Assembly (NCBI RefSeq): GCF_014640255.1
Contig: NZ_BMGP01000004.1
Span: 248,001 to 312,000, forward strand
Length of the DNA: 64,000 bases
Reading direction: 5' to 3'
Source: Subtercola lobariae
Lineage (GTDB): Bacteria > Actinomycetota > Actinomycetes > Actinomycetales > Microbacteriaceae
Shown here in pieces: positions 1 to 64,000 of this stretch (the first letter of the stretch is position 1; the number at the start of each line of letters is the position of its first letter). Made by a program: the position numbers and the translations under genes. Below the pieces are notes generated by a model. The model was not told the origin of the DNA. It did not search any database and saw nothing but the letters and a program-made list of their open reading frames with translations.

Positions 1-582
1 ACCGATCAGAACGAACGGCGCCAGCACGGCATCGGGCAGGTGCCAGCCGAATAGCGCCACGATGAACCCCGCCAGCGAGCCGAGAATGATCGGATTGCGC
101 ACCGGCTGCATCAGAATCGCCTTGACCGATGCTCCGCCGCGGGTCGACACATCGAGCACGGTCAGCAGAATCGGCGACAAGATGATGACCTGCAGCATCA
201 GCACGGGAGCGATGAACTGCGCGCTGCCGAGCACGTACACAGCCACGGGCAAGCCGATGTTGTTCGCGTTCACATACGACGATGAGGCCGCACCGAGCGC
301 GGTGAGGGCCAGGGAGCGTCGAAAGAACAGCCGCGAAATCAGCACGAAGGCGCCCGAGGTCACCACCACCGCCACGATGGTGACCACCAGAAACGACGAG
401 AAGATCACGCTGATGTCGGCACGCGCGAGCACCGTGAACAGCAGGCACGGGCTCGCCACGAAGAACACGAAGCGGTTGAGCGCTACCGGGGCCTCGGCGG
501 GCAGAACGTGCAGCCGCTGAACGATGAACCCCACCAGAATCACCACCCCGATGATGGCGAACCCGGTCAGCACCCCGATCAC
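1..582 (-). CDS. AEC family transporter (auxin efflux carrier-like), partial at window start
   Basis: The minus strand reads open from a GTG at 582 to the window edge, giving 194 residues without a stop. The translation alternates hydrophobic helices and short polar loops. It carries the Asn-Asn-Ile-Gly-Leu-Pro stretch typical of the broken helix of AEC permeases (PF03547), followed by a QPVRNPI segment that is also common in the family. AEC proteins move organic acids or amphipathic metabolites across the inner membrane; the substrate cannot be told here. The C-terminal part (about 100 residues) lies outside the window. The start is the only plausible in-frame one before an upstream stop. 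The acyltransferase gene ends 76 bp upstream on the same strand, so co-transcription is possible. Family call is good, substrate unknown. Confidence 0.82.
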   Translation of the reverse strand, partial: MIGVLTGFAIIGVVILVGFIVQRLHVLPAEAPVALNRFVFFVASPCLLFTVLARADISVIFSSFLVVTIVAVVVTSGAFVLISRLFFRRSLALTALGAASSSYVNANNIGLPVAVYVLGSAQFIAPVLMLQVIILSPILLTVLDVSTRGGASVKAILMQPVRNPIILGSLAGFIVALFGWHLPDAVLAPFVLIG

Positions 583-658
583 GCTGTCACCCCGATATGC
601 GCGACCGCCGACCCGCCAGCCGCAGCGGCCACGCGCATCACCGCCCCGGGGTCTCTGG

Positions 659-2905
659 TCACGGCTCCGTGGCCATCGCGCTGACGAGCGCCGCCTTCAG
701 GTACGGCGTCAGCGTGGTGGCGAACGTGTTCGTCAAATGATCTTGGTCGCGGTAGACGTTGGCGCCGCCGATGACCGCCAAGCAGTCGGTTGCCGTGCAG
801 TACGTGTTGCTGAAGTCGAGCAGAGTGACGTGCTCGCCCGCCGCGATCGATGCCTTCGCCGCGATGGCGACGGGTGGGTCGGCGACCAGCCCGTCGGCGC
901 GCGGCTCGGTGCAGTCTGATTCGGCAGAGGTGCGCAGGCATTTGTTGGGGTCGTCTGTCCACGCGGGATTGTCGACGGTGGTGACCACGGGCGTGCCCTT
1001 GGCGGTGACCTCTTTCCACGCGTCGCTGAACCCGCTGGCGAGCGCCTGGCCAGACGCTGACGTTCCGGGCGCAGTCGCATCGGCGAGCGCCGCCGTGAAG
1101 ATCACGTCGTACGGCTGCACCGAAGCGAGTTCTGCGGTGAGATTCGCTTGCCACGCGTTACACGAACGCGAAAACGCATCGACACCGGGCATCGGAACCG
1201 TGTTCCACGGGCATCCACCTTTGATGTAGGTGGTGAGCGCCCAGCCGTTGTCGTCGGCCAGCTGGATGAACGGCGAAAGCAACGCGAACGCGTGACTGTC
1301 GCCGATGAGTGCCACCCGCTTCGCGTTCGGGTCGGTCGAGCCGAAGTGGCACGCGTACAGCCCCGAATCGTTGAGCGTCACGAGGCACTCCGGGTGAGCC
1401 GGCCGGTCGGCGTTGCCGAACCCGGGCGACGGGATGATCGTGTCGGCCAGCGCCGCATTCGGGCACGTTACGGCAGCGCCACCCGCATCGGCACCCGAAC
1501 CCGTACCGGTACTAGTGGCCGGAGCCGTCGCGGTGCCAGCGCCCGACGCCGCGGCACCCGCCGCTGTCGCGACCTGCTGATGCGTACCCGTTGCATCAGT
1601 CACCTCAGGGCCGGGGCCCGACGCCGCGCCGAAGCACGCCGGCGGATCGGAGACTGTGCTCGCGAGTTGGCTCGCAGCGGCGTCGTACTTCGGCTGCTGC
1701 ACCACCCACACACTCGACACCAGCAACACCATCACGGCCATGCCCGCGAGCATGAAGGAGAAGGTGAAGCGAGGCTTTCGGAGCGCGAAGAACTTCAGCT
1801 GACGCGTCGGGTCTTCGACGAACTTCTTCGTCAGCCACGCAAGCACCACCGCAATGACGAACAACGCCACGCGGTTGTAGATCGACAGACCCCAGCCCGG
1901 AATGAACGGCGCAATCACAATGAGCGGCCAGTGCCAGAGGTAGAGCGAATAGGAGATGTCGCCGAAGAACCGCGGCACCCGGGTGCTGAGCACTCGGCCG
2001 ATGTCGTACCGGTGTTCTGAGCGGTGCGACACGATCACGGCGGCCGTGCCGAGCACAGGCACGAGAGCCGCATAACCGGGGAACGGCGTGTTGCGGTCGT
2101 AGGTGAACCCCGCAATGAGAATGGCGAGCACCCCGGCGTAACCGAGCACGTTCACGAACCACCCGCGGGTGGGCCGAAGCCTGAGAATGAGCGCCAAGAG
2201 CGCCCCCACCCCGAACTCCCACACTCGGGTGTACGTGACGAAATAGGCCGCCGCCGGGTCGTTGTTCGTGGCGACGACCGACAGCACGAATGAAACGACG
2301 GTGGCGATGACGACGAGCGCGATCATCGCGTTCCAGCGCCCACGATCGCCGTACTTCGTGGCCAGTCGCTTCACCCCGAAGAACGAGGCGCCCAGCAACA
2401 AGATGGGCCAGACGAGATAGAACTGCTCTTCGAGCGAGAGCGACCAATAGTGCTGAACCAGCGAAGCGTCGTTCGATGCCGCGAGATAGTCGACCGAGTT
2501 GGCCGCGAGCGCCCAGTTCTCGACGTAGAACGTGCTCGCCAGAATCTCTTTGAGGTTCTCAGTGAGAGCACTCAGCGGCATGATCACCAGGGTGGCGACC
2601 GTGCTGAACAGCAACACGAGAAGCGCAGCGGGCAGCAGCCGCCGAACGCGTTTAGCCCAAAAACTCGGCAGCTTGATGCGATCGGTGCGTTCGAGTTCGC
2701 GCGAGAGTTGCTGGGTGATCAGAAAGCCGGAGATGACGAAGAACACATCGACACCGATGTACCCACCGGTGAGCCGCCCAGGCTCGAAATGGTAGATGAC
2801 CACGAGCAGCACGGCGATGGCCCGAAGGCCCTGAATGTGGGGAAGAAAGTGGGCCGGAGCACCGCGCTTGGCGACGGTCTCGCCGCGGGTGCTGGTCGAG
2901 TTCAT
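659..2905 (-). CDS. Acyltransferase-3 / SGNH hydrolase fusion protein (OafA-like)
   Basis: This 748-residue membrane protein has an N-terminal acyltransferase-3 domain (about 20-400) with the motif GLRAIAVLLV, His39 and GVDVFFVISGFLI at 51-63. About ten membrane helices follow, then an Ala/Gly/Thr-rich linker (about 445-478), then an extracytoplasmic SGNH domain with GDSH at 535-538 and the Asp/His pair in YRDQDHL near 718-724. Proteins of this architecture O-acetylate cell-envelope polysaccharides; the SGNH part transfers or removes the acyl group outside the cell. The start is set at ATG 2905, preceded by GGGGCGAT; an in-frame start at 3010 exists but would overlap the divergent promoter region. 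The next gene upstream is divergent. The target glycan is unknown. Confidence 0.9.
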   Translation of the reverse strand: MNSTSTRGETVAKRGAPAHFLPHIQGLRAIAVLLVVIYHFEPGRLTGGYIGVDVFFVISGFLITQQLSRELERTDRIKLPSFWAKRVRRLLPAALLVLLFSTVATLVIMPLSALTENLKEILASTFYVENWALAANSVDYLAASNDASLVQHYWSLSLEEQFYLVWPILLLGASFFGVKRLATKYGDRGRWNAMIALVVIATVVSFVLSVVATNNDPAAAYFVTYTRVWEFGVGALLALILRLRPTRGWFVNVLGYAGVLAILIAGFTYDRNTPFPGYAALVPVLGTAAVIVSHRSEHRYDIGRVLSTRVPRFFGDISYSLYLWHWPLIVIAPFIPGWGLSIYNRVALFVIAVVLAWLTKKFVEDPTRQLKFFALRKPRFTFSFMLAGMAVMVLLVSSVWVVQQPKYDAAASQLASTVSDPPACFGAASGPGPEVTDATGTHQQVATAAGAAASGAGTATAPATSTGTGSGADAGGAAVTCPNAALADTIIPSPGFGNADRPAHPECLVTLNDSGLYACHFGSTDPNAKRVALIGDSHAFALLSPFIQLADDNGWALTTYIKGGCPWNTVPMPGVDAFSRSCNAWQANLTAELASVQPYDVIFTAALADATAPGTSASGQALASGFSDAWKEVTAKGTPVVTTVDNPAWTDDPNKCLRTSAESDCTEPRADGLVADPPVAIAAKASIAAGEHVTLLDFSNTYCTATDCLAVIGGANVYRDQDHLTNTFATTLTPYLKAALVSAMATEP

Positions 2906-3020
2906 ATCGCCCCATGCTACTTGGGCGGTTCTGAGCGAAACCTTCGGCACGCGAGTCTGTGGGCTTTCACGCGAACCCCGGCATTGTGGAGAACAGGATG
3001 CCCCCGCCATACTCCTTGAT

Positions 3021-3467
3021 ATGAAATTTCACACCGGGCTTCTGCAAAGCGGTAAAACAGCGACCGGCATCGTCGTACCTCAAGACGTGTACGACGCGCT
3101 CGGCACGGCGAAGCGTCTCGCCGTCGCAGTGACGATCAACGACTACACCTATCGCAGCACCGTCACGCCCTATCGCGGCGAGATCATGCTCCCGGTGAGC
3201 GCCGAGGTGCGCACAGGCGCGGGCATCGAGCCCGGCGACGAATTTGAGGTCGATATCGTGCTCGACGACCAGCCCCGCGAGGTGACCGTACCCGACGACT
3301 TCGCCGCCGCCCTCGACGCTGTACCAGCTGCCCGCACCTACTTCGACACCCTCTCGTACAGCAACAAGCGCCGCTTCACGGCGCCCATCGACGACGCGAA
3401 AACCCCAGAAACCCGCCAGCGCCGCATCGAGAAGTCGGTCGCGACCTTGGCCGAGGGCAAGCTCTAG
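3021..3467 (+). CDS. YdeI/OmpD-associated, DUF1905-domain protein
   Basis: The 148-residue soluble protein has an N-terminal DUF1905 beta-barrel-like half (about 1-90, with VTINDYTYRSTVTPYRGEIMLPV) and a C-terminal YdeI-type helical half (about 95-148). The latter contains the family signature of an FDTLSYSNKRRF segment followed by ETRQRRIEKSVATLAEG. Members are widespread, small and cytoplasmic; their biochemical role is not established. The start ATG lies in the divergent spacer with the acyltransferase gene. A strong hairpin directly after the stop (3488-3535) separates it from the convergent DUF4865 gene. Confidence 0.85.
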   Translation: MKFHTGLLQSGKTATGIVVPQDVYDALGTAKRLAVAVTINDYTYRSTVTPYRGEIMLPVSAEVRTGAGIEPGDEFEVDIVLDDQPREVTVPDDFAAALDAVPAARTYFDTLSYSNKRRFTAPIDDAKTPETRQRRIEKSVATLAEGKL

Positions 3468-3487
3468 CGCTGCCGAGCACCAGGCGG

Positions 3488-3535
3488 GTTGCGAAAAAGC
3501 ACCGCGATTCGTGCGCAGCGGTGCTTTAGCGCAAC
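3488..3535. terminator. Bidirectional hairpin terminator between convergent genes
   Basis: AAAGCACCGC (3496-3505) pairs perfectly with GCGGTGCTTT (3518-3527). An outer GTTGCG/CGCAAC pair (3488-3493 and 3530-3535) extends the stem. The inner arm ends in A and T runs, so both strands give a hairpin followed by a short U-rich stretch. It sits between the convergent YdeI-like and DUF4865 genes. Confidence 0.75.
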
Positions 3536-3543
3536 GCCGACCT

Positions 3544-4149
3544 CTAGCGCCGCGCCAACCGGGCAAGCCCGGGCGACGAGAGGTGGAGCACCTCGTACGT
3601 TTCGGTGTCTCGGGAGTCGGCGGCTGCCTCGATCCACTCGGCATCAGGGGCGACAGCCCAGAGGCTGAACTCCACGAGCTGCCACGTGCGAGGGTCGACG
3701 GCCACGGCGACGGAATGCAGACCGGGTTGACCGACGAGGGCCGGCAGAGCATCCACTCGCGAAGCGACCAACGGCTGCGGGTCGGCGTCATCAGTCAAGT
3801 GGATGATCGACCGCACGGCCACGGTCGGAGCCTCGTCGCCGGCGGGCCCCCGCGCGAACCCTGCGCCCACCCAGGTCTGGGCGACAGGGCGGCCGAAGTC
3901 GCGAACGATGTTACCGAAGCCATCGCCGCCCCAGAGAAAAGTTCCGGCGGCGAGTGGGGCGTTCCAGAGGTAGAACGGGGCGTACTGGTTCACGGCCGAC
4001 CCATTCACTCCCGCTTCTCGAATGAGGTACGCCTTCAACCCGAGCCCGGGGTACTGGTCGAGGGCGAACCCGCGCGTCGCCACGCGCTCGCGAATGATGC
4101 CCATGTCGTAGTCGGCCGGCAACGTGATCTGGTACTGCATGGCGAGCAT
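3544..4149 (-). CDS. DUF4865 family protein
   Basis: The 201-residue protein opens with the family hallmark MQYQITLPADYDMGIIRERV and continues with GFALDQYPGLGLKAYLIRE, YAPFYLW and an FGRP segment. DUF4865 proteins are small cytoplasmic proteins of unknown function, often next to transcription regulators or oxidoreductases. I chose the ATG at 4149, which adds MLA before MQYQ; ATG 4140 is equally possible. The ORF extends a further 12 residues upstream without similarity. The gene is convergent with the YdeI-like gene and lies 105 bp downstream of the SDR gene on the same strand. Function unknown. Confidence 0.82.
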   Translation of the reverse strand: MLAMQYQITLPADYDMGIIRERVATRGFALDQYPGLGLKAYLIREAGVNGSAVNQYAPFYLWNAPLAAGTFLWGGDGFGNIVRDFGRPVAQTWVGAGFARGPAGDEAPTVAVRSIIHLTDDADPQPLVASRVDALPALVGQPGLHSVAVAVDPRTWQLVEFSLWAVAPDAEWIEAAADSRDTETYEVLHLSSPGLARLARR

Positions 4150-4254
4150 GCGCCCATCGTACGGCGAAGCGGCCTCTCGCCGCACGAGGGTCGGGTACGC
4201 AGAGGGTCGGGTGCACCGCAGCTCAGGCGCACAACGAGTCGGGCTCGCAGCGGG

Positions 4255-5013
4255 TCAGGTCAGGCGAAGACCGCCGTCGCAGGGCAGCACCACGCCGGTG
4301 AGAAAGGTGTTGTCGATGAGCGCCACGATGGCCTGAGCGATGTCTTCGGGCTGACCATTACGACCGACGGGTGCCCGTTTCGCGAACTCGGCCAGCGTGC
4401 TGTCGCGAGCATCATCGTCGAGCTCGCTCCACCACTCGGTTTCGATGACCCCGGGCGACACCGCGTTGACGCGCCGCGGCGCGAGCTCGGTGGCGAGCGG
4501 CGGCACCGCTGACTCGATGGCACCGTTGACAGCAGCAAGGGCGGCGGTGCCCGGCATCGCCGACTGGGCCGAGCCGGCGCTCACGAAGGTGATCGAGCCC
4601 TGCTCGGCCAGGGTGGGCAACGAGAGTGCTGCAGTGTGCAGATGCGCGACGGGCTTACCGACGAAGGCCCCGATGAGATCGGTGTCGGCGAGGTCTGCGA
4701 AGGGGCCGAAGCCGCCTCGACGGGTGACGGTGACCACGAGATCGGTCAGCGCGCCGGCCGCTGCGAAGAAGTGGCGAAGTGAGTCGACGCTTTCGGCATC
4801 GACCTCGATACCCGTGGCGAAGCTGCCGAGTTGTGCGGTGGCGGCGTTGAGGCGCACGGCGTTGCGGCCGCCTATCGACACACGGTCTCCTCGGTCGCTG
4901 AGCAAGCGCGCGGTGGCCAGGCCGATGCCGGCGCTGCCGCCGAGAATCGCAACGTGGCGGCCGCCTGGGTTGTGGCACCGGTCTTCGGTCTGGGTGTTGG
5001 AAGGTAGTGACAT
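4255..5013 (-). CDS. SDR-fold oxidoreductase-like protein lacking the YxxxK catalytic pair
   Basis: The 252-residue Rossmann protein has the nucleotide-binding GGSAGIG at 25-31, a GGRN segment after strand 2, and the C-terminal NAVSPGVIETEWW and GVVLPCDGG blocks of classical short-chain dehydrogenases. Where the active-site YxxxK is expected, the sequence reads Leu159-Ala-Ala-Val-Asn163, so both Tyr and Lys are missing; serines are present upstream (145-148). It may bind NAD(P) without normal SDR catalysis or belong to an atypical subfamily. It diverges from the TetR gene at 5093, and the 79-bp spacer holds two identical-pattern operators, so TetR control is very likely. The 12-residue N-terminal tail before the Rossmann strand is extra. 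Confidence 0.85.
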   Translation of the reverse strand: MSLPSNTQTEDRCHNPGGRHVAILGGSAGIGLATARLLSDRGDRVSIGGRNAVRLNAATAQLGSFATGIEVDAESVDSLRHFFAAAGALTDLVVTVTRRGGFGPFADLADTDLIGAFVGKPVAHLHTAALSLPTLAEQGSITFVSAGSAQSAMPGTAALAAVNGAIESAVPPLATELAPRRVNAVSPGVIETEWWSELDDDARDSTLAEFAKRAPVGRNGQPEDIAQAIVALIDNTFLTGVVLPCDGGLRLT

Positions 5014-5029
5014 CGCTCTGCTCCATTTC

Positions 5030-5044
5030 CGAACGTATCGTTCG
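5030..5044. promoter_or_regulatory. TetR operator, proximal to the SDR gene
   Basis: The 15-bp site CGAAC-GTATC-GTTCG is a perfect inverted repeat with 5-bp arms. A second copy with the same layout lies 34 bp away in the same divergent spacer, which supports binding of the adjacent TetR protein to both promoters. Confidence 0.75.
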
Positions 5045-5063
5045 TTAATAGGTCGATCATATA

Positions 5064-5078
5064 CGAACGTGGCGTTCG
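5064..5078. promoter_or_regulatory. TetR operator, proximal to the tetR gene
   Basis: CGAAC-GTGGC-GTTCG repeats the arms and spacing of the site at 5030-5044. It lies 15 bp before the TetR start codon, where binding would block its own transcription. Confidence 0.75.
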
Positions 5079-5092
5079 GTTACTATAGGCAA

Positions 5093-5665
5093 ATGAATGA
5101 GCCACAACCGCGACGCCCCGGCCGCCCTCGAAGCGAGAGTTCACGGCAGGCCGTCATGGCCGCGACCCACGAGCTCATGGGCGAAGGCGGTGCAGTGAGC
5201 ATGGAGGCGATCGCGAAACGTGCCGGCGTCAGCAAAGAGACGCTCTACCGATGGTGGCCATCGAAGACGTCCGTCGTTCTCGATGCTCTAGCCGAGCGCG
5301 GGCAGTCCACGATTCCGCTCCCCGATACGGGAACGCTCCGAGGCGATCTGGCGGCTTTCTTGCGATCGACCGCTGACTCGGCTGACCCGGCCACCCGGCA
5401 CTTGCTTCGAGCCATCGCGGCCGCAGCCGCGAACGACTTAGACGCCGCCGCTGAGATTCGCACGCGATTCATCTCCGCACGGCGCGCGGCGCTCAATCGC
5501 GTGCTCGCCCGGGCGGCGACCAGGGGCGAGGTGATCGCGTCAAACGCCGACACCCTGCTCGACCTCATCTACGGTTCGCTCTGGTACCGACTGATCTTCG
5601 ACGTGGGTCCCCTCGACCACACCTGGGCCGACGACATCGCTGCCGCCATCGCGCCAGCACCCTGA
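5093..5665 (+). CDS. TetR/AcrR family transcriptional regulator
   Basis: The 190-residue protein has the TetR DNA-binding head at about 18-62, with the helix-turn-helix MEAIAKRAGVSKETLYRWWPSK, and a C-terminal ligand and dimer domain of the TetR_C type. The Trp-Trp-Pro in the recognition helix is typical of an actinobacterial subgroup. It diverges from an SDR-like gene and two matched palindromes fill the spacer, so autorepression plus repression of the SDR is the likely role; the ligand is unknown. A further in-frame ORF upstream belongs to the antisense of the SDR gene and was not used as the start. Confidence 0.92.
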   Translation: MNEPQPRRPGRPRSESSRQAVMAATHELMGEGGAVSMEAIAKRAGVSKETLYRWWPSKTSVVLDALAERGQSTIPLPDTGTLRGDLAAFLRSTADSADPATRHLLRAIAAAAANDLDAAAEIRTRFISARRAALNRVLARAATRGEVIASNADTLLDLIYGSLWYRLIFDVGPLDHTWADDIAAAIAPAP

Positions 5666-5670
5666 CTTCG

Positions 5671-5695
5671 CGGGTTGCAAATGGGTCACAACCCG
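5671..5695 (+). terminator. Hairpin after tetR
   Basis: CGGGTTG (5671-5677) and CAACCCG (5689-5695) form a 7-bp stem with an 11-nt loop, starting 6 bp after the TetR stop codon. No T run follows, so termination is plausible but unproven. Confidence 0.45.
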
Positions 5696-5770
5696 AGAAG
5701 CCGACGGCACGTCAAGTTGCTACCAAATGTGCGCTCGCGATACTGTGCGAATGACAAACGGAGGCACTTC

Positions 5771-6532
5771 ATGGCACGATTCGCTCCCTTCGCGCTTTTG
5801 GCCGTCGCGGCTACCGCGGCAATCATTCTCACCGGATGCTCGGCCGAAACCGAACCGCTCACTCCGCCTGCCTCTCAGGTGGCCGACGCCGAGGCCGCGG
5901 CAGGGTTTCAAGCGGGCAGTCTCGTCGGTGTCTGGACTGTGCAGGAGAAGTTCGACTCACCCGAGCAGCCCTTCATCGCCTTCGTGCAAGACAACACCTG
6001 GATTGCCTCCGACGGGTGTAACCGCGTCGAAGGTACGTGGAAGGTCGACGGCAACGGCGTCATGAGCACCACCTCCGGCCCGTCGACGTTGATGGCGTGC
6101 GATGGCGCACAACTTCCGCTCTCGGTGACCCTCGCGAACTACGTGTCGATCAACGGCGAGTACCTGACCATCACGAGTTCTGACAGCACCACGACGACGA
6201 CTCTGCAGCGAGCAACCGACCCCTCGGTCGGCCCGCAGGGCTGGCCCATCGGCTACTGGACTCAGACCCGAACATCCCTTTCACCGTTTCTTTCGATCTC
6301 GGCTGATCGCACCTTCACGGGCAGCGATGGCTGCAACCTCATCGGCGGATCGTGGGCTCCGGGCAGCGCGGCGAGCCAGTCGGTCAGCTTCACTAATGTG
6401 ACCTCGACCATGAAGTTCTGCGAGGGCGTCGACACCTGGCTGAACCGTGCGGCAAGCGCCACAGTTCAGGGCACCACGATGACGGTCTCTGACGCGAACG
6501 GCACGGTGATCGGGCAGCTCAGCAGCATGTGA
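5771..6532 (+). CDS. META-domain lipoprotein (HslJ-like, DUF306 duplicated)
   Basis: The 253-residue protein begins with a lipoprotein signal peptide whose lipobox is Leu-Thr-Gly-Cys (Cys22). Two META-like repeats follow: the first around 48-150 with SDGCNRVEGTW, the second around 165-253 with GSDGCNLIGGSW. META domains occur in HslJ and other surface proteins linked to stress or antibiotic tolerance; their chemistry is not defined. The mature protein is predicted to be anchored to the outer face of the membrane. The start ATG has GGAGG 7 bp upstream. It is followed by a 146-bp spacer before sufS with only short GGATGC-type repeats. Confidence 0.85.
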   Translation: MARFAPFALLAVAATAAIILTGCSAETEPLTPPASQVADAEAAAGFQAGSLVGVWTVQEKFDSPEQPFIAFVQDNTWIASDGCNRVEGTWKVDGNGVMSTTSGPSTLMACDGAQLPLSVTLANYVSINGEYLTITSSDSTTTTTLQRATDPSVGPQGWPIGYWTQTRTSLSPFLSISADRTFTGSDGCNLIGGSWAPGSAASQSVSFTNVTSTMKFCEGVDTWLNRAASATVQGTTMTVSDANGTVIGQLSSM

Positions 6533-6678
6533 CCGCGGGATGCTCGGGGTGAGGATGCTCGGGTGCATGAAGCTCGGGCGCGATGAGCCCATCGAGCTCG
6601 GCGCGGTGCGCACGTCACATCGGCGTAATGTTCGGCCCGACGGCGCTCGGCGCCTAAGACGTGCCTAAGCTTAAGTCG

Positions 6679-8043
6679 ATGAGTACCACCGACACCGCCC
6701 GAACCCCGATCGTAGGCACAACCGCGCCCGAGGCGCTCAGTTCGCCCGAGCTACTCAGCGCGCCCAAGCCACTCAGCGCGCCCGAGGTCGAACAGCTGCG
6801 TCTCGACTTTCCGATTCTGGCGCGGGAGGTCAACGGGCATCCACTCGCCTACCTCGACTCGGGCGCCACGAGCCAGAAGCCGCTTCAGGTGCTGGATGCC
6901 GAACGAAACTTCTACCTGAATGAGAACTCGGCCGTGCACCGGGGCGCGCACACGCTGGCCGCCGAAGCTACCGAGAGCTTCGAGAACGCGCGAGCAACTA
7001 TCGCCTCGTTCATCGGCGCGGCCGACGACGAGGTGGTGTACACATCAAATGCCACTGAAGGCATAAACCTCGTCGCGTACGCGATGTCGAATGCCAGCCT
7101 GGGTCGCGGGGCGCCGGCTTCGGCGAGATTTCGCCTCGGAGTCGGCGACGAAATCGTGGTCACCGAGATGGAGCACCACGCGAATCTACTGCCCTGGCAA
7201 GAACTGGCAGCTCGAACCGGCGCGACGCTGCGATATATTCCGATTGACGAATATGGTGCGCTTCGGCTCGATGTGGCGGCTGAGGTCATCGGTGAACAAA
7301 CCCGCGTTCTTGCTTTCACGCACGTGTCGAACGTTCTGGGTGTCATCAACCCCGTGGCTCAGCTCGTAGAGCTGGCGCGTGCGGTGGGTGCGCTCGTGCT
7401 GCTCGACGCGTGTCAGTCTGCGCCGCATCTGGCCTTAGCTGTGAAGGCGCTTGACATTGATTTTGCCGTGTTCTCTGGTCACAAGATGCTCGGGCCCACC
7501 GGCGTCGGAATTCTCTACGGCCGTCGTGAGCTGCTGAACGCGCTGCCCCCTTTTCTCACCGGCGGCTCGATGATCGTTTCGGTCACCATGGAAGCGACCG
7601 AGTATCTGCCGGCACCGCAGCGCTTCGAGGCCGGAACACAGCGCGTTTCTCAGGCCATTGCTCTTGGCGCCGCCATCGACTACCTGTCGGCCGTGGGGCT
7701 TGACCGCATCGCCGCGCACGAAGCCGTGCTCGGGCAGCGGCTCGTCGCGGGGCTTTCAGAAATCGAGGGCGTGCGGGTGCTCGGGCCGCAAGCCGGGCAC
7801 GAGCGGGTGGGGCTGGCGAGTTTCGATGTGGCGGGCATCCACTCGCACGATGTCGGCCAGTTTCTGGATGACCGGGGCATCGCCGTGCGGGTCGGCCACC
7901 ACTGCGCACAGCCGTTGCACCGGCGACTCGGAGTGGTATCGAGCACCCGTGCCAGCACCTATCTCTATACGACCGACGACGAAGTGGATCGGTTTCTCGC
8001 CGGGGTCGCCGACGCGGTCACGTTCTTCGGGGTGCGAGCATGA
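6679..8043 (+). CDS. sufS: Cysteine desulfurase SufS
   Basis: SufS is the PLP-dependent enzyme that takes sulfur from cysteine as a persulfide and hands it to SufU for Fe-S cluster assembly. The 454-residue product has the PLP lysine in SGHKMLGPTG (Lys269), the catalytic cysteine in RVGHHCAQPLH (Cys409) and the class-V aminotransferase blocks TSNATEGIN and TEMEHHANLLPW. The N-terminus carries about 35 extra residues with a hexapeptide (x-x-Leu-Ser-x-Pro) three times at 18-35, from an 18-nt tandem repeat at 6730-6783. The stop overlaps the sufU start by 4 bp (ATGA), implying coupled translation. GTG 6661 is an alternative start. No sufBCD genes are in the window. Confidence 0.95.
   Translation: MSTTDTARTPIVGTTAPEALSSPELLSAPKPLSAPEVEQLRLDFPILAREVNGHPLAYLDSGATSQKPLQVLDAERNFYLNENSAVHRGAHTLAAEATESFENARATIASFIGAADDEVVYTSNATEGINLVAYAMSNASLGRGAPASARFRLGVGDEIVVTEMEHHANLLPWQELAARTGATLRYIPIDEYGALRLDVAAEVIGEQTRVLAFTHVSNVLGVINPVAQLVELARAVGALVLLDACQSAPHLALAVKALDIDFAVFSGHKMLGPTGVGILYGRRELLNALPPFLTGGSMIVSVTMEATEYLPAPQRFEAGTQRVSQAIALGAAIDYLSAVGLDRIAAHEAVLGQRLVAGLSEIEGVRVLGPQAGHERVGLASFDVAGIHSHDVGQFLDDRGIAVRVGHHCAQPLHRRLGVVSSTRASTYLYTTDDEVDRFLAGVADAVTFFGVRA
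6730..6783 (+). repeat. 18-nt in-frame tandem repeat inside sufS
   Basis: Three consecutive 18-nt units, each ending CTCAGyyCGCCC-like, encode EALSSP, ELLSAP and KPLSAP near the SufS N-terminus. The unit length keeps frame. The region precedes the first conserved block of the enzyme. Confidence 0.7.
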
Positions 8044-8567
8044 GTTCAACTGAGATGCAGGGGCTTTACCAGCAGGTGATTCTCGATCACGCCAAAGAGC
8101 GGCACGGGTTCGGCCTGGCCGCCACGGCCGACGCGCACTCCCACCAGGTGAACCCCACCTGCGGTGACGAGATCACGCTTCAGGTGCAGCTCGACGGCGG
8201 TGGCGACGGGCGCGACGGCGACGGCATCGGCGGCTCCGGTTCCGGCGGCGGCGACGGCATCGGCTCCGGCTCCGGCTCCGGCACGATCCGCTCCATCGGC
8301 TGGGAGGGGCAAGGCTGCGCCATTTCGCAGGCGTCGGCGTCGCTTCTCTCAGACCTCGCACCGGGGCTCACGCCTGCCGAACTCTCTGAGCGCATCGATG
8401 TTTTTCGCACCGCGATGCGGTCGAAGGGCACCGTTGAGCCTGATGAAGAACTACTCGGCGATGCAGTCGTGCTCGGGGGCGCGTCGCGTTACGTGGCGCG
8501 GGTGAAGTGCGCCATGCTGGCGTGGGTGGCGGCCGAGGAGGCGCTGCTGCAGCTCGACGCGCGCTAG
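8040..8567 (+). CDS. sufU: SufU sulfur-transfer protein with a Gly/Ser/Asp-rich insertion
   Basis: SufU accepts persulfide sulfur from SufS through a Zn site. This 175-residue copy keeps the ligand set: Cys41 and Asp43 in NPTCGDE, Cys93 in QGCAISQAS and Cys157 in ARVKCAML, with the leading LYQQVILDHAKERHG block. Between strands at residues 53-81 (8196-8282) sits an extra Gly/Ser/Asp segment of about 29 residues, encoded by GGCGAC and GGCTCC microrepeats. Usual SufU proteins have only a short turn here, which explains the longer protein (about 145-155 is usual). The site is a surface loop before the second Cys, so activity is probably retained. Overlaps sufS by 4 bp. Confidence 0.93.
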   Translation: MSSTEMQGLYQQVILDHAKERHGFGLAATADAHSHQVNPTCGDEITLQVQLDGGGDGRDGDGIGGSGSGGGDGIGSGSGSGTIRSIGWEGQGCAISQASASLLSDLAPGLTPAELSERIDVFRTAMRSKGTVEPDEELLGDAVVLGGASRYVARVKCAMLAWVAAEEALLQLDAR

Positions 8568-8569
8568 TT

Positions 8570-8725
8570 CAGCCCGGTAGATCGGCCCGGTAATGCGGCC
8601 CGGCAGTACGGCCCGCCAGTTCGGGGCGATAGCTCAGCCCGCCAGCTCAGCCCGGCAGTTTGGGGCGGTAGCTCAGCCAGCTCAGCGCGGTAGCTCAGCC
8701 CGACGGTTCAGCCCGCCAGCTCAGC
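8570..8725. repeat. Degenerate CTCAGCCCG-type repeat tract
   Basis: The 150-bp spacer after sufU consists of imperfect copies of a roughly 17-20 nt unit around GCTCAGCCCG(C/G)CAGTTC, with GGTAGCTCAG variants. It contains no ORF of interest, and no clean hairpin followed by T. Similar CTCAG-rich sequence continues at 9095-9170. Confidence 0.6.
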
Positions 8726-9011
8726 CATCTGTCGGCGGCCTCGGCGCGTCGTCGGGCGGCCCGGCGGATTCGCCGGAGCCCCGTGGCGCGCGCGGCGCAC
8801 GCATGTTGCCGACGATGGCGAACACATCGGGCAGATTGTTCAGTAGAAAAACGAAGTACAGCGGCACCGTGACCACCAGCAGCGCCCACGTGGCGAACGT
8901 CACGATGAGCGCGGTTGCGCGCCCCGACGGAACACGAACGGGCGCGTCGAACAACCGAACCGGCGGCACCCCTGAGCGCGGCGATCTTTTCGGTCGCACC
9001 ATCTGCGCCAT
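8721..9011 (-). CDS. Small hypothetical membrane protein
   Basis: The 96-residue protein starts at ATG 9011, with GAGAGGAG about 8 bp upstream. A basic N-terminus (about 1-30) precedes a long hydrophobic stretch, ATALIVTFATWALLVV continuing to PLYFVFLL (about 33-58), followed by an Arg/Pro/Gly-rich tail. It probably spans the membrane once or as a hairpin. I do not recognise the family. The codon pattern and the good ribosome site support expression. The ORF extends upstream to 9083, but that part lacks features. It stands alone between sufU and the oxygenase gene. Confidence 0.6.
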   Translation of the reverse strand: MAQMVRPKRSPRSGVPPVRLFDAPVRVPSGRATALIVTFATWALLVVTVPLYFVFLLNNLPDVFAIVGNMRAPRAPRGSGESAGPPDDAPRPPTDG

Positions 9012-9152
9012 CGCCGTGCTCCTCTCGCCGCCTGCACTACAGTAGCTTCCAAGACTGACCGTTGTCTCAAGCGCTCCACTCAACGCGGGCCGACAGCGCC
9101 CATCTCAGCGCGGGCCAGCTGCGCTCGGCTCCGCTCAAGTTTCGAACTCAGC

Positions 9153-10208
9153 TCAACTCTGCTCAGCCTCCGCCGCCAGCGCATCGCGCGCCGCCAGCAG
9201 ATCGGCGTAAAAGATCTCCGCCACGTTGGGGTGCGCCCTCAGCCGATAGCGCAAGACGTTGTCGCCGTACGTTTCGAGAATCGGGTTATCGGTGGGGTCA
9301 ACCGAGACGCCCCGCGCCTCAGCACGGAGTTCATCGGGCAGGTCGAGCACGGGCATCCGCGCGTCGAGGCCTGGATTGAAGAAGAATGGAATCGAAATGC
9401 GGTCTGAGCCCACGCGGGGCGATTGAACACGGTGCAGGGTCGCCTTCAGGTAGCCGCCGGTAGCGAGCTCGAGCATTTCGCCGATGTTCACCACGAACGC
9501 GCCCGGCATCGGCGGCGCCTCGACCCATTCGCCGTCGTACTCTACTTGCAAGCCGCCCTTGCCTGGCTCGACGAGCAGCAGCGTCAGCACTCCCCCGTCG
9601 CGATGGGTTCCGACGCCCTGCTTCACCGTCTCGTCAGATTCGCCGGGGTAGCGCACGATTTTGATGAGCGAAAATGGATGATCGGCGAACGCCTCATCGA
9701 ACACATCCTCTGGCGAGCCCAGGCTGAGCGCCCATGCGCGCAGAAGTTTCAGCGAGACAGCACTCAGCTCTGCGTTCCAGCGCTCCACGACCGGCTCGAG
9801 TTCGGGCAGCGCCTCGGGCCAGAGATTGGGGCCTTCGAGGCGCCAATACTCGGCCTCGGGGTCGGCTGAATCACTGCCGGCGCCTTCGGTCGTGCGCTCC
9901 ACCCCGATGTCGATCTGCTCGCGCCAATCCACACCACCGGCCGTCAGCTCACCGCCGACGCGGGTGTAGCCGCGAAACTGGGGGCTGTTCACGTTCTCGA
10001 TCGACAGCTTTTCGGCCTCGGAAAGGTCAAAAAAGCGCCGCGCGAGGCCGAGAATCTGATCGATCAGTTCTTGCGGAATACCGTGACCGGTGAGGTAGAA
10101 AAAGCCGACATCGTGAGTGACGTGGCGCAGGTCATCCCGAAACGCAGCAGCCTCAGCTGCAGAGCCGTTCAGGCGGGAGATATCTAAGACGGGAAGCGAA
10201 AGCACCAT
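9153..10208 (-). CDS. 2-oxoglutarate/Fe(II)-dependent oxygenase (isopenicillin N synthase family)
   Basis: The 351-residue protein has the DIOX_N domain (about 5-115) and a C-terminal double-stranded beta-helix. Iron ligands are His202 and Asp204 in GTHRDGG and His259 in ATLHRVQSP; Arg270 and Ser272 in RISIPFF fit the 2-oxoglutarate-binding RxS. It also has the N-terminal GFFYLTGHGI block. The family uses O2 and usually 2-oxoglutarate to hydroxylate or desaturate small molecules; the substrate cannot be inferred. It is monocistronic, divergent from the UspA gene at 10294 across 85 bp. Confidence 0.92.
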   Translation of the reverse strand: MVLSLPVLDISRLNGSAAEAAAFRDDLRHVTHDVGFFYLTGHGIPQELIDQILGLARRFFDLSEAEKLSIENVNSPQFRGYTRVGGELTAGGVDWREQIDIGVERTTEGAGSDSADPEAEYWRLEGPNLWPEALPELEPVVERWNAELSAVSLKLLRAWALSLGSPEDVFDEAFADHPFSLIKIVRYPGESDETVKQGVGTHRDGGVLTLLLVEPGKGGLQVEYDGEWVEAPPMPGAFVVNIGEMLELATGGYLKATLHRVQSPRVGSDRISIPFFFNPGLDARMPVLDLPDELRAEARGVSVDPTDNPILETYGDNVLRYRLRAHPNVAEIFYADLLAARDALAAEAEQS

Positions 10209-10293
10209 ACGAGTCTTTCACTGCACAACGAGTGCGGGCGCAATGTTACGCAGGGAGTACGAGGAGTACATTGGGCGCTGAGAAGGAGATGTC

Positions 10294-10878
10294 ATGGTCG
10301 ATACTCCAGGTGGCGTCAGTGGCGGTGGCGGTTTCGGTGCCGACGGCGGTGCCGGGGGCGCTGGCGAGCCGCGCGGCACGGCGCACGCACGCATTGTCGT
10401 GGGCGTCTTCCCCGGGCAGCCCGATACCGTGCTCAGCCAGGCCGCCGTGTTCGCGTTGCGATTCGATGCCACACTGGTCTGCGCCTTCGTCGACCAGACC
10501 CGCTACGTCGTCGCCAGAAACAGCGACGCAACCGTGATTTCTGCTTCGATCGACCCCGACATTCCAGATGACATCAGTGCGGTTTTCCCACCCGAGCTCG
10601 GACGCCGAATCGCAGCGGCTCTCGACCCGCTCGATGTGCGCTGGCTCACCCTCAGCTCGGCCGGCGACCCGGCCGATTCGCTCGGTTCACTGGCCGAGGC
10701 GATGGATGCCGCCGCCATCGTGGTGGGCACGCACCGCTCCACGGCACGCTCGAGCATCGCCGAGTTTTTCAACGGATCGGTCGCGGTGCACCTCGCTCAT
10801 CGGCAGCACCGCCCGGTGATCGTGGTTCCGGTAGCACCCGTCGAGCGCGGCCAGGCATTGCCGTGGCCGAATGAGTGA
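10294..10878 (+). CDS. Universal stress protein (UspA family)
   Basis: The 194-residue protein has one UspA domain (about 33-185). It begins with IVVGVFPGQPDTVLSQAAVFALRFDATLVC and ends with the nucleotide-binding motif VVGTHRS...FFNGSVAVHLAHRQHRPVIVVP, matching the Gly-x2-Gly-x9-Gly-Ser pattern. The first 30 residues are an extra Gly-rich tail. UspA proteins are cytoplasmic ATP-binding stress proteins. GAAGGAG lies just upstream of the ATG. It is convergent with the tautomerase gene, with only 12 bp between the stop codons. Confidence 0.88.
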   Translation: MVDTPGGVSGGGGFGADGGAGGAGEPRGTAHARIVVGVFPGQPDTVLSQAAVFALRFDATLVCAFVDQTRYVVARNSDATVISASIDPDIPDDISAVFPPELGRRIAAALDPLDVRWLTLSSAGDPADSLGSLAEAMDAAAIVVGTHRSTARSSIAEFFNGSVAVHLAHRQHRPVIVVPVAPVERGQALPWPNE

Positions 10879-10890
10879 GGTGCGCGCCAG

Positions 10891-11379
10891 TCAGGCCTGG
10901 GGCTCCGCTGCCTCGGCCGCCTTGGCTGCCTGCGGCTCGGCCGCTTGAGCTGCTGCCTGCAGCTCGCCGATCTGCGCGCGCGCGGCGGTCACCAGCTCGT
11001 CGTTGGTGTTCGCGTGGCCGGCCAAACCCCAGCCGCCGGGCACCGCTTCGGTGAGCAGCACCCAGGTGCGGTCGACCAGCGTCGGGTCGCCGGCCGCGGC
11101 CGCCACGATGTCGGTGAGCTGCCGAACCACGGCGAGCTGCTTGTCACGATCGAGCGCGCCAGTGTTGGTCAGCACCTGAACGCGAACGTAATTCGTCTCG
11201 CCGTTGACGTTTGCCAGGTCGCCGGTCGGCAGATCGTGCACAAGGCCGGCGGTGTTCTGCCTGAACATGGGAATGTTCGGAACCTGCTCGATGGTCATCA
11301 GCGTGGTCGCGAGGTCGACGGCGAGTTGGTGCTTGTCGGCGAACGTTCCGGTGGTGGCGTACACGTCGATCATGGGCAT
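10891..11379 (-). CDS. Tautomerase family protein (4-oxalocrotonate tautomerase-like)
   Basis: The 162-residue protein starts Met-Pro-Met-Ile-Asp-Val, so Pro would be the catalytic N-terminal residue after Met removal. The 4-OT-like beta-alpha-beta fold is repeated across about 1-130, with the conserved WVLLTEAVPGGWGLAG block. Such enzymes shift enol/keto double bonds of small oxo-acids or dehalogenate them. The last 25-30 residues are an Ala/Gln/Glu/Pro repeat tail (AAEPQA-type), unusual for the family. The gene diverges from a TetR regulator at 11617, and palindromic GTCATAG sites lie in the 237-bp spacer, so it is probably the repressed target. The long ORF upstream to 11805 is not used. 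Confidence 0.85.
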   Translation of the reverse strand: MPMIDVYATTGTFADKHQLAVDLATTLMTIEQVPNIPMFRQNTAGLVHDLPTGDLANVNGETNYVRVQVLTNTGALDRDKQLAVVRQLTDIVAAAAGDPTLVDRTWVLLTEAVPGGWGLAGHANTNDELVTAARAQIGELQAAAQAAEPQAAKAAEAAEPQA

Positions 11380-11409
11380 GAGGGCACTCCTGTGCGAATT
11401 CTGATGGCT

Positions 11410-11452
11410 GTCATAGTGACCTCTCGATCCTGCCCTATGACGTGTGTCATAG
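11410..11452. promoter_or_regulatory. Operator region with GTCATAG dyads between tautomerase and tetR
   Basis: CTATGAC-GTGT-GTCATAG (11435-11452) is a perfect dyad with 7-bp arms. A second GTCATAGTGAC lies at 11410-11420, and a related GACCATAGTGAG follows near 11474. These are likely sites for the TetR protein encoded from 11617. The rest of the spacer is GC-rich with no ORF. Confidence 0.68.
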
Positions 11453-11616
11453 TCAAGCGCGATTATGATGTTGACCATAGTGAGTTGGCGACGGGCATCC
11501 GCACCCCGGCACCCTCGCTTGCGCCAGCATCCGCCGACGCGGGCGTCCGCACATCTCACACCTCGCCCGTTACTCCGACTAACCCCGACTAACCCCGACC
11601 GAAAGCGTAGGCACTC

Positions 11617-12180
11617 GTGGCAAGCGATACCCGACAACGCATGGTCGAAGGTGCCGCGCGCCTGCTCGCACAGCGCGGGCTGCAAGAAACCTCGTTCTCT
11701 GAGGTGCTCGAGCTGACGGGTGCTCCGCGTGGGTCGATCTACCACCACTTTCCGAACGGAAAAGACCAGCTCATTGCGGCCGCCGTCGACGCCGCGGGGG
11801 CGCACGCTGTGGCTCTCATCGGCCTAGCGGCAAGCTCGTCGGCCACCGACATCACGACGCACTTTCTCGCGATGTGGCGCGAGGTTCTGGTGCGCTCGAA
11901 TTACACGGCAGGATGCTCGGTGCTGGCCGTCACCGTGGCGACCGACTCTGCCGATCTTCTGTCGCATGCGGCGAGCGTCTTTCGCGCATGGCGTGAGCGC
12001 CTGGCGCAGTTGCTGAGCGACGGTGGACTCAACCCTCGCTCCGCCGCCCGCTTCGCTGCCCTGCTCATTGCGTCGACCGAGGGCGCGGTGGTTCTGAGCC
12101 GCGCCGAGCAGAGCATGGAGCCGTTCGAGCTCGTGGCGGAGCAGCTCGCCGCGCAGGCCGCGGTGCTCGACGCCGGGTAG
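11617..12180 (+). CDS. TetR/AcrR family regulator (LmrA/YxaF-like)
   Basis: The 187-residue protein starts at GTG 11617. The head (about 1-50) reads TRQRMVEGAARLLAQRGLQETSFSEVLELTGAPRGSIYHHFP, with the Gly-Ser-Ile-Tyr-His-His-Phe recognition helix of the LmrA/YxaF group. The C-terminal part has a conserved NYTAGCSV segment typical of TetR_C33-like domains. It faces the tautomerase gene across a spacer with GTCATAG palindromes, so it probably represses that gene and itself. Ligand unknown; quinone or electrophile sensing is common in relatives. Confidence 0.9.
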   Translation: MASDTRQRMVEGAARLLAQRGLQETSFSEVLELTGAPRGSIYHHFPNGKDQLIAAAVDAAGAHAVALIGLAASSSATDITTHFLAMWREVLVRSNYTAGCSVLAVTVATDSADLLSHAASVFRAWRERLAQLLSDGGLNPRSAARFAALLIASTEGAVVLSRAEQSMEPFELVAEQLAAQAAVLDAG

Positions 12181-12325
12181 GCGTTCGCCGCAAACACCGC
12201 TCTCGGCGACACTCTCTCGAGCTTCGAGCCGCCTCTTATCCTTCACAGTTCGCCACCTCGATCGCGTTTCCACAATTAGTGCCGTTGACGGGTTGAGCGT
12301 CGGTGGGTGGTGGTTGAATCGAAGC

Positions 12326-13780
12326 ATGAATCGAGCAATACTCACCCCTGATGGCGATGGAAGCGCCTTCGCTACCAGGCGTCTGCTTCGCGAACGCTAC
12401 AAGGCCGCAGTCGGTGCGGTCATCGATTCCGCGCGCACCGTCGCTGTAGCGCACGCCGAGCACGCAGCCCGGGTCGAGAACGCCCGGCAGGCGTGCCTGG
12501 CCGTGGGATTCACAGACCAATCCACCGGCGGGCCCACCTGGACACCTGACGTCGTCACCCAACGCATCCTCGTCACCGAACTCGCTGTCGCGTTACGGCT
12601 GAATGAGACCGACGCCCGACGCCTGATCGACACCGCAGAAGGCCTCGCCAGCACGTTCACCGCCACCCGCACCGCCCTGGAGTCAGGCCAGATTTCGTAC
12701 CGGCATGCGGAGAAGATCATCCAGCACTCCGCCACCCTCCCGCCCGAATGCCTGGCCGACTACGAAACCCGGCTGCTGCCGATCGCGGGGCGGGTGTGTG
12801 TGCAACGCCTGACCCGGCACGCCCGTGCCACCGCGGAAGAAGCTCAACCGCAAACGGCGATCGAACGGCACCTGACCGCGACCACCCACCGGCACCTCAG
12901 CCTTGACCCCGCCGCTGACGGCATGGCCTACCTGACAATGTTCCTGCCCGCCGTCGAAGCGACCGCGATCTACCACCGCGCGACCGCCCTGGGCAAGGGC
13001 CTGAAAGCCGGGGGCGACCCGCGCACCCTCGCGCATCTGCGGCTCGACACGATGACCGACCTGATGCTCAACGCCGAAACCAGCATCCCCGGCGCCACCC
13101 ACGGCATCCGCGCCCACATCACCCTCACCGTGCCCGCCCTCACCCTCCTCGGCCAGCGCAGCCCCACCCCACCCTCCAACACCCGTCGCCGCACTAGCAG
13201 AACCGGCACCCGCCCGACCGACTACGACGAGGCGATACCAGCCAGCTACGACGAAGGCCCCGCGATGCTCGACGGGTACGGGCCCATCGACCGACTCACC
13301 GCCCTGAAACTCACGAAGGATGCGCCCTCGTTCTGGCGGGTACTCACCGACCCCGCCACCGGAATCACCCTCAACTACGGCCGCACACGCTACCGGCCAC
13401 CCACCGACCTTGACCACCTCATCAGAACACTGCACACCGAATGCACCTTCCCCACCGACTGCGCACCCTCCACCACCGCCGAAATCGACCACACCCGACC
13501 CTGGGAACACGGCGCCAACACCGAACTCCGCAACCTCAGTCCCCTCTGCAGCAACCACCACAAAGTGAAACACCACACCGCATGGCACATCGAACAAGAC
13601 CCCGCCCGGCCAGGCACCATCATCTGGACATCACCCGCCGGCTACCACTACACCGTCGACCCCACACCCATCACACGACCGACACCACACTTCACCGATG
13701 CAACAACAACCCGCGGCGACCAATCAGCCGGCCGCTCAGACAACAACCAGTACAACCTCGCCGACTCGCCGCCATTCTGA
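12326..13780 (+). CDS. DUF222 / HNH endonuclease domain protein (13E12 type)
   Basis: The 484-residue protein has an N-terminal DUF222 domain (about 20-330, with ALRLNETDARRLIDTA and GQISYRHAEKI) and a C-terminal HNH motif: paired Cys residues, EIDHTRPWEHGANTELRNLSPLCSNHHKVKHH, and a WTSPAGYHY tail. These proteins are multicopy in Microbacteriaceae and mycobacteria; a nuclease role is assumed, and biological function is not known. The start ATG 12326 was preferred to the GTG at 12293. From about 12700 the gene uses almost only ACC, CAC and CCC codons, more C-biased on its sense strand than its neighbours, which hints at exchange among family copies. Confidence 0.9.
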   Translation: MNRAILTPDGDGSAFATRRLLRERYKAAVGAVIDSARTVAVAHAEHAARVENARQACLAVGFTDQSTGGPTWTPDVVTQRILVTELAVALRLNETDARRLIDTAEGLASTFTATRTALESGQISYRHAEKIIQHSATLPPECLADYETRLLPIAGRVCVQRLTRHARATAEEAQPQTAIERHLTATTHRHLSLDPAADGMAYLTMFLPAVEATAIYHRATALGKGLKAGGDPRTLAHLRLDTMTDLMLNAETSIPGATHGIRAHITLTVPALTLLGQRSPTPPSNTRRRTSRTGTRPTDYDEAIPASYDEGPAMLDGYGPIDRLTALKLTKDAPSFWRVLTDPATGITLNYGRTRYRPPTDLDHLIRTLHTECTFPTDCAPSTTAEIDHTRPWEHGANTELRNLSPLCSNHHKVKHHTAWHIEQDPARPGTIIWTSPAGYHYTVDPTPITRPTPHFTDATTTRGDQSAGRSDNNQYNLADSPPF

Positions 13781-13825
13781 AGATGAACGACTATTCGGGC
13801 GCTCATCGCGGGCAGCTAGATACAG

Positions 13826-14512
13826 CTAAGCGCGGATACCGCGCAAGAGATTGGCAAGCAGAGCATCGACGAATGGGGGTTCCAGCGGCTGGTCTGGCAA
13901 CAGCAGCCGGTGGTAACACGCACCCCAGAGCTGGTCGACCACGACCTCAGAGTCGACGTCCAAGCGAACCTGGCCGCGCACTTTGGCGCGCTCGAGGGTT
14001 TCGACTGCGAGTCGGCGCCGAGGGCGCGTGTAGTTGGCGGCGAAGGCCTCGGCGAGAGCCGGGTCAGACTGCGCGGCTCCGATGAGTTCGGCGATGACTG
14101 GGCCACCCGCGCCAGTCAGCAGGGCGACAAACGAGTGCAGCTGAGAACTGAGGTCACGTTCGATGTCGCCCGTGTCAGCAAAGGCGAGAGTTTCTTCGAC
14201 GGCGTGAAAATATGCTTCGAAGGCTAAAGATCCGGGTGTGGGCCACCACTTATACAACGTCATTTTGCTCGCCCCGGCACGCAATGCAACTTTCTCGAAC
14301 GTCACACCGGCAAGACCGTGTTCGAACAGTTGCTCTGCCGCAGCAGCGAGCACGGCCTGACGAACTTCGGCGGCCGGGCGGCGTCCGCGACCGGAGCCGA
14401 GCGCTCGCGCGGGGGCGGCAGCGACGGGTGCATTGGTGAGGGCATCGGCGACGGGGGCGGGGGCGACGGGGGCAGGGGCGGCGTTCGAGGGTACGTTCGC
14501 TCGATCATCCAC
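13826..14512 (-). CDS. TetR/AcrR family regulator with Ala/Pro-rich N-terminal tail
   Basis: The 228-residue protein starts at GTG 14512. The first 38 residues are an Ala/Pro/Val repeat tail. The TetR head follows (about 45-95: RQAVLAAAAEQLFEHGLAGVTFEKVALRAGASKMTLYKWWPT), then a TetR_C domain with DQLWGACYHRLLL. The WWP recognition helix resembles the TetR at 5093. It diverges from the SDR gene at 14550 and a 21-bp dyad fills the 37-bp AT-rich spacer, so it probably represses both. A downstream start that skips the tail cannot be excluded. Confidence 0.9.
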   Translation of the reverse strand: MDDRANVPSNAAPAPVAPAPVADALTNAPVAAAPARALGSGRGRRPAAEVRQAVLAAAAEQLFEHGLAGVTFEKVALRAGASKMTLYKWWPTPGSLAFEAYFHAVEETLAFADTGDIERDLSSQLHSFVALLTGAGGPVIAELIGAAQSDPALAEAFAANYTRPRRRLAVETLERAKVRGQVRLDVDSEVVVDQLWGACYHRLLLPDQPLEPPFVDALLANLLRGIRA

Positions 14513-14521
14513 TCTTGAATT

Positions 14522-14542
14522 ATATGTACGATTCGTCTATAT
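14522..14542. promoter_or_regulatory. TetR operator in the AT-rich divergent spacer
   Basis: The 21-bp site has the symmetric pattern ATAT-nn-ACGA-T-TCGT-nn-ATAT. It covers most of the 37-bp gap between the divergent TetR and SDR start codons and overlaps their likely -10 regions. Confidence 0.7.
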
Positions 14543-14549
14543 TGTAAAT

Positions 14550-15293
14550 ATGTATAAATTGTCCATAAAAAATCGTATCGCCGTCGTCACGGGCGCCTCG
14601 GGCGGAATCGGCCGCGCAACAGCAGAACGCCTTGCGCGCGACGGGATGACCGTGATTGTGCACTACTCGGGCAACAAGTCGCGCGCCGAAGAGACCGTCG
14701 CCACCATCACAGAGGCCGGCGGCACCGCTACAGCGCTTCAGGGCGACGTCGCTGACGAGAACGAAATGGTCACGCTGTTCGCTCGCGTCGTCGAACTGTA
14801 CGGCGGCATCGACGTGGTGGTCAACGCCGCAGGCATTATGACGCTCGCGCCCCTCGTCGACCTCGACCTCGCCGACTTCGACGCCATGATGCGCACCAAC
14901 GTTCGAGGCACCTTTGTGGTCTCGCAACTCGCTGCGCGACAACTGCGAACCGGCGGTGCGCTCATCAACTTCTCGACCTCGGTCGAGCGCCTGCAACAGC
15001 CCACTTACACCGCGTACGCCGCAACGAAGGGCGCCGTCGAGGCCATGACGCTGATTCTGGCGCGCGAGCTTCGCGGGCGCGATGTCACGGTGAACGTGGT
15101 CGCCCCCGGCCCGACCGCGACTCCGCTGTTTCTCGATGGTAAGCCGCAGCAGGTCATCGACCACATCGCGTCGCTCGCCCCACTCGAACGGCTCGGAACA
15201 CCCGAAGACATCGCCGAGAGTGTCGCGTTTCTCGCCGGCCCGGCACGCTGGGTCAACGGCCAGGTGCTCTACGTGAACGGCGGAATCGCCTGA
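14550..15293 (+). CDS. SDR family oxidoreductase
   Basis: The 247-residue classical short-chain dehydrogenase has TGASGGIG at 14-21, NAAG in VVNAAGIM, Ser142 or Ser144, and the catalytic Tyr156-x-x-x-Lys160 in AYAATKGAVEAM. PGPTATPLF and the C-terminal VNGQVLYVNGGIA follow. It reduces or oxidises a carbonyl or alcohol with NAD(P)H; the substrate is unknown. It lies opposite a TetR gene with a shared operator, an arrangement common for TetR-controlled detoxifying reductases. The start ATG at 14550 is AT-embedded with a weak ribosome site. Confidence 0.92.
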   Translation: MYKLSIKNRIAVVTGASGGIGRATAERLARDGMTVIVHYSGNKSRAEETVATITEAGGTATALQGDVADENEMVTLFARVVELYGGIDVVVNAAGIMTLAPLVDLDLADFDAMMRTNVRGTFVVSQLAARQLRTGGALINFSTSVERLQQPTYTAYAATKGAVEAMTLILARELRGRDVTVNVVAPGPTATPLFLDGKPQQVIDHIASLAPLERLGTPEDIAESVAFLAGPARWVNGQVLYVNGGIA

Positions 15294-15354
15294 TGGCTGC
15301 GGTGCCGCCGGGCGACTAGCGTAGATGTCGTTCAGTCGAGTCGAAGGAGGCCAC

Positions 15355-16962
15355 GTGGGCGACCCGATAACCACGAGCGCAGACAGAGCATCCGCGAGCG
15401 CAACCAGAGCAGCCACGAGCGCAGACAGAGCATCCGCGAGGGCAGACGAAGCATCCGTGAGCGCAGACGAAGCAGCCACGAGCACCGACAGAGCATCCGC
15501 GAGCGCCAGCCGAGCCGCCCTCGGCGCAAACCACGCCGCTGCGGGCGCAGACCGAGCATCCACCATCGTCGCGAAGCTCTTCGAACAGCTCGGCGACCGC
15601 GTTCACGTCGACGACGCCTCGCTCACTCGGGCGCGCACTGACAAGTCGGGCTGGGTCTCGGCCGCGGCTCCGCTCGCCGTGGTCGATGCCCGTTCCATCG
15701 CCCACGTACAGACCGTCATGCGGCTCGCCACCGAGTACAGCGTGCCCGTCGTTCCGCGCGGCGCCGGCACCGGGCTCGCGGGCGGGGCCGTGGGTACTGA
15801 GGGCTCGATCGTGCTCGACGTTTCGGGCATGAACCGCATTCTCGAGGTGTCGCTCGCCGACGAACTCGCCGTGGTCGAGCCGGGCGTTCTAAACCAAGCA
15901 CTGAGCGACGCGGTCGCCGCCGACGGCTTGGTGTTCTCGCCCGACCCCGCGAGCAAGGCCATCTCGAGCATCGGCGGCAACATCGCCACCAACGCCGGCG
16001 GCCTGCTGTGCGCCAAATACGGCGTCACGCGCGACGCCGTTCTCGGCCTCAAGGTGGTACTCCCCGACGGCCGGATGCTCGAAACCGGCCACCGCAGCGT
16101 GAAAGGTGTCACCGGCTACGACCTCACCGCGCTCGTCACCGGCTCAGAGGGCACGCTCGGCGTCATCGTCGAGGCAACCGTCAAACTGCGCCCGATCGCC
16201 GCGGGCGAGGTCTTCACCATCGGCGCGTTCTTCGAGAACGTGGTCGCGGCAGCAGCCGCATCTGCCGCCATCACCGCGGCACGTTTGAGGCCGGCAGTCA
16301 TGGAGATCATGGACCAAGCGTCGCTCGTGGCCATCGACGCCTACAACAGCACCACCCTCACCACGCGCGGCAACTCCTATCTGCTCGTTCAGACCGATGG
16401 CGGCGGCGCCGCGGCCGAAGCCGCACGCATCGTCGACATCATCACCGCCGCAGGGGGCGCGGCCGAATCGACTGCAGACCCTGCGCTCGGCGAGCAGCTG
16501 CTCGCCATTCGCCGCAGCTTTCACCCGGCCCTCGAAGCGCGCGGTGAGGTTCTGATCGAAGACGTCTGCGTTCCGCGCTCACAACTCGCCGCCATGTTCG
16601 CCGCCATCGACGAGATCGCGGCGCGTTACGGGCTGAGCATTCCCACGGTCGCTCACGCTGGCGATGGCAATTTGCACCCCAATTTCGTGATTCCCACGGC
16701 CCTGCCGGGTGGCTCGGGCTCGGCCGACGAGCCGGGCAAGGGCGCACAGACCGTACCCGACGTGATCTGGGATGCTGCGGGCGACCTCTTTCGCGCGGCG
16801 CTCGCCCTCGGCGGAACCCTCACCGGCGAACACGGCGTGGGAGTTCTCAAGCAGCGCTGGCTCCGAGACGAAATCGGCACTGACAGCTTCGACCTTCAGC
16901 GCCAGATCAAGGCGGTGTTCGACCCGCTCGGCATCATGAACCCGGGCAAAGTCTTCGGGTAG
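15355..16962 (+). CDS. FAD-binding oxidase (GlcD/D-lactate dehydrogenase-like) with heptad-repeat extension
   Basis: The GTG at 15355 has AAGGAGG 5 bp upstream, so the protein is 535 residues. Residues about 9-71 are nine near-identical heptads of the ADRASAS type, not part of the enzyme fold. The FAD-binding PCMH domain follows (VPVVPRGAGTGLAGGAV, NAGGLLCAKYG, GYDLTALVTGSEGTLGVI), then the FAD oxidase C-terminal domain with the metal/substrate block HAGDGNLHPNF and GEHGVGVLK. Such enzymes oxidise glycolate, D-lactate or D-2-hydroxyglutarate. The extension is predicted to be helical and Ala-rich, of unknown role. The gene stands alone, 61 bp after the SDR stop. Confidence 0.92.
   Translation: MGDPITTSADRASASATRAATSADRASARADEASVSADEAATSTDRASASASRAALGANHAAAGADRASTIVAKLFEQLGDRVHVDDASLTRARTDKSGWVSAAAPLAVVDARSIAHVQTVMRLATEYSVPVVPRGAGTGLAGGAVGTEGSIVLDVSGMNRILEVSLADELAVVEPGVLNQALSDAVAADGLVFSPDPASKAISSIGGNIATNAGGLLCAKYGVTRDAVLGLKVVLPDGRMLETGHRSVKGVTGYDLTALVTGSEGTLGVIVEATVKLRPIAAGEVFTIGAFFENVVAAAAASAAITAARLRPAVMEIMDQASLVAIDAYNSTTLTTRGNSYLLVQTDGGGAAAEAARIVDIITAAGGAAESTADPALGEQLLAIRRSFHPALEARGEVLIEDVCVPRSQLAAMFAAIDEIAARYGLSIPTVAHAGDGNLHPNFVIPTALPGGSGSADEPGKGAQTVPDVIWDAAGDLFRAALALGGTLTGEHGVGVLKQRWLRDEIGTDSFDLQRQIKAVFDPLGIMNPGKVFG
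15379..15567 (+). repeat. 21-nt in-frame tandem repeat encoding heptads
   Basis: Nine 21-nt units run from 15379. The block CCACGAGC...CCGCGAG starting at 15371 recurs at 15413 (42 nt, two units) and again at 15476. Each unit encodes Ala-Asp-Arg-Ala-Ser-Ala-Ser or a variant. Confidence 0.85.
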
Positions 16963-17004
16963 CAGCGTCTCGGCCAACCGCAAGGCGCGCAACCGGCCGG
17001 GCCA

Positions 17005-17038
17005 GGCCCCGCGGCTCAGCCGGCCCCGCGGCTCAACC
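17005..17038. repeat. 17-nt tandem duplication between convergent genes
   Basis: GGCCCCGCGGCTCAGCC (17005-17021) is followed directly by GGCCCCGCGGCTCAACC (17022-17038). It fills part of the 78-bp gap between the convergent oxidase and PHP genes. Confidence 0.65.
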
Positions 17039-17040
17039 GC

Positions 17041-18066
17041 TCAGCGGCTCGCCCGCGACCACTCCAGCAGCTTCTCCACCGGCCACGTCGTCACGATGCG
17101 CGAGGCCGGCACCCCGAGCTGCGCCGCCCGTTCGATTCCGTAATCGAGCAGCCCCTGCTGCCCCGGGGCGTGCGCGTCGGAGTCGATGCTGAACAAACAC
17201 CCCGCCTCGAGCGCCAGAGCGATCAGCTCATCGGGCGGGTCGGTGCGCTCCGGCCGCGCATTGATCTCCACCGCCACGTCGTTCGCGGCGCACGCGTCGA
17301 ACACCCGCTGCGCGTCGAACTCCGACGGCGGCCTCGTGCCACGCGATCCCTCGATGAGCCGGCCGGTGCAGTGCCCGAGAATGTTGGTGTGCGGCTCGGT
17401 GACTGCCCCGAGCATCCGTTTCGTCATGGTGCCCTTGTCGGCCCGCAGCTTCGAGTGCACGCTCGCCACCACCACATCGAGCCGGTCGAGCAGCTCGGGG
17501 GTCTGGTCGAGCGAACCATCGTCGAGAATGTCGACCTCAATTCCGGTCAACAGCCGCAGGCCTGACGAAGTGGATGCCCGGCTGAGCCTCTCGACAACGT
17601 CGAGTTGCTCGTTGAGTCTCTCGGCGGTCAACCCGTGCGCCACGGTGAGGTTCGGCGAGTGGTCGGTGAGCGCAATGTATTCGCGGCCGAGCGTGAGTGC
17701 GGCATCCACCATCAGCTCGATGGGAGTCGTGCCGTCAGACCACTCACTATGCGTGTGCAGATCGCCGCGAATCTTCGTCTTCAGCGCCTCGCCGGCAGCG
17801 GTGAGCGGTGACGTCGCTGCGACCCTCAGCTTCTCGACCCGAGCGGGTACGTCACCGGCGAGCGCCTCCTGAATCACTTCGAAAGTGCTGGCTCCGATGC
17901 CTTTTGTCGCCTTGAGCCGGCCGTCGGCAGCCCGGGCAGCGAGTTCATCGGGCGAGAACGCAGCGATGGCAGCGGATGCCCGGCGAAACGCCTGCACCTT
18001 GAACTGTGGTGCGCGGTCATACTCGAGCCGAAACGCAATTTCGTTGAGGGCATCGACGGGGTTCAT
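17041..18066 (-). CDS. PHP domain protein (PolX C-terminal-like phosphoesterase)
   Basis: The 341-residue protein joins an N-terminal helix-hairpin-helix region (about 1-75, with LKATKGIG) to a PHP domain. Metal ligands are seen in DLHTHSEWSDG (His104, His106), ALTDHSPN (Asp135, His136), TGIEVDIL, VVASVHS and the late IDSDAHAPG. The arrangement resembles the PHP part of bacterial DNA polymerase X without the polymerase domain. PHP proteins hydrolyse phosphoesters with three metals; the substrate is not known here. I chose ATG 18066 rather than an upstream start at 18102. Confidence 0.88.
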   Translation of the reverse strand: MNPVDALNEIAFRLEYDRAPQFKVQAFRRASAAIAAFSPDELAARAADGRLKATKGIGASTFEVIQEALAGDVPARVEKLRVAATSPLTAAGEALKTKIRGDLHTHSEWSDGTTPIELMVDAALTLGREYIALTDHSPNLTVAHGLTAERLNEQLDVVERLSRASTSSGLRLLTGIEVDILDDGSLDQTPELLDRLDVVVASVHSKLRADKGTMTKRMLGAVTEPHTNILGHCTGRLIEGSRGTRPPSEFDAQRVFDACAANDVAVEINARPERTDPPDELIALALEAGCLFSIDSDAHAPGQQGLLDYGIERAAQLGVPASRIVTTWPVEKLLEWSRASR

Positions 18067-18119
18067 GGCTCTATCTTGCTCTAGCGTTAGAGCTGAGCGC
18101 ACGAGAAGGGGTCGATCAG

Positions 18120-18944
18120 ATGTCTGGAATCTTGCAACCCGAGACCATGAAACCCGACGTGCGTCGCTGGACGGGCATTTCGGCCATCGCCGTGGCCGCG
18201 CTGATGGCGGCCGAGTTCTTCACCGCTGCTCTCGGGGTGGGTGCTGCGCCGCCGCTCTCTGATGAAACAGCCCTCGGCCAATTCATGACGGGCGCCGCGA
18301 ACGCCACCCTGCTCGTCATCTTCATCGACACGTTTCTGATGGCCTCGCTGGTGGTTTTTCTCGCCAGCTTTCGTCAGCTCATCACCCGGGCCCGCGCCGA
18401 CATGCAGTGGGTGGCTGACCTCGGGTACGGCGCCGGGCTCGTCTTCGTGGCGGTGACTCTGGTGGGCGACGCGATGGATGGCGGTGCCGCTCTCGACACG
18501 GTGAAACAACCCGCCGATGGGTCGGTCATCCGGGCGCTCACCGAGGGTCACATTCTCATGTTCGGCTCGGTGGGCTGCGTCATGACCGCCCTCATCGTGG
18601 CCGCCGCCGGATACGTGACGTTCGCGTCGGCGACCTTGCCGCGCTGGACGGGCTGGCTTGCCTTCGTGGTCGCCGCCCTCAACCTGCTCACCGTGCCGGC
18701 CATGTTCAACGGCACGAGCTCGACCGACCTGTTCTCGGCCGGGGGCCCGGGCGTCACCGCGCTGGCCACGTTTCCGTTCTTGGTGTGGGTGGCCATCGTC
18801 GGAATCGTGACGATTCGCGGCACCCACCACCACACCATGCGGCGCGCGAAGGCGGCGGCGCAGGGCGCGGCCGCGAAGGCCCGGGCTCAGGCAGGTGAAG
18901 GCGCAGGCGCAGGCGCAGACGCGGAGGCCGAGGTCAGGTCGTGA
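18120..18944 (+). CDS. Multi-pass membrane protein, unknown function (DUF4386-like)
   Basis: The 274-residue protein has about six hydrophobic helices between residues 15 and 235 (for example ISAIAVAALMAAEFF and IFIDTFLMASLVVFLASF). The C-terminus is a low-complexity cytoplasmic tail rich in Ala, Lys, Gly and Glu (about 240-274). The overall pattern resembles DUF4386 membrane proteins, but I see no diagnostic motif. The ATG follows GAAGGGG about 12 bp upstream, in a 53-bp divergent spacer with the PHP gene. It is convergent with the GH3 gene. Confidence 0.72.
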   Translation: MSGILQPETMKPDVRRWTGISAIAVAALMAAEFFTAALGVGAAPPLSDETALGQFMTGAANATLLVIFIDTFLMASLVVFLASFRQLITRARADMQWVADLGYGAGLVFVAVTLVGDAMDGGAALDTVKQPADGSVIRALTEGHILMFGSVGCVMTALIVAAAGYVTFASATLPRWTGWLAFVVAALNLLTVPAMFNGTSSTDLFSAGGPGVTALATFPFLVWVAIVGIVTIRGTHHHTMRRAKAAAQGAAAKARAQAGEGAGAGADAEAEVRS

Positions 18945-18982
18945 CCACCGCATCGCCCTCAGCGGCGGCCTGAGTACAGCAG

Positions 18983-20764
18983 CTAGTACCGCAGCCCGTG
19001 ACCGAACCTGAACAGTGGGTCTGCGGTGTCGAACGGCACGTCTTCGCGGCTCGCCTCAACCGCCGCCATCGAGCGCGGCACGTCGAACGGCAACGAGCCC
19101 TTCGGCTCCGCGTCGCCGAACAGCACGGCGAGCAGCGAACCATCTGAGCTGCCGAAATTCGCCACGATGGCGGCGGCTTCGTCGACGAGGGGCGTCAGGA
19201 TGGCCGGGCGATCCAAGTAGACGTCGAGTACGCTCGGCACCGCCCTGCTGATGCCCTGCAACCGTTCGATCTCGGCCGCCTCGAACTCGAGCGAACCGGC
19301 GTGAAAGAACGACTCGAATCCCTTCGTGCGCGAGGTGTCGTAGGGTGCGCTGATGCGCAGAATCGCCACATCGGCCCGATCGGGGCTCTCGACCACGGTG
19401 CCGTAATCGGCGAGAGCCTCAGCGCTCACGCCCTCGCCATAAATGCGCAGGCCTTTCGCGAGCGGGAGGGTGGGCGCGGTGCCGGTTTGCTTTCCATTCG
19501 TCAGCACCGTGATCGAGTCGCGCTGCGCGGCGAGCCCCGCCTCCACGAAGGCACGGTTGCCCACCACTATTTCGGCCCGCTCTTCGTCGACGAGCGGGTT
19601 CTCGAAGAGCCCGAGCGTGAACTTCTCACGCAAGATGCGGCGGATCGAGGCATCCACTCTCGCCTCACTGACATGCCCGGCCGACACCTCGCCGATCAGC
19701 ACGTCGGTGCAGATCTCGCCGCCGAACTGGTCGATGCCTGCCTCGAGCGCCAGAACGAGACGCTCGGGCCGGCTGAGGTGCTCGACGCCCCAGGCGCGGG
19801 CGGCGAGTGGATGCCCCATGATCTCTACATCGGTGAGCAGACCCCAGTCGGTGCAGACGATTCCATCGAAGCCGTAGCGCTCACGCAGCAGCCCGGTGAC
19901 GACCGACTTGTTGAAGCCGAAGCCCACCTCGTCGTACTGGGTGCCAATCGGCATGCCGTAGTACGGCATCATCTGTGAGCCACCGGCCGCAATGGCCGCC
20001 TCGAACGGCTTCAGGTGGTACTCGAACTCGCCACCGGGGTAAACCTGCTCGCGACCGTAGTCGAAGTGAGGGTCTTCGCCGTCTTTCTGCGGGCCGCCGC
20101 CCGGAAAGTGCTTGACCATGGTCGCCACCGACGAGGCGCCGAGCGTGTCGCCCTGAAAGCCCCGGATGTACGCCACCACGAGCTTCGAGGTGAGCCCGGC
20201 ATCTTCGCCGAACGTACCGTTCTGCCGCGACCAACGTGGTTCGGTGGCCAGGTCGATCTGCGGGTGAAGTGCCACGCGCAAGCCCACCGCGGTGTATTCC
20301 TGGCGAGCGATGTCGCCGAACGCCTCCACGAGCTCGGCCGAGCCGATGGCGGCGAGCCCCAGGGGCTCAGGCCACTGTGAGAACGCGCCGGCGAGCATCG
20401 CCGTGCCCGGGTTGTTGGTGAACGAGTGCCGAGGGTCGGTGGAGAGGGTCACCGGAATGCCCAGGCCAACCTCTGCCGCAACGCGCTGCACCGCGTTGTG
20501 CCACGCGGCGAAGTCGCGGCCACCGCCGGCCGAACCGAACACGTTGAAGTGGTTCATGTGCCGCTTGCGAATCAGCGACGCGAGCGACGGAAGCCCGAAC
20601 TGAGCGTTGCCCTGCTCGGGGTCGCCGGCCATCGCCATGGTGTGAAAGAGGAGGCCGGCCTTGTCTGCGAGAGTGAGCCGCGAAAGGAGGTCTTCGACGC
20701 GCTGCTCGATCGGCAGCGATGCATCGTGAAACGGAAAGCGAGTGGTTGTGCTGGTGATGCTCAT
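18983..20764 (-). CDS. Glycoside hydrolase family 3 protein (beta-glucosidase-like)
   Basis: The 593-residue protein has the GH3 N-terminal TIM barrel (about 20-345), including KHFPG at 218-222, and the nucleophile Asp306 in FDGIVCTDWG. The (alpha/beta)6 C-terminal domain follows and ends SLPFDVPRSM...DPLFRFGHGLRY, as in beta-glucosidases and beta-xylosidases. No signal peptide is present, so it should act in the cytoplasm on imported glycosides. The MFS gene lies 56 bp upstream on the same strand and the TetR at 22247 is divergent, suggesting one sugar-use unit. The exact sugar is unknown. Confidence 0.9.
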   Translation of the reverse strand: MSITSTTTRFPFHDASLPIEQRVEDLLSRLTLADKAGLLFHTMAMAGDPEQGNAQFGLPSLASLIRKRHMNHFNVFGSAGGGRDFAAWHNAVQRVAAEVGLGIPVTLSTDPRHSFTNNPGTAMLAGAFSQWPEPLGLAAIGSAELVEAFGDIARQEYTAVGLRVALHPQIDLATEPRWSRQNGTFGEDAGLTSKLVVAYIRGFQGDTLGASSVATMVKHFPGGGPQKDGEDPHFDYGREQVYPGGEFEYHLKPFEAAIAAGGSQMMPYYGMPIGTQYDEVGFGFNKSVVTGLLRERYGFDGIVCTDWGLLTDVEIMGHPLAARAWGVEHLSRPERLVLALEAGIDQFGGEICTDVLIGEVSAGHVSEARVDASIRRILREKFTLGLFENPLVDEERAEIVVGNRAFVEAGLAAQRDSITVLTNGKQTGTAPTLPLAKGLRIYGEGVSAEALADYGTVVESPDRADVAILRISAPYDTSRTKGFESFFHAGSLEFEAAEIERLQGISRAVPSVLDVYLDRPAILTPLVDEAAAIVANFGSSDGSLLAVLFGDAEPKGSLPFDVPRSMAAVEASREDVPFDTADPLFRFGHGLRY

Positions 20765-20820
20765 AGCTGACTAGCTCCTTTGGTGCGCGTGCAAGAGAGA
20801 AGAATGCAAGGTGGCGCTCA

Positions 20821-22119
20821 TCACGCAACGCCCTTGATGCGGTAGACCAGAATTCCGCCGATAATGGCCACCACCCCGGCGATCATGAACCAGAGCGTAT
20901 AACCGAAGCCGTTCAGAATGGCGTTACCGAGCGGAATGACCAGTGTGCCCGCAAGGAACGGGGCGATCATCTGCGGAAGCGTGTTGGCGATGTTCAGCAC
21001 ACCGAGATCTTTAGCCGTGTTCTGCTTGTTGGGCAGAATGTCTATGCACAGCGCATTGTCTACCGCGAAGAAGAATCCACCGCCGATGCCGATGAACACC
21101 TCCCCCGCCAGAATCAGCGTCAAACCTGCCGCCGGCCCCACGAGTGGCGAGACGGCGACGATCAGAACGCCGACGCCGAGAATGATTCCGCCGAGACGCA
21201 CGAAGATGCGCCGACGACCCAGTCGGTCAGAAAGGCGCCCGCCGAGAATGCTGAAGGTCACGATGAAGACAACCGAGACGAGCGTTGCAATCAAGTTGAA
21301 CTGCAGCTGCGATGCCGTATCGCGCATGCCGAAGTCGACGGCCAGAAACAGCGTCAAGTACGCAGCGACCGAGGCGTAGCCGAACATGATGAATGCTTTG
21401 GTGAGCCACGCCCAGCCGAAACTCTTGTACGTGCGTGGGTTGAACACGAACGAGCCGAAGAATTCTTTCACGTCGAAGGGCTGCTCTGGCCTCATCAGGC
21501 GTACGCGGTCTTTGAGGGTGAGAGCGAAGATAAGGCCGAGAACCAGACCGACCGCTGCCGGAACCGCGAAGCGCAGCGCGTCGGTGGGCAAGAAGTTGAG
21601 GCCGATCGCGGCCACCAGAATGGCCACCGGGGTGGCGGCGCCCACGAGCCCCGACACAACTCCTCGACGCTGATGCGGCACCTGGTCGGCGACCGTGGCC
21701 GTTTCGGCCGCCTGAGCGAAGTTGCTGAATAGTTGTGCGGCACACCAGGTCACGAGCAGAATCGGGATGTTCGGGGCCAGGCCCGAGGCGACCAGCGCGA
21801 GAAACGCGCCGACGACACCCACCACGATCCACGGCCTGCGCATTCCCCACTTCGCCATGGTGCGATCAGAAAGTCTACCGACCAAGGGCTGTGCCACCAG
21901 AGCGAAAAGCGCTCCGACACCAGTGACGAGCCCGAGTGCGGCGGGTGCCTGGTCGAGCCCGACCAGTGACTGTATCTTGACGCTCAGCCCGCCGAGGGCG
22001 GGAGCGAAAATGGCCAGAAAGAGGCCGAACGACGCCAAGCTGTACTTCGCGAGGTAGCCCTTCGGCTCCCGGGTGCGGCCGTCGGCCGGAACCTCGATGC
22101 CTGTGGTTGTTGTTGTCAT
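20821..22119 (-). CDS. MFS transporter (SLC45/GPH-like), probable glycoside importer
   Basis: The 432-residue protein has 12 predicted helices. The loop motifs VGRLSDRTMAKWGMRRPWI and LGGRLSDRLGRRRIF are the two halves' version of the major-facilitator signature; the first resembles sucrose/SLC45-type carriers. It precedes the GH3 gene in the same direction and diverges from the TetR regulator, so import of a plant or microbial glycoside for intracellular cleavage is the simplest reading. Start ATG 22119 is the first codon of the conserved run and lies 127 bp from tetR. Confidence 0.88.
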   Translation of the reverse strand: MTTTTTGIEVPADGRTREPKGYLAKYSLASFGLFLAIFAPALGGLSVKIQSLVGLDQAPAALGLVTGVGALFALVAQPLVGRLSDRTMAKWGMRRPWIVVGVVGAFLALVASGLAPNIPILLVTWCAAQLFSNFAQAAETATVADQVPHQRRGVVSGLVGAATPVAILVAAIGLNFLPTDALRFAVPAAVGLVLGLIFALTLKDRVRLMRPEQPFDVKEFFGSFVFNPRTYKSFGWAWLTKAFIMFGYASVAAYLTLFLAVDFGMRDTASQLQFNLIATLVSVVFIVTFSILGGRLSDRLGRRRIFVRLGGIILGVGVLIVAVSPLVGPAAGLTLILAGEVFIGIGGGFFFAVDNALCIDILPNKQNTAKDLGVLNIANTLPQMIAPFLAGTLVIPLGNAILNGFGYTLWFMIAGVVAIIGGILVYRIKGVA

Positions 22120-22185
22120 ATTTCAAACTCCGTTGTCTGACTGAAGAAGATCTGCTGGGTGCGAGACGACAGTAACACATAAAAG

Positions 22186-22199
22186 CTACACTTGTGTAG
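22186..22199. promoter_or_regulatory. TetR operator for the glycoside unit
   Basis: CTACAC-TT-GTGTAG is a perfect dyad with 6-bp arms, 48 bp before the tetR start and 67 bp before the transporter start. It lies centrally in the divergent spacer, consistent with joint repression. Confidence 0.7.
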
Positions 22200-22246
22200 G
22201 TATTCGATTCGGCAGTTGAGTCGAGTGCCAGGCAGAATAGACAGAC

Positions 22247-22855
22247 ATGGTCATCGACGAGAAGCAGGGCTACGCCAGCGGCCGAGCCCGGCGCGAGCAA
22301 ATAGTGGCCGAAGCCACCATTCTGTTCGGCAAGGTCGGTTTTCACGGAGCCACTATTCTCGACATCGCAGCACAGTGCCACATCTCGAGGGCAGGTCTGC
22401 TGCACCACTTTCCCACCAAGGAGTCGCTGCTCGAGGCGGTGCTCGAAGAGCGTGACCGCGAAGACATCGCCCGCTTCAGGCAGAACGGTTCGCGCGGCAC
22501 CGACGGGCTCGGCATTCTGCGCGGCATGGTCGACCTTGCCTCGCACAACAGCAAACGCGCGGGCATCATCGAATTGTACGCGGTGCTTTCTGCCGAATCG
22601 ACCGCCCCCGAGCATCCGGCCCACGCCTACTTCGTCGAGCGCTACGACCGCATCAGGTCAGGCACCGTACGCGCGCTCGAACGTGCGCGAGCGGCGGGGT
22701 ACCTGAAAGCAGATGTCGATGTCGGCGACGCCGCCATCGAACTCACCGCGCTGATGGACGGGCTGCAGGTGCAGTGGTTGCTCTCGCCCGAGGCCGTCGA
22801 CATGCCCGCGCAGCTGCAGAAGCGCATCCAGCAGCTGCTGACCGTCGAACTCTGA
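22247..22855 (+). CDS. TetR/AcrR family regulator of the GH3/MFS unit
   Basis: The 202-residue protein has the TetR head at about 14-62 (RARREQIVAEATILFGKVGFHGATILDIAAQCHISRAGLLHHFPTKESLL). The recognition helix with GLLHHF occurs in several carbohydrate-linked TetR proteins. The C-terminal effector domain (about 80-200) is ordinary. It is divergent from the MFS-GH3 pair, and the CTACACTTGTGTAG dyad in between is its likely site. The inducer would be a glycoside or sugar. Confidence 0.9.
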   Translation: MVIDEKQGYASGRARREQIVAEATILFGKVGFHGATILDIAAQCHISRAGLLHHFPTKESLLEAVLEERDREDIARFRQNGSRGTDGLGILRGMVDLASHNSKRAGIIELYAVLSAESTAPEHPAHAYFVERYDRIRSGTVRALERARAAGYLKADVDVGDAAIELTALMDGLQVQWLLSPEAVDMPAQLQKRIQQLLTVEL

Positions 22856-22876
22856 GTTCGGGCTACGCCCGCCCTC

Positions 22877-22909
22877 GGGCCTAGGGCCTAGGGCCTAGGG
22901 CCTAGGGCC
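22877..22909. repeat. (GGGCCTA)4 tandem repeat
   Basis: Four exact GGGCCTA heptamers and a partial fifth (GGGCCA) lie between the convergent tetR and penicillin-binding protein genes. The unit contains overlapping GGCC and CCTAGG palindromes, so many alternative short hairpins can form. No other function is visible in this 118-bp gap. Confidence 0.85.
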
Positions 22910-22973
22910 ACGCCCGGGGTCGACCCGTGCTCCCCGGCCGCGGCGCCCCGCCCCGACGCCGGTGACCGGTGAA

Positions 22974-25220
22974 CTACGGAGTCGCCGAGGGCGTCGGAGC
23001 TGGGGCGTCGGATGCCGGCGTCTGCGGAGAACCCGTGCCCGTCGGCGACGGAGTCGGCGTGGGGGTGGGCGTCGGCACCGGTTCAGGCGCTGTGTTTCTC
23101 GTGTAGGTCGAACTGGGGGCCGGGAAGCTGTCTCCGCCACCGGCATCACCGGCCTGTTTGTAGAACTGCTTCCACACGTATAGCCGCGAGAGCCCGCTGT
23201 ACACCGTGTCGCCGTTACCTCCGGTCACCGCCGTGTTTCTGATCGACACGCCGCCGGTCACGTTGCCGACCCACGACGCCGAGACCAGCTTCGAGGTACC
23301 GCCGACCAGCCAGACGTCTTTTTCGGCGTCGGTGGTTCCGGTCTTGCCGAAGTGCGGAGTGCCGTCGGCAGGGTTACCCGGGGTGGCGGTGCCGTTCAGA
23401 ATCACGCCGTTCATGGCGTAGAGGGTGGCCTTCGCAATGGCGGGATCGATCGCCTGGTTGCACGCGGTCTGCGGAACGGCGACCGCGGCGCCGTTCGCGT
23501 CGGTGATGCTCGAAATGGCAACCGGAGTGCAGAACATGCCATTGTTCGCGACGCCGGCGTAGGCAGCCGCCATGGTGAGCGGGGCGACCTCGTTGCCGCC
23601 GAGCACGGTGGCGTAGAGACCGGTATCCATGGGCCCACCATCAGCACGGTGAATATTGAATGCGTTGGCAATGGCGTTGATGTCGCAGAGGTCGAGCTTC
23701 GAGGCCATGTTCAAGAACGCGTTGTTCACGGAGTTCTCGAACTGGCTCAGCACAGAAGCGTATCCGCCAGCCTCGCCCGCATCGTTTCCGGCCGTATAGG
23801 GCGTACTCGGAACGTTGCCGCAACTGTTTGTGATGTTCTTCGAGGTGAACGTCTGGTTGTTATTGCCGTTCACGATGTCGCCGAGCGAATGCCCGGTCTT
23901 CAGCCAGTCCATCAGCACGAAGAGCTTCTCGGTCGACCCGTTCTGAAAGCCGGTCGACCCGCCGTAGTTCGCGTCTGTGCTGTAGTTGATGGCCGTATTC
24001 GTCGCCGGATCAGCCGCCGGGTCTTGACTGTACGTCTTGTTCTGCGCCATGGCCAGCACCTTGCCGGTGCCTGGTTGCACGGTTACGAAGGCACCACCGA
24101 TGTCGACGCTCGGCATCGACGACGGTACATAATCTGACACCGCCTGATTGGCGGCTGCCTGCAGATTCGGATCGAGGGTGGTGATGATCTTGTAACCGCC
24201 GGTATTCAGAGCGTTGGTGCGATCATCCGCGGTCGCCCCGAAGGCCGTGTCGTTCAAGATGATGTCTTTGACGTAGTCGCAGAAGAAACCGGCGCCGTTC
24301 GTGGCGGTTTGGCAGCCGGTGGAGGGCTGTGTGATGTTCGGCGTGACGGGGGTTGCTACAGCGGCGTCGTACTGGGCCTGCGTGATGGCGCTCTCTTTGA
24401 GCATCGACGAGAGCACGTCTTTGTCGCGCCGGGCCTTGTTGTCAGGGATGTTCGCCGCGATGTCGATACGCAAACCTTCGGGCTCGTTCACCATTGCGGC
24501 GAGGCTGGCGGCCTGCGGAAGAGTCAGAGCGTTCGCGTTCACACCGAAGTAGTACTGCGAAGCCGCCTGAATGCCGTAGACCCGGCCGCCGAACAGCGCG
24601 ATGTTCATGTAGCCGAGCAGAATGTCGTCTTTGCTGTATTCCTTCTCGAGGCCGATCGACAGCTTCATCTCTTTGAGCTTGCGGTCGGGAGTCGTCGCTG
24701 TGGCGTCGGCGTAGGCCGCGGCCTCTTGGGTCGGGTCGCTGATGGCCTCGGCGCGCTGCACGAGAATGTTCTTGACGTACTGCTGCGAGATAGTGGATGC
24801 GCCCGAGGTGATGTCGCCGGTCACGGTGTTCGCGAAGAGTGCGCGAGCGGTGGATTGAACATCCACACCGCCGTGCACATAGAAGCGCGGGTCTTCGGTC
24901 GAAACAATGGCGTCTTTGAAGTACTGCGAAATGTCGTTCCAGCCGACCTCTTGACGGTCTTGGTCGTAGAACGAAGCGAGCAGAGTCTGCGAGCCGTCGG
25001 CGTTTTGCGCGTAGATGCTCGAGGTCTGGCTGAGCGTGTCTGGTTTGATGTAGCTCGGCAGGTTCTGAAAGACGCTGAGCGAGCTGTCGACGGCAACGCC
25101 TGTCACTGCGACGGCCGGCGTGACAATGGCGGTCACCAGAACTCCGGCGATGACACTCACACCGACGAGGCCGACAATTGCCCCGAGAAGGCCGGTTGTC
25201 TTACGTTTGTGCGAAGCCAT
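22974..25220 (-). CDS. Class A penicillin-binding protein (transglycosylase/transpeptidase)
   Basis: The 748-residue bifunctional enzyme builds and cross-links peptidoglycan at the outer face of the membrane. It has an N-terminal anchor (about 10-42). The GT51 domain carries catalytic Glu109 in EDPRFYVHGGVD, GASTISQQYVKN and ALFGGRVYGIQAASQYYFG. The transpeptidase has Ser429-Thr-Glu-Lys432, Ser497-Val-Asn499 and Lys626-Thr-Gly. A Thr/Pro-rich tail (about 715-748) follows. Glu inside the SxxK motif is less common than Phe or Met. Start ATG 25220 precedes the basic-then-hydrophobic anchor; an upstream start at 25283 adds 21 residues. Confidence 0.94.
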   Translation of the reverse strand: MASHKRKTTGLLGAIVGLVGVSVIAGVLVTAIVTPAVAVTGVAVDSSLSVFQNLPSYIKPDTLSQTSSIYAQNADGSQTLLASFYDQDRQEVGWNDISQYFKDAIVSTEDPRFYVHGGVDVQSTARALFANTVTGDITSGASTISQQYVKNILVQRAEAISDPTQEAAAYADATATTPDRKLKEMKLSIGLEKEYSKDDILLGYMNIALFGGRVYGIQAASQYYFGVNANALTLPQAASLAAMVNEPEGLRIDIAANIPDNKARRDKDVLSSMLKESAITQAQYDAAVATPVTPNITQPSTGCQTATNGAGFFCDYVKDIILNDTAFGATADDRTNALNTGGYKIITTLDPNLQAAANQAVSDYVPSSMPSVDIGGAFVTVQPGTGKVLAMAQNKTYSQDPAADPATNTAINYSTDANYGGSTGFQNGSTEKLFVLMDWLKTGHSLGDIVNGNNNQTFTSKNITNSCGNVPSTPYTAGNDAGEAGGYASVLSQFENSVNNAFLNMASKLDLCDINAIANAFNIHRADGGPMDTGLYATVLGGNEVAPLTMAAAYAGVANNGMFCTPVAISSITDANGAAVAVPQTACNQAIDPAIAKATLYAMNGVILNGTATPGNPADGTPHFGKTGTTDAEKDVWLVGGTSKLVSASWVGNVTGGVSIRNTAVTGGNGDTVYSGLSRLYVWKQFYKQAGDAGGGDSFPAPSSTYTRNTAPEPVPTPTPTPTPSPTGTGSPQTPASDAPAPTPSATP

Positions 25221-25444
25221 AGGTACCGATCTGTTGAAACACGAACATGAGGGCGCGGTGAGATCTACTCTTCTCGCGGCCAAACCAGACGCTACGGTCT
25301 TCTCCTGAGCGCAGGGGTAGGGCAGCTAGGAAAGTTCTCAGAATCGAAGGCTCGCTGGCGTGTTGACGGTGTTTTCGCAGGTTCGGCAGGGGTGACGGGC
25401 TCTTTTCAGACTTCGAAGTGCCAGCGCTTGCCCGGGGGTAGAGC

Positions 25445-25490
25445 TGATGCGCGTGATGCACGTGATGCAAAAGAATGATGCACCTGATGC
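25445..25490 (+). promoter_or_regulatory. TGATGC direct repeats before the toxin-antitoxin pair
   Basis: TGATGC occurs at 25445, 25454, 25463, 25476 and 25485, with spacings of 9, 9, 13 and 9 bp, ending 22 bp before the antitoxin start codon. Regular direct repeats at this position suit autorepression by a ribbon-helix-helix antitoxin. The rest of the 292-bp gap from 25221 holds no gene I can support. Confidence 0.65.
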
Positions 25491-25512
25491 GAATGTGAAC
25501 TACGCTAGAAGC

Positions 25513-25761
25513 ATGCGCACAACCGTTTCTATTGACGACGCTCTTCTCAAGAGCGCGAAGGCGCGCGCCGAAAACCGCGGGCAGACGCTCGGGCAGTACG
25601 TCGAACAGGCCATCAGAAACGAAATCGCCGAGCCGGTCACATCGCGCGGCGCGCTCGAGCTGCCGGTGTTCACTCGAGGTACCGGAATGCGCGCCGACAT
25701 CGACCCGTCATCGAACCGCGACCTGTTCGACGCCCTCGACGCGAGTGGTGATGTCGCCTGA
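25513..25761 (+). CDS. Ribbon-helix-helix antitoxin (VapB-like)
   Basis: The 82-residue protein starts MRTTVSIDDALLKSAKARAENRGQTLGQYVEQAIRNEI, a ribbon-helix-helix DNA-binding domain (DUF2191/VapB type), followed by a flexible acidic tail that would wrap the toxin. It binds its own promoter and neutralises the PIN toxin encoded directly downstream; the stop codon overlaps the toxin start. TGATGC repeats upstream are the likely operator. ATG 25513 was chosen because the domain begins there; an upstream in-frame start at 25447 would run through the repeats. Confidence 0.88.
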   Translation: MRTTVSIDDALLKSAKARAENRGQTLGQYVEQAIRNEIAEPVTSRGALELPVFTRGTGMRADIDPSSNRDLFDALDASGDVA

Positions 25762-26198
25762 TCGTTCTCGACGTGAACGTGCTGATCGCCGCGTTCAGAC
25801 AAGATCACGCGCACCACATTCTGGCGCGGCCGTGGCTGACGAATGTGTTCGCCGCCGAGAGCGCGGTAGTGGTTCCCGACTTCGTCTGGGTGGGGTTTGT
25901 GCGCATCGTCACGAACGCACACATCTTCGAGGTGCCGGCGACCGCCGCCGAAGCGTTCGAGTTCGTGCGGGCGCTGACCGGGCATCCGGCCTACCGCCCC
26001 GTCGCTGGGCTGCCCGACGGGCTGCAGATCTTCGAAGACACGGCCCTTGAGTCTGGCGCGCGGGCGAATCTGGTGAGTGATGCGTACATCGCGGCGCTGG
26101 CGCTAGCCCTGGCCTGCCCGGTGGGCAGCTTCGACCGCGACTTCAGGCGGTTCACGGGCCTGCAGGTGGTGACGCCGGGCGCGGTGGCGAGCCGGTAG
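25758..26198 (+). CDS. PIN-domain ribonuclease toxin (VapC-like), apparent CTG start
   Basis: Reading from CTG 25758 gives 146 residues beginning (M)IVLDVNVLIAAF. The PIN acidic residues are visible at Asp5, Glu residues in the middle (ATAAEAFEF), Asp in NLVSDAYIAALALA and Asp in VGSFDRDFRRF, followed by the usual FTGLQVVTP end. VapC toxins cleave tRNA or rRNA. The first ATG/GTG option, GTG 25773, would remove strand 1 and the first catalytic Asp. CTG overlaps the antitoxin stop as CTGA, the same geometry as the common ATGA coupling, so a rare CTG start or a point mutation of ATG is likely. Confidence 0.82.
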   Translation: MIVLDVNVLIAAFRQDHAHHILARPWLTNVFAAESAVVVPDFVWVGFVRIVTNAHIFEVPATAAEAFEFVRALTGHPAYRPVAGLPDGLQIFEDTALESGARANLVSDAYIAALALALACPVGSFDRDFRRFTGLQVVTPGAVASR

Positions 26199-26207
26199 GG
26201 TGCTGGG

Positions 26208-26603
26208 GTGGTGATCACGCGGGCCGAACTTGAGAGCTATCGGGGGCAGACCCTGCCCGATCTGGTGGGGCCCGGCCTGCGGCTGCTGTTCGTGGGCATC
26301 AACCCGGGGCTGCGTGCCGTTGCCGTGGGGGCGCCGTTCGGCGGGGGTAGTAACCGGTTCTATCCGGCGCTGTTTCGGGCCGGAATCACCCGCGCGCCCA
26401 TCGTGGCGTCGCGCGGCCTCAGCGCCGAAGACCGCTCAGAACTGCAGCAGCGCGGGGTGGGCATCACGAGTCTGGTGGCCCGGGCTTCCGCTCGCGCAGA
26501 CGAACTCGACGACGCCGAACTCGTTGAGGGCGCCGTGCTGTTGGCCGCGTATCGTGACGTGGCCATTGCGGCCGGAATTGCGGTCTACGACCCGCCGCGG
26601 TAG
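26208..26603 (+). pseudogene. Truncated mismatch-specific DNA glycosylase (Mug/TDG-like)
   Basis: The 131-residue ORF has the N-terminal two thirds of a Mug-type uracil/thymine glycosylase: LPDLVGPGLRLLFVGINPG (motif 1, 29-34), FGGGSNRFYPALFRAGIT, and GVGITSLVARASARADEL. It ends in VAIAAGIAVYDPPR soon after ELVEGAVLL. The normal domain would continue about 50 residues, including the NPSGLNAH-like motif 2 that inserts into DNA; none of the frames before ogt supplies it. I therefore read it as a remnant, though a short expressed protein cannot be ruled out. It follows the toxin by 9 bp and converges with ogt. Confidence 0.7.
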
Positions 26604-26616
26604 GCGCGATCGAGGC

Positions 26617-27234
26617 TCAGAAGAGGCGCGCAGGCACGTTCGACGGCGACTCGAGCGTCAGCAGAAACTCCTTGCGCTCGAGGCCGCCGGCGTAACCGGT
26701 GAGCTTGCCGTTCGTGCCCACCACCCGATGGCAGCCCACCACGATCGACAGCGGATTGCGCCCCACCGCCTGCCCCACCATGCGCGCCAGGTTCTTATCG
26801 CCCAGCCGCTCGGCCAGCTCGCCATACGTCGTCGTCTCACCGAACGGCACCTCTTGCAGCATCGCCCAGACCTGCTGCTGAAACGGGCTGCCCTGCAACC
26901 GAATCGGCAGGTCGAACTGCGTGCGTTCGCCGCCGAGGTATTCACGCAGTTGCCGTGCCGCTGCGGCCAGCACCGGGTCGACACTCTCGTCGACCGCTGG
27001 GCCGAAGGTGCCCCAGTCGGGTTTCGTCCAGTGCTCAGGAAAGTAGATGCCTACGAGCGCATCACCCTGCGCCACGAGTATGACGTCAGCGATCTGATTG
27101 GTGCTCACGGTGGTGTGACGGGTACTGCCGGTCGTGGTCGTGTGACGGGTGCTGCCGGATGCCCGCTCCCCCGCCGCTCGGCCAGCCGATGTTTTCGCTT
27201 GCCCGACCACCGCACTCACTGCTGCCTCACTCAT
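26617..27234 (-). CDS. ogt: Methylated-DNA-[protein]-cysteine S-methyltransferase
   Basis: Ogt/AGT moves a methyl group from O6-methylguanine to its own cysteine, repairing alkylated DNA. The 205-residue protein has a poorly conserved N-terminal part (about 1-105, with a duplicated GSTRHTT at 27-42). The DNA-binding wing follows (FQQQVWAMLQEVPFGETTTYGELA, with the QAVGRNP arginine finger). The acceptor is Cys168 in VVGCHRVVG; the usual Pro before Cys is Gly here. The start lies in a 17-nt tandem duplication that creates a six-codon upstream ORF ending ATGA over the start codon. Confidence 0.92.
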   Translation of the reverse strand: MSEAAVSAVVGQAKTSAGRAAGERASGSTRHTTTTGSTRHTTVSTNQIADVILVAQGDALVGIYFPEHWTKPDWGTFGPAVDESVDPVLAAAARQLREYLGGERTQFDLPIRLQGSPFQQQVWAMLQEVPFGETTTYGELAERLGDKNLARMVGQAVGRNPLSIVVGCHRVVGTNGKLTGYAGGLERKEFLLTLESPSNVPARLF

Positions 27235-27252
27235 GCTGCTGCCTCACTCATG
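27219..27252 (-). repeat. 17-nt tandem duplication at the ogt start, with overlapping mini-ORF
   Basis: CTGCTGCCTCACTCATG is present twice in direct succession (27219-27235 and 27236-27252, plus strand). On the minus strand it duplicates the start codon region out of frame: ATG at 27251 opens six codons that end TGA at 27231, overlapping the ogt ATG at 27234. Confidence 0.8.
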
Positions 27253-27413
27253 GCTTCAACGCTACGCCCGCCGTGGCGCACCCACTGGCGCCTATCAGAC
27301 ATCGCGATCTGATCCCGCAGTCGCTACCCTCCACGGCCATTCGCAGCCACTCGCGGCCCTTAGCGACGACCCGGGCCTTACGAATGCCGCCGACAGTGCG
27401 CCAGAATGACCCT

Positions 27414-27806
27414 ATGGCCACAACGATTCCAGCCGACTACGCCCATCTGCTCACCAACCCGAACTACGGCGCCCTCGGCACCATCCGCCCTGACGGCACC
27501 GTGCAAGTGAACCCCATGTGGTTCGAGTTCGACGGAACAGCGCTGCGATTCACCCACACCACGAAGCGCGCCAAATACCGCAACCTGCAGCAGAACCCCG
27601 CCATGTCGTTGATGGTGATCGACCCTGCGAACCCTTTTCGCTACCTCGAGGTGCGCGGCACGCTCACCGAAGCAGTTCCCGACCCCACCGGGGCGTTCTA
27701 CGTGACGCTCGGCAAACGGTACGGCAACCCCGACCAGCAGCCGCCGGCCGACAGCGCCGACCGGGTGATTCTGGTGATGAGCGTGGAGCACACCACACAG
27801 CAGTAG
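27414..27806 (+). CDS. PPOX-class F420-dependent oxidoreductase
   Basis: The 130-residue split-barrel protein has the family pattern YAHLLTNPNYGALGTIRPDGTVQVNPMWFEFDG, then RAKYRNLQQNPAMSLMVIDP and YLEVRGTLTEAVPDP. These match the actinobacterial PPOX-class TIGR03618-type group that binds deazaflavin F420 or FMN and reduces small substrates. The protein is cytoplasmic. It sits between ogt (divergent, 179-bp spacer without further genes) and a TetR gene 80 bp downstream on the same strand. Confidence 0.9.
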   Translation: MATTIPADYAHLLTNPNYGALGTIRPDGTVQVNPMWFEFDGTALRFTHTTKRAKYRNLQQNPAMSLMVIDPANPFRYLEVRGTLTEAVPDPTGAFYVTLGKRYGNPDQQPPADSADRVILVMSVEHTTQQ

Positions 27807-27886
27807 GCACGGCCGCTGCGACGACCACGGCCGAACCAGCCGTGAACGACCCGCCGGAAGTGACCTGTACGAGGTATAGTAGAGTC

Positions 27887-28561
27887 ATGCCCGCCGTACG
27901 AGAACCGAAAGCCCGCGAGCGCCTCAATCGCGAATCCCTTGCGACGTGCGCGCTCGGCATCGCCGACCGCGAAGGCCTCGACGCCCTCACCATCAGGCGC
28001 CTCGCCACAGAGAACAACGTCACTCCGATGGCGCTGTACTGGCATTTCGCCGATAAAGAGGCCCTCTTCGATGGTATTGCCGAGCGCATCTACGCCGAGG
28101 TGGCGCTGCCCGTGCCTCGGGGGCTGGTGTGGCACGACGAGTTGCGCGAAGTGCTCGTTGCGCTGCTCGGGCCTTTGCGCGGGCATCCACTCGTCGCAGA
28201 TATCATTCCCTCGCGCATCATGAAGTCTGACGCGGGGCTGGCTTTGTCTGAACGCGTGATCGGCCTGTTGCGGGCGGGCGGCTTCTCGCCGGCCCAGGCG
28301 GCGCAGACCGGAATGTTTCTGCTGTGCTCTATCGTCACCCTGGTCGTGCGCGAACCCGGGCAAGACCAGCGGCTCGACCCCGACGCTCAAGATGACGCGC
28401 TGCGCCAAAAGCGGGCGCAGCTCGAGTCGATGAACCCCAAGAAGTACCCGAATCTGCTCGAATCGAGCGAGTTCTTCTTGTTCTGCCCGAGCGAAGATGT
28501 GTACTTCAGCCAGGGCGTCGACTTTCTCGTGGCCGGCACCACGGGCATCCAGCCCGCCTGA
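27887..28561 (+). CDS. TetR/AcrR family regulator (TetR_C-type, efflux-linked)
   Basis: The 224-residue protein resembles tetracycline-repressor-like regulators. The head is at about 12-60 (LNRESLATCALGIADREGLDALTIRRLATENNVTPMALYWHFADKEAL), with the MALYWHF recognition helix of the TetR class. A C-terminal domain covers about 75-210. A DHA2 drug exporter follows 171 bp downstream on the same strand, with tandem ATGTAC repeats in its promoter, so this is probably its local repressor. Confidence 0.9.
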   Translation: MPAVREPKARERLNRESLATCALGIADREGLDALTIRRLATENNVTPMALYWHFADKEALFDGIAERIYAEVALPVPRGLVWHDELREVLVALLGPLRGHPLVADIIPSRIMKSDAGLALSERVIGLLRAGGFSPAQAAQTGMFLLCSIVTLVVREPGQDQRLDPDAQDDALRQKRAQLESMNPKKYPNLLESSEFFLFCPSEDVYFSQGVDFLVAGTTGIQPA

Positions 28562-28636
28562 GCGCGAACGACGCTCGCCTCAGCGCGCCGGTCGTCGGCC
28601 CGAATCTCGCCCGTGACGACATTTTTCTTTCGCGGT

Positions 28637-28696
28637 GTTGTTTTGCTATACAACGAACATGTACAGTGCATATGTACGACGCAAATGTACGTCGTA
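28637..28696 (+). promoter_or_regulatory. Repeat-rich promoter of the DHA2 efflux gene
   Basis: ATGTAC recurs at 28659, 28672 and 28685 with a 13-bp period. TACGACG (28675-28681) and CGTCGTA (28690-28696) form a dyad with an 8-bp spacer. A GTTGT/ACAAC dyad (28637-28641, 28650-28654) lies just upstream. The region is AT-richer than its surroundings. It is the probable operator/promoter under TetR control. Confidence 0.65.
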
Positions 28697-28732
28697 TAAG
28701 CGCAAGGCACATCGACGACCGAAGGAAGAACA

Positions 28733-30172
28733 ATGAGACGCAGCCCCTGGAGCACCCTGGTCGTGCTCGCGATAGCGCAGTTCATGGTGGTGCTCGACGT
28801 CACCATCGTGAACGTCGCCCTGCCGAACATGCAGACCGACTTGCACTTCTCAGCGGATGACCTGCAGTGGGTCATCAGCGCATACACCCTGATCTTCGGC
28901 GGTTTCTTGCTGCTCGGCGGCCGTTCGGCCGACTTGATCGGGCGCCGACTCGTATTCGTCATCGGCCTGGTCGTGTTCGCCGCTTCATCGCTTGCAGCCG
29001 GGCTCGCAACCTCGCCGCTCGAACTCGTTCTGTTTCGCGGGGTACAGGGTCTCGGCGGGGCGATGCTCTCGGCCTCGGCACTCACCATTCTGATGGTCAC
29101 CTTCGAGCACGGCCGCCGGCGCAATATCGCGCTCGGCGTCTGGGGTGGGCTCGCCGGCCTCGGCGGAACAATGGGCGCCATCGTCGGCGGAATTCTCGTC
29201 GACGCGCTCAGCTGGCGATGGGTGTTTCTCGTCAACGTGCCCATCGGCATTCTCGTCATTGCCGCGGCCTTCTTCGTCATTCGCGAAAGCCGCGCCCCTC
29301 GGGTAGGCCGTCGCACGTTCGACGTTGCCGGCGCCGTTCTCAGCACCGCGGGCCTGCTCGCCATCATGCTCGGCGTGATTCGTGCCGAACCGCTCGGCTG
29401 GGGTTCGCTCGAAGTAGTCGGTCTGCTCGCCGGCGGCGTGCTGCTGCTCGGGGCATTCGTGGTCGTCGAGTCGCGTTCGGCTGCTCCGCTGATTCCGTTG
29501 CGGTTGTTCCGCACGCGCAGCCTGTCGCTCTCGGTCGTGGCACTCGGGCTGAACAGCGCCGGGTTCTTGGCGATGTTCTTCTTGACGGCCATCTTCTTGC
29601 AGCAGGTGCGCGGCCTGTCGGCACTCGATACCGGCTGGGCGTTTCTGCCCATGGGCATCGCGGCCATCGTGGGCGCTCTCGTCGCCTCCCGCCTGGTGAC
29701 CGCGTTCGGCACCCGTGCCGTGCAACTCACAGCCGCGGTCATCAGCGTGGTCGGTCTGCTCTTGCTGTCGGGTGCGGATGCCACTGATCCGTACGCCACG
29801 AGTCTGCTGCCGGGTCTCGTTCTGTTCGGCCTCGGCATCACCGCGATGGGAGTACCGGCACAGGTCGCCGCCCAGTCGAAGGTGCACCAAGATGACGCCG
29901 GTGCGGCATCCGGAGTCTTGAATGCCGGCTACCAGGTGGGCGGCGCACTCGGCCTCGCCGTGATCACCACGCTCGCCACCTCGCACGTCGCCGACGCCGT
30001 TTCGAGTGGCACCGCCCCCGCGGCAGCCGCCGTCAGCGGTTACCAGTTCGGGTTGCTCGTGGCGGCCGTCTTCGCGGCGACGAACATCGTCATCGCGCTG
30101 CTCTCGCCCTCGGTGAAGGTGAGCCAGGCCGAGTCGACCGAGGCGGCCGAGCTCGACCCCGTCTCGATCTGA
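28733..30172 (+). CDS. DHA2 family MFS drug efflux transporter (EmrB/QacA-like)
   Basis: The 479-residue protein is predicted to have 14 helices. DHA2 hallmarks are LDVTIVNVALPNMQTDL in helix 1, GGRSADLIGRRLVF (motif A), FRGVQGLGGAMLSASALTIL (motif B), and GGTMGAIVGGILVDALSWRWVFLVNVPIG (motif C and D2). It would export toxic organic compounds by proton antiport. A repressor-type TetR gene precedes it on the same strand. The stop is followed by a repeated hairpin element that separates it from the convergent MFS gene. Confidence 0.93.
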   Translation: MRRSPWSTLVVLAIAQFMVVLDVTIVNVALPNMQTDLHFSADDLQWVISAYTLIFGGFLLLGGRSADLIGRRLVFVIGLVVFAASSLAAGLATSPLELVLFRGVQGLGGAMLSASALTILMVTFEHGRRRNIALGVWGGLAGLGGTMGAIVGGILVDALSWRWVFLVNVPIGILVIAAAFFVIRESRAPRVGRRTFDVAGAVLSTAGLLAIMLGVIRAEPLGWGSLEVVGLLAGGVLLLGAFVVVESRSAAPLIPLRLFRTRSLSLSVVALGLNSAGFLAMFFLTAIFLQQVRGLSALDTGWAFLPMGIAAIVGALVASRLVTAFGTRAVQLTAAVISVVGLLLLSGADATDPYATSLLPGLVLFGLGITAMGVPAQVAAQSKVHQDDAGAASGVLNAGYQVGGALGLAVITTLATSHVADAVSSGTAPAAAAVSGYQFGLLVAAVFAATNIVIALLSPSVKVSQAESTEAAELDPVSI

Positions 30173-30189
30173 CCGGCCGCAGCGACCGC

Positions 30190-30262
30190 GGGAGTTAGGT
30201 CGGAGCAGCGGGCACATGCCGACGTAGTGCGGCCATGTCGCGTCAGCTCCGACCTAACTCCC
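30190..30262. repeat. 73-bp palindromic repeat element, copy 1 (bidirectional terminator-like)
   Basis: GGGAGTTAGGTCGGAGC (30190-30206) pairs perfectly with its reverse complement at 30246-30262 across a 39-nt loop. The loop itself can pair in part. A second copy of the same length lies at 38535-38607 with about 90% identity including the loop. Both copies sit between convergent genes. Confidence 0.88.
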
Positions 30263-30294
30263 TCGGCAGGGCAGCAGCCCAGCACGACGGCCGC

Positions 30295-31692
30295 TTACTC
30301 GGCGCTGATGTCTTCGAGTGAGCGGCCGTTCGTGCGCACGCCCAAGAACAGCACGACGCAGGCCACGAGCATGATGACGATCACCACGACACCCGCGGCC
30401 AGCGAACTGACCGTGACCAGCAGCGGCAGAATCACCAGAGGTGCCGTAGCGCCACCGAGCGCCCCGATGCCATCGGCGATCGAAGCCGCCGTGCCACGCA
30501 CATTGGTAGCGAAGATCTCGGCGATGTAGGTGAACAGCGGCGCAGACATCGCGCCGGTGGCGAAGCCGAGCAGAAAGGCACCCACCGTTGCGGCAGCAAT
30601 ACCGAGGCCACAGATCATCAGCGCAACACTCAGCACCACGAGCAGAATGCTGCAGATGATGAGCGTTCGGCGCTCGATTCGCTCGATCAAGAAGATGATC
30701 ACCACCGACGAGACCACCACAGCGCTCTTGGTGAGCGCGGTAATAAGCAACGCCTGGTCGCTCGACATTCCGGCACCCTCGAGAAAAAGCGGCGTGTACG
30801 TGTTCATGGCCGTGAACCCGGCGAAGAACAGAAACAGCACCACCACGATCATGATCAGCCGATTACGCATGAGTTTCGTCGTCAGCAGCGCCTTCAACGG
30901 CTTCTGAATCTCCAGCCCCAGCGTCTTCGGTGTTTCGATGAACCGGATGCTCGAGGGCGTCACCTCACCTCGGGCCCGCGCCTCCATGCGCCGCACAATT
31001 CGCCCCGCATCGTCGAGCTTGCCGTGTTCACCGAGCCAGCGCGGAGACTCCGTGATGTCGCGACGGTTGATCAGCGGCAGCAGCACAAGGCTCACGGCGC
31101 CGAGCCCCAGCAGTATGCGCCAGGCCCCCGCCGGAGACGCGGCGAGCAACGGAATCGACGCGAAACTCGCGATCGCCACCAGCAGCGTGCCCACCAGCCC
31201 CATGCCCGCGATCGCCCGACCGCGCCTCGCCTTCGGCGCCATCTCACCGAGGTAACCGGCCAGCAGCGGCAGCACCGCTCCCATGCCCAGGCCCGACAGC
31301 ACCCGGAAGACGGTCAACGACTCGACGTTCCAGGCCAGCGCGGTTGCCAGGCTGCCGACGCCGAACAAGAGAAACATCAGCCGCAGCCCCATTTGGCGCC
31401 CGAAGCGGTCGGCGAAGTAGCCGATCACGTAGGCGCCGATGGCACCGCCGAGCAGGTTCAGCGAAACTGCCAACGCGAGATCTGTCTGGGCGACGTTCAG
31501 GCCTTGACTCACACTCGGCAGGGCGAGAGCGAGCACCGCTGATTCGTAGGTGCCCAGAAAAAAGGTCACGAACAGAGCCCCAATGGCGCCGATCGAGATG
31601 CCCAGGCGCGGCATCGCGTCGATGGCACCCTCGATTGTCTGGGTGCCGAGCTGTTCCGAGTCAATCGCGACCTCGGTGTTGTCCAACGTCAT
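30295..31692 (-). CDS. MFS transporter (aromatic acid/sugar porter-like) of the catabolic island
   Basis: The 465-residue protein has 12 predicted helices. GYFADRFGRQMGLR (motif A), RVLSGLGMGAVLPLLAGYLGEMAPKARRGRA and ITESPRWLGEHGKLDDAGRIV place it with AAHS/sugar-porter carriers. It is the last gene of the four-gene run FMO, VOC dioxygenase, cyclase, MFS on the minus strand (84 bp after the cyclase), so it probably imports the ring compound. The central loop between helices 6 and 7 is of normal length. No ligand motif is decisive. Confidence 0.88.
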   Translation of the reverse strand: MTLDNTEVAIDSEQLGTQTIEGAIDAMPRLGISIGAIGALFVTFFLGTYESAVLALALPSVSQGLNVAQTDLALAVSLNLLGGAIGAYVIGYFADRFGRQMGLRLMFLLFGVGSLATALAWNVESLTVFRVLSGLGMGAVLPLLAGYLGEMAPKARRGRAIAGMGLVGTLLVAIASFASIPLLAASPAGAWRILLGLGAVSLVLLPLINRRDITESPRWLGEHGKLDDAGRIVRRMEARARGEVTPSSIRFIETPKTLGLEIQKPLKALLTTKLMRNRLIMIVVVLFLFFAGFTAMNTYTPLFLEGAGMSSDQALLITALTKSAVVVSSVVIIFLIERIERRTLIICSILLVVLSVALMICGLGIAAATVGAFLLGFATGAMSAPLFTYIAEIFATNVRGTAASIADGIGALGGATAPLVILPLLVTVSSLAAGVVVIVIMLVACVVLFLGVRTNGRSLEDISAE

Positions 31693-31776
31693 TGTTTTCC
31701 AATCGGAGTGAAGAAATGGTGCACTGCGTGCGCGTCAGTCAGCAGCAAGCAGTCAGGAGCTGTCAGCTGTCAGTTG

Positions 31777-32547
31777 TCAGTCGTCGATGATCGCCACGGC
31801 GCGAGTCCAGCCGGCCGATGCTGCGTGAATCTTGACCGGAAAACACGACACCAGAAACCCCGTCGACGGCAGTGCCTCGAGGTTGTGCAGTTTCTCGATC
31901 TGGCAGTAGCCCGCCTCCATTCCGGCCTTGTGCCCCTCCCAGATAATGCTCGCGTCTCCGGTCTCGGCAAAGCGTTTCGCTGTGAAACTGAACGGGGCGT
32001 CCCAGCTCCAGCCGTCGGTGCCGACCACCCGCACTCCCTGGCCGGTGAGGTGCAGTGTGGCCTCGCGGCCGAAGCCGCATCCACTGTCGACATAGTCGTC
32101 GAAGCCGTAACGGGCGCCGGCCGAGGTGTTGACCACGACGATGTCGAAAGGCTGCAGGGTGTGCCCGATGCGTTCGAGTTCTTCGTCGATGTCGGCGGCC
32201 GAGACGACGTAGCCGTCGTCGAAGTGCCGGAAGTCGAGCTTGACGCCGGGCCGGTAGAACCAGTCGAGCGGCAGCTCGTCGATGGTGGAGGCTTTCACCC
32301 CACCATCCATCGTGGGGTGATAGTGCCAAGGCGCATCGACATGCGTTCCGTTGTGGGTCGACAGTGTGATCTTTTCGACGGCCCAGCCGAGACCGCCCGG
32401 CAGGTCTTCGGGGTTGAGGCCCGGAAACATGCTGGCGATCTGTGCTGCGGTTTCTTCGTGCGCCGAGTACTCGATGTTCAGCTTCTGAACAGGCGGGTCG
32501 GCCGGAACGTCGTTTTGAATGGGAATGGAGATATCGATGAATCGCAT
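31777..32547 (-). CDS. Cyclase family protein (kynurenine formamidase-fold hydrolase)
   Basis: The 256-residue protein has the metal-binding motif HNGTHVDAPWH (His65, His69, Asp71, His75) of the cyclase/KynB family (PF04199), plus later family blocks: VVGTDGWSWDAPF and the EGHKAGMEAGYCQIEKLHNLEALPSTG region. Family members hydrolyse amides such as N-formylkynurenine or isatin. Here it follows an extradiol-type dioxygenase, so cleavage of an amide or formamide arising from ring opening is a fair guess. Start ATG 32547 begins the conserved RFIDIS run; TTG 32565 is an alternative. Confidence 0.88.
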   Translation of the reverse strand: MRFIDISIPIQNDVPADPPVQKLNIEYSAHEETAAQIASMFPGLNPEDLPGGLGWAVEKITLSTHNGTHVDAPWHYHPTMDGGVKASTIDELPLDWFYRPGVKLDFRHFDDGYVVSAADIDEELERIGHTLQPFDIVVVNTSAGARYGFDDYVDSGCGFGREATLHLTGQGVRVVGTDGWSWDAPFSFTAKRFAETGDASIIWEGHKAGMEAGYCQIEKLHNLEALPSTGFLVSCFPVKIHAASAGWTRAVAIIDD

Positions 32548-32619
32548 GCGCTCAGTTTCTAGCAATCAGGGTGCAACAGGTCAGTGCAACAGGTCAGTGC
32601 AGCCGATCAGTGCCGCAGA

Positions 32620-33678
32620 TCAGTGCGCAGCAGATTCGACGGATTCTCCCCGTGCCGCAGCCGTGGCGAACGGGTTGAGCAGCGCCTCGGCGAGCGCGGG
32701 CGGCGCGCCGTCTTCGGTCGCGGTGAGCCCTCCATCTGCGGCGGGGAACGACTGCATCATCGAGTCGGGCATCGCCCAGTTGCGGAAGAGGTTGTTCGAG
32801 CCGAGTGACGGCTTCCAGTTGTTGGCCTTCCAGTCGGGCACGTAGTTGCGGTAGCCGCCCGAGTTGAGCTCGACGCGCAGGCTCGACGGCTCGCGAAAGT
32901 AGAGGTAGTTCTGCTCGCCGATGCCGTGAATCGACGGCCCGTACTCGATCGACGTACCGTTCTCGAGTAGCACGTCGGCGCCGCGCACGAGGTCTTCGGG
33001 GTGGTCGGCCCAGAACGCGATGTGGTGAACGCGACCCGCGGTCGTCGAGGTGTCGAGCACCACGCCGAGGTCGTGCGATTTCTCGTTGGTGGTGAGCACC
33101 GAGAACACGTTGATGGGTGCCTCGTCGAGCAGCGTGTTGGCCATGATGCGAAAGCCGAGGGTGTCGGCGTACCAGGCGGCGAAACCCGAGACATCGGATG
33201 CCGCGACAGTGACATGGTCGAGAAAACGAGGGGCCGCCGAGTGGCTGCTGCGGCGCTCGGGGCGATCGGGGTAGATCGACTCGAAGCCCGGTTCGGCCTC
33301 GTATCCGTCGATCTCCCAGAGCAGAGTCATCGAGTGTCCGTACGGGCCGACGAACTCGTAAGCGCGGCCGTGGGCGTGGCCACTCTCGCTCCAGGTACCC
33401 GTGGTTCCGGTCGCCTCGACGCTCTCGACGAGGGCCTCGAGAGCACTGTCGCTGTGGGTGCGCCAAGCCATGGTGGCGAGTGCGGCATCCGGGCCCTCAC
33501 TAATGACGAGGCTGTAACGGTAGTAGTCGCCCCAGCAGCGGAGGTACGCCTTGCCGTCGAGGCGGTCGACGACCCGCAGACCGAATTTCTCGGTGTAGAA
33601 AGCGACCGACTCCTCGACGTTGGGGCTGGTGATTTCGAGATAGGCGATCTGCGCCAGTAGTGGGGTGGTGACGGTCAT
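32620..33678 (-). CDS. VOC family extradiol-type ring-cleavage dioxygenase (catechol 2,3-dioxygenase-like)
   Basis: The 352-residue protein has two vicinal-oxygen-chelate modules, at about 8-125 and about 152-275. The second carries the probable Fe(II) set: His in FLDHVTVA, His in GRVHHIAFWADHP and Glu in LRVELNSGG. A C-terminal extension rich in Trp and Asn (DWKANNWKPSLGSNNLF) occurs in related catechol dioxygenases. It would open a dihydroxylated ring next to the hydroxyls. ATG 33678 lies one base after the FAD monooxygenase stop, so the two are translated together. Substrate unknown. Confidence 0.88.
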   Translation of the reverse strand: MTVTTPLLAQIAYLEITSPNVEESVAFYTEKFGLRVVDRLDGKAYLRCWGDYYRYSLVISEGPDAALATMAWRTHSDSALEALVESVEATGTTGTWSESGHAHGRAYEFVGPYGHSMTLLWEIDGYEAEPGFESIYPDRPERRSSHSAAPRFLDHVTVAASDVSGFAAWYADTLGFRIMANTLLDEAPINVFSVLTTNEKSHDLGVVLDTSTTAGRVHHIAFWADHPEDLVRGADVLLENGTSIEYGPSIHGIGEQNYLYFREPSSLRVELNSGGYRNYVPDWKANNWKPSLGSNNLFRNWAMPDSMMQSFPAADGGLTATEDGAPPALAEALLNPFATAAARGESVESAAH

Positions 33679-33679
33679 A

Positions 33680-34870
33680 TCAGTTTCCGATCGTGGGCTG
33701 GGGGGTGCGGAGTTGAGGAGTGCGGAAGGGAGCGTTGAGCTTGCTCTCGAAAAAGGCAGTCTGGCCAGGCAGTTCGGCGCGCATGCCGGCAACGGCATAG
33801 GGTAGCGTTTCGGCAGTGACCTGCATCTCGGCCTCGAGAATGGCGTGCGAGATGTCGAAGACGAGCTTCACGCGGTCGTAGCGCTGTGCCGACACTGCGG
33901 TCAGCGCTTCTTCGATGGGGCGATCGGTAAGCACCTCGTCGGCCAGAACAATGCCGTCTTCGAGTGCCATGCCTGCGCCCTGAGTGAGGTGCGGCGCCAT
34001 GGTGTGTGCGGCGTCGCCCAGCACGATGACGCGGCCCTTGTGCCACGGCCGCGGAAGCACCAGTTCGATGAGCGGGCTGTAGACGATGCCCTCTGGGCCG
34101 TCGATCGCGTCGCGAATCTGACCCATGATGCCGCCGAAACCCTCGAGACGTGTCTTCAGCAGGTCGCCGAAATCGGCGGGGTCGTGATGCGGATTGCCGG
34201 GTTCTGGCACCACGAGAAACATGTACATGTGCTCTTCCGACAGCGGAATGAGGCCGGCCTTTGCCGAGATGCCCTGAAAGACCTGGGCCCTTCTGAGTTC
34301 TGCGGGGCGATCGAGCTGCAGCCGCCAGACTCCGAAACCTGCAAACTCGGCCTGCACCTCTGGCCCGAAGACCAGCGATCTGGTGGGCGATTTCACGCCG
34401 TCAAAGGCGACCACCAGGTCGTAGCGGGTCGTGCTGCCGTCGTTGAACGTGGCATCCACCCCGTCGCCGTCGTCGACCAGGTCTGCGACCGTCGTGGCAT
34501 ATCGGATGCTCGCGCCGGCGCGCTCGGCCGCTGACTTCAGAATGCCGTGCAGCGCGGGGCGAGTGATGGCCGTATTGGCCGGAACCCGCTCGTCGCCGAG
34601 GCCGGAGTCGACGGAGACGATCTCGTTGTCGTTCCAGTCGAGATAGTCGTTGCCGGCGAAACTGAACCCCGTGCTCACGCACTCCTCGAGCAGGCCGAGG
34701 GTGTCGAGGGCGCGCAGCGAATTGCCGGGCTGGTTGATGCCGACCCCGAGCACGTGCGAATCGGGTTTGACTTCGACGATGTCGACGTCGACCCCGCGTT
34801 GGGCGAGTGCCGTGGCGGCACCGAGACCACCGATGCCGGCGCCCACAATGAGCACCTTCTGAACTGCCAT
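33680..34870 (-). CDS. FAD-dependent aromatic monooxygenase
   Basis: The 396-residue flavoprotein belongs to the PHBH/UbiH-like group. It has the FAD motif VLIVGAGIGGLGAATAL (about 6-22), the DG motif in VAFDGVKSPTRS and the GD motif in VIVLGDAAHTMAPHLTQGAGMALEDGIVLA. It would hydroxylate an aromatic ring with NAD(P)H and O2. AAGGAG lies 7 bp before ATG 34870. It is the first gene of the operon that continues with the ring-cleavage dioxygenase, and it diverges from lysR. The C-terminus has a short RTPQ duplication. Confidence 0.92.
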   Translation of the reverse strand: MAVQKVLIVGAGIGGLGAATALAQRGVDVDIVEVKPDSHVLGVGINQPGNSLRALDTLGLLEECVSTGFSFAGNDYLDWNDNEIVSVDSGLGDERVPANTAITRPALHGILKSAAERAGASIRYATTVADLVDDGDGVDATFNDGSTTRYDLVVAFDGVKSPTRSLVFGPEVQAEFAGFGVWRLQLDRPAELRRAQVFQGISAKAGLIPLSEEHMYMFLVVPEPGNPHHDPADFGDLLKTRLEGFGGIMGQIRDAIDGPEGIVYSPLIELVLPRPWHKGRVIVLGDAAHTMAPHLTQGAGMALEDGIVLADEVLTDRPIEEALTAVSAQRYDRVKLVFDISHAILEAEMQVTAETLPYAVAGMRAELPGQTAFFESKLNAPFRTPQLRTPQPTIGN

Positions 34871-35020
34871 GCTGACTCCTTCGTCTGCGAATCTGTGGCT
34901 GTGAATCTGTGTCGACTCGAACCTTCTACGCCCCACCGCACATCACGATGGAGGCGAGCCGTGGTGTAAACAGTAAGAGTCGAGGGCAATGCCGCCCAAG
35001 CACCCAATGTCGATAGCGAA

Positions 35021-35037
35021 TATCAATCGAATCGATA
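35021..35037. promoter_or_regulatory. LysR-type box 1, between the FAD monooxygenase operon and lysR
   Basis: TATCAATCGAATCGATA has 4-bp symmetric ends. It matches the site at 35964-35980 in 13 of 17 positions, with the same length. It lies 20 bp before the lysR start and 150 bp from the divergent operon. CGATAG also recurs at 35011 and 35033, 22 bp apart. Confidence 0.65.
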
Positions 35038-35056
35038 GATCGCGAAGGAACGAATC

Positions 35057-35962
35057 ATGCAGTTGGCCAGCGTCGACCTCAATCTGCTCGTGGCGCTCGA
35101 CGCACTGCTCGCCGAACGCAACGTCAGTCGCGCGGCCGAGCGACTGATGGTTGGCCAGCCCGCCATGAGTTCGACCCTGGGGCGCCTTCGGTCACTGTTC
35201 AACGACCCGCTGTTGGTACGCGAAGGGCGAGTGCTTCGAGCCACCGCGTTCGCCGAGTCGTTGGTCGAACCCGTTCGCGCGGTTCTCGCCCAGATCGAAG
35301 CCATCGTGAACGTGGGAACGGCCTTCGACCCCCTGACCGATCACCGCATCTTCTCGATCATGGCGAGCGACTACGTGGCCCTGGTTCTGCTGAGACCGCT
35401 GCTCGAACGGCTGCCCGCCCTCGCCCCCAACGTGCAGATTCACGTGCGGCCGCTCGAAACGGTTCCGGTCGACTCGGTACGCAGAAATCAGACCGATCTG
35501 CTGATCATGCCGCGAGAGCTGATGCCGAGCCACCTCGACTTACCCTTCGAAGAACTCTTCACCGACCGGTTCGTCTGCGTCGTCGATAAAGACAACCCGG
35601 TGGTGGGTGCAGAGCTCGACCGTGAACAGTTCTCTGAGTTGCCCTACCTGCAACTCAACCAGGGATTGATGACCTCGATCATCGAAACACGGCTCGACGA
35701 GCTCGGAGTCGTGCGCAACATCGAGATGGTGGCGCAGTCGTTCGTCATGGCGCCCTTTCTGCTGCCGGGAACCCGCCTGGTAGCCATCGTGCATGAGCGT
35801 TTCGCCCGCGAGCTCATGTCTGACGGGCACTTTCGCATTCTGCAGCCGCCGTTCGAACTCGCCACCATCGGCGAAGGCATGGTGTGGGCGCCGAGGCAGA
35901 CCGCCGATGCCGGTCACCGGTGGCTGCGCGGCCAGCTCGCGGAGCTCGCCCGCGACATCTGA
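35057..35962 (+). CDS. LysR family regulator of the catabolic island
   Basis: The 301-residue protein has an N-terminal winged helix (about 5-65: DLNLLVALDALLAERNVSRAAERLMVGQPAMSSTLGRLRSLFNDPLLVR) of the NodD/PcpR-like subgroup. A periplasmic-binding-protein-type effector domain follows (about 92-298). It sits between the divergent FAD monooxygenase operon and the co-directional C-C hydrolase. Matching T-N11-A type boxes occur before its own start and before the hydrolase, so it likely activates both arms in response to the substrate. Confidence 0.92.
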   Translation: MQLASVDLNLLVALDALLAERNVSRAAERLMVGQPAMSSTLGRLRSLFNDPLLVREGRVLRATAFAESLVEPVRAVLAQIEAIVNVGTAFDPLTDHRIFSIMASDYVALVLLRPLLERLPALAPNVQIHVRPLETVPVDSVRRNQTDLLIMPRELMPSHLDLPFEELFTDRFVCVVDKDNPVVGAELDREQFSELPYLQLNQGLMTSIIETRLDELGVVRNIEMVAQSFVMAPFLLPGTRLVAIVHERFARELMSDGHFRILQPPFELATIGEGMVWAPRQTADAGHRWLRGQLAELARDI

Positions 35963-35963
35963 G

Positions 35964-35980
35964 TATCGATCTCGTCGATA
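35964..35980. promoter_or_regulatory. LysR-type box 2, upstream of the C-C hydrolase gene
   Basis: TATCGA-TCTCG-TCGATA is a perfect dyad with 6-bp arms that includes the T-N11-A pattern. It starts 2 bp after the lysR stop and 99 bp before the hydrolase start. Its similarity to box 1 supports a shared regulon. Confidence 0.68.
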
Positions 35981-36078
35981 GCTCGCATCGGTGGTTGCTC
36001 ATTGAGCGGTAACCCCTCGTCGGGTCATGCTGGGGGAGGCAGTGGCGCCGTCGTGGTGCCCGCCAGAAGGTGTCTCGT

Positions 36079-37218
36079 ATGTTCGAACTGTTCCCCGGCA
36101 ACTACGTCTGGAACCTCTCCATCAACATCGCCCTCAACTCGGGGGCCCAATTGAACGAACTCGTTGATGCGTGTCGCCCGATCATCCCGCTGGCCACCAG
36201 CGGAGACGCCGGAACCGAGGCCTACCTCGCCGCATTCGAGGGCTTGGGTGACCGCATCTCTGAACTCGCGGCCGAAGACCTCGCCAATGGCAGAACCCTC
36301 AGCGCGGCGACGAAGTACGAGCGCGCCGCCACGTACTACATCACGGGCGAGCGGATGCAGCGGGTGGGGTATGAGCCACGAGTAGCCGTGTACCAGAAGA
36401 TGCTCGACGCCTTCGCCCTCTTCATGAAGTACGGCGAGCAGCCGGTGGAGCGAGTCGAGATCGCGTTCGATGGATCAAGTTTTCCGGCGCTGTTCTATCG
36501 CGCCCCGAATGCCGGGCCGAAGACCCCGGTGATCGTGCACTTCAACGGGCTCGACTCAACCAAAGAGATGATGTGGGGTTCACCGCTGCGTATCGAGTTC
36601 GCGAAGCGCGGTATCTCAACACTGATGGTCGATCATCCCGGCACCGGCGAAGCATTGCGGTTGCGCGGGCAGAAGGCCATCGTCGAAAGCGAACGCTGGG
36701 GGTCGGCGTGCATCGACTACCTCGAGACGCGCGACGACGTCGACCTGGAGCGCATCGGCATTCTCGGCTGGTCGCTCGGCGGGTACTACGCGCCCCGCGC
36801 CGCGGCATTCGAAAAGCGCTTCGCGCTCTGCGTGGCGATGGGCGCGAACTACAACTGGGGTGAGTTGCAGGCCAAGCGGGCCAAGCGCGAGGGCGAAAAC
36901 CCCGTTCCGCACTACTGGGAGCATGTGGAATGGGTGTGGGGTAAGCCGACCTTCGAGGAGTTCATGCGGTTTGCGCCGCAGGTGTCGCTCGAGGGCGTCG
37001 TCGAGCAGATCACGGTGCCGCTTCTGGTGACGCACGGGGCGAACGACCGCCAGATTCCGCTCGAATATGCGCACCAGCAGTTCGATGCGGCCATCAACAG
37101 CCCCAAGCGCGAGTTGCACATCTTCACCGAGCGCGAAGGCGGTGTGGAGCACGTCGGCGGCGACAATATTCTGCCCGCAGCGTCGTTCATTCCCGACTGG
37201 GTCGCCGAGTCGTTCTGA
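36079..37218 (+). CDS. Alpha/beta hydrolase, 2,6-dihydroxypseudooxynicotine hydrolase-like
   Basis: The 379-residue protein begins MFELFPGNYVWNLSINIAL, the characteristic start of the nicotine-pathway C-C hydrolase DHPON hydrolase and relatives. It has a helical N-terminal cap (about 1-125) and an alpha/beta core. The nucleophile is Ser232 in GWSLGGYYAPR; the acid is probably Asp in THGANDRQIPL and the base His in GVEHVGGDN. Relatives cleave C-C bonds of beta-diketone or acylpyridine compounds, or act as esterases. CAGAAGG lies 8 bp before ATG 36079; GTG 36070 is less well placed. LysR box 2 lies upstream. Confidence 0.88.
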   Translation: MFELFPGNYVWNLSINIALNSGAQLNELVDACRPIIPLATSGDAGTEAYLAAFEGLGDRISELAAEDLANGRTLSAATKYERAATYYITGERMQRVGYEPRVAVYQKMLDAFALFMKYGEQPVERVEIAFDGSSFPALFYRAPNAGPKTPVIVHFNGLDSTKEMMWGSPLRIEFAKRGISTLMVDHPGTGEALRLRGQKAIVESERWGSACIDYLETRDDVDLERIGILGWSLGGYYAPRAAAFEKRFALCVAMGANYNWGELQAKRAKREGENPVPHYWEHVEWVWGKPTFEEFMRFAPQVSLEGVVEQITVPLLVTHGANDRQIPLEYAHQQFDAAINSPKRELHIFTEREGGVEHVGGDNILPAASFIPDWVAESF

Positions 37219-37331
37219 GCGCCTGAGCGCCCCGACCGCGCGCGCATGAGCCCGCACCCGCACCCGCACCAACCACTCGACACGAATCACCCGACACCGA
37301 TCATCCGTCACCCATCTCAAGGAGAACTGCA

Positions 37332-38465
37332 ATGCCCGTTGTTTCGAACGCCCTCATCATCGGTGGAGGCATCGCCGGCCTGTCTGCGGCAGTCGCGCTC
37401 TCGAAATCCGGGGTGCACTGCGACGTCATCGAGAAATCAAGCGACCGACTCGGCTCGTCGCTCGGTCTCAGCGGGCGCGTCGGGGAGGCGCTTACTGAGC
37501 TGGGCGTCTACGACCAGTCGTATGAGACCGGTCGGCCGTTCGCGCCAGGAGATTCGGTCGTAGCGCAGATGGATTCAGCCGGAAACGTGCTCGATCCGGG
37601 CATCCTTCCCCCGTTCGCGTGGCCGGGAGCGCGCATTCCGATCGGCGTGTACCGGCCGACCTTTCTCGAGATTCTCGCCGAGGCGGCCGAAGCGAGTGGG
37701 GCGGTCGTGCGGACAGGTCTGACCGCGACATCCATCGACGACGGCAGTGAAGCCGCGCACGTGACATTCAGCGACGGAACAGAGGGCGATTACGACCTCA
37801 TCGTTGGTGCCGACGGCATCGGTTCACAGACCCGCACCGAACTTTTCGCCGATGCACCGACGCCCGCGTATGCCGGCCAAATGAGCATGCGCTGGATGGC
37901 CGATGGGCCCGCTATCGCGAATGAAGGCTGGTACCACAGCCCGCTCGGCCGATTCGGCTTCTACTATCTGCCTCACCAGGAGACGGTCTATGTGGCCGTC
38001 GTGCTTGATTCGGCGGAGTCCGTTCGCTGGAGCCAGGCAGAAGCGTACGAGGTGCTCAAGAACCTGTTCGACTCCTACACGGCACCCGCCGTGGAGGAAT
38101 TGCGCGAACGGCTCACCCCCGACTCTGTGATCATCGGCCGCCCGTTCGAGTCGTTGCTCATCCCTTCGCCGTGGTATCGCGGTCGCACGATTCTGATCGG
38201 CGACGCCGCTCACGCTACGACCGCACACATGGGTCAGGGTGGCGCCATGGCCATCGAAGACGCGGTGGTCTTGGGCCAGAGCATCGCCACCGCGGGTTCG
38301 CTCGCTGAGGCATTCGCGTCGTTCACCGAGCGCAGAAGCGACCGCGTGCGAACGGTGGTCGAGACGAGCCTCGAGCTGTCGCGCCTCGAGCAAGACCGGG
38401 CGCCTGTGGCAGAGAACATGGGCGTGATGATGAAGGCGTTTCAGGTGCTGGCACAGCCGTACTAA
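37332..38465 (+). CDS. FAD-dependent monooxygenase (second in the island)
   Basis: The 377-residue flavoprotein has GGGIAGLSAAVAL at about 11-23, the IVGADGIGSQTRTE DG motif and the ILIGDAAHATTAHMGQGGAMAIEDAVVL GD motif. It belongs to the same superfamily as the enzyme at 33680 but is clearly different in sequence. A second hydroxylation or a Baeyer-Villiger-like step is possible. AAGGAG lies 8 bp before the ATG. It follows the C-C hydrolase by 113 bp; that spacer has a short CACCCG microrepeat near 37255. The 73-bp hairpin element comes after its stop. Confidence 0.9.
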   Translation: MPVVSNALIIGGGIAGLSAAVALSKSGVHCDVIEKSSDRLGSSLGLSGRVGEALTELGVYDQSYETGRPFAPGDSVVAQMDSAGNVLDPGILPPFAWPGARIPIGVYRPTFLEILAEAAEASGAVVRTGLTATSIDDGSEAAHVTFSDGTEGDYDLIVGADGIGSQTRTELFADAPTPAYAGQMSMRWMADGPAIANEGWYHSPLGRFGFYYLPHQETVYVAVVLDSAESVRWSQAEAYEVLKNLFDSYTAPAVEELRERLTPDSVIIGRPFESLLIPSPWYRGRTILIGDAAHATTAHMGQGGAMAIEDAVVLGQSIATAGSLAEAFASFTERRSDRVRTVVETSLELSRLEQDRAPVAENMGVMMKAFQVLAQPY

Positions 38466-38534
38466 CCAGCTGTTGCAGTGGATGCTCGGCGAGCCGCTCT
38501 GGGGTCGGCTCGCCGAGCATCCACCCGCGAGCGC

Positions 38535-38607
38535 GGGAGTTAGGTCGGAGCTGCGGGCACATCGCCACGTATTGCGGCCATGTCGCGTCAGCTCCGCCCG
38601 AACTCCC
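38535..38607. repeat. 73-bp palindromic repeat element, copy 2
   Basis: The left arm GGGAGTTAGGTCGGAGC (38535-38551) is identical to copy 1. The right arm GCTCCGCCCGAACTCCC (38591-38607) has two changes that weaken the stem. The 39-nt loop differs from copy 1 at five positions. It lies between convergent genes. Confidence 0.88.
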
Positions 38608-38612
38608 GGCGA

Positions 38613-39647
38613 CTACAGCCCGAGCAGGGCCGCCTCGCGCTTGACCACCGGGGCGACCTCGGTCATGTAGAGATCGAGCGAGCCGAGCGTCATCTGCCAC
38701 GGCAGGTTGCCCACGTCGATCTGCGCGGTGAAACGGTCGACGTCGAGCAGTTCGACGCGGTGCATGATGGCGTCGATGACCTGCTGAGGGCTACCGACAG
38801 GTAGACCTTTTGCAATCCATGAGTCGTAGGCCTGACGCGGAAATCCGTCGGCGGCGAAGGCCATACCGCCGGCCTGAAAGTATCGCGAGTAATAGGGGTA
38901 GAAGTCGTCGCGAGCCTTCTGCGATGTCTTGCCCACGTAAAGGTGACCCCCTGTTGCCAGGCGCAGCTTCGATCGGTCGTGGCCGGCCTGCTCGGCGGCT
39001 CGGTAATACAGCTCGACTCGAGAGACGAACTGCTCGGGGCCCGCAAAGAACCCCATGGTCATCGGCAGTCCGAGCGATCCGGCCCGAACGGCCGAGGCGG
39101 GCGTGCCGCCGATGCCCACCCAAATGGGCAGCGGGTCTTGCAAGGGCCGCGGCGAGATCTCGACGCCGTTCAGCGGCGAACGGAATTGCCCGCGCCACGT
39201 CACGACTTTCTCGTCGCGAATCTGCAGCAGCAGCTTCAGCTTCTCGTCGAACAATGCGTCGTAGTCGGCGAGGTCGTAGCCGAACAATGGAAACGACTCG
39301 GTGAACGCCCCTCGCCCGGCGATGATCTCGGCGCGGCCGTCTGACACGTGGTCGAGCGTGGCGAACTGCTCGAAGACACGAACCGGGTCTTGGCTCGACA
39401 GCACGGTGACGCCGCTCGCCAGCCTGAGGTGCTTGGTGACGCCGGCGATGGTCGCCAGCACGATCTCGGGCGCCGACATACTGAAGTCTGAGCGGTGATG
39501 CTCGCCGAGCGTGATCACGTCGAGGCCGCCTTGGTCGGCGAGCTTCGCCAGTTCGACGATCTGGCCGAATCGCTCGTGCAGCGTCTCGGCCGATCCGCCG
39601 TTGGGGTTGGCGATCAGCTCACCGAATGAATAGATACCGAGTTCCAT
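38613..39647 (-). CDS. LLM class flavin-dependent oxidoreductase
   Basis: The 344-residue TIM-barrel protein is of the bacterial luciferase-like family. It starts MELGIYSFGELIANPNGG and has LDVITLGEHHRSDFSMSAPEIVLATIAGVTKHLRLASGVTVLSSQDPVRVFEQFATLDHVSDGRAEIIAGRGAF, typical of the group. It would use reduced FMN (or F420) to oxidise or reduce a small molecule. It follows the HxlR gene by 16 bp on the same strand, and AAGGG precedes the ATG, so the two form one operon. The HxlR regulator may sense its substrate, often a quinone or aldehyde in related pairs. Confidence 0.9.
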   Translation of the reverse strand: MELGIYSFGELIANPNGGSAETLHERFGQIVELAKLADQGGLDVITLGEHHRSDFSMSAPEIVLATIAGVTKHLRLASGVTVLSSQDPVRVFEQFATLDHVSDGRAEIIAGRGAFTESFPLFGYDLADYDALFDEKLKLLLQIRDEKVVTWRGQFRSPLNGVEISPRPLQDPLPIWVGIGGTPASAVRAGSLGLPMTMGFFAGPEQFVSRVELYYRAAEQAGHDRSKLRLATGGHLYVGKTSQKARDDFYPYYSRYFQAGGMAFAADGFPRQAYDSWIAKGLPVGSPQQVIDAIMHRVELLDVDRFTAQIDVGNLPWQMTLGSLDLYMTEVAPVVKREAALLGL

Positions 39648-39663
39648 CGGTTGCCCTTTTCTC

Positions 39664-40032
39664 TTAAGCCTTCTCTTGTGCCGTGGCAGGTTCGCCCGAT
39701 GGGGCGGTGCCACGTACGTTTTCGCCAGACCACTCCAAGCTCCACACCGCAACGGCGTCGAGAACCTCAGAGAGCTGCTGGCCGGTTTCGGTCAGCGCGT
39801 AACTCACTTCGATCGGCCGCTCGCTGCTCACGTCGCGGCGAACCACCTGCGCAACCTCGAGCTCTTTCAGCCGCTGCGAGAGCATGGCCGGCGTCACGTC
39901 GGGTATCGCGGTTCGCAGTTCAGAAAATCGAAGTGGATGCGCCAGCAGCCGGTCGATGATCACGCCATTCCAGCGGCGACCGATCAACTCGACGGCGGCA
40001 TGAAACGACGGGCACGCCCCTCGATCGACCAC
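39664..40032 (-). CDS. HxlR family winged-helix regulator
   Basis: From GTG 40032 the protein is 122 residues, with GAGGAG 6 bp upstream. It has the HxlR domain: CPSFHAAVELIGRRWNGVIIDRLLAHPLRFSELRTAIPDVTPAMLSQRLKELEVAQVVRRDV. The early Cys can act as a redox or aldehyde sensor in relatives. A longer reading from GTG 40083 is open, but a strong dyad (40047-40078) lies inside that stretch and suits an operator upstream of the shorter start. It is the first gene of the HxlR-LLM operon. Confidence 0.85.
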   Translation of the reverse strand: MVDRGACPSFHAAVELIGRRWNGVIIDRLLAHPLRFSELRTAIPDVTPAMLSQRLKELEVAQVVRRDVSSERPIEVSYALTETGQQLSEVLDAVAVWSLEWSGENVRGTAPSGEPATAQEKA

Positions 40033-40046
40033 GGTCAGCTCCTCAG

Positions 40047-40078
40047 TATGCAATTCATACGCGATATGAATACCATAC
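40047..40078. promoter_or_regulatory. Operator dyad upstream of hxlR
   Basis: The core ATTCATACGCGATATGAAT (40053-40071) has perfect 7-bp arms. GTATG (40047-40051) and CATAC (40074-40078) extend the symmetry. It is immediately upstream of the preferred HxlR start and about 210 bp from the divergent DUF1254 gene. The rest of that gap (40079-40286) shows no gene. Confidence 0.72.
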
Positions 40079-40286
40079 CTCACGAGGATCGGTCAGCGCG
40101 CCACCGGCCCCGAGCCCGATCTCGAGCTCGGGGCCGAGAACACCATCGAACCTGTATCCATCGGTTCCGATAACCTCGCAGTAAGGCAATCGGCGATCGC
40201 GATCGCCATCCACACGATCGTTGCCTCGGTCGTGCTCCCCCCGACTTTCCGTCACCCCGCTCTAGCTCCGTAGAAAGTAGGAAACC

Positions 40287-41678
40287 ATGCATAAGCGTTG
40301 GGCCGATCTTGTCAACGCACCCTTCGAGGGTGGCTACCCGACCCCCGAAGCGACGGAGCTTTTGCGTGAGGAAGCACTGTTTCAACGCGCAGTGCAACTG
40401 TATGACTGGGCGTTACCTGCGGTCGCATTGGAGTCGATGCGGGTTGCCTGCGAAACTGCTTTCGGCGGCGGGTCGAACACGATCGTCCGTTGGCGACGAA
40501 TTGGCCCCGAGACGCTCGCGGTCACGTCAAACCCTGACGTTAGTTACGCGTTCGTCTGGCTCGATCTGAAAACCGACGGGCCGACCGTGGTCGACGCCGC
40601 ACCGCAACTGCAAGGACTCATCGACGACGCCTGGCAGAGGCCCATCACCGACATCGGCGCGGCCGGCCCCGATCACGGTCAGGGCGGCAAGTTTCTCATA
40701 GTGCCGCCGGGCTACACCGAGCCGCTCCCTGAAGGGTATTTCGTCTGTCACAGCAAAACGTACCGCGTGTTCGTTTTTCTCCGCGGCTTCTTCACCGCCG
40801 ACAGCCCCGACGCGGGGCTTGCTCAGATCGATCAGACTCAGATCTACCCCCTGCATTCCAGCGAACAGGCAACGATGAACCTCGTCAACGGTGCCGGAAC
40901 ACCTCTGCCTGCGCTGCCAGCTACCGACGCGAGCTACTTCGACCGCCTCGCCGACATCATCGACTACGAGCCCGCCGAACGGGAAGCGTTCACCATGCGC
41001 GGCTTCGCGGCCTCCCTCGGCATCATCCAGGGCATCCCATTCACCCCCGATGCTAACCGCCGGGAACTGCTCGATACGGCAGCCAGGGTGGGTGACAAAA
41101 TCGGTGCTGCGGTGTCTTTCGGCCCGAGCGATGACATTCGGGTGTGGCCTGAGCGTCGATGGACATCTAACATGGTGCCCGGCCCTCACGTCACCTCAGA
41201 CCCGGAGTTCAACGCGGCGACGTACCAAGACTTCGACGGAATGCTCACCTTCTTCTACTCCGCCTTCTCGACTTCGAACGCAATGTTCCTGGCGATGCCA
41301 GGTAAGGGCTCTCAATACGCGGGCTGCTTCTTCGACGCCAACGGTGACCGGCTTCTCGGGCAGACGACCTACACGCTCCACATTCCGGCTGACGTGCCGG
41401 TAGCGAACTATTGGAGCCTTGTGCTTTACGACGCAGAAACACGCTGCCTCATTGACACTGGCGCCGCCCTGCCGTCGATTGCATCCAACTCCGCCCTGAA
41501 ATTGAATTCGGATGGATCGGCTGACTTGCACTTCGGCCCCACGCCGCCCGAGGGCGAGCCGAACTGGATTCAAACCGTCGCTGGGCGCGGTTACCTAGCG
41601 GCCCTCCGACTCTACGGACCCACACAAGAATTCTTTGACCGCCACTGGACCCCCGGAGACATCACCCCCCAGCCCTGA
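40287..41678 (+). CDS. DUF1254/DUF1214 domain protein
   Basis: The 463-residue protein has an N-terminal DUF1254 domain (about 30-170: LFQRAVQLYDWALPAVALESMR and FLIVPPGYTEPLPEGYFVCHSKTYRVFVFLRGF). The C-terminal DUF1214 domain (about 330-455) carries DGRY-like blocks: TLHIPADVPVANYWSLVLYDAETRCLID and GEPNWIQTVAGRGYLAALRLYGPTQEFFD. No signal peptide is evident, though many relatives are exported. The function of this family is not known; it often accompanies sulfatases or dehydrogenases. It converges with the arylsulfatase, which suggests a related role. Confidence 0.87.
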   Translation: MHKRWADLVNAPFEGGYPTPEATELLREEALFQRAVQLYDWALPAVALESMRVACETAFGGGSNTIVRWRRIGPETLAVTSNPDVSYAFVWLDLKTDGPTVVDAAPQLQGLIDDAWQRPITDIGAAGPDHGQGGKFLIVPPGYTEPLPEGYFVCHSKTYRVFVFLRGFFTADSPDAGLAQIDQTQIYPLHSSEQATMNLVNGAGTPLPALPATDASYFDRLADIIDYEPAEREAFTMRGFAASLGIIQGIPFTPDANRRELLDTAARVGDKIGAAVSFGPSDDIRVWPERRWTSNMVPGPHVTSDPEFNAATYQDFDGMLTFFYSAFSTSNAMFLAMPGKGSQYAGCFFDANGDRLLGQTTYTLHIPADVPVANYWSLVLYDAETRCLIDTGAALPSIASNSALKLNSDGSADLHFGPTPPEGEPNWIQTVAGRGYLAALRLYGPTQEFFDRHWTPGDITPQP

Positions 41679-41700
41679 TCGCGTCGAACGCGATGGGGCT
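41671..41700. terminator. Hairpin between DUF1254 gene and arylsulfatase
   Basis: ATCGCG (41678-41683) and CGCGAT (41689-41694) pair around TCGAA. AGCCC (41671-41675) and GGGCT (41696-41700) extend the stem past a small internal loop. It overlaps the DUF1254 stop codon and lies between convergent genes. No T run is present. Confidence 0.5.
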
Positions 41701-41722
41701 CTGTGCTTCGAGGGAATGCGAG

Positions 41723-44077
41723 TCAGTCGCGCATGGCTTCTTCGTAGCCGTTTTGTACGTGCGAAGCAGCGTGAGCGGCAGCGGTTGTGTCGTCTTGAGG
41801 GTGCAGGTCGATGGTGACGGTGTTGATGCTGCCGGGGAAGATGAACGGTACGTCGTAGTCGAGGTTCACGGGTGTGCCGGTGTCTTGGCCTATGTCGAAG
41901 GTTTCGACGCTCATGGTGAACCGGTTACCGACGGTGTGCTCGATGCGGCCGGTCGCGACCTGCTCGCCGTTCGCGGTGAGGGTCGCGTTTCCGCCTTTCC
42001 CAAGCCCTCCACCGTCGTAAACGAAGTCGAAGGCGATCGTGTGAGTGCCTGCGGCCAGCGGCGTGCTGCCGACGAGATGGGTGTGCTCGACGTTACCGAA
42101 GTTGTAGTGGAAGATCGGTTTGCCGTCTTGCAGGTACAGTGCCCAACCGTTGAACAGGCCGCCGAGGGTTGCGATCATGCCGGAGGCGTCGCCGGTGTCG
42201 ATGCTGATGTCAGCGGTGAGCCGCCAGGACTTGTTTTTCATGTCTGGGGCGACGCCTTCGGGAATGCGTTTGCTTGATCCGTAGAACGTGAATGAGGTGC
42301 GGTCACCAGACAAGCTCGGGCGTTGCTTCGGGTTCAGGCGCAATACTCGGTCATTGTCGAGGGGCAGAACGTTGTATTTACGCGCCTCTTCGTAGAACAG
42401 GGCTTTCAGTTCGGCAAGTTTCTCGGGTTGTTCGGCGGCGAGATTTTTCGCTTCGCTGAAGTCGACGGCGACGTGATAGAGCTCCCAGGTGTACCCGTCG
42501 ATGACGTCGAGTTTGGGAATTATGGATGACCATGGCGGGCCTGCCGGGGTGGTACCCGCAATCCAGCCGTCGTGGTAGATCGCACGGTTGCCGAAGAGCT
42601 CGAAGTACTGGGTGCGTCTGACAGACTCGGCGTCTGCGTTGTCGAAGGTGTATGCCATCGACACGCCCTCCATTGGGCGTTGCGGTACACCGTTCACCTC
42701 GTCGGGTTCGGCGATGCCGAGCAGGTCGAGAATCGTGGGGGTGACGTCAATGACGTGGTGCCATTGCTGGCGCAGTTGCCCATGCCCGGCGAGTTTGTCG
42801 GGCCAGGAGATGACCATGCCGTTGCGGGTGCCGCCGTAGTGCGAGGCGATCTGCTTGGTCCACTGAAAGGGGGTGTCCATCGCGTGCGCCCACCCGACCG
42901 GGTAGTGGTTGTAGGTTTTCCAGGTGCCGAGGTCATCGATGTGCGGCAGCATCTGTTCAGCGGTGAGCACGACACCATTCATGGCCGACTCGAGATTGAT
43001 GGCACCCTCGACTTGGCCTTCAGCGCTGGCTCCGTTGTCGCCGATGATGTAAATCACGAGAGTGTTGTCGGTTTGGCCGACCTGGTCGATTGCGTCGAGC
43101 ACCCGGCCGACGTTGAAGTCGGTTTGTTCCAAGTACCCGGCGTAGATTTCCATCATCCGCACGTACAACGTCTTCTGATGCTCAGTCAGGGAATCCCAGG
43201 CCGGAATGCCTTCGGATCTTACGGTGAGTTCGGTGTCTTGCGGCACGATACCGAGGGCTTTTTGCCGGGCGAGGGTCTGTTCGCGCAGCACGTCCCAGCC
43301 CATGTCGAACGCGCCGGCGTACTTCTTCACCCACTCTGCTCGCGGATGGTGCGGGGCATGCGTTGCACCGGGTGCGTAGTAGACGAAGAAAGGTTTGTCG
43401 GGGGCGACGGATTTCTGCATCCGTATGTACGACACGGCCTGGTCGGCGAGGTCGTAGTCGAGGTTGTAGTGCGGGTTGCCGACGGAAGGTTCGATGGGCT
43501 GTGTGCCATCGAATACGTTAGGCCGCCACTGGTTCATGTCGCCGCCGATGAAGCCGTAGAACTTCTCAAACCCCAACCCGCTGGGCCACCGGTCGAACGG
43601 GCCGGCCTGGCTGGTTTCCCAGTCGGGCACGTTGTGGTTCTTGCCGAACCAGGCGGTGTTCCAGCCGTGCTGCCGAAGGATCTCTCCGATGCCTGCCGTG
43701 TCTTTGCCGAACAGCGAGTCGTAACCGGGGTAGCCGGTGGCCATCTCCATGATCTGACCGGTGTGCACCGAGTGATGATTACGCCCAGACAGCAGAGCCG
43801 CTCGGGTAGGCGAGCACATGGCGGTCGTGTGGAACGTATTGAATTTCGTGCCCTGCCCGGCGACCCGATCGACGGTCGGAGTGTTGATCGGTCCGCCGAA
43901 TGAAGACGACGCCCCGAAACCCACGTCGTCGAGCAAGATCAACACGACATTCGGAGCACCCGCGGGAGGTGCGGCTTGCGGAGTGAACGCCGGGCTGGAA
44001 TCTGCAGCCCGCTCGCCGATGCGGCCGCTGAACGGCGGGATCGGCTCGGGCAGAGTGGTAGCCAAGTTTTCCGTCAT
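41723..44077 (-). CDS. Arylsulfatase with C-terminal beta-sandwich extension
   Basis: The 784-residue enzyme cleaves sulfate esters. It has the metal aspartates in NVVLILLDDVGFG (Asp50, Asp51) and the formylglycine signature Cys88-Ser-Pro-Thr-Arg92, followed by LLSGRNHHSVHTG. Downstream blocks include GATHAPHHPRAEWVKKYAG and IGDNGASAEG. After the sulfatase core (to about 560) an extra domain of about 210 residues reads as beta-strand-rich and lectin-like, as in the 750-790-residue AtsA-type actinobacterial sulfatases. No signal peptide is visible; the formylglycine-generating enzyme is not in the window. Confidence 0.93.
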   Translation of the reverse strand: MTENLATTLPEPIPPFSGRIGERAADSSPAFTPQAAPPAGAPNVVLILLDDVGFGASSSFGGPINTPTVDRVAGQGTKFNTFHTTAMCSPTRAALLSGRNHHSVHTGQIMEMATGYPGYDSLFGKDTAGIGEILRQHGWNTAWFGKNHNVPDWETSQAGPFDRWPSGLGFEKFYGFIGGDMNQWRPNVFDGTQPIEPSVGNPHYNLDYDLADQAVSYIRMQKSVAPDKPFFVYYAPGATHAPHHPRAEWVKKYAGAFDMGWDVLREQTLARQKALGIVPQDTELTVRSEGIPAWDSLTEHQKTLYVRMMEIYAGYLEQTDFNVGRVLDAIDQVGQTDNTLVIYIIGDNGASAEGQVEGAINLESAMNGVVLTAEQMLPHIDDLGTWKTYNHYPVGWAHAMDTPFQWTKQIASHYGGTRNGMVISWPDKLAGHGQLRQQWHHVIDVTPTILDLLGIAEPDEVNGVPQRPMEGVSMAYTFDNADAESVRRTQYFELFGNRAIYHDGWIAGTTPAGPPWSSIIPKLDVIDGYTWELYHVAVDFSEAKNLAAEQPEKLAELKALFYEEARKYNVLPLDNDRVLRLNPKQRPSLSGDRTSFTFYGSSKRIPEGVAPDMKNKSWRLTADISIDTGDASGMIATLGGLFNGWALYLQDGKPIFHYNFGNVEHTHLVGSTPLAAGTHTIAFDFVYDGGGLGKGGNATLTANGEQVATGRIEHTVGNRFTMSVETFDIGQDTGTPVNLDYDVPFIFPGSINTVTIDLHPQDDTTAAAHAASHVQNGYEEAMRD

Positions 44078-44283
44078 GAAATCACGCTCTTTCCGCTATC
44101 CGTCACTGGGCCCCGCGTTCCGCGTTCGTCGCAGTTGATGGTTTCACTGTAATGCGCAGCAGACCCTTGCGAGTCGGTTCGTGGGTCGCTGACAGACGGG
44201 CACCAGCCGCGGTGCCATCGATCCACCGCTCGAGCCGGCGCAGGTTTCGAGCACGGTGTCGTGTTACCGACTACCGTTTGACT

Positions 44284-46098
44284 ATGACCACCGACACGAA
44301 TACCCAGGTCGAGGCAGTTTCTGCCGACGCTGAAACCAGCTTTACCGACCTCGGGCTGAGCGACGCGGTCCTGAAGGCCGTGCGTGATGTCGGCTACGAG
44401 ACCCCCTCTGCTATTCAGGCCGCCACGATTCCTCCGCTTCTCGCGGGGCGCGACGTGGTGGGCCTTGCCCAAACCGGAACCGGCAAGACCGCCGCGTTCG
44501 CCCTGCCGATTCTCTCGCGCCTCGACGTTTCACAGAAGAAGCCGCAAGCGCTCGTGCTCTCCCCCACCCGCGAGCTCGCCCTGCAGGTGTGCGAGGCGTT
44601 CGAGCAGTACGCCTCACACTTGCGCGGCGTCCACGTGCTGCCCGTGTACGGCGGCCAGGCTTACGGCGTTCAGCTCTCGGCCCTTCGCCGCGGAGTTCAT
44701 GTCGTTGTCGGCACGCCCGGCCGCATCATGGATCACCTCGCGAAAGGCACCCTCGACCTCTCTGAACTGAAGTATCTCGTGCTCGACGAGGCCGACGAGA
44801 TGCTCAAGATGGGTTTCGCCGAAGACGTCGAAACGATTCTGGCCGACACCCCCGATGACAAGCAGGTGGCCCTCTTCTCGGCCACGATGCCTGCCGCCAT
44901 CCGTCGCATTGCGAAGCAGTACCTCAACGACGCCGAAGAGATCACGGTCAAGAACAAGACCACTACCTCGGCGAACACCACCCAGCGCTACCTGATGGTG
45001 TCGTACCCGCAGAAAGTGGATGCTCTCACCCGCATTCTCGAAGTCGAGAACTTCGAGGGCATGATCGTCTTCGTGCGCACTAAGAGCGAAACCGAGGTGC
45101 TGGCCGAAAAGCTTCGGGCTCGCGGATACTCGGCGGCGGCCATCTCGGGCGACGTCGCCCAGGCGCAGCGCGAGCGAACGGTCAACCAGCTGAAGTCGGG
45201 CAAGCTCGACATTCTGGTGGCGACCGATGTCGCCGCCCGCGGACTCGACGTCGACCGCATCAGCCACGTGGTGAACTACGACATTCCCATCGACACCGAG
45301 TCGTATGTGCACCGCATCGGCCGCACCGGGCGCGCGGGCCGAAGCGGCGCCGCCATCAGCTTCGTCACCCCGCGCGAACGCCGACTGCTCGGCGCCATCG
45401 AGAAGGCGACGCGCCAGCCGCTCACCGAGATGAAGCTGCCCACGGCCGAAGACGTGAACGTTACCCGCCTGGCCCGCTTCGACGAAGCAATCACCTCGGC
45501 CCTCGAACAGCACGACCGCATTGCGGCCTTTCGCGACATCGTGGGCCACTACGTCGAGCACCACGACGTGCTCGAGGCTGACGTCGCGGCGGCTCTGGCC
45601 GTGGTGGCGCAGGGCGACACCCCGCTCTTGCTGACGGCCGACGACACCAGGGCCGCGCGGTTCGACCGCGCCGACCGAGGCGACCGCGGCGACCGCGGCG
45701 CGCGAGATGATCGAGGGCGCCGCGATGACCGCGACTCCCGAGGCGACCGAGGCGGTAGGCCCGAGCGCGGCGATCGCGACGCCCGAGGCGGCTCGGATGC
45801 CCGCTCAGACCGCGCCGAACGGCGCCCCCGAACATCCCAGCCCCTTGCCGCCTATCGCATCGAGGTGGGTAAGCGACAGAAGGTGGAGCCGCGCCAGATC
45901 GTCGGAGCCCTCGCGAACGAGGGCGGTCTCAGCCGCGAAGACTTCGGCCACATCGAGATTCGCCCCGACTTCTCGCTGGTGGAACTGCCCGCGAACCTGT
46001 CGGGTGACGTGCTCGACCGCCTGCGAAACACCCGCATCAGCGGCAAGCTGATCGAGATCGCACCCGACCGACCGGCGCGCAAACCGCGCCACAAGTGA
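44284..46098 (+). CDS. deaD: DEAD-box ATP-dependent RNA helicase (DeaD/CsdA-like)
   Basis: The 604-residue helicase unwinds structured RNA, for example during ribosome assembly or cold growth. It shows the Q motif (Gln45 in PSAIQAATIP), Walker A AQTGTGKT at 62-69, PTRELA, GG and TPGR, DEAD at 168-171, SAT, and HRIGRTGRAGR in domain 2. A linker of RGD repeats rich in Asp and Arg follows (about 455-520), then a DbpA-type RNA-binding domain (about 525-598: YRIEVGKRQKVEPRQIVGALANEGGL). The ATG at 44284 begins the conserved region. A 34-bp-stem hairpin follows the stop by 5 bp. The 206-bp gap before it (44078-44283) shows no gene. Confidence 0.95.
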   Translation: MTTDTNTQVEAVSADAETSFTDLGLSDAVLKAVRDVGYETPSAIQAATIPPLLAGRDVVGLAQTGTGKTAAFALPILSRLDVSQKKPQALVLSPTRELALQVCEAFEQYASHLRGVHVLPVYGGQAYGVQLSALRRGVHVVVGTPGRIMDHLAKGTLDLSELKYLVLDEADEMLKMGFAEDVETILADTPDDKQVALFSATMPAAIRRIAKQYLNDAEEITVKNKTTTSANTTQRYLMVSYPQKVDALTRILEVENFEGMIVFVRTKSETEVLAEKLRARGYSAAAISGDVAQAQRERTVNQLKSGKLDILVATDVAARGLDVDRISHVVNYDIPIDTESYVHRIGRTGRAGRSGAAISFVTPRERRLLGAIEKATRQPLTEMKLPTAEDVNVTRLARFDEAITSALEQHDRIAAFRDIVGHYVEHHDVLEADVAAALAVVAQGDTPLLLTADDTRAARFDRADRGDRGDRGARDDRGRRDDRDSRGDRGGRPERGDRDARGGSDARSDRAERRPRTSQPLAAYRIEVGKRQKVEPRQIVGALANEGGLSREDFGHIEIRPDFSLVELPANLSGDVLDRLRNTRISGKLIEIAPDRPARKPRHK

Positions 46099-46103
46099 CG
46101 CTA

Positions 46104-46177
46104 CGCCTGAATCGAGAGGTCGAAATTTCTCCTAAGACCTGTCTTTTGGGAGAGATTTTGACCTCTCGATTCAGGCG
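46104..46177 (+). terminator. 34-bp-stem hairpin after the helicase gene
   Basis: CGCCTGAATCGAGAGGTC (46104-46121) pairs perfectly with 46160-46177. The stem continues to 46137/46144 with only G-U wobbles (46122:46159, 46127:46154, 46133:46148, 46136:46145), leaving a 6-nt loop. All four wobbles are stable only in plus-strand RNA. It lies between convergent genes and overlaps the last 7 bp of the Pr6Pr gene. Confidence 0.85.
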
Positions 46178-46980
46178 CGCGGGCGGTGGGCGAGGGCGGG
46201 GGCGTCGGGGGCGGGGTGCACGAGAGCGGGGAGGCGTTTGTCGAGCAGGGTGAGGGCGATTGTAATGATCACGCCGATCAGCAGCACGACCGCGCAGTTG
46301 CGCACCGAATCGGCGAACCCGATGGTCGTGACGTCGAGAAACGGGTAGGGGTACCAGCCGGTGACGGCGCCGTGCACGAAGGTGTAAACGATCCAGAGCA
46401 CCGGCCAGATGAAGGCCGCGAGCGCAAACCGCCAGCCCATGCGTGGGCGCGGGCCGAAGATCAGCCAGCCGATCAGCGTGGCCCACGGTGAAATGTAGTG
46501 AAAACCGATGGTCGCAGCCAGTGCCCAGCCCACCGGATGCACGAGCGGAGCCAGAATCGTCTCGTACACCAGCCCCGTGATGATGATTCCGAGCATCGCG
46601 TCAATGCGCAGAACCCGCCAGACGGGCCCGTCCTTTTGAATGTTTAGAGCGAGCACAATCGACGTGCCGAGCACGAAGAGGTTGCTCTGAATGGTGAAGT
46701 AGCTGAACAGCCGAACGAGGCGGGTGCCAAGCGTCTGAGCTCCCACCGCGGTCGTCGAATTGACGTCTTGGCCGCCGATGAAAATGAGGGTGAGCTGAAT
46801 GATGAGCGACACCGCCACGACCACGGCGATGGCCCCGAACCAGATGCGCGCGGCACGAGCGGCGCTGGTGCCGGATGCACTGGTGCCGGATGCACGGCTT
46901 GCCGCCTGACCCACCGTAGCGTCGGCCGCCCCTGCCGAAACTCCCTGCGTCACCGATGCTGCCTCAGACGATGGCTCCAT
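46171..46980 (-). CDS. Pr6Pr family integral membrane protein
   Basis: The 269-residue protein has a disordered Ala/Ser-rich N-terminus (about 1-42, with a duplicated SGTSASGTSA) and six predicted helices. Family-typical blocks are RLFSYFTIQSNLFVLGTSIVLAL, HPVGWALAATIGFHYISPWATLIGWLIFGPRPRM and the helix 5-6 segment WIVYTFVHGAVTGWYPYPFLDV. The family is common in actinobacteria and its function is not established. GGGAG precedes ATG 46980. The stop lies inside the arm of the long hairpin that follows the convergent helicase gene. Confidence 0.87.
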   Translation of the reverse strand: MEPSSEAASVTQGVSAGAADATVGQAASRASGTSASGTSAARAARIWFGAIAVVVAVSLIIQLTLIFIGGQDVNSTTAVGAQTLGTRLVRLFSYFTIQSNLFVLGTSIVLALNIQKDGPVWRVLRIDAMLGIIITGLVYETILAPLVHPVGWALAATIGFHYISPWATLIGWLIFGPRPRMGWRFALAAFIWPVLWIVYTFVHGAVTGWYPYPFLDVTTIGFADSVRNCAVVLLIGVIITIALTLLDKRLPALVHPAPDAPALAHRPRA

Positions 46981-47051
46981 TGCTCGACACTCCCCCACGC
47001 TCGCGACGGCACCATGCTACAGGGTCGCCCGCGCGACGTGTCGGCGACGGG

Positions 47052-47720
47052 TCAGCTTTGCGTGGCCAGAAAGTCGCGCATCACACCGAAGGCGGCCTGG
47101 CGGTCACGAGCGGCGAATGCGTCGGTCATTCTCACGTACATGGCGAACTGTGTGCGAAATTCGGCGTCGCTGAACGAAATGGTGCCCCGCGGCACAGAGT
47201 GTTCGTCGAGAATCTCGAGCAGGCTGATGAAGATCGTGCGCAGCAGAGCGTTCGGCGAGATCTGGGCGATGCGCACCTGAAACCGCCAGAGCCCGTGTCC
47301 GAATGCGGCGGTGTCGTTTCGCTCCGTCGCCAGGTGAAGCTCGTCGATGAGCGCCCGAAGGTCGGCGATGTCGGCCGATGATGAGTGTTCGAGCGCATCG
47401 CCGATGATCAGCGGGTCGAGTGCATTGCGCATGCGCAGCGCGTCGGCGACGGTACTTGCATCGCCTTCGAGGCCGAGCATGAGGTTGCCCATGCGAACGA
47501 ACGACGAGGTCGGGGCCGCAAAGATTCCGCCGCCGGGGCCACGGCGAAGTGTTACGACACCTCGCGCCTCGGCGACCTTGAGCGCCTCGTTGAACGTTCC
47601 GACCGAGACGGCCGCGAGTTCGCGCAACTCGTCTTTGCTGCCCAGACGTTCGCCGTCTTCGGCTGCCGCCGCGAGTTTCTGGAGGGCTGCTGCCGCCTCT
47701 TCAGCACGATTTGCCGGCAT
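47052..47720 (-). CDS. GntR/FadR family regulator with FCD domain
   Basis: The 222-residue protein has a short winged helix (about 10-65: LGSKDELRELAAVSVGTFNEALKVAEARGVVTLRRGPGGGIFAA) and an FCD effector domain (about 85-220, ALRMRNALDPLIIGDALEHS). CAGGAG lies just before ATG 47720; the ORF upstream of it is non-conserved. It diverges from the amidohydrolase gene across 155 bp and is probably its regulator, with an organic acid or amide-derived ligand. Confidence 0.9.
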   Translation of the reverse strand: MPANRAEEAAAALQKLAAAAEDGERLGSKDELRELAAVSVGTFNEALKVAEARGVVTLRRGPGGGIFAAPTSSFVRMGNLMLGLEGDASTVADALRMRNALDPLIIGDALEHSSSADIADLRALIDELHLATERNDTAAFGHGLWRFQVRIAQISPNALLRTIFISLLEILDEHSVPRGTISFSDAEFRTQFAMYVRMTDAFAARDRQAAFGVMRDFLATQS

Positions 47721-47875
47721 CACATCTCCTGATTCAACGTGGGCGTATGAAGCGGTAGTTTCTTGCTCGTTAAGAGCGTACCTACTCTGTCGATTCCCGC
47801 CCGCATCGGCTAGTTTTGTGACCGCAACGATGCACAGGCTGTTGACCGCAGCTGACGAACATTTTTGGACGTGAT

Positions 47876-49309
47876 ATGTCGAACCCCGCAGCATCCCTCA
47901 TTCTTCAGAACACCACCGTTGTCGATGTGCGAGAGGCGACTCTTCGTTCTGGGGTCGATGTTGTCATCGAGGGCGGCCAGATCACGGGCGTCGAATCGAC
48001 GGGTGCAGCGCTGCCGGAGGGCGCCCAGGTGGTCGACGGTAGCGGCAGCTTCGTGGTTCCGGGCTACGTCGACTCGCACGCGCATCCCATCGGCCAAGAA
48101 GTCGACACTCTGGGCCTCGAGCTGATGGGTGCGTTCGGCATCACCGGGTTTCGTCAGATGAGCGGAGTCACGAGTGCGTTGCCGCATCGCCAGCAGCTCG
48201 CCGATTCTCTACCCGCAGACGGGCCGGCGCTGCTCGCCCTACCGGGCGATGTGTTGCTGCCGCCGAACTCGGCAACGCTCGAGGCAGCTGTGGCGACGGT
48301 CACGGCGCAGAAGGAGGCGGGCGCCGACTTCATCAAGGTCGTCTCTGTTTCTCCCCAGGTGTTCTTGGGCGTGCTCGACGCCGCTGCGAAGCTGAACATT
48401 CCGGTCGCCGGGCACCTGCCGAACGGAATCGACGTTCGTGAGGTGTCACGACGCGGAATGCGCTGCATCGAACACCTCGGCCCGGGGGTCGGAATCACCG
48501 CCGCCACCGCCGACGATGAGGCGAGCATCCTGGCCGATGCGGCGGTCGGCGCACGCACCATGCCGACGCCGCCGCCGAACACGCCCGACGCGCAGCGCGC
48601 GATGGCGGCGATGCTCGAACAAGTCGTCATCAACCCCGTGAACATGAACAAACCGCTCGACGTCGAACTGCTCGAGCGCGCAGACGAAACGTTCGACGAG
48701 CAGAAGGCTCGCGCGGTCGCCGCCGAATTCACGAAGAACGAAACGTGGCAGTGCCCCACGCTGATCAGAGTGCGAACGCAGCAGCTTGCCGACGACCCGG
48801 TGCACACCGACGACCCCGACCTGCGTTACATCGACGCGGCCACGCTTGCCAAGTGGAAGATCGCGAACGAGCGGTTCGCTCAGCAGAGCGACGACGCCCA
48901 CGGCACTTACCGCCGAAACTACGCACTGCAACTGCGGCTGACGAAAATTTTCGAAGACGAAGGCGTGCCGCTGCTCGTCGGCACCGATTCGGGCGGCGCG
49001 GCGGGCTGGCTGATTCCCGGTCATGCGATTCACCAGGAGTTCGACGAGATGGCGACAGCCGGGCTCGCTCCGCTCACCATTCTGCGGGCGGCCACCTCGA
49101 ACGCGGCCGACTTTCTCGGGCTCAGCGATCGTCTCGGCGCCGTCGACGAAGGCAAAGACGCCGACCTGGTGATTCTCGCCAGCAACCCGCTCGAGAGCGT
49201 GAGCGCGCTTCACGACATCGTGGCGACCGTGCGCGCGGGCAAGTACCGCGACGCGGCCGAACTCGAGGCGGTCAAAGAGCGCATTGCGGCGGCACGCGTC
49301 GCGAGCTGA
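47876..49309 (+). CDS. Amidohydrolase family protein (imidazolonepropionase-like)
   Basis: The 477-residue metal-dependent hydrolase has a composite beta-domain formed by the N-terminus (LQNTTVVDVRE) and C-terminus (GKDADLVILASNPLES). Metal and active-site residues are His68-x-His70 in DSHAHP, Lys in DFIKVVS, His in PVAGHLP, His in CIEHLG and Asp in LVGTDSGGAAG. It resembles the imidazolonepropionase/Xaa-Pro dipeptidase-like group that hydrolyses amide or cyclic-amide bonds. No signal peptide. It faces an FCD-type GntR gene, so induction by its substrate is likely. Confidence 0.92.
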   Translation: MSNPAASLILQNTTVVDVREATLRSGVDVVIEGGQITGVESTGAALPEGAQVVDGSGSFVVPGYVDSHAHPIGQEVDTLGLELMGAFGITGFRQMSGVTSALPHRQQLADSLPADGPALLALPGDVLLPPNSATLEAAVATVTAQKEAGADFIKVVSVSPQVFLGVLDAAAKLNIPVAGHLPNGIDVREVSRRGMRCIEHLGPGVGITAATADDEASILADAAVGARTMPTPPPNTPDAQRAMAAMLEQVVINPVNMNKPLDVELLERADETFDEQKARAVAAEFTKNETWQCPTLIRVRTQQLADDPVHTDDPDLRYIDAATLAKWKIANERFAQQSDDAHGTYRRNYALQLRLTKIFEDEGVPLLVGTDSGGAAGWLIPGHAIHQEFDEMATAGLAPLTILRAATSNAADFLGLSDRLGAVDEGKDADLVILASNPLESVSALHDIVATVRAGKYRDAAELEAVKERIAAARVAS

Positions 49310-49312
49310 GCC

Positions 49313-49330
49313 GGGGGGGGTGGGGTTGGG
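49313..49330 (+). other. G-run with G-quadruplex potential
   Basis: Eight G, then T, four G, TT and three G follow the amidohydrolase stop by a few bases. The arrangement fits a four-tract quadruplex pattern on the plus strand. It lies in a 97-bp gap between convergent genes. Confidence 0.5.
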
Positions 49331-49406
49331 CACCGCTCGGGCCCGGCCCGATCGGCCTCGCGGCCCAGACCCGCACGTTCTGAGCCTGCGAGTTCAGGAT
49401 GCCCGT

Positions 49407-49718
49407 TCAGTCGATGATCGTGCCGAGTAGCGCCACGTACTGCTGCCCCGCGTGCAGATCGGTGTCGTAGAGCGACCCCTGCACGCTCGGCCGCGGCACG
49501 CTCACCTTCACGGCGTTCAGATGCGGCAGCGTGAAGATTCGCACGGAGTCGGCCGCGACCTGGTACGTGTCAGCGATGAACGCCGCATCAGTCAGCGGCG
49601 ACCCCACAACGCGTGCGTAATCATCGACGTTCGCCAGAAACACATCGATCGTGAGCCAGAACGGCCCGGCGTTCTTCGACCGCACCAGCTCGGCCACCTC
49701 GCCCAGCGTCGAGGTCAT
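49407..49718 (-). CDS. DUF4387 protein (AtuA partner)
   Basis: The 103-residue protein begins LGEVAELVRSKNAGPFWLTIDVFLANVDDYARV and ends VKVSVPRPSVQGSLYDTDLHAGQQYVALL, matching DUF4387, the small partner of AtuA/DUF1446 proteins. The start overlaps the AtuA stop by 4 bp, so the two are translationally coupled and probably form a complex. Its role is unknown; in terpene catabolism and in hydantoin or lactam gene sets the pair occurs with hydratases and permeases. Confidence 0.87.
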   Translation of the reverse strand: MTSTLGEVAELVRSKNAGPFWLTIDVFLANVDDYARVVGSPLTDAAFIADTYQVAADSVRIFTLPHLNAVKVSVPRPSVQGSLYDTDLHAGQQYVALLGTIID

Positions 49719-51142
49719 GCCGGCACCAGCTCAGTGCGCACGGTGCGAAAAAGTTGAGCGGGCGAATGCACGTTGACCGAATGATTGAGCACGAATTCGT
49801 GCAGCTGCCCTCGCTCAGTTTCGGCCGGCGAACCGAAGAACGCGTAGCTCGGCAGTGCGGTCTCGCCCGGCAGCGGCGCGTGCAGCAGAACTGGGTTCGC
49901 GAACTTCGCCAGCTGAGTCGCGGTCTGCTGATCGGCAGCCGTCGCAATGAAGACCAGACCGACCTCGCGCGGCGGGTCTGAACGCTGCGGCTCACCCTTG
50001 GCGAGCACTCCGTCGTGGCCGTACCGCCGAAGCTGCAGGTCGAAATCTTTGGGTTCGAGGCCGAATTGCCGGTGGATGTTCTGCCGCAGATACGCCAGAA
50101 CGCCGCCGCACCACTCATCGAGCCGCGCAAGCACCTGGGGGTCACGCAATCCCACCAGAATCATCGTCTGGAAACCGGCCGGCGCGGCGCCCTCGAGCTT
50201 GATCGTGTACTGCTCCGCACGCTCGAACCGAGACCCTTCGACACGCACACTGCGCTCATCGAGTTGCCGGTAGGTCGCCGCGCTCGTGTCGAGCGTTCCG
50301 GCCGGTTCGCGCATGCGAAACGGGTCGGCGTTCTCGTACATCATGTGCGCGGCCACCGAGCGCGGCGTACACACAGCGTCTGACGCCAGCGGTTCGACCG
50401 TGAATCCGCTCGCATCGAAGCTCACCAGCACTCCCCCGCTCAGTGGGTTAGTGGTGCAGAGACCGCCGCACTCGCTGATCTTCGAACCGTGCCACACCGG
50501 GCCGGCCGGCATGCCGAGGGCGAGCGGAATCGCGGCGATGAGTGCGGTGTCGGTTGCCCGGCCGGTCAGCACGAGGTTGGCGCCGCTCGCAAGGGCATCG
50601 ACGATGGGCTCGTGGCCGAGTACCCCAACGATGTGGCTGCAGCCCGCCACGATCTCAGCCGTGAGCGGCTCGGCCGGGGGCAGCGCGTTCACTGCGCCGG
50701 CTTCGAGAAATTTCGTGACGATGTGGATGCTCTGCTCGCTGTAAATACGCGAAACGGTGAGCTCAAGCCCTTCTGCCTCAGCGATCTCGCTGGCGATGCC
50801 GAAGACCCAGTCGACGCCCGCGTCGGTTCCGGAGGTGCCGCACGAGCCGACAATCACCGGAATACCGGCCGCCCGCCCGGCCCGCAGAATCAGACGCAGG
50901 TCGCGGGCGACCGCCGTGCGCGAAGTCTTGGCGATGGCAGTACCGAGGTAGTGCGGCCCCGAGTCGGTCGAACCGCCGTCGACCGCGATGACGTGAGCCC
51001 CGAGTTCTGAAGCGCGGGCGACGGTTTCTTCGGGAAAGCCGCCGCCGAGCATCCCGACCGGCACAAGAACACGAACCGTTGCTGGATGCTCGTCGCCGAA
51101 CACAGCGCGAAGGTCAGTCTCAGCACGAACGTCGGCGTTCAT
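49715..51142 (-). CDS. Acyclic terpene utilisation AtuA family protein (DUF1446)
   Basis: The 475-residue protein has the DUF1446 fold: an opening glycine-rich block (VRVLVPVGMLGGGFPEETVARASEL), AVDGGSTDSGPHYLGT, IPVIVGSCGTSGTDAGVDWVFGI and LVLTGRATDTALIAAIPLALGMP. AtuA-type proteins are required for acyclic terpene breakdown in pseudomonads, but their reaction is not settled. It overlaps the GntR gene by 4 bp upstream and DUF4387 by 4 bp downstream, a compact three-gene operon. The terpene role should not be assumed; no other Atu genes are nearby. Confidence 0.88.
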   Translation of the reverse strand: MNADVRAETDLRAVFGDEHPATVRVLVPVGMLGGGFPEETVARASELGAHVIAVDGGSTDSGPHYLGTAIAKTSRTAVARDLRLILRAGRAAGIPVIVGSCGTSGTDAGVDWVFGIASEIAEAEGLELTVSRIYSEQSIHIVTKFLEAGAVNALPPAEPLTAEIVAGCSHIVGVLGHEPIVDALASGANLVLTGRATDTALIAAIPLALGMPAGPVWHGSKISECGGLCTTNPLSGGVLVSFDASGFTVEPLASDAVCTPRSVAAHMMYENADPFRMREPAGTLDTSAATYRQLDERSVRVEGSRFERAEQYTIKLEGAAPAGFQTMILVGLRDPQVLARLDEWCGGVLAYLRQNIHRQFGLEPKDFDLQLRRYGHDGVLAKGEPQRSDPPREVGLVFIATAADQQTATQLAKFANPVLLHAPLPGETALPSYAFFGSPAETERGQLHEFVLNHSVNVHSPAQLFRTVRTELVPA

Positions 51143-51840
51143 GCGTCGAGGTCTGACAGCAGTAGGTCGCGTGACGACAAGAGGTGCGCGCGAACGATGG
51201 ACTCCGCGGCGTCGCCGTCATGGGCGGCGAGCGCGGCGAGCAGATCGCGATGCGCTTGCAGATGGCGAAGGCCCACGTCTTGCCGTTTCTCACGCATCAC
51301 GGTGACGGCTCGAAGTCGGCGCCCACGACCGACGATTTCGACGCTGGCGCAGAGGCTGGCCATGGCGGGGTTGTCGGCGATGGTCGCGATTGCTTCGTCG
51401 AAGCCTCGGGCAGCGTCGAGCAGCGCCTCAGGGGTTCCGTTGAGCGCGAGCGACTCGATTTCGGTGATGCGTTCGGCCAGCTCCTCGACGTTCGCTGGAG
51501 TGATTTTGGCGGCTGCGACCCGTGCGATGGCGGCCCGCAACACGACTTCGGCGTATTGCAACTCTTCGAGAGACTCGGCCGAGTGGTCGACGACGGCCAG
51601 CGAGCGAGGCCCGGTTCGCTCGATGAGGCCCTCTTGCTCGAGCCGCCGCAAGGCTTCGCGAACGGGAGTGGGGCTCACGCCGAGCATCAGCGCGAGGCTG
51701 CGCTCGGTGAGGCGCTGACCGGGCACGAGCTGGCCGGTCGCGATGCGATCTCGCAGCGCTTCGTAGGCCTGAAAGGCCAAGGGCTGGGCCCGTAAGAGGG
51801 GAGCCGCGGCATCTACATCGATTGCGCTGAGGTTGCTCAT
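51139..51840 (-). CDS. GntR family regulator with FCD domain, first gene of the AtuA operon
   Basis: The 233-residue protein has a full GntR winged helix (about 18-85: LAFQAYEALRDRIATGQLVPGQRLTERSLALMLGVSPTPVREALRRLEQEGLIER) and an FCD domain (about 95-228). It leads the GntR-AtuA-DUF4387 operon and diverges from an MFS-hydrolase pair over 60 bp, where TTGCAA repeats lie. It probably controls both directions and itself. Confidence 0.92.
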   Translation of the reverse strand: MSNLSAIDVDAAAPLLRAQPLAFQAYEALRDRIATGQLVPGQRLTERSLALMLGVSPTPVREALRRLEQEGLIERTGPRSLAVVDHSAESLEELQYAEVVLRAAIARVAAAKITPANVEELAERITEIESLALNGTPEALLDAARGFDEAIATIADNPAMASLCASVEIVGRGRRLRAVTVMREKRQDVGLRHLQAHRDLLAALAAHDGDAAESIVRAHLLSSRDLLLSDLDA

Positions 51841-51864
51841 ACCGACAGCTTACGCCATTTGCTA

Positions 51865-51877
51865 TTGCAAATTGCAA
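51865..51877. promoter_or_regulatory. TTGCAA repeat, probable GntR operator
   Basis: TTGCAA-A-TTGCAA, two self-complementary hexamers with a 1-bp spacer, lies in the 60-bp gap between the divergent GntR and MFS start codons. A TTTGCTA half-like site precedes it. Confidence 0.6.
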
Positions 51878-51900
51878 GTAGAACTGATGTACTTCGAACC

Positions 51901-53370
51901 ATGACGGGCAACGAAGCGCGCGAAACTCCGACGGCGCACCACAGAGGTTCTGCAACGGCAACGGCAGCGGCAGCGGCAGACGCGGCATCTGCCGCGAGCG
52001 TCGTGCACTCACTCGACACAGCGCCAGTGAGTCAGTGGCATCGGCGCCTCATTCTGCTCATCGGGGCCGGTTCGTTCTTCAATTTCGTCGAAGTTGCGCT
52101 CAGTTCGCTGCTCGTTCCGCTGATCGGCGAGCACTGGGCGATGAACTCGTTCGAGCAGGCCGCGCTCATCGCAGCCACCTTCATCGGTGAGGCCATCGGC
52201 TCGACCGTGCTCTCGCCCCTGGCCGATCGGTTCGGCCGCAGCCGCATGTTCCAGGTCAACCTGCTGCTGTACGCCGTGTTGTCGGTCGTCTCGGCATTCG
52301 CTCCGAATGTGGATGCCCTCATTGTGCTTCGCGTTCTGCTGGGTATCGGGCTCGGAGCTGAACTCACCCTCGTCGACAGCTACCTCGGCGAGATGATGCC
52401 CGCTCGAAGCCGCGGGCGTCTCGTGGCCTGGAGCTACACCCTCGGCCTTCTCGCGGTTCCCATCACGGGTGCGGTGACCGTTTTCGTGCCAGCCGACGTG
52501 GGCGGAATCGCCGGCTGGCGCTTCATTCTGGCGGCGACGGCAATTGGCGCCCTTGTGGTGTGGTTGCTGCGCCGAAAGCTGCCGGAGTCACCACGCTGGC
52601 TGATCGCCCACGGGCGCCACGACGAGGCGCGGGCGGTGATCGCAGGGCTCGAGCGCTACGGCGCGGAGCCCGCGACGCGGGGCAACCGCAGCCGTGCCCG
52701 CAAACCTCGGCAACCTCCCGTCGCCACCGAGCCCGCTTCTGCCGCCGCCGAGCATCCACTCGCCGCCATTGCGGCCTACCAGCCGCCGAGCGCACACCAA
52801 CTCGCCCGGCGCCGCGCGCTGCTCATCGTGCTGAACACGCTCGGGCCCATCGCGTTCTACGGGTTCGCCTCGATCGCCCCGCTCGTGCTCATCGACAAGG
52901 GCTTCAGCATTGTTCATTCGCTCGCGTTCACCGCCCTGAGCGCGCTCGGCTACCCCCTCGGTTCGTTGCTCTGCGTGCCGATCGTCGAGCGGTTTCAGCG
53001 GCGAACACTGCTCATCGCGTCATCCCTCGCCGTTGCCGTGTTCGGCATCACCTTCGGGTTCGCCACCACGCCCGTGCTCATCGTCGCCGCCGGTTTTCTC
53101 ACCGGAATGGCGAGCGTGGTGCAGTCGAACGTGACACACATCTACCAAGCCGAGCTCTTTCCGACTGCCATCAGGGCACGGTCGGTCGGCAGGCCGTATG
53201 CTCTCTCGCGGGTCATTGGTGCACTGCTGCCCTTCGCGACCCTGCCGATTCTGCACGCGCTCGGCGCGGGCTGGCTGTACTCGCTCTGCGCTGCGCTGAT
53301 CGTGGTTCTCGTAGTGCTGATCGGCATACTGGGCCCGCGCACCAACGCGAAAAGCCTCGACACCATCTAG
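51901..53370 (+). CDS. MFS transporter (sugar/aromatic acid porter-like)
   Basis: The 489-residue protein has 12 predicted helices with PLADRFGRSRMFQVN (motif A), LVDSYLGEMMPARSRGR and LPESPRWLIAHGRHDEARAVIAGL. A long central loop rich in Arg, Pro and Ala (about 260-300) separates the halves. It is divergent from the GntR-AtuA operon and precedes an alpha/beta hydrolase by 45 bp, so it probably imports the compound these genes use. Start ATG 51901 is preceded by weak ribosome-site sequence; TTG or CTG starts upstream are not needed. Confidence 0.88.
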   Translation: MTGNEARETPTAHHRGSATATAAAAADAASAASVVHSLDTAPVSQWHRRLILLIGAGSFFNFVEVALSSLLVPLIGEHWAMNSFEQAALIAATFIGEAIGSTVLSPLADRFGRSRMFQVNLLLYAVLSVVSAFAPNVDALIVLRVLLGIGLGAELTLVDSYLGEMMPARSRGRLVAWSYTLGLLAVPITGAVTVFVPADVGGIAGWRFILAATAIGALVVWLLRRKLPESPRWLIAHGRHDEARAVIAGLERYGAEPATRGNRSRARKPRQPPVATEPASAAAEHPLAAIAAYQPPSAHQLARRRALLIVLNTLGPIAFYGFASIAPLVLIDKGFSIVHSLAFTALSALGYPLGSLLCVPIVERFQRRTLLIASSLAVAVFGITFGFATTPVLIVAAGFLTGMASVVQSNVTHIYQAELFPTAIRARSVGRPYALSRVIGALLPFATLPILHALGAGWLYSLCAALIVVLVVLIGILGPRTNAKSLDTI

Positions 53371-53415
53371 CCCGAACCACTCGGGCCGTGCGCCCGAACA
53401 TCTGAAAGGTCACTC

Positions 53416-54234
53416 GTGATCACCCTCGAACATCTGCCCGCCGAGCATCCAGGCCGCGCCCTGCTCACGGGTCGCACCATTTGGTTCGCTTGCAAGCTCG
53501 ATCAGCGCTTTTCGTACGGACTCTATGTGCCGAGCAGTTACACCTGGCAGGCCGACCTGCCGATCGTAGTGGTGGTGCACAGCACAAACCGCGACGCCCA
53601 AACCGAACGCGACACTTGGGCAGACTTTGCCGAAGAGCACCAGGTCATCGTCTTCACACCCCTTTTTCCGGCCGCTATCGACCATGTGGATGATCTCGAC
53701 AGCTACAAGGCGATCGAATACCACGGCACGCGGTTCGACCTCATTCTGCTGAGCATGCTCGACGAGGTCGCCGAGCGGTGGAACGCCGACACGAGGCGGT
53801 TCATTCTCGCCGGGCACTCGGGCGGGGCGCAATTCGCGCTGCGGTTCCTGCTGCTGCATCCGTCACGACTGACGGGGGTCGCGGTGAGTGCCCCGGGGCG
53901 AATCACCGTGATCGATGACGCCTGGGTTTGGCCGCGCGGCGTCGCCGACCTCACCACTCGATTCGGCATCGCCCTCGCCCCGCGCGAACTCAGCGGTGTC
54001 TCGGTGCTGCTGACTGCGGGCGACGCAGACCTCGGCACCGCCGACCTCGAAGCGCAGAACGATCCGTCACAAGAAGGCTTCGGCGACTCACGCGTCGAGC
54101 GGCTCGAGACACTCCGCGAGAATCTCGAGGCCAACCGTATCGACGTGACCTTCACGCTCGTTCCCGAGTCGGGTCACCACGGAAACCCCACCTTGCCCGT
54201 TATGCAGCAGTTCGTGGCGGGTTTGCTGCCCTAG
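53416..54234 (+). CDS. Alpha/beta hydrolase (PHB depolymerase/LpqC-like, cytoplasmic)
   Basis: The 272-residue protein starts at GTG 53416, preceded by GAAAGG. It has the nucleophile elbow GHSGGAQFALRF (Ser at about 137), an upstream HSTNRDAQTERDTWADFAEEHQVIVFTPLFP segment, Asp in TAGDADLG and the terminal His in ESGHHGNPTLPV. The pattern matches esterase/PHB-depolymerase-like hydrolases without a signal peptide. It follows the MFS gene in the same direction and would hydrolyse an ester or amide in the imported compound. It converges with the DoxX gene, 9 bp apart. Confidence 0.85.
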   Translation: MITLEHLPAEHPGRALLTGRTIWFACKLDQRFSYGLYVPSSYTWQADLPIVVVVHSTNRDAQTERDTWADFAEEHQVIVFTPLFPAAIDHVDDLDSYKAIEYHGTRFDLILLSMLDEVAERWNADTRRFILAGHSGGAQFALRFLLLHPSRLTGVAVSAPGRITVIDDAWVWPRGVADLTTRFGIALAPRELSGVSVLLTAGDADLGTADLEAQNDPSQEGFGDSRVERLETLRENLEANRIDVTFTLVPESGHHGNPTLPVMQQFVAGLLP

Positions 54235-54243
54235 CGCGGCAGG

Positions 54244-54615
54244 TCAGAGCCAGACGGTCGCCAGCCACACCTCGACGCCGGCGAGCACGAGCAGCGCCAC
54301 ATTGAACCCGATGACGCGGGCCTCACCCCGGGCGAGGTGCACCGTGATGCCGCCGATCTGCACCAGCACCAGCCCGATCGCCGCAGCTAGAGCCAGCCAG
54401 GTGGCGACTCCGGTGAGCGGTGGCAGAATCAGCCCGAGCACGCCGAGCACCTCCACCACCCCGATGGCCCGCACGGCGGCCAGCGGTGTGCTCGCCACCC
54501 AGCCCATCATCGGCTGCAGCTTCTCGGGGCTGCGCACGATCTTCACCGCACCCGAGTAGAGGTAGACGATGGCAAGCAGGGCGGCGACGATCCAGTAGGC
54601 GATCTGCATGTGCAT
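54244..54615 (-). CDS. DoxX family membrane protein
   Basis: The 123-residue protein has four predicted helices. The DoxX-type pattern is visible: YWIVAALLAIVYLYSGAVKIVRSPEKL at the start, then VRAIGVVEVLGVLGLILPPLTG. Members are small inner-membrane proteins, some linked to oxidative-stress complexes; the exact role is unknown. The ATG at 54615 has a second ATG two codons later (54609). It lies downstream of the hydantoinase operon on the same strand, separated by a hairpin and 167 bp without genes. Confidence 0.85.
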   Translation of the reverse strand: MHMQIAYWIVAALLAIVYLYSGAVKIVRSPEKLQPMMGWVASTPLAAVRAIGVVEVLGVLGLILPPLTGVATWLALAAAIGLVLVQIGGITVHLARGEARVIGFNVALLVLAGVEVWLATVWL

Positions 54616-54712
54616 CCATTCGTTCGGCCTGCTCAGCGTATCGCGGCACCTGCATCCACGGCCGCCACACCCTCCCCGCCAAGCCCCTGCTCGCAGTCGA
54701 GAGAACGCGCCG

Positions 54713-54750
54713 CAGACGAGAGAAGGCGGCCGATCGGCTTCTCTCGTCTG
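54713..54750 (-). terminator. Hairpin after the hydantoinase operon
   Basis: CAGACGAGAGAAG (54713-54725) pairs perfectly with CTTCTCTCGTCTG (54738-54750) across a 12-nt loop. Further CTTCTCTCG copies flank it. It lies 33 bp downstream of the flavin reductase stop on the minus strand, suited to end that transcript. No other element is seen in the 54616-54782 gap. Confidence 0.65.
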
Positions 54751-54782
54751 AAGCGGCTTCTCTCGCTGGGCGGCGAGACGGC

Positions 54783-55508
54783 TTAGTGGCCCACGCCCTC
54801 GGGGCCACCGAACTCGACGCTCAGGGTGGTGTTGCCGATGATGTCGGGCAGCGCTCCTTGCTGCGTGGGCGTTCCGTCGCGCCAGTCCGCGGGGCCGTCG
54901 TAGCGCCGCTCGATGTAGTGCGGCTCGTAGGCGGCCACGAACGTACTGCCGTAGGGCGCCCCCGCGTAGTGCGCTGGTTTGAGCTTGTCGAAATACACCA
55001 CACCGCGCGGGTCGTAGCAGTCTTCATCGATCGTCACCGCCACCACCTTGCCGCAGATTATGGCTCGGTGCTCGAAGGTCTGAACCCAGGCGACCTCGCA
55101 TTCGAAGTGCGAATGGCACTCCGCAATGCGTGGTGGAGCCACCGTCAGCGAGGGCAGCTCAGTGAGACCGGCGCGCTGCAACTCGTTCACGCCCGGTTCG
55201 AACGGCAGACCGACGACCAGGCACCGCGCAAGCAACTCGTCGTCGAAGGCCACCGCGTTGACCACGAATTGGCCGGTTTCGAGCACGTTCATGTAGGTGT
55301 CGCTCGGCGGGTCGGCGGTGACAGCGAACAGCAGGTGAACGGGGTTATGCGCGACACGGGTGCACGTTCCGTACGTCGCCGCATTCACCTCACCGCTCTC
55401 GTTCACACTGGTGATCATGGTGAGACAGGAGCTCGGTGCGAACATCGCGTCCCAGTGCTTTTCGGGCACCTCGATTTTCGTCGTGGCGCTCACGAGCGCG
55501 GGGCTCAT
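54783..55508 (-). CDS. Flavin reductase family protein (FMN-binding split barrel)
   Basis: The 241-residue protein has the flavin-reductase-like fold: SSCLTMITSVNESGEVNAATYGTCTRVAHNPVHLLFAVTADPPSDTYMNVLETGQFVVNAV in the first half, and HFECEVAWVQTFEHRAIICGKVVAV. Such proteins supply reduced FMN or act as flavin oxidoreductases. The start overlaps the MFS stop as ATGA, making it the last gene of the HTH-HyuA-HyuB-MFS operon. Its presence suggests a monooxygenase or reductive step on the compound handled by HyuAB. Confidence 0.87.
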   Translation of the reverse strand: MSPALVSATTKIEVPEKHWDAMFAPSSCLTMITSVNESGEVNAATYGTCTRVAHNPVHLLFAVTADPPSDTYMNVLETGQFVVNAVAFDDELLARCLVVGLPFEPGVNELQRAGLTELPSLTVAPPRIAECHSHFECEVAWVQTFEHRAIICGKVVAVTIDEDCYDPRGVVYFDKLKPAHYAGAPYGSTFVAAYEPHYIERRYDGPADWRDGTPTQQGALPDIIGNTTLSVEFGGPEGVGH

Positions 55509-56944
55509 CGTGTAGCGCCCCGGGCGCCCGGCTGCGCGACGGCAGGATGCTCGGTGCCAGGATGCTCGGCACCAGATTGCTGGGCCCGATCCTCCACGGC
55601 CGGGTGAAACTCGACGTTTTTCGTTTCGGGGCCGAGGGCCGCGCCGACGATCGCCAGCACACCGCCGATGCCCACCAGCACGAGCACCGTGTACTGCATC
55701 GGCACGATGCCCGACAGCCAGATCTGGTAGGTCGCATAGAACGAGGGGATGATCACCGCCAGGCTGTAGCCGAGACCGTACCCCACGGCGCGGTTCTCGG
55801 TGGCAAACCGCTCCGAGAGGTATGAGGTAACCACGGCCCAGGGCGACACGATGAAGATCGCCGCGATGACGGCGGGCAGCATCGCGACCCACACATTCGG
55901 TTGTGACACGTTGATGAGCATCCAGTACGCCGGAATACCGATGACCAGGGCCAGGATGCCCGTCGCTATGAGGTAGGTGCGCCGGCCGATTCGCTGGCTG
56001 ATCACTCCGCCCACCACGTACATGCCGGTGAGCACGAGCCACGTCACCATGAAGACGAGAGTCGACTCTGAGCTGGTCAGCTTGACGGTTTTCGTGAGTA
56101 CCTGAGGAATCAGCGCCGTAACCGTGTTGAGCAAGAACCAGAGCCCGGTCATCCACACGAACACCTGAATGAAGCCGACGAGCGCGCGACCGCGAAAGAG
56201 GGTGAAGAGTGACAGCTTCGATTTCTCGGCCGGGTCAGACTTCTTCCAGACGGTCGACTCTGACACGTTGCGGCTGTAGTAGATCAAAAACACGAACGCC
56301 AAGGCCGCCCCGACGAAGAACGGAATGCGCCAGCCCCACTGCACATAGGGCGAGCTGACCGCGCCGCCCGGGATGATCGCCAGCAGAACGAACGTCAAAA
56401 GGCTCACGATGGCGGCAGCGAAGCCGGCACCCATCTGCACGATGCCACCGAAGAGACCGCGTTTCTCGCGCGGGCTCTCTTCCATGGCGAGCACGTTCGC
56501 GCCCGAATACTCACCGCCGAGCAGCACCCCGGCGATGAAACGCAGGGCGATCAGCGCAATGACGCCGCCGATGCCCACGGTTTGATAGCCCGGCAGGCAC
56601 GCCATGATCAGGGTGGCGATACCGAAACCGGCGACCGCGATGAGCGTCGACTTACGCCGCCCGATCGAGTCGGCGAGCGACCCGAAGATGAACGACCCGA
56701 GCGGCCGCCCGATGAGCGTGGCCACGAACACCCACGACGCGATGAGTGCAGCCGTGCCCGCGTCGATCGACGCCGGTACGAAGTACAGCATCGCCGGAGC
56801 CAGCGCGATCAGCGGCAGGTAGATGTCGAAGTTGTCGACGAAGAACCCGAAGAACGCACCACCCACCGCGTTGCGCGTGCGTTTCGACGCGGCGGCGGTC
56901 AGGCCGGCCGAGCCAGCTGGTGCAGTGATTGTTGGAGAAGACAC
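55505..56944 (-). CDS. MFS transporter, metabolite:H+ symporter-like (MHS)
   Basis: The 479-residue protein starts at GTG 56944. It has 12 predicted helices with MHS features: FFGFFVDNFDIYLPLIALAPAMLYF, FGSLADSIGRRKSTLI, and GVLLGGEYSGANVLAMEESPREKRGLFGG. The last 30 residues (EHPGTEHPAVAQ) are a low-complexity tail from GGATGC-rich DNA. It lies between HyuB and the flavin reductase genes (33-bp gap and 4-bp overlap) and most likely imports the hydantoin- or lactam-like substrate. Confidence 0.9.
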   Translation of the reverse strand: MSSPTITAPAGSAGLTAAASKRTRNAVGGAFFGFFVDNFDIYLPLIALAPAMLYFVPASIDAGTAALIASWVFVATLIGRPLGSFIFGSLADSIGRRKSTLIAVAGFGIATLIMACLPGYQTVGIGGVIALIALRFIAGVLLGGEYSGANVLAMEESPREKRGLFGGIVQMGAGFAAAIVSLLTFVLLAIIPGGAVSSPYVQWGWRIPFFVGAALAFVFLIYYSRNVSESTVWKKSDPAEKSKLSLFTLFRGRALVGFIQVFVWMTGLWFLLNTVTALIPQVLTKTVKLTSSESTLVFMVTWLVLTGMYVVGGVISQRIGRRTYLIATGILALVIGIPAYWMLINVSQPNVWVAMLPAVIAAIFIVSPWAVVTSYLSERFATENRAVGYGLGYSLAVIIPSFYATYQIWLSGIVPMQYTVLVLVGIGGVLAIVGAALGPETKNVEFHPAVEDRAQQSGAEHPGTEHPAVAQPGARGATR

Positions 56945-56977
56945 CGTTGAATTCCCGTTCTGTGTTTGGTTTCAGTC

Positions 56978-58792
56978 TTATTCGAACACGGGTGTGTTCG
57001 AGTGCGTTTCGAGTGCTGCCGCTGACGTTTCGTTCGCGTCATCGGCGAGATGGGCTTTGCCCTGGCTATCGAGCGAGACGGCGACGCCGTACAGTCGCAG
57101 GGCGGCGTCGACCGACACATACCCGCGCTGCACGTCGAGCGCGACTTTCTGCGGGTCGCGCCCGGCAGCGTCGCCGTACCCGCCGCCCCCGCCGGTTTCG
57201 ACGATGACGATGTCGCCGGGCTCGAGCTGCATGCCGTCGACCTTTCCATTGGCGAAGTGCGTGACGGCCGATTCGGATGCCCGTTTCACGGTCACCCGGT
57301 TCGCCAAGCCATCTCCCCCACCGTCGATACCCCAGGGCGCCGTCGTTGTGCGCTCCACAAAGCTGTCGAACGTGACCGCGTTCTCGGTGACCCACCGTTG
57401 GCGGGTGCCGAGCCCGCCGCGGGTGCGACCCGCGCCGCCCGAGTCTTGACGCAGACCGTATTCGAGGGCGTACACGAGCGCGTTCTTCGCTTCTTGAGCC
57501 TCGACCGGGCCATTGTGCGTGTCTCCGTCGTTGATACAGATAGTGGCGCTCTCACCGTCTTTGTCTCTGGTCGCGCCCCATCCACCGCCCTGCAGCCCGT
57601 TGTAGAGCAGGTAGAAGGTTCCGGTCGACGGGTCTGTGCCATAGAGGTTGCTGATGGCGAGGTCGGCGTGGTGGCCCGCGATGGAGCCTTCGGCGAGGGC
57701 ATCGGCTACCGCGCGAAAGACGCAGTCGACGATGGTCATGGGGTAGGTCATCCACCACCGCATGGCGGCCGGTTTCGTGGCGCTGACCACCGTTCCAGGC
57801 GGCAAGATGACATCGACGGGCCGAAACGAACCGTAGTTGATGGGGTACTCGTTCGGCGACGTGAGGCACTTGAACGCGACTTGGGCAGCTGATCGGCCGG
57901 CCGTGGCTCCCGAGTTGAAATACCCTGCCACCTGTGGGCTCACTTCGCTGAGGTCGATGGTCATCTGATCGCCGGCGATCACGACCCGAACTTTGATGGG
58001 AACAGGCACGCCGAGGCGCACTCCGTCATCGTCCATCGACGCTGCACCGAAGTATTCCCCATCGGGCATATTCGCCACAGCCTCGCGCGCCAACTTCTCG
58101 CTGCGGTCGAAGATGTTCACGATGCTCTGCGCGATGGTCTCGTTTCCGTAGCGATCGAGCAGGGCGAGCAGGCGGGTCTCGCCGGTGCGGATGGCGGCGA
58201 CTTGCGCGCGAAGGTCGCCGAGGGCGGCATCGCTGAAGCGCACATTCGTCTCGATGATGCGCGTCAGCTCGTCGTCTTGCTTACCCTTCTTGAACAGCTT
58301 CACCATGGGCATCTGCAGCCCTTCGGCGAAGATGTCATGGGTCGTGCCACCCAGAACACCGCCCACGTCGAGCCAGTGCGCCATCGATGAGGCGAAGGCC
58401 ACCAGTTCGCCGTCGTGAAAGATCGGCACGGTGAGAATCATGTGGTTGAGGTGACTGCCCATGATGTAGGGGTCGTTCGTGAGCAGAATGTCGCCCTCGT
58501 CGATGCCATCGCGGCCGTAGAACGCGAGCTTCGCCTTGATGGCCTGCGAGAGACCGCCGACGAACATCGGCAGGCCGAGGCCGATCGAGATGGTGTCGCC
58601 GTTGGCGTCGAACAGCCCGACCGTAAAGTCTTGAGCTTCGTAGATCAGTTGGTTGTATGCCGTGCGCATCAGGTTCGTTTTCATCTCATCGGTGATGGCG
58701 ATGAGATTGCCGCGAATGATCTCTGCGGTGATGGCGTCGACCCGAGGAGCCGAGTCTGTGGGAACCGAGTCGGTGACCGTGGGGGTGCTCAT
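56978..58792 (-). CDS. hyuB: Hydantoinase B/oxoprolinase family protein
   Basis: The 604-residue protein is the HyuB-type subunit. Family blocks are TAEIIRGNLIAITDEMKTNLMRTAYNQLIYEAQDFTVGLFDANGD, GDILLTNDPYIMGSHLNHMILTVPIFHDGELVAFASSMAHWLDVGG and the late GGAGRTRGGLGTRQRW plus GDIVIVETGGGGGYGD. With HyuA it forms ATP-dependent hydrolases of cyclic amides (hydantoins, 5-oxoproline) or acetone/aromatic ketone carboxylases. It overlaps hyuA by 4 bp. The substrate cannot be fixed from sequence alone. Confidence 0.93.
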   Translation of the reverse strand: MSTPTVTDSVPTDSAPRVDAITAEIIRGNLIAITDEMKTNLMRTAYNQLIYEAQDFTVGLFDANGDTISIGLGLPMFVGGLSQAIKAKLAFYGRDGIDEGDILLTNDPYIMGSHLNHMILTVPIFHDGELVAFASSMAHWLDVGGVLGGTTHDIFAEGLQMPMVKLFKKGKQDDELTRIIETNVRFSDAALGDLRAQVAAIRTGETRLLALLDRYGNETIAQSIVNIFDRSEKLAREAVANMPDGEYFGAASMDDDGVRLGVPVPIKVRVVIAGDQMTIDLSEVSPQVAGYFNSGATAGRSAAQVAFKCLTSPNEYPINYGSFRPVDVILPPGTVVSATKPAAMRWWMTYPMTIVDCVFRAVADALAEGSIAGHHADLAISNLYGTDPSTGTFYLLYNGLQGGGWGATRDKDGESATICINDGDTHNGPVEAQEAKNALVYALEYGLRQDSGGAGRTRGGLGTRQRWVTENAVTFDSFVERTTTAPWGIDGGGDGLANRVTVKRASESAVTHFANGKVDGMQLEPGDIVIVETGGGGGYGDAAGRDPQKVALDVQRGYVSVDAALRLYGVAVSLDSQGKAHLADDANETSAAALETHSNTPVFE

Positions 58793-60852
58793 GCTGCTGA
58801 GCCTCCGATCTGCATGATGAGGTTGCCGAGCGTGTCGACGACCACGCGGTCGTCGGTGCGCAGCAACGTGGTGGTGGTTCCTTCTTCGATGGCCGCGGGG
58901 CCGGTGACCGTTTGGCCCGCCAAGAGTGCCGCGCGGTGGTACACCACGCAGGGCACCGGGCCTTCGTCGGGGTCGAGCACGACCATCCGCTCACCCGTCG
59001 GCGCAGGCACCAGATCATCATCGCCGGCCTGCGCTATCTCGGCCCACGACGGCCTCGCTACGTTGCCGACCGCAGAGAGCCGCAAGGTCACGATCTCAGC
59101 GTTCTCGTCGGGCGCCGAGTGGCCGAACCGGTCGAGGTGGGCTAAGTCGAACACGCTTTTGAGGTCGCCGATGCCGTAGGCACCGAAGAGGTCGGGCACC
59201 TCGACGGTGAGCGAATGCTCCTGCCCCACGTAACGCATGTCGGCGTAGCGGATGAACGACATCTGTTCGTCGTCGACCCCACTCGAAGCGAGCTTGCCGC
59301 GGCCGTCGGCCTCGAGCGATACGAATCGGGAGTCAAGCGCTTCGCTCGTGGTGCGGTTGAGCGAAGTGATCTCGGTGAGCACCAGGTCGTGCCGAACATC
59401 GGCCATCAGCATGCCGAGGGCAGAGAACACGGCCGGCACCGGCGGAATCACCACTCGGCTCACCCCGAGCTCACGAGCGACCAGCGAAATGTGCAGCGGG
59501 CCGTTGCCGCCGTAGGCGAAGAGCGAGAAATCGCGCGGGTCGAGACCGCGCTCGGTGGTCACCGCCCGAACCGCATTGGCCATGGTCGCCGCGGCAATGG
59601 CGAGAATGCCGCTCGCTGTGCGAACCGTATCGACACCAATACGGTCGGCCACCGTGCTGACCACGCTGTGCGCCGCGGCCGAATCGAGTTGCAGCTCACC
59701 AGAGAGCGCGCGGCCGGAGTCGAGCAACCCCAGCACAACCGCCGCGTCGGTCACCGTCGCCTCAACGCCGCCTCTGCCGTAACACGCGGGCCCCGGGTCT
59801 GCGCCCGCGCTGATCGGGCCCACGTGCAGGCCGTCGGCCGAATCGACCCACGCAACGCTTCCGCCGCCCGTGCCCACCTCGACGATGTCGAGGCAGGGAA
59901 TGCGAATCGGTAGCCCCGTGCGATACCCACCCACGAAGTATTCGGCCGCTTGCGGAAAGGTCTGCGAACGGATGACCGCCGCCTTCGCCGTGGTGCCACC
60001 CATGTCGAACGCGATGGCGTCGTCGTAGCCCATCTGCTTGCAGAGCTCGATGGTTCCGACCACGCCGCCGGCAGGCCCCGACTCCATCATCTGAACCGAC
60101 TGCTGGCGAATCTGCGCCAGATCAGACAGGCCGCCGTTCGACTGCATGATCGAAACCTCGGCCGGGCTTCCGGTTGCTGCGAGTTCGCTCTCGAGTCGGC
60201 TGAGGTAGACGCTCACCTTCGGCCCCACAAAAGCGTTCGCCGCCGTGGTCGAGGTGCGCTCGAACTCGCGGTATTCGCGGGTCAGTTCGTGCGAGAGCGA
60301 CACGTACATACCGGGGTTCTCTTCGCGCAGAATCGCGCCCAGCAGCACTTCGTGCTCAGGGTTTCGGTACGAATGCAGCAGCACCACGCCCGCCGCCTCG
60401 ATGCCTCGCTCGGCCAGCGTGCGGGCCAGCCGCCGCGCTGCTACCTGGTCGAGCGGAGTCTGCACCCGGCCATCGGCACGCACGCGCTCGGCGATCTCGA
60501 ACACATCATCTCGCGGAACCAGCGCGCGATGCTTGGTGAAACCGAGGTTGAACGCATCGGGCCGGTTCACGCGACCGATCTCGTACACATCGCGAAAACC
60601 TTCGGTGGTGATGATCGCGGCCCTCGCACCCTTACGTTCGATCAGCGAGTTGATGACCACGGTGCTGCCGTGCACCAGCGCAGTCGTTGCGGCGGGGTCA
60701 ACGTCAGCCGCCTCGAGCCCGGTGAAGATGCCCTCGATGAGGTCGTTCGGCGTGCTCAGGGTCTTGCCAATGACGATCGAGCCGTGTTCTTCGTCAAAGC
60801 CCACCACATCGGTGAAGGTGCCGCCGATATCGACTGCTACACGTACGGTCAT
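58789..60852 (-). CDS. hyuA: Hydantoinase A/oxoprolinase family protein
   Basis: The 687-residue protein has the ATP-binding opening RVAVDIGGTFTDVVGFDEEHGS, the family block VVINSLIERKGARAAIITTEGFRDVYEIGR, and AFDMGGTTAKAAVI in the second lobe. It provides the ATPase part of the HyuAB enzyme. ATG 60852 was selected because the actin-like domain starts there; the ORF runs 22 residues further up. It follows a 97-residue HTH protein by 17 bp and overlaps hyuB, consistent with a five-gene operon. Confidence 0.93.
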   Translation of the reverse strand: MTVRVAVDIGGTFTDVVGFDEEHGSIVIGKTLSTPNDLIEGIFTGLEAADVDPAATTALVHGSTVVINSLIERKGARAAIITTEGFRDVYEIGRVNRPDAFNLGFTKHRALVPRDDVFEIAERVRADGRVQTPLDQVAARRLARTLAERGIEAAGVVLLHSYRNPEHEVLLGAILREENPGMYVSLSHELTREYREFERTSTTAANAFVGPKVSVYLSRLESELAATGSPAEVSIMQSNGGLSDLAQIRQQSVQMMESGPAGGVVGTIELCKQMGYDDAIAFDMGGTTAKAAVIRSQTFPQAAEYFVGGYRTGLPIRIPCLDIVEVGTGGGSVAWVDSADGLHVGPISAGADPGPACYGRGGVEATVTDAAVVLGLLDSGRALSGELQLDSAAAHSVVSTVADRIGVDTVRTASGILAIAAATMANAVRAVTTERGLDPRDFSLFAYGGNGPLHISLVARELGVSRVVIPPVPAVFSALGMLMADVRHDLVLTEITSLNRTTSEALDSRFVSLEADGRGKLASSGVDDEQMSFIRYADMRYVGQEHSLTVEVPDLFGAYGIGDLKSVFDLAHLDRFGHSAPDENAEIVTLRLSAVGNVARPSWAEIAQAGDDDLVPAPTGERMVVLDPDEGPVPCVVYHRAALLAGQTVTGPAAIEEGTTTTLLRTDDRVVVDTLGNLIMQIGGSAA

Positions 60853-60869
60853 GAAGGTGTTTCCTCTCG

Positions 60870-61163
60870 TCAAGCGCAGCGATGCTGTTGCAGCACCGTG
60901 CGAAGCCATTCGTTCCACAGCCGGTCAGAGCTGGCTTGTGCGGCCGCCACGCCATCGGCCCGAACATCGACGACGATGCGCAGGTCGGCCACGATGTGCC
61001 TGTCGGGTGACGGATGCTCGGTCACCAGCACCGCGCCAGCATCCGTTGCCGCCAGCAGCACCTCGACCTCTGAGACGCTCACGTTCAGCGAGGCCGCCAA
61101 CTCACCGATGAACATCGGCGAACCTTCTCGCAAAGCAGCTAGAGCGGCTTGAGGTTCTCGCAC
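60870..61163 (-). CDS. Small winged-helix-like protein leading the hydantoinase operon
   Basis: The 97-residue protein starts at GTG 61163, with AAGGAG 9 bp upstream. The first half looks like a helix-turn-helix: ALAALREGSPMFIGELAASLNVSVSEVEVLLAATDAGAVLVTEHPSPDRHIVADLRIV, resembling a DprA/MarR-like winged helix with a charged wing. The second half is helical, ending in Trp-containing LWNEWLRTVLQQ. I do not recognise a named family. Its position suggests a local regulator or an accessory subunit of HyuAB. Confidence 0.65.
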   Translation of the reverse strand: MREPQAALAALREGSPMFIGELAASLNVSVSEVEVLLAATDAGAVLVTEHPSPDRHIVADLRIVVDVRADGVAAAQASSDRLWNEWLRTVLQQHRCA

Positions 61164-61260
61164 CGGGTTCTCCTTCGTGAGCGCAACGACTGTGTTGCTC
61201 TTATCTCACTGGGTGCGGAGCGATAAATCCAATAGATGCTAGATATGCCTCACATGCACA

Positions 61261-61276
61261 CCGTGAATACTCACGG
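61261..61276 (-). terminator. Hairpin at the lysR 3' end
   Basis: CCGTGA-ATAC-TCACGG (61261-61276) is a perfect 6-bp stem with a 4-nt loop overlapping the LysR stop codon. The upstream region to 61163 also holds a GCAAC/GTTGC dyad (61183-61198) that could belong to the hydantoinase promoter. Confidence 0.45.
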
Positions 61277-62206
61277 AGTGGCTCGGAGTTCGGCTCGTAT
61301 CGCCTCGACGAGCCACAGTGTGGCGGAGTCGCCGGCCAATCGCGGGTTGAACAACACGTCGATGCCCAGCGGCGGCACCACGAGCGGCAGGTCGAGAATG
61401 CGCAGCGAAAACCGGTCAGCGAGGCGGCGGGCGAGGCGTTCTTGCGCGATGGCGATGCGGTTCGAGTCGGCCACGAGCATGGGAATCAAAAGAAAGTTCG
61501 AGCTGATCAGCTCGAAGGTCGGCGTGACACCGGCCGCTGCCAGGGCGATGTACGGATTCAAGCGAAATGTCGCTGATTGGTAGGCGACGTGCGGAAGCGC
61601 AGCCAAGTGCTCGAGCGTCAAATCGCCGTCAACCTGCTCGTTCGCGGTGTCGATCACGCCCACCCATCGATCGCGGTAGAGCGTCGAACGTGCGTACGTC
61701 GTCGCCACCGTGTCGGCCACCAGCGCGACGTCGAGCTCTGGCTTCTCAAAGATGTCGGTGCCGGGCTCCGTGCTGTCGCGAATCTCGAAGCTGGCGCCGG
61801 GCGCCACCGTTTCAGTGATGCGCAGAAGCAGTGGTGCCACCAGAAACGCCGTCGAGGTGGTCATGGAGAGAATGAACTGCCGCGCATCCCGAGCGGGGTC
61901 GAACGCCGGCACGTGCAGAACGCGCTCTGACACCGAGCGCAGCACCCCCGGTACGCTCGTCAGCAGTTCGCGGGCGCGGGGCGTGAGCATGTACTTCGAT
62001 CCGGAGCGCACCAGCAGATCGTCGCCGAGCAGCGCCCTCAGTCGGGCGAGCGTGTGACTCATGGCGGGCTGCGAAAGCCCGATGCGTTCGGCGGCGAGGG
62101 TGACGCTCTGCTCTTGCAGCAGCGCCATCAGCGGCGGAATCAGATTGAGGTCGACGTTCGTGAGTCGCGCCGCGAGGTCGTTCTGGCCGGGCTCGTCGAT
62201 GGGCAT
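61271..62206 (-). CDS. LysR family transcriptional regulator
   Basis: The 311-residue protein has the winged helix at about 12-72 (VDLNLIPPLMALLQEQSVTLAAERIGLSQPAMSHTLARLRALLGDDLLVRSG) of the NodD/LeuO-like class, and an effector domain (about 95-305). It lies between the CocE-type hydrolase (same strand, ends 48 bp upstream) and the hydantoinase operon (107 bp downstream), all on the minus strand. It is a candidate regulator for either. No clear T-N11-A box is seen in the short spacers. Confidence 0.91.
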   Translation of the reverse strand: MPIDEPGQNDLAARLTNVDLNLIPPLMALLQEQSVTLAAERIGLSQPAMSHTLARLRALLGDDLLVRSGSKYMLTPRARELLTSVPGVLRSVSERVLHVPAFDPARDARQFILSMTTSTAFLVAPLLLRITETVAPGASFEIRDSTEPGTDIFEKPELDVALVADTVATTYARSTLYRDRWVGVIDTANEQVDGDLTLEHLAALPHVAYQSATFRLNPYIALAAAGVTPTFELISSNFLLIPMLVADSNRIAIAQERLARRLADRFSLRILDLPLVVPPLGIDVLFNPRLAGDSATLWLVEAIRAELRATP

Positions 62207-62254
62207 GCCAGCAGGTTAGCGCGTGCGGCGGGGGTGGGCGAGCGCACGTGTGCC

Positions 62255-64000
62255 TCAGCGCGCAGGCCGTTCTTGCGCGCGCGAAACCGTATCAGCCTCG
62301 AGTAGGCGCGGAATGAGCAGGCGTGACGATTCAAAAATGGTGTTGACGCTGCTGGTGCCCACGGGCGTATGTGTGAAGTTCTGCATCACCTCGCGATGAG
62401 TGTCGTCGCTCGAGAGTGTCAGCCTGATTCGGTGGCCCGTCTCGAATCGCCGGGCCGTCGCCACGATCGGAACTCGGTATGCGACCTTCTCACCCACCGG
62501 CACCGCCACGGCAGTGCGCATTGGAAGCACAGGGAGCCCAGGGCTGCTGAGCTGTTCGTCGACTTCGCGCATGCTGGCGCGCAACCAGCCCTGGGTCACC
62601 GCGGTTGCGGAACCATCGGGGGCGACGTCGTGCACCTGCACGACCCAGGCCGTGTCTGCAGCGGTTGCGCTGGCGTGCAACTCGAGCTCGAGGTGACCCA
62701 CCACGTCGAGCGCTTCAGGCAGGGCTTCGGTCATGTAGCTCACAGCATCGGGTAGCTCGGCTGCGCCGGCGTCTTGTGAGGTAGAGGTGGCGGGAGCGAG
62801 GCAGAGGTAACTGCGGCTGCTCTCAGCTGGCTGCGCGGCAAGCGCGGTGACGGGCGTCGCCATGGGGTTGCCGTATGGCCGCGAGGCAGCGCCTTCGGCC
62901 GGCTGCTGCGCGAGAACACCGTCGGCACCGAGCCCGAACTCGAGCACGTCGGCGGCGGGCGGCCAGACGTCGCTCGTGCGCCATTCTTCGGCCCCGGGCA
63001 TCCAGTACCGAATCGCCGGCCCGGCAAGTGTTCCCGTGTCGCGGCCCTTGAGCCAGTGGTCGAACCAGGCCAGCGCTTCGATGTGCATGCTCTCCCACGG
63101 CCAGGGCAGGCCACCCTCGCCGAGAATGCTCATGCGCACGTTCGGGTTGTGCGCCAGCCCCTGCCAGGCCGCGAAGGCACCGGCGAGATGAAGCGGCACG
63201 TTCGACCACTCCGAGCCGATGTAGGTGGGTATCTCCACCTCGGCGAGCAACGACGTGAGGTCGCGGTCATTCCACCACGCATCGCGGGTCGGATGCTCGA
63301 CCGCAATGTTCAGCCAAAGAGAATTCCACGGCTCGCGAGCACGACGAAAGCGGCTGATCAGGCGAAGACCCGTGAGCGCATTGCCGCCGCTGGTGCGGGC
63401 GAATCGGCGATGGATGCTCGGCACTGCCAATACGCGCCGGGCGACCCGCGAGACACCCCGCCGATACCTGCGATCGCGAATGCCAGACAGCACCCCGAGG
63501 GCGCTGATCCACGGCGTGATGAAGGCCGAACTGAATAGGCCATTGTGGTTCGCTGCCTCCCAGGCCTGCACAGTGACGTCGAAGGGAAAGATGGCCTTCA
63601 AGTGCGGTGGGCGCTGAGTCGCAGCCTCGAGCTGGGTCATGGCGTAGTAACTGATGCCGATCATGCCCACGTTGCCGTCAGACCAGTGCTGTTCGGCCAT
63701 CCATTCGACCAGGTCGTAGAGGTCTTCGCGTTCGTTGCGATCGAAGAAACCCCAGGTGCCGCCCGAACCGCCCGTTCCCCTGAGGTTCGCGATGACGTGA
63801 ACGTAACCGCGTGGAACCCAGAAGTCGCTCATGCCGGCTTCGATCACGCCAGCAGGCGCGCCGATGTCTTGCATCTGGCGCGGGTAGGGAGCCGCGGCCA
63901 GCAGTGCGGGGAATGCGCCGGCAGTGGTGGGCCGCAGCACGTCGACCAAGAGAATCGTGCCGTCGCGCATGGGCACCGAAACATTGTTCTCGCGATGCAT
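62255..64000 (-). CDS. CocE/NonD family hydrolase (cocaine esterase / X-Pro dipeptidase-like)
   Basis: The reading frame reaches the window edge with an ATG exactly at 64000, giving 581 residues; the true start may lie beyond. The N-terminal block NVSVPMRDGTILLVDVLRP, the nucleophile Ser117 in GMIGISYYAMTQ, ANLRGTGGSGG, and the C-terminal jelly-roll (YRVPIVATARRFETGHRIRLTLSSDD) are typical of CocE/NonD serine hydrolases. The acid is probably in the SNVPLHLAGAFAAWQ to WFDHWLKGRD region. No signal peptide is present in the visible part. It would cleave esters or amides; the natural substrate is unknown. Confidence 0.88.
   Translation of the reverse strand: MHRENNVSVPMRDGTILLVDVLRPTTAGAFPALLAAAPYPRQMQDIGAPAGVIEAGMSDFWVPRGYVHVIANLRGTGGSGGTWGFFDRNEREDLYDLVEWMAEQHWSDGNVGMIGISYYAMTQLEAATQRPPHLKAIFPFDVTVQAWEAANHNGLFSSAFITPWISALGVLSGIRDRRYRRGVSRVARRVLAVPSIHRRFARTSGGNALTGLRLISRFRRAREPWNSLWLNIAVEHPTRDAWWNDRDLTSLLAEVEIPTYIGSEWSNVPLHLAGAFAAWQGLAHNPNVRMSILGEGGLPWPWESMHIEALAWFDHWLKGRDTGTLAGPAIRYWMPGAEEWRTSDVWPPAADVLEFGLGADGVLAQQPAEGAASRPYGNPMATPVTALAAQPAESSRSYLCLAPATSTSQDAGAAELPDAVSYMTEALPEALDVVGHLELELHASATAADTAWVVQVHDVAPDGSATAVTQGWLRASMREVDEQLSSPGLPVLPMRTAVAVPVGEKVAYRVPIVATARRFETGHRIRLTLSSDDTHREVMQNFTHTPVGTSSVNTIFESSRLLIPRLLEADTVSRAQERPAR

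Follow-up and report, generated by a model that had tools for sequence, protein, structure and literature searches.

A LysR-centred gene island in Subtercola lobariae as a candidate catabolic module for plant polyphenol aglycones

In Subtercola lobariae, a LysR-type regulator gene sits between two arms of catabolic-looking genes, which raises the question of what compound the island degrades and whether both arms serve one pathway. The island was analysed within a window of 64,000 nucleotides (contig NZ_BMGP01000004.1, positions 248,001 to 312,000). Seven intact open frames lie within 30295-38465, and comparison with Pfam and NCBIfam profiles and with PDB sequences (the latter covering the cyclase, VOC, FMOa, ABH and FMOb) places them in the families named by an earlier sequence-only reading. 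That reading had described a LysR-centred catabolic island of two arms, and its enzymes do fit hydroxylation, extradiol ring opening and C-C hydrolysis. The likely starts of FMOa (34870), VOC (33678), the cyclase (32547) and ABH (36079) differ slightly from those of the longest frames, that of ABH being placed there because its orthologues begin at MFE. The features are as follows:

30295..31692, minus strand: MFS transporter, probable importer; the nearest NCBIfam model is aromatic acid/H+ symport
31777..32547, minus strand: PF04199 cyclase-fold metal hydrolase with the motif HNGTHVDAPWH, proposed lactone (2-pyranone) hydrolase
32620..33678, minus strand: VOC, predicted type I extradiol dioxygenase (Pfam, NCBIfam, PDB sequences, residue alignment)
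33680..34870, minus strand: FMOa, class A FAD monooxygenase, proposed to hydroxylate the A ring (Pfam, NCBIfam, PDB sequences)
35021..35037: predicted LysR operator in the FMOa-LysR gap, TATCAATCGAATCGATA, with one mismatch to the palindrome
35057..35962, plus strand: LysR-type regulator (Pfam, NCBIfam, orthologues)
35964..35980: predicted LysR operator in the LysR-ABH gap, a perfect palindrome (TATCGA-N5-TCGATA)
36079..37218, plus strand: ABH, alpha/beta hydrolase resembling DHPON hydrolase and Ayg1, proposed to cleave a C-C bond in a retro-Claisen reaction
37332..38465, plus strand: FMOb, second class A FAD monooxygenase (Pfam, NCBIfam, PDB sequences)
38478..38524: perfect 19-bp inverted repeat where FMOb and an LLM gene converge

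The inverted repeat is a possible terminator and island edge; a scan for T-tail terminators did not list it, and neither that scan nor one for sigma-70 promoters gave anything exceeding chance.

LysR-type operators take the form of a T-N11-A palindrome. The palindrome YATCGA-N5-TCGATR is present on both sides of LysR in the host, and the same holds for five out of eight related loci; these eight, found among 122 loci scanned, carry LysR orthologues of 47-57% identity. In Arthrobacter sp. 9AX it likewise stands on both sides of LysR. The 4.09 Mb host genome contains just two occurrences of the fitted pattern. A T-N11-A palindrome at a divergent promoter, conserved in relatives, is characteristic of a LysR-controlled divergent operon and is here a predicted operator. 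Both arms are probably under common control, because LysR has the palindrome on either side in the host and in relatives, and independent expression of the arms, which would have told against the earlier reading, is unlikely given that they share a predicted operator whose pattern occurs so rarely. The seven-gene set is thus probably governed by one switch protein, LysR.

The 122 scanned loci, a few of which overlap, were mostly fetched for holding VOC. Orthologues of LysR, VOC and ABH (47-71% identity) occur together in the same eight loci, distributed over four genera: Georgenia (three), Herbiconiux (two), Actinomycetospora (two) and Arthrobacter sp. 9AX (one). This association exceeds chance. 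All seven genes occur together in none of the 122. The locus of Arthrobacter sp. 9AX holds orthologues of FMOa (58%), VOC (71%), the cyclase (73%), ABH (71%) and LysR (55%), along with two CGDB genes (PF19906), a GMC oxidase and C-glycoside deglycosidase alpha genes, whose best PDB match is 7dnm (E 6.8e-94). In Deinococcus aetherius, the genes run VOC-cyclase-FAH-ABH-FMO-FMO (VOC 62%, cyclase 46%, ABH 53%) and directly follow C-glycoside deglycosidase-type genes, namely an isomerase matching PDB 8qvc (E 2.9e-225), a gene of DUF6379 and a GMC oxidase matching 8qve (E 0). The 9AX run also contains BKACE genes, and in Georgenia ruanii such genes are located approximately 5.6 kb away from VOC; this is consistent with a beta-keto acid as product.

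FMOa is also found across three Georgenia loci at 53-56% identity, and the cyclase reaches 68-70% in Herbiconiux, 61% in locus L040 and 60% in locus L053. Counterparts of FMOb and MFS are absent from the related clusters. In a survey of 396 genomes from the order, with four candidates scored per genome, FMOb was found at E 1e-75 only in the host, where a paralogue of 53% identity lies elsewhere in the genome, and it reaches at most 36% identity anywhere in the 122 loci. MFS has no match at E 1e-20 across these loci and scores 171.8 bits against the aromatic acid/H+ symport model, under its cut-off of 418.55. In genome G476, a weak MFS match (25%) precedes a cyclase of 67% identity.

VOC had been read as an extradiol-type dioxygenase, which a lack of Fe(II)-dependent ring cleavage would have told against; as far as sequence allows, the residues agree with the reading. 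H155, H219 and E270 of the putative iron site, in register with 3lm4 in the alignment, and H202, H251 and Y260 are invariant in 20 of 20 aligned sequences; we take the roles of these residues to be those in XylE and BphC. The two-domain protein, with a 2-His-1-carboxylate site and catalytic His and Tyr, is accordingly a predicted type I extradiol dioxygenase. Its best PDB match is 9wgj, deposited as a catechol 1,2-dioxygenase, followed by the catechol 2,3-dioxygenases 3lm4 and 7q2a, and it scores 232 bits against the catechol 2,3-dioxygenase equivalog TIGR03211, below the cut-off of 320.2. The VOC of a Massilia cluster gave no BLAST match to it at E 1e-10.

The cyclase matches PDB sequences weakly, namely isatin hydrolase (E 1e-6) and kynurenine formamidase (E 1e-3), and at 39.6 bits against a curated cut-off of 223.05 it is not an arylformamidase by TIGR03035. 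The best PDB match of ABH is 2jbw, the DHPON hydrolase of the nicotine pathway (E 6.5e-22), a distant relative whose pathway context differs from that of ABH, followed by the Ayg1 ("yellowish-green 1") proteins 8qd7 and 8qd1. Ser235, Asp326 and His361 of ABH (numbered from the GTG at 36070) are invariant in seven of seven aligned sequences and, judged by motif, are presumably the catalytic triad.

Both deglycosidase subunits, alpha and beta, lie near the orthologous dioxygenase in 8 of 16 loci of the host's family and in none of 20 hand-picked control loci (p 4e-4), the other eight family loci having no deglycosidase in the stretch examined. The pair is also present in 12 of 80 named loci, four of which repeat family loci, and the remaining 68 have no deglycosidase. 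In Arthrobacter globiformis NBRC 12137, VOC lies on the same contig as three matches (40-45%) to the 9AX deglycosidase alpha, approximately 19 kb away. No deglycosidase lies in the stretches covering L040 and seven of the eight LysR-VOC-ABH loci (those of Herbiconiux, Georgenia and Actinomycetospora).

The host itself appears to lack this capacity. No deglycosidase alpha was found in its genome with a query that matched in five of seven other genomes (one the query's own and two only partly), and CGDB, the beta subunit, was not found in a search run without a positive control; C-glycoside deglycosylation by the host was therefore rejected. The D. aetherius deglycosylation genes have no match in the window at E 1e-12, and a GH3 gene of the window (18983-20764), considered as the counterpart of the GH3 gene of the D. 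aetherius locus, was rejected for want of a match at the same threshold. A GMC homologue (40%) lies approximately 208 kb away (G000:C4:68763-70322), and the 20 kb stretch around it contains no deglycosidase. A second, very partial GMC match is located at G000:C5:276004.

The island is best read, with reasonable though not strong confidence, as a module that degrades the aglycone of a plant polyphenol, probably of flavonoid type with a phloroglucinol-like A ring, and that is switched by one LysR protein expected to bind on either side of the lysR gene. In favour of this reading are the deglycosidase genes beside some of the nearest clusters and the enzyme mix of the published ifc cluster. Evidence on the other side is the lack of deglycosidase matches in the host and in seven of the eight closest clusters, the missing counterparts of FMOb and MFS, the Massilia VOC without a match, and the result of disrupting the DHPON-like gene in Variovorax, described below. 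The substrate and the order of reactions that we infer would be as follows. MFS would import the aglycone, and FMOa would add a hydroxyl group to give a catechol on the A ring, by analogy with IfcA and FdeE at C8. VOC would then cleave this ring and leave the old C ring as a 3-acyl-4-hydroxy-2-pyranone, from which ABH, acting in retro-Claisen fashion, may remove the acyl side chain, releasing oxaloacetate if the A ring had a 5-hydroxyl. Opening of the pyranone lactone by the cyclase-fold hydrolase would give a diketo acid that could be split by other enzymes, such as the BKACE or FAH enzymes of relatives, and FMOb may add one further oxidation.

The earlier reading had proposed a pyridine-, quinoline- or indole-like substrate, with the cyclase as an amidase step and ABH as a DHPON-type hydrolase step. 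The best solved relatives of the two proteins (DHPON hydrolase, isatin hydrolase and kynurenine formamidase) are consistent with this; however, the similarity is distant, the cyclase falls far below the arylformamidase cut-off and Pfam identifies no molybdenum hydroxylase among the seven proteins. The proposal is not supported; it rests on enzymes whose folds are common with those of N-heterocycle enzymes, and it was set aside after the survey of related loci, part of which adjoin C-glycoside deglycosidases; an N-heterocycle pathway is now improbable. A chance sharing of the regulator by two separate units, one arm for the meta-cleavage of a phenol and one unrelated arm with a hydrolase and a monooxygenase, would account for the lack of MFS and FMOb orthologues in related loci and for the FMOb paralogue, but is very improbable given that ABH travels with VOC and LysR in eight loci and with VOC in D. 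aetherius, and that the same palindromes stand on both sides of LysR.

Ayg1 proteins act on polyketides, and the resemblance of ABH to them would also suit the same module acting on another polyketide-derived plant or microbial aromatic, such as a xanthone (for example norathyriol), chromone, anthraquinone or acylphloroglucinol. This is rather unlikely, since the characterized clusters with such an enzyme mix act on isoflavones and naringenin, as far as the descriptions drawn on here extend.

Soil bacteria strip the sugar from C-glycosyl flavonoids. The words dioxygenase and monooxygenase are absent from the main text of five papers on C-glycosides (PMC12724307, PMC8563793, PMC10807413, PMC11673046, PMC10646112), suggesting that, in their main text, these papers do not treat opening of the aglycone ring. 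With orthologues among deglycosidase genes in some relatives, the gene set is a concrete candidate for this half, and the predicted LysR operator gives a direct handle on which genes belong to the pathway. More tentatively, and with considerable doubt, the island may represent a route, not yet described in actinobacteria, by which flavonoid aglycones are dismantled in the reverse of polyketide assembly: the A ring would be hydroxylated and cleaved in extradiol fashion to an acyl-hydroxypyranone, oxaloacetate would be released by a retro-Claisen step, and hydrolysis of the pyranone by a cyclase-fold lactonase would precede beta-keto acid cleavage. Such a route, with a single LysR operator system controlling it, would supply the part of C-glycoside catabolism in soil that deals with the aglycone.

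The earlier statement that no described pathway has this set holds only in part: the literature searched, in so far as its text was available, yielded no pathway with precisely these seven genes, but the published ifc cluster and its fde relative hold a similar enzyme mix. The Deinococcus cluster (D. aetherius pDAETH-1, and D. aerius by a cited title) resembles the island in having VOC, cyclase, ABH and two FMOs in one run, and differs in its GMC oxidase, deglycosidase genes and FAH, no deglycosidase having been found in the host. In the fde cluster of Herbaspirillum seropedicae, as described in citing papers, FdeE hydroxylates the naringenin A ring before dioxygenation by FdeC, an order of FMO and dioxygenase like that proposed for the island. 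The ifc isoflavone cluster of Variovorax sp. V35 encodes an FMO (IfcA), a glyoxalase-type ring-cleaving dioxygenase (IfcB) and a DHPON-hydrolase-like enzyme, all similar to fde genes (accessions LC777269 and LC777270 for IfcA and IfcB), with regulator and transporter genes as in the island; its alpha/beta hydrolase, 25% identical to DHPON hydrolase, parallels ABH (PMC11069340). Disruption of the DHPON-like gene in Variovorax reportedly did not stop daidzein loss. Unlike the island, ifc is proteobacterial and has the cupin enzymes IfcD1/D2 acting on the pyranone, and its description does not use the word cyclase in the main text (PMC11069340). The island has a PF04199 cyclase. The ifc/fde-type set of FMO, VOC-type dioxygenase, DHPON-like hydrolase, regulator and transporter is present in the island, the likeness being at family level only, and by this analogy the ifc cluster of Variovorax is its best published parallel.

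The sequence-only reading had described a LysR-centred catabolic island for an aromatic or N-heterocyclic ring, with seven genes in two arms sharing one regulator, and this layout is borne out by seven intact genes whose divergent arms flank LysR:

30295-31692, minus strand, MFS gene, intact
31777-32547, minus strand, PF04199 cyclase gene, intact
32620-33678, minus strand, extradiol-type (VOC) dioxygenase gene, intact
33680-34870, minus strand, class A FAD monooxygenase gene FMOa, intact
35057-35962, plus strand, LysR gene, intact
36079-37218, plus strand, DHPON-hydrolase-like alpha/beta hydrolase gene (ABH), intact
37332-38465, plus strand, class A FAD monooxygenase gene FMOb, intact
38478-38524, perfect 19-bp inverted repeat between FMOb and the convergent LLM-type gene
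38613-39644, LLM-type gene, convergent with FMOb

VOC and FMOa are separated by one base. The GxGxxG, DG and GDAAH motifs are intact in both monooxygenases, as are HxGTHxDxPxH in the cyclase and GWSLGG in ABH. VOC matches catechol 2,3-dioxygenases in the PDB and scores below the curated equivalog cut-off for that enzyme (232 versus 320.2 bits). Across 20 aligned sequences His155, His219, Glu270, His202, His251 and Tyr260 never vary, and the first three, which form the iron site, align in register with PDB 3lm4; at the level of sequence, the dioxygenase thus retains the site for the Fe(II)-dependent ring cleavage on which the catabolic reading depended. Imperfect short direct repeats around ATCAGTGC and TGTCAG were seen by eye in the cyclase-VOC gap (window 32570-32630) and the MFS-cyclase gap (31740-31780). 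Past the LLM and HxlR genes, at 40287-44077, a DUF1254/DUF1214 protein gene adjoins a large sulfatase gene on the opposite strand.

A sample of 150 genomes from the host family, the host counted among them, gave some VOC match at E 0.001 in 73. Outside the host, 15 genomes hold 16 places with 61-66% identity, after which the next matches are at most 34%. All 16 family loci were taken with approximately 10 kb per side where the contig allowed, and a named scan covered the best 80 of 233 relatives, mostly Arthrobacter and kin (identity up to 72%), of which L113, L124, L131 and L134 duplicate family stretches. Across 122 scanned loci, which include some overlapping stretches, MFS has no match at E 1e-20 and FMOb reaches 36% identity at best. 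Among 396 genomes of the order, FMOb was found at E 1e-75 in the host only (four candidates per genome scored), and the cyclase at E 1e-60 in two, host included. An FMOb paralogue (53% identical) lies on the same host contig (G000:C4:434275-435399); the other island proteins have no match at E 1e-10 in the 20 kb stretch around it (L169).

LysR orthologues of at least 44% identity occur at 8 of the 122 loci, all eight of which also carry VOC and ABH orthologues. Arthrobacter sp. 9AX possesses five of the seven island genes (FMOa 58%, VOC 71%, cyclase 73%, ABH 71%, LysR 55%), and among and around these lie SnoaL-like and BKACE (PF05853) genes, two CGDB genes (PF19906, deglycosidase beta), a GMC oxidase, a Gfo/Idh/MocA gene, a match to a solute-binding protein and several genes resembling deglycosidase alpha. 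One of the alpha proteins has as its best PDB relative 7dnm (E 6.8e-94), which we take to be AgCGD1 from Arthrobacter globiformis. Two Herbiconiux loci carry VOC, cyclase, ABH, LysR, FAH and another FMO; three Georgenia loci carry FMOa, VOC, ABH and LysR, with a BKACE gene 5.6 kb from VOC in L119; and two Actinomycetospora loci carry VOC, ABH, LysR and another FMO. A further locus from the host family, L040, carries cyclase (61%), ABH (51%), VOC (61%), FAH and FMO. Deglycosidase genes were not found within the stretches of these seven clusters and L040, which weakens a strict tie to C-glycosides and leaves the tie to aglycones intact.

A search for perfect palindromes with 6-base arms in five intergenic stretches found one, TATCGATCTCGTCGATA (35964-35980, between LysR and ABH), and a near copy, TATCAATCGAATCGATA (35021-35037, between FMOa and LysR), was found by eye; their spacing fits a T-N11-A LysR box. 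A pattern fitted to both occurs at those two places only in the 4.09 Mb host genome; as the fit was made afterwards, relatives provide the fair test. TATCGA-N5-TCGATA with at most one mismatch occurs at 14 places, both island sites included. In relatives, exact YATCGA-N5-TCGATR occurs 6 times in 3,982 bases adjoining 11 LysR genes versus 3 times in 2.48 Mb elsewhere, or 2 in approximately 2.26 Mb once repeated loci are removed. With one mismatch allowed, sites flank LysR on both sides at five of the eight loci (two each from Georgenia and Actinomycetospora, plus Arthrobacter 9AX), these eight representing four genera and hence fewer independent events than the counts. One flank carries a mismatch in four of the five, 9AX being the exception; at Georgenia L119 and both Herbiconiux loci, just one side of LysR has a site, and that site carries one mismatch. 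If LysR of 9AX starts at approximately 8670, as the alignment suggests, one palindrome falls in the LysR-FMOa gap and the other separates LysR from a minus-strand group that includes the solute-binding protein, GMC oxidase and deglycosidase genes. Beside the clusters of Georgenia L119, L120 and L125, at approximately 11.0-12.1 kb, lies a second LysR gene (48-49% to host LysR), which in L120 and L125 is followed by a palindrome copy with one mismatch.

Stretches around VOC relatives favour a plant polyphenol aglycone module. FMO and FAH matches each occur in 14 of the 16 family stretches, L039 and L041 having neither. With HMMs built from L049 (Deinococcus aetherius) and L082 (9AX), a deglycosidase alpha and beta pair was found at 8 of 16 family loci, at 12 of the 80 named loci (best 80 of 233; counting seed L082 and L124 and L134, repeats of family loci), at two of six plasmid loci (seed L049 included) and at none of 20 controls drawn from around more distantly related VOC genes; within reach, no pair was found at the other 8 family and 68 named loci. 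Family and control loci differ with a Fisher p of 4.3e-4, which is a guide only because controls were hand-picked and some stretches (four control, one family) fall short of 20 kb. The value becomes 5.5e-4 without L151, whose stretch overlaps an orthologue stretch, and approximately 7e-4 (worked by hand) with 18 controls, since L137 and L145 overlap. In A. globiformis NBRC 12137, VOC starts at 44728 on a 79,186-base contig that carries, at 64553-75059, matches of 40-45% to 9AX deglycosidase alpha; PMC8563793 describes assays of two A. globiformis deglycosidases on homoorientin and orientin.

No deglycosidase alpha was found in the host genome with a query positive in five of seven other genomes (one its own, two partial), and no CGDB in a search run without a positive control. 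A homologue of GMC pyranose/C-glycoside oxidases (G000:C4:68763-70322, 40% to the D. aetherius protein) lies approximately 208 kb from the island on the same contig, with no deglycosidase match in the 20 kb stretch around it (L157). Since no deglycosidase was found, the host probably imports aglycones already free of sugar or lives on products that others release; flavonoids or related aromatics may be the substrates.

For such an aglycone, FMOa would hydroxylate a 5,7-dihydroxy A ring at C8 and VOC would cut between C8 and C8a, leaving C8a as a lactone carbonyl and the C ring as a 3-acyl-4-hydroxy-2-pyranone. ABH, which PDB sequence comparison relates to DHPON hydrolase and Ayg1 proteins, would cut the acyl bond, releasing oxaloacetate where the 5-hydroxyl is present. 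The cyclase-fold enzyme, distantly related to isatin hydrolase and kynurenine formamidase, would open the remaining pyranone lactone to a 3,5-dioxo-5-aryl acid, a beta-keto acid that would fit the BKACE genes near orthologues; two BKACE genes lie outside the island in the host genome.

Among known systems, D. aetherius plasmid pDAETH-1 (L049) carries in one run an isomerase, DUF6379, GMC oxidase, VOC (62% to host), cyclase (46%), FAH, ABH (53%) and two FMO genes. Its isomerase and GMC oxidase match PDB 8qvc (750 bits) and 8qve (1018 bits), which we believe to be the proteins that Furlanetto et al. describe from Deinococcus aerius; a literature search found no paper naming these codes. A Massilia putida plasmid (L052, 3384-11176) carries FMO-VOC-Rieske-HisD-SDR-FAH-epimerase-ABH with a 40% LysR; its ABH and FMO are 51% and 41% identical to those of the host, and its VOC has no BLAST match to host VOC at E 1e-10. 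By enzyme type, the island's unusual mix recurs, with a known substrate, in the ifc cluster of Variovorax V35, as described in PMC11069340: the FMO IfcA 8-hydroxylates daidzein and takes other isoflavones, the glyoxalase-type IfcB shares 65.8% identity with FdeC, the alpha/beta hydrolase encoded at locus 59470 shares 25% with DHPON hydrolase, and all three are likened to fde genes. Disruption of 59470 left daidzein degradation unaffected (PMC11069340), which would be because daidzein lacks the 5-hydroxyl. A later daidzein intermediate is 2-hydroxy-5-(4-hydroxyphenyl)-4H-pyran-4-one, and PMC11069340 leaves the gene for the step to it unidentified; in Variovorax the cupins IfcD1/D2 act on the pyranone, where a cyclase-fold enzyme is proposed for the host.
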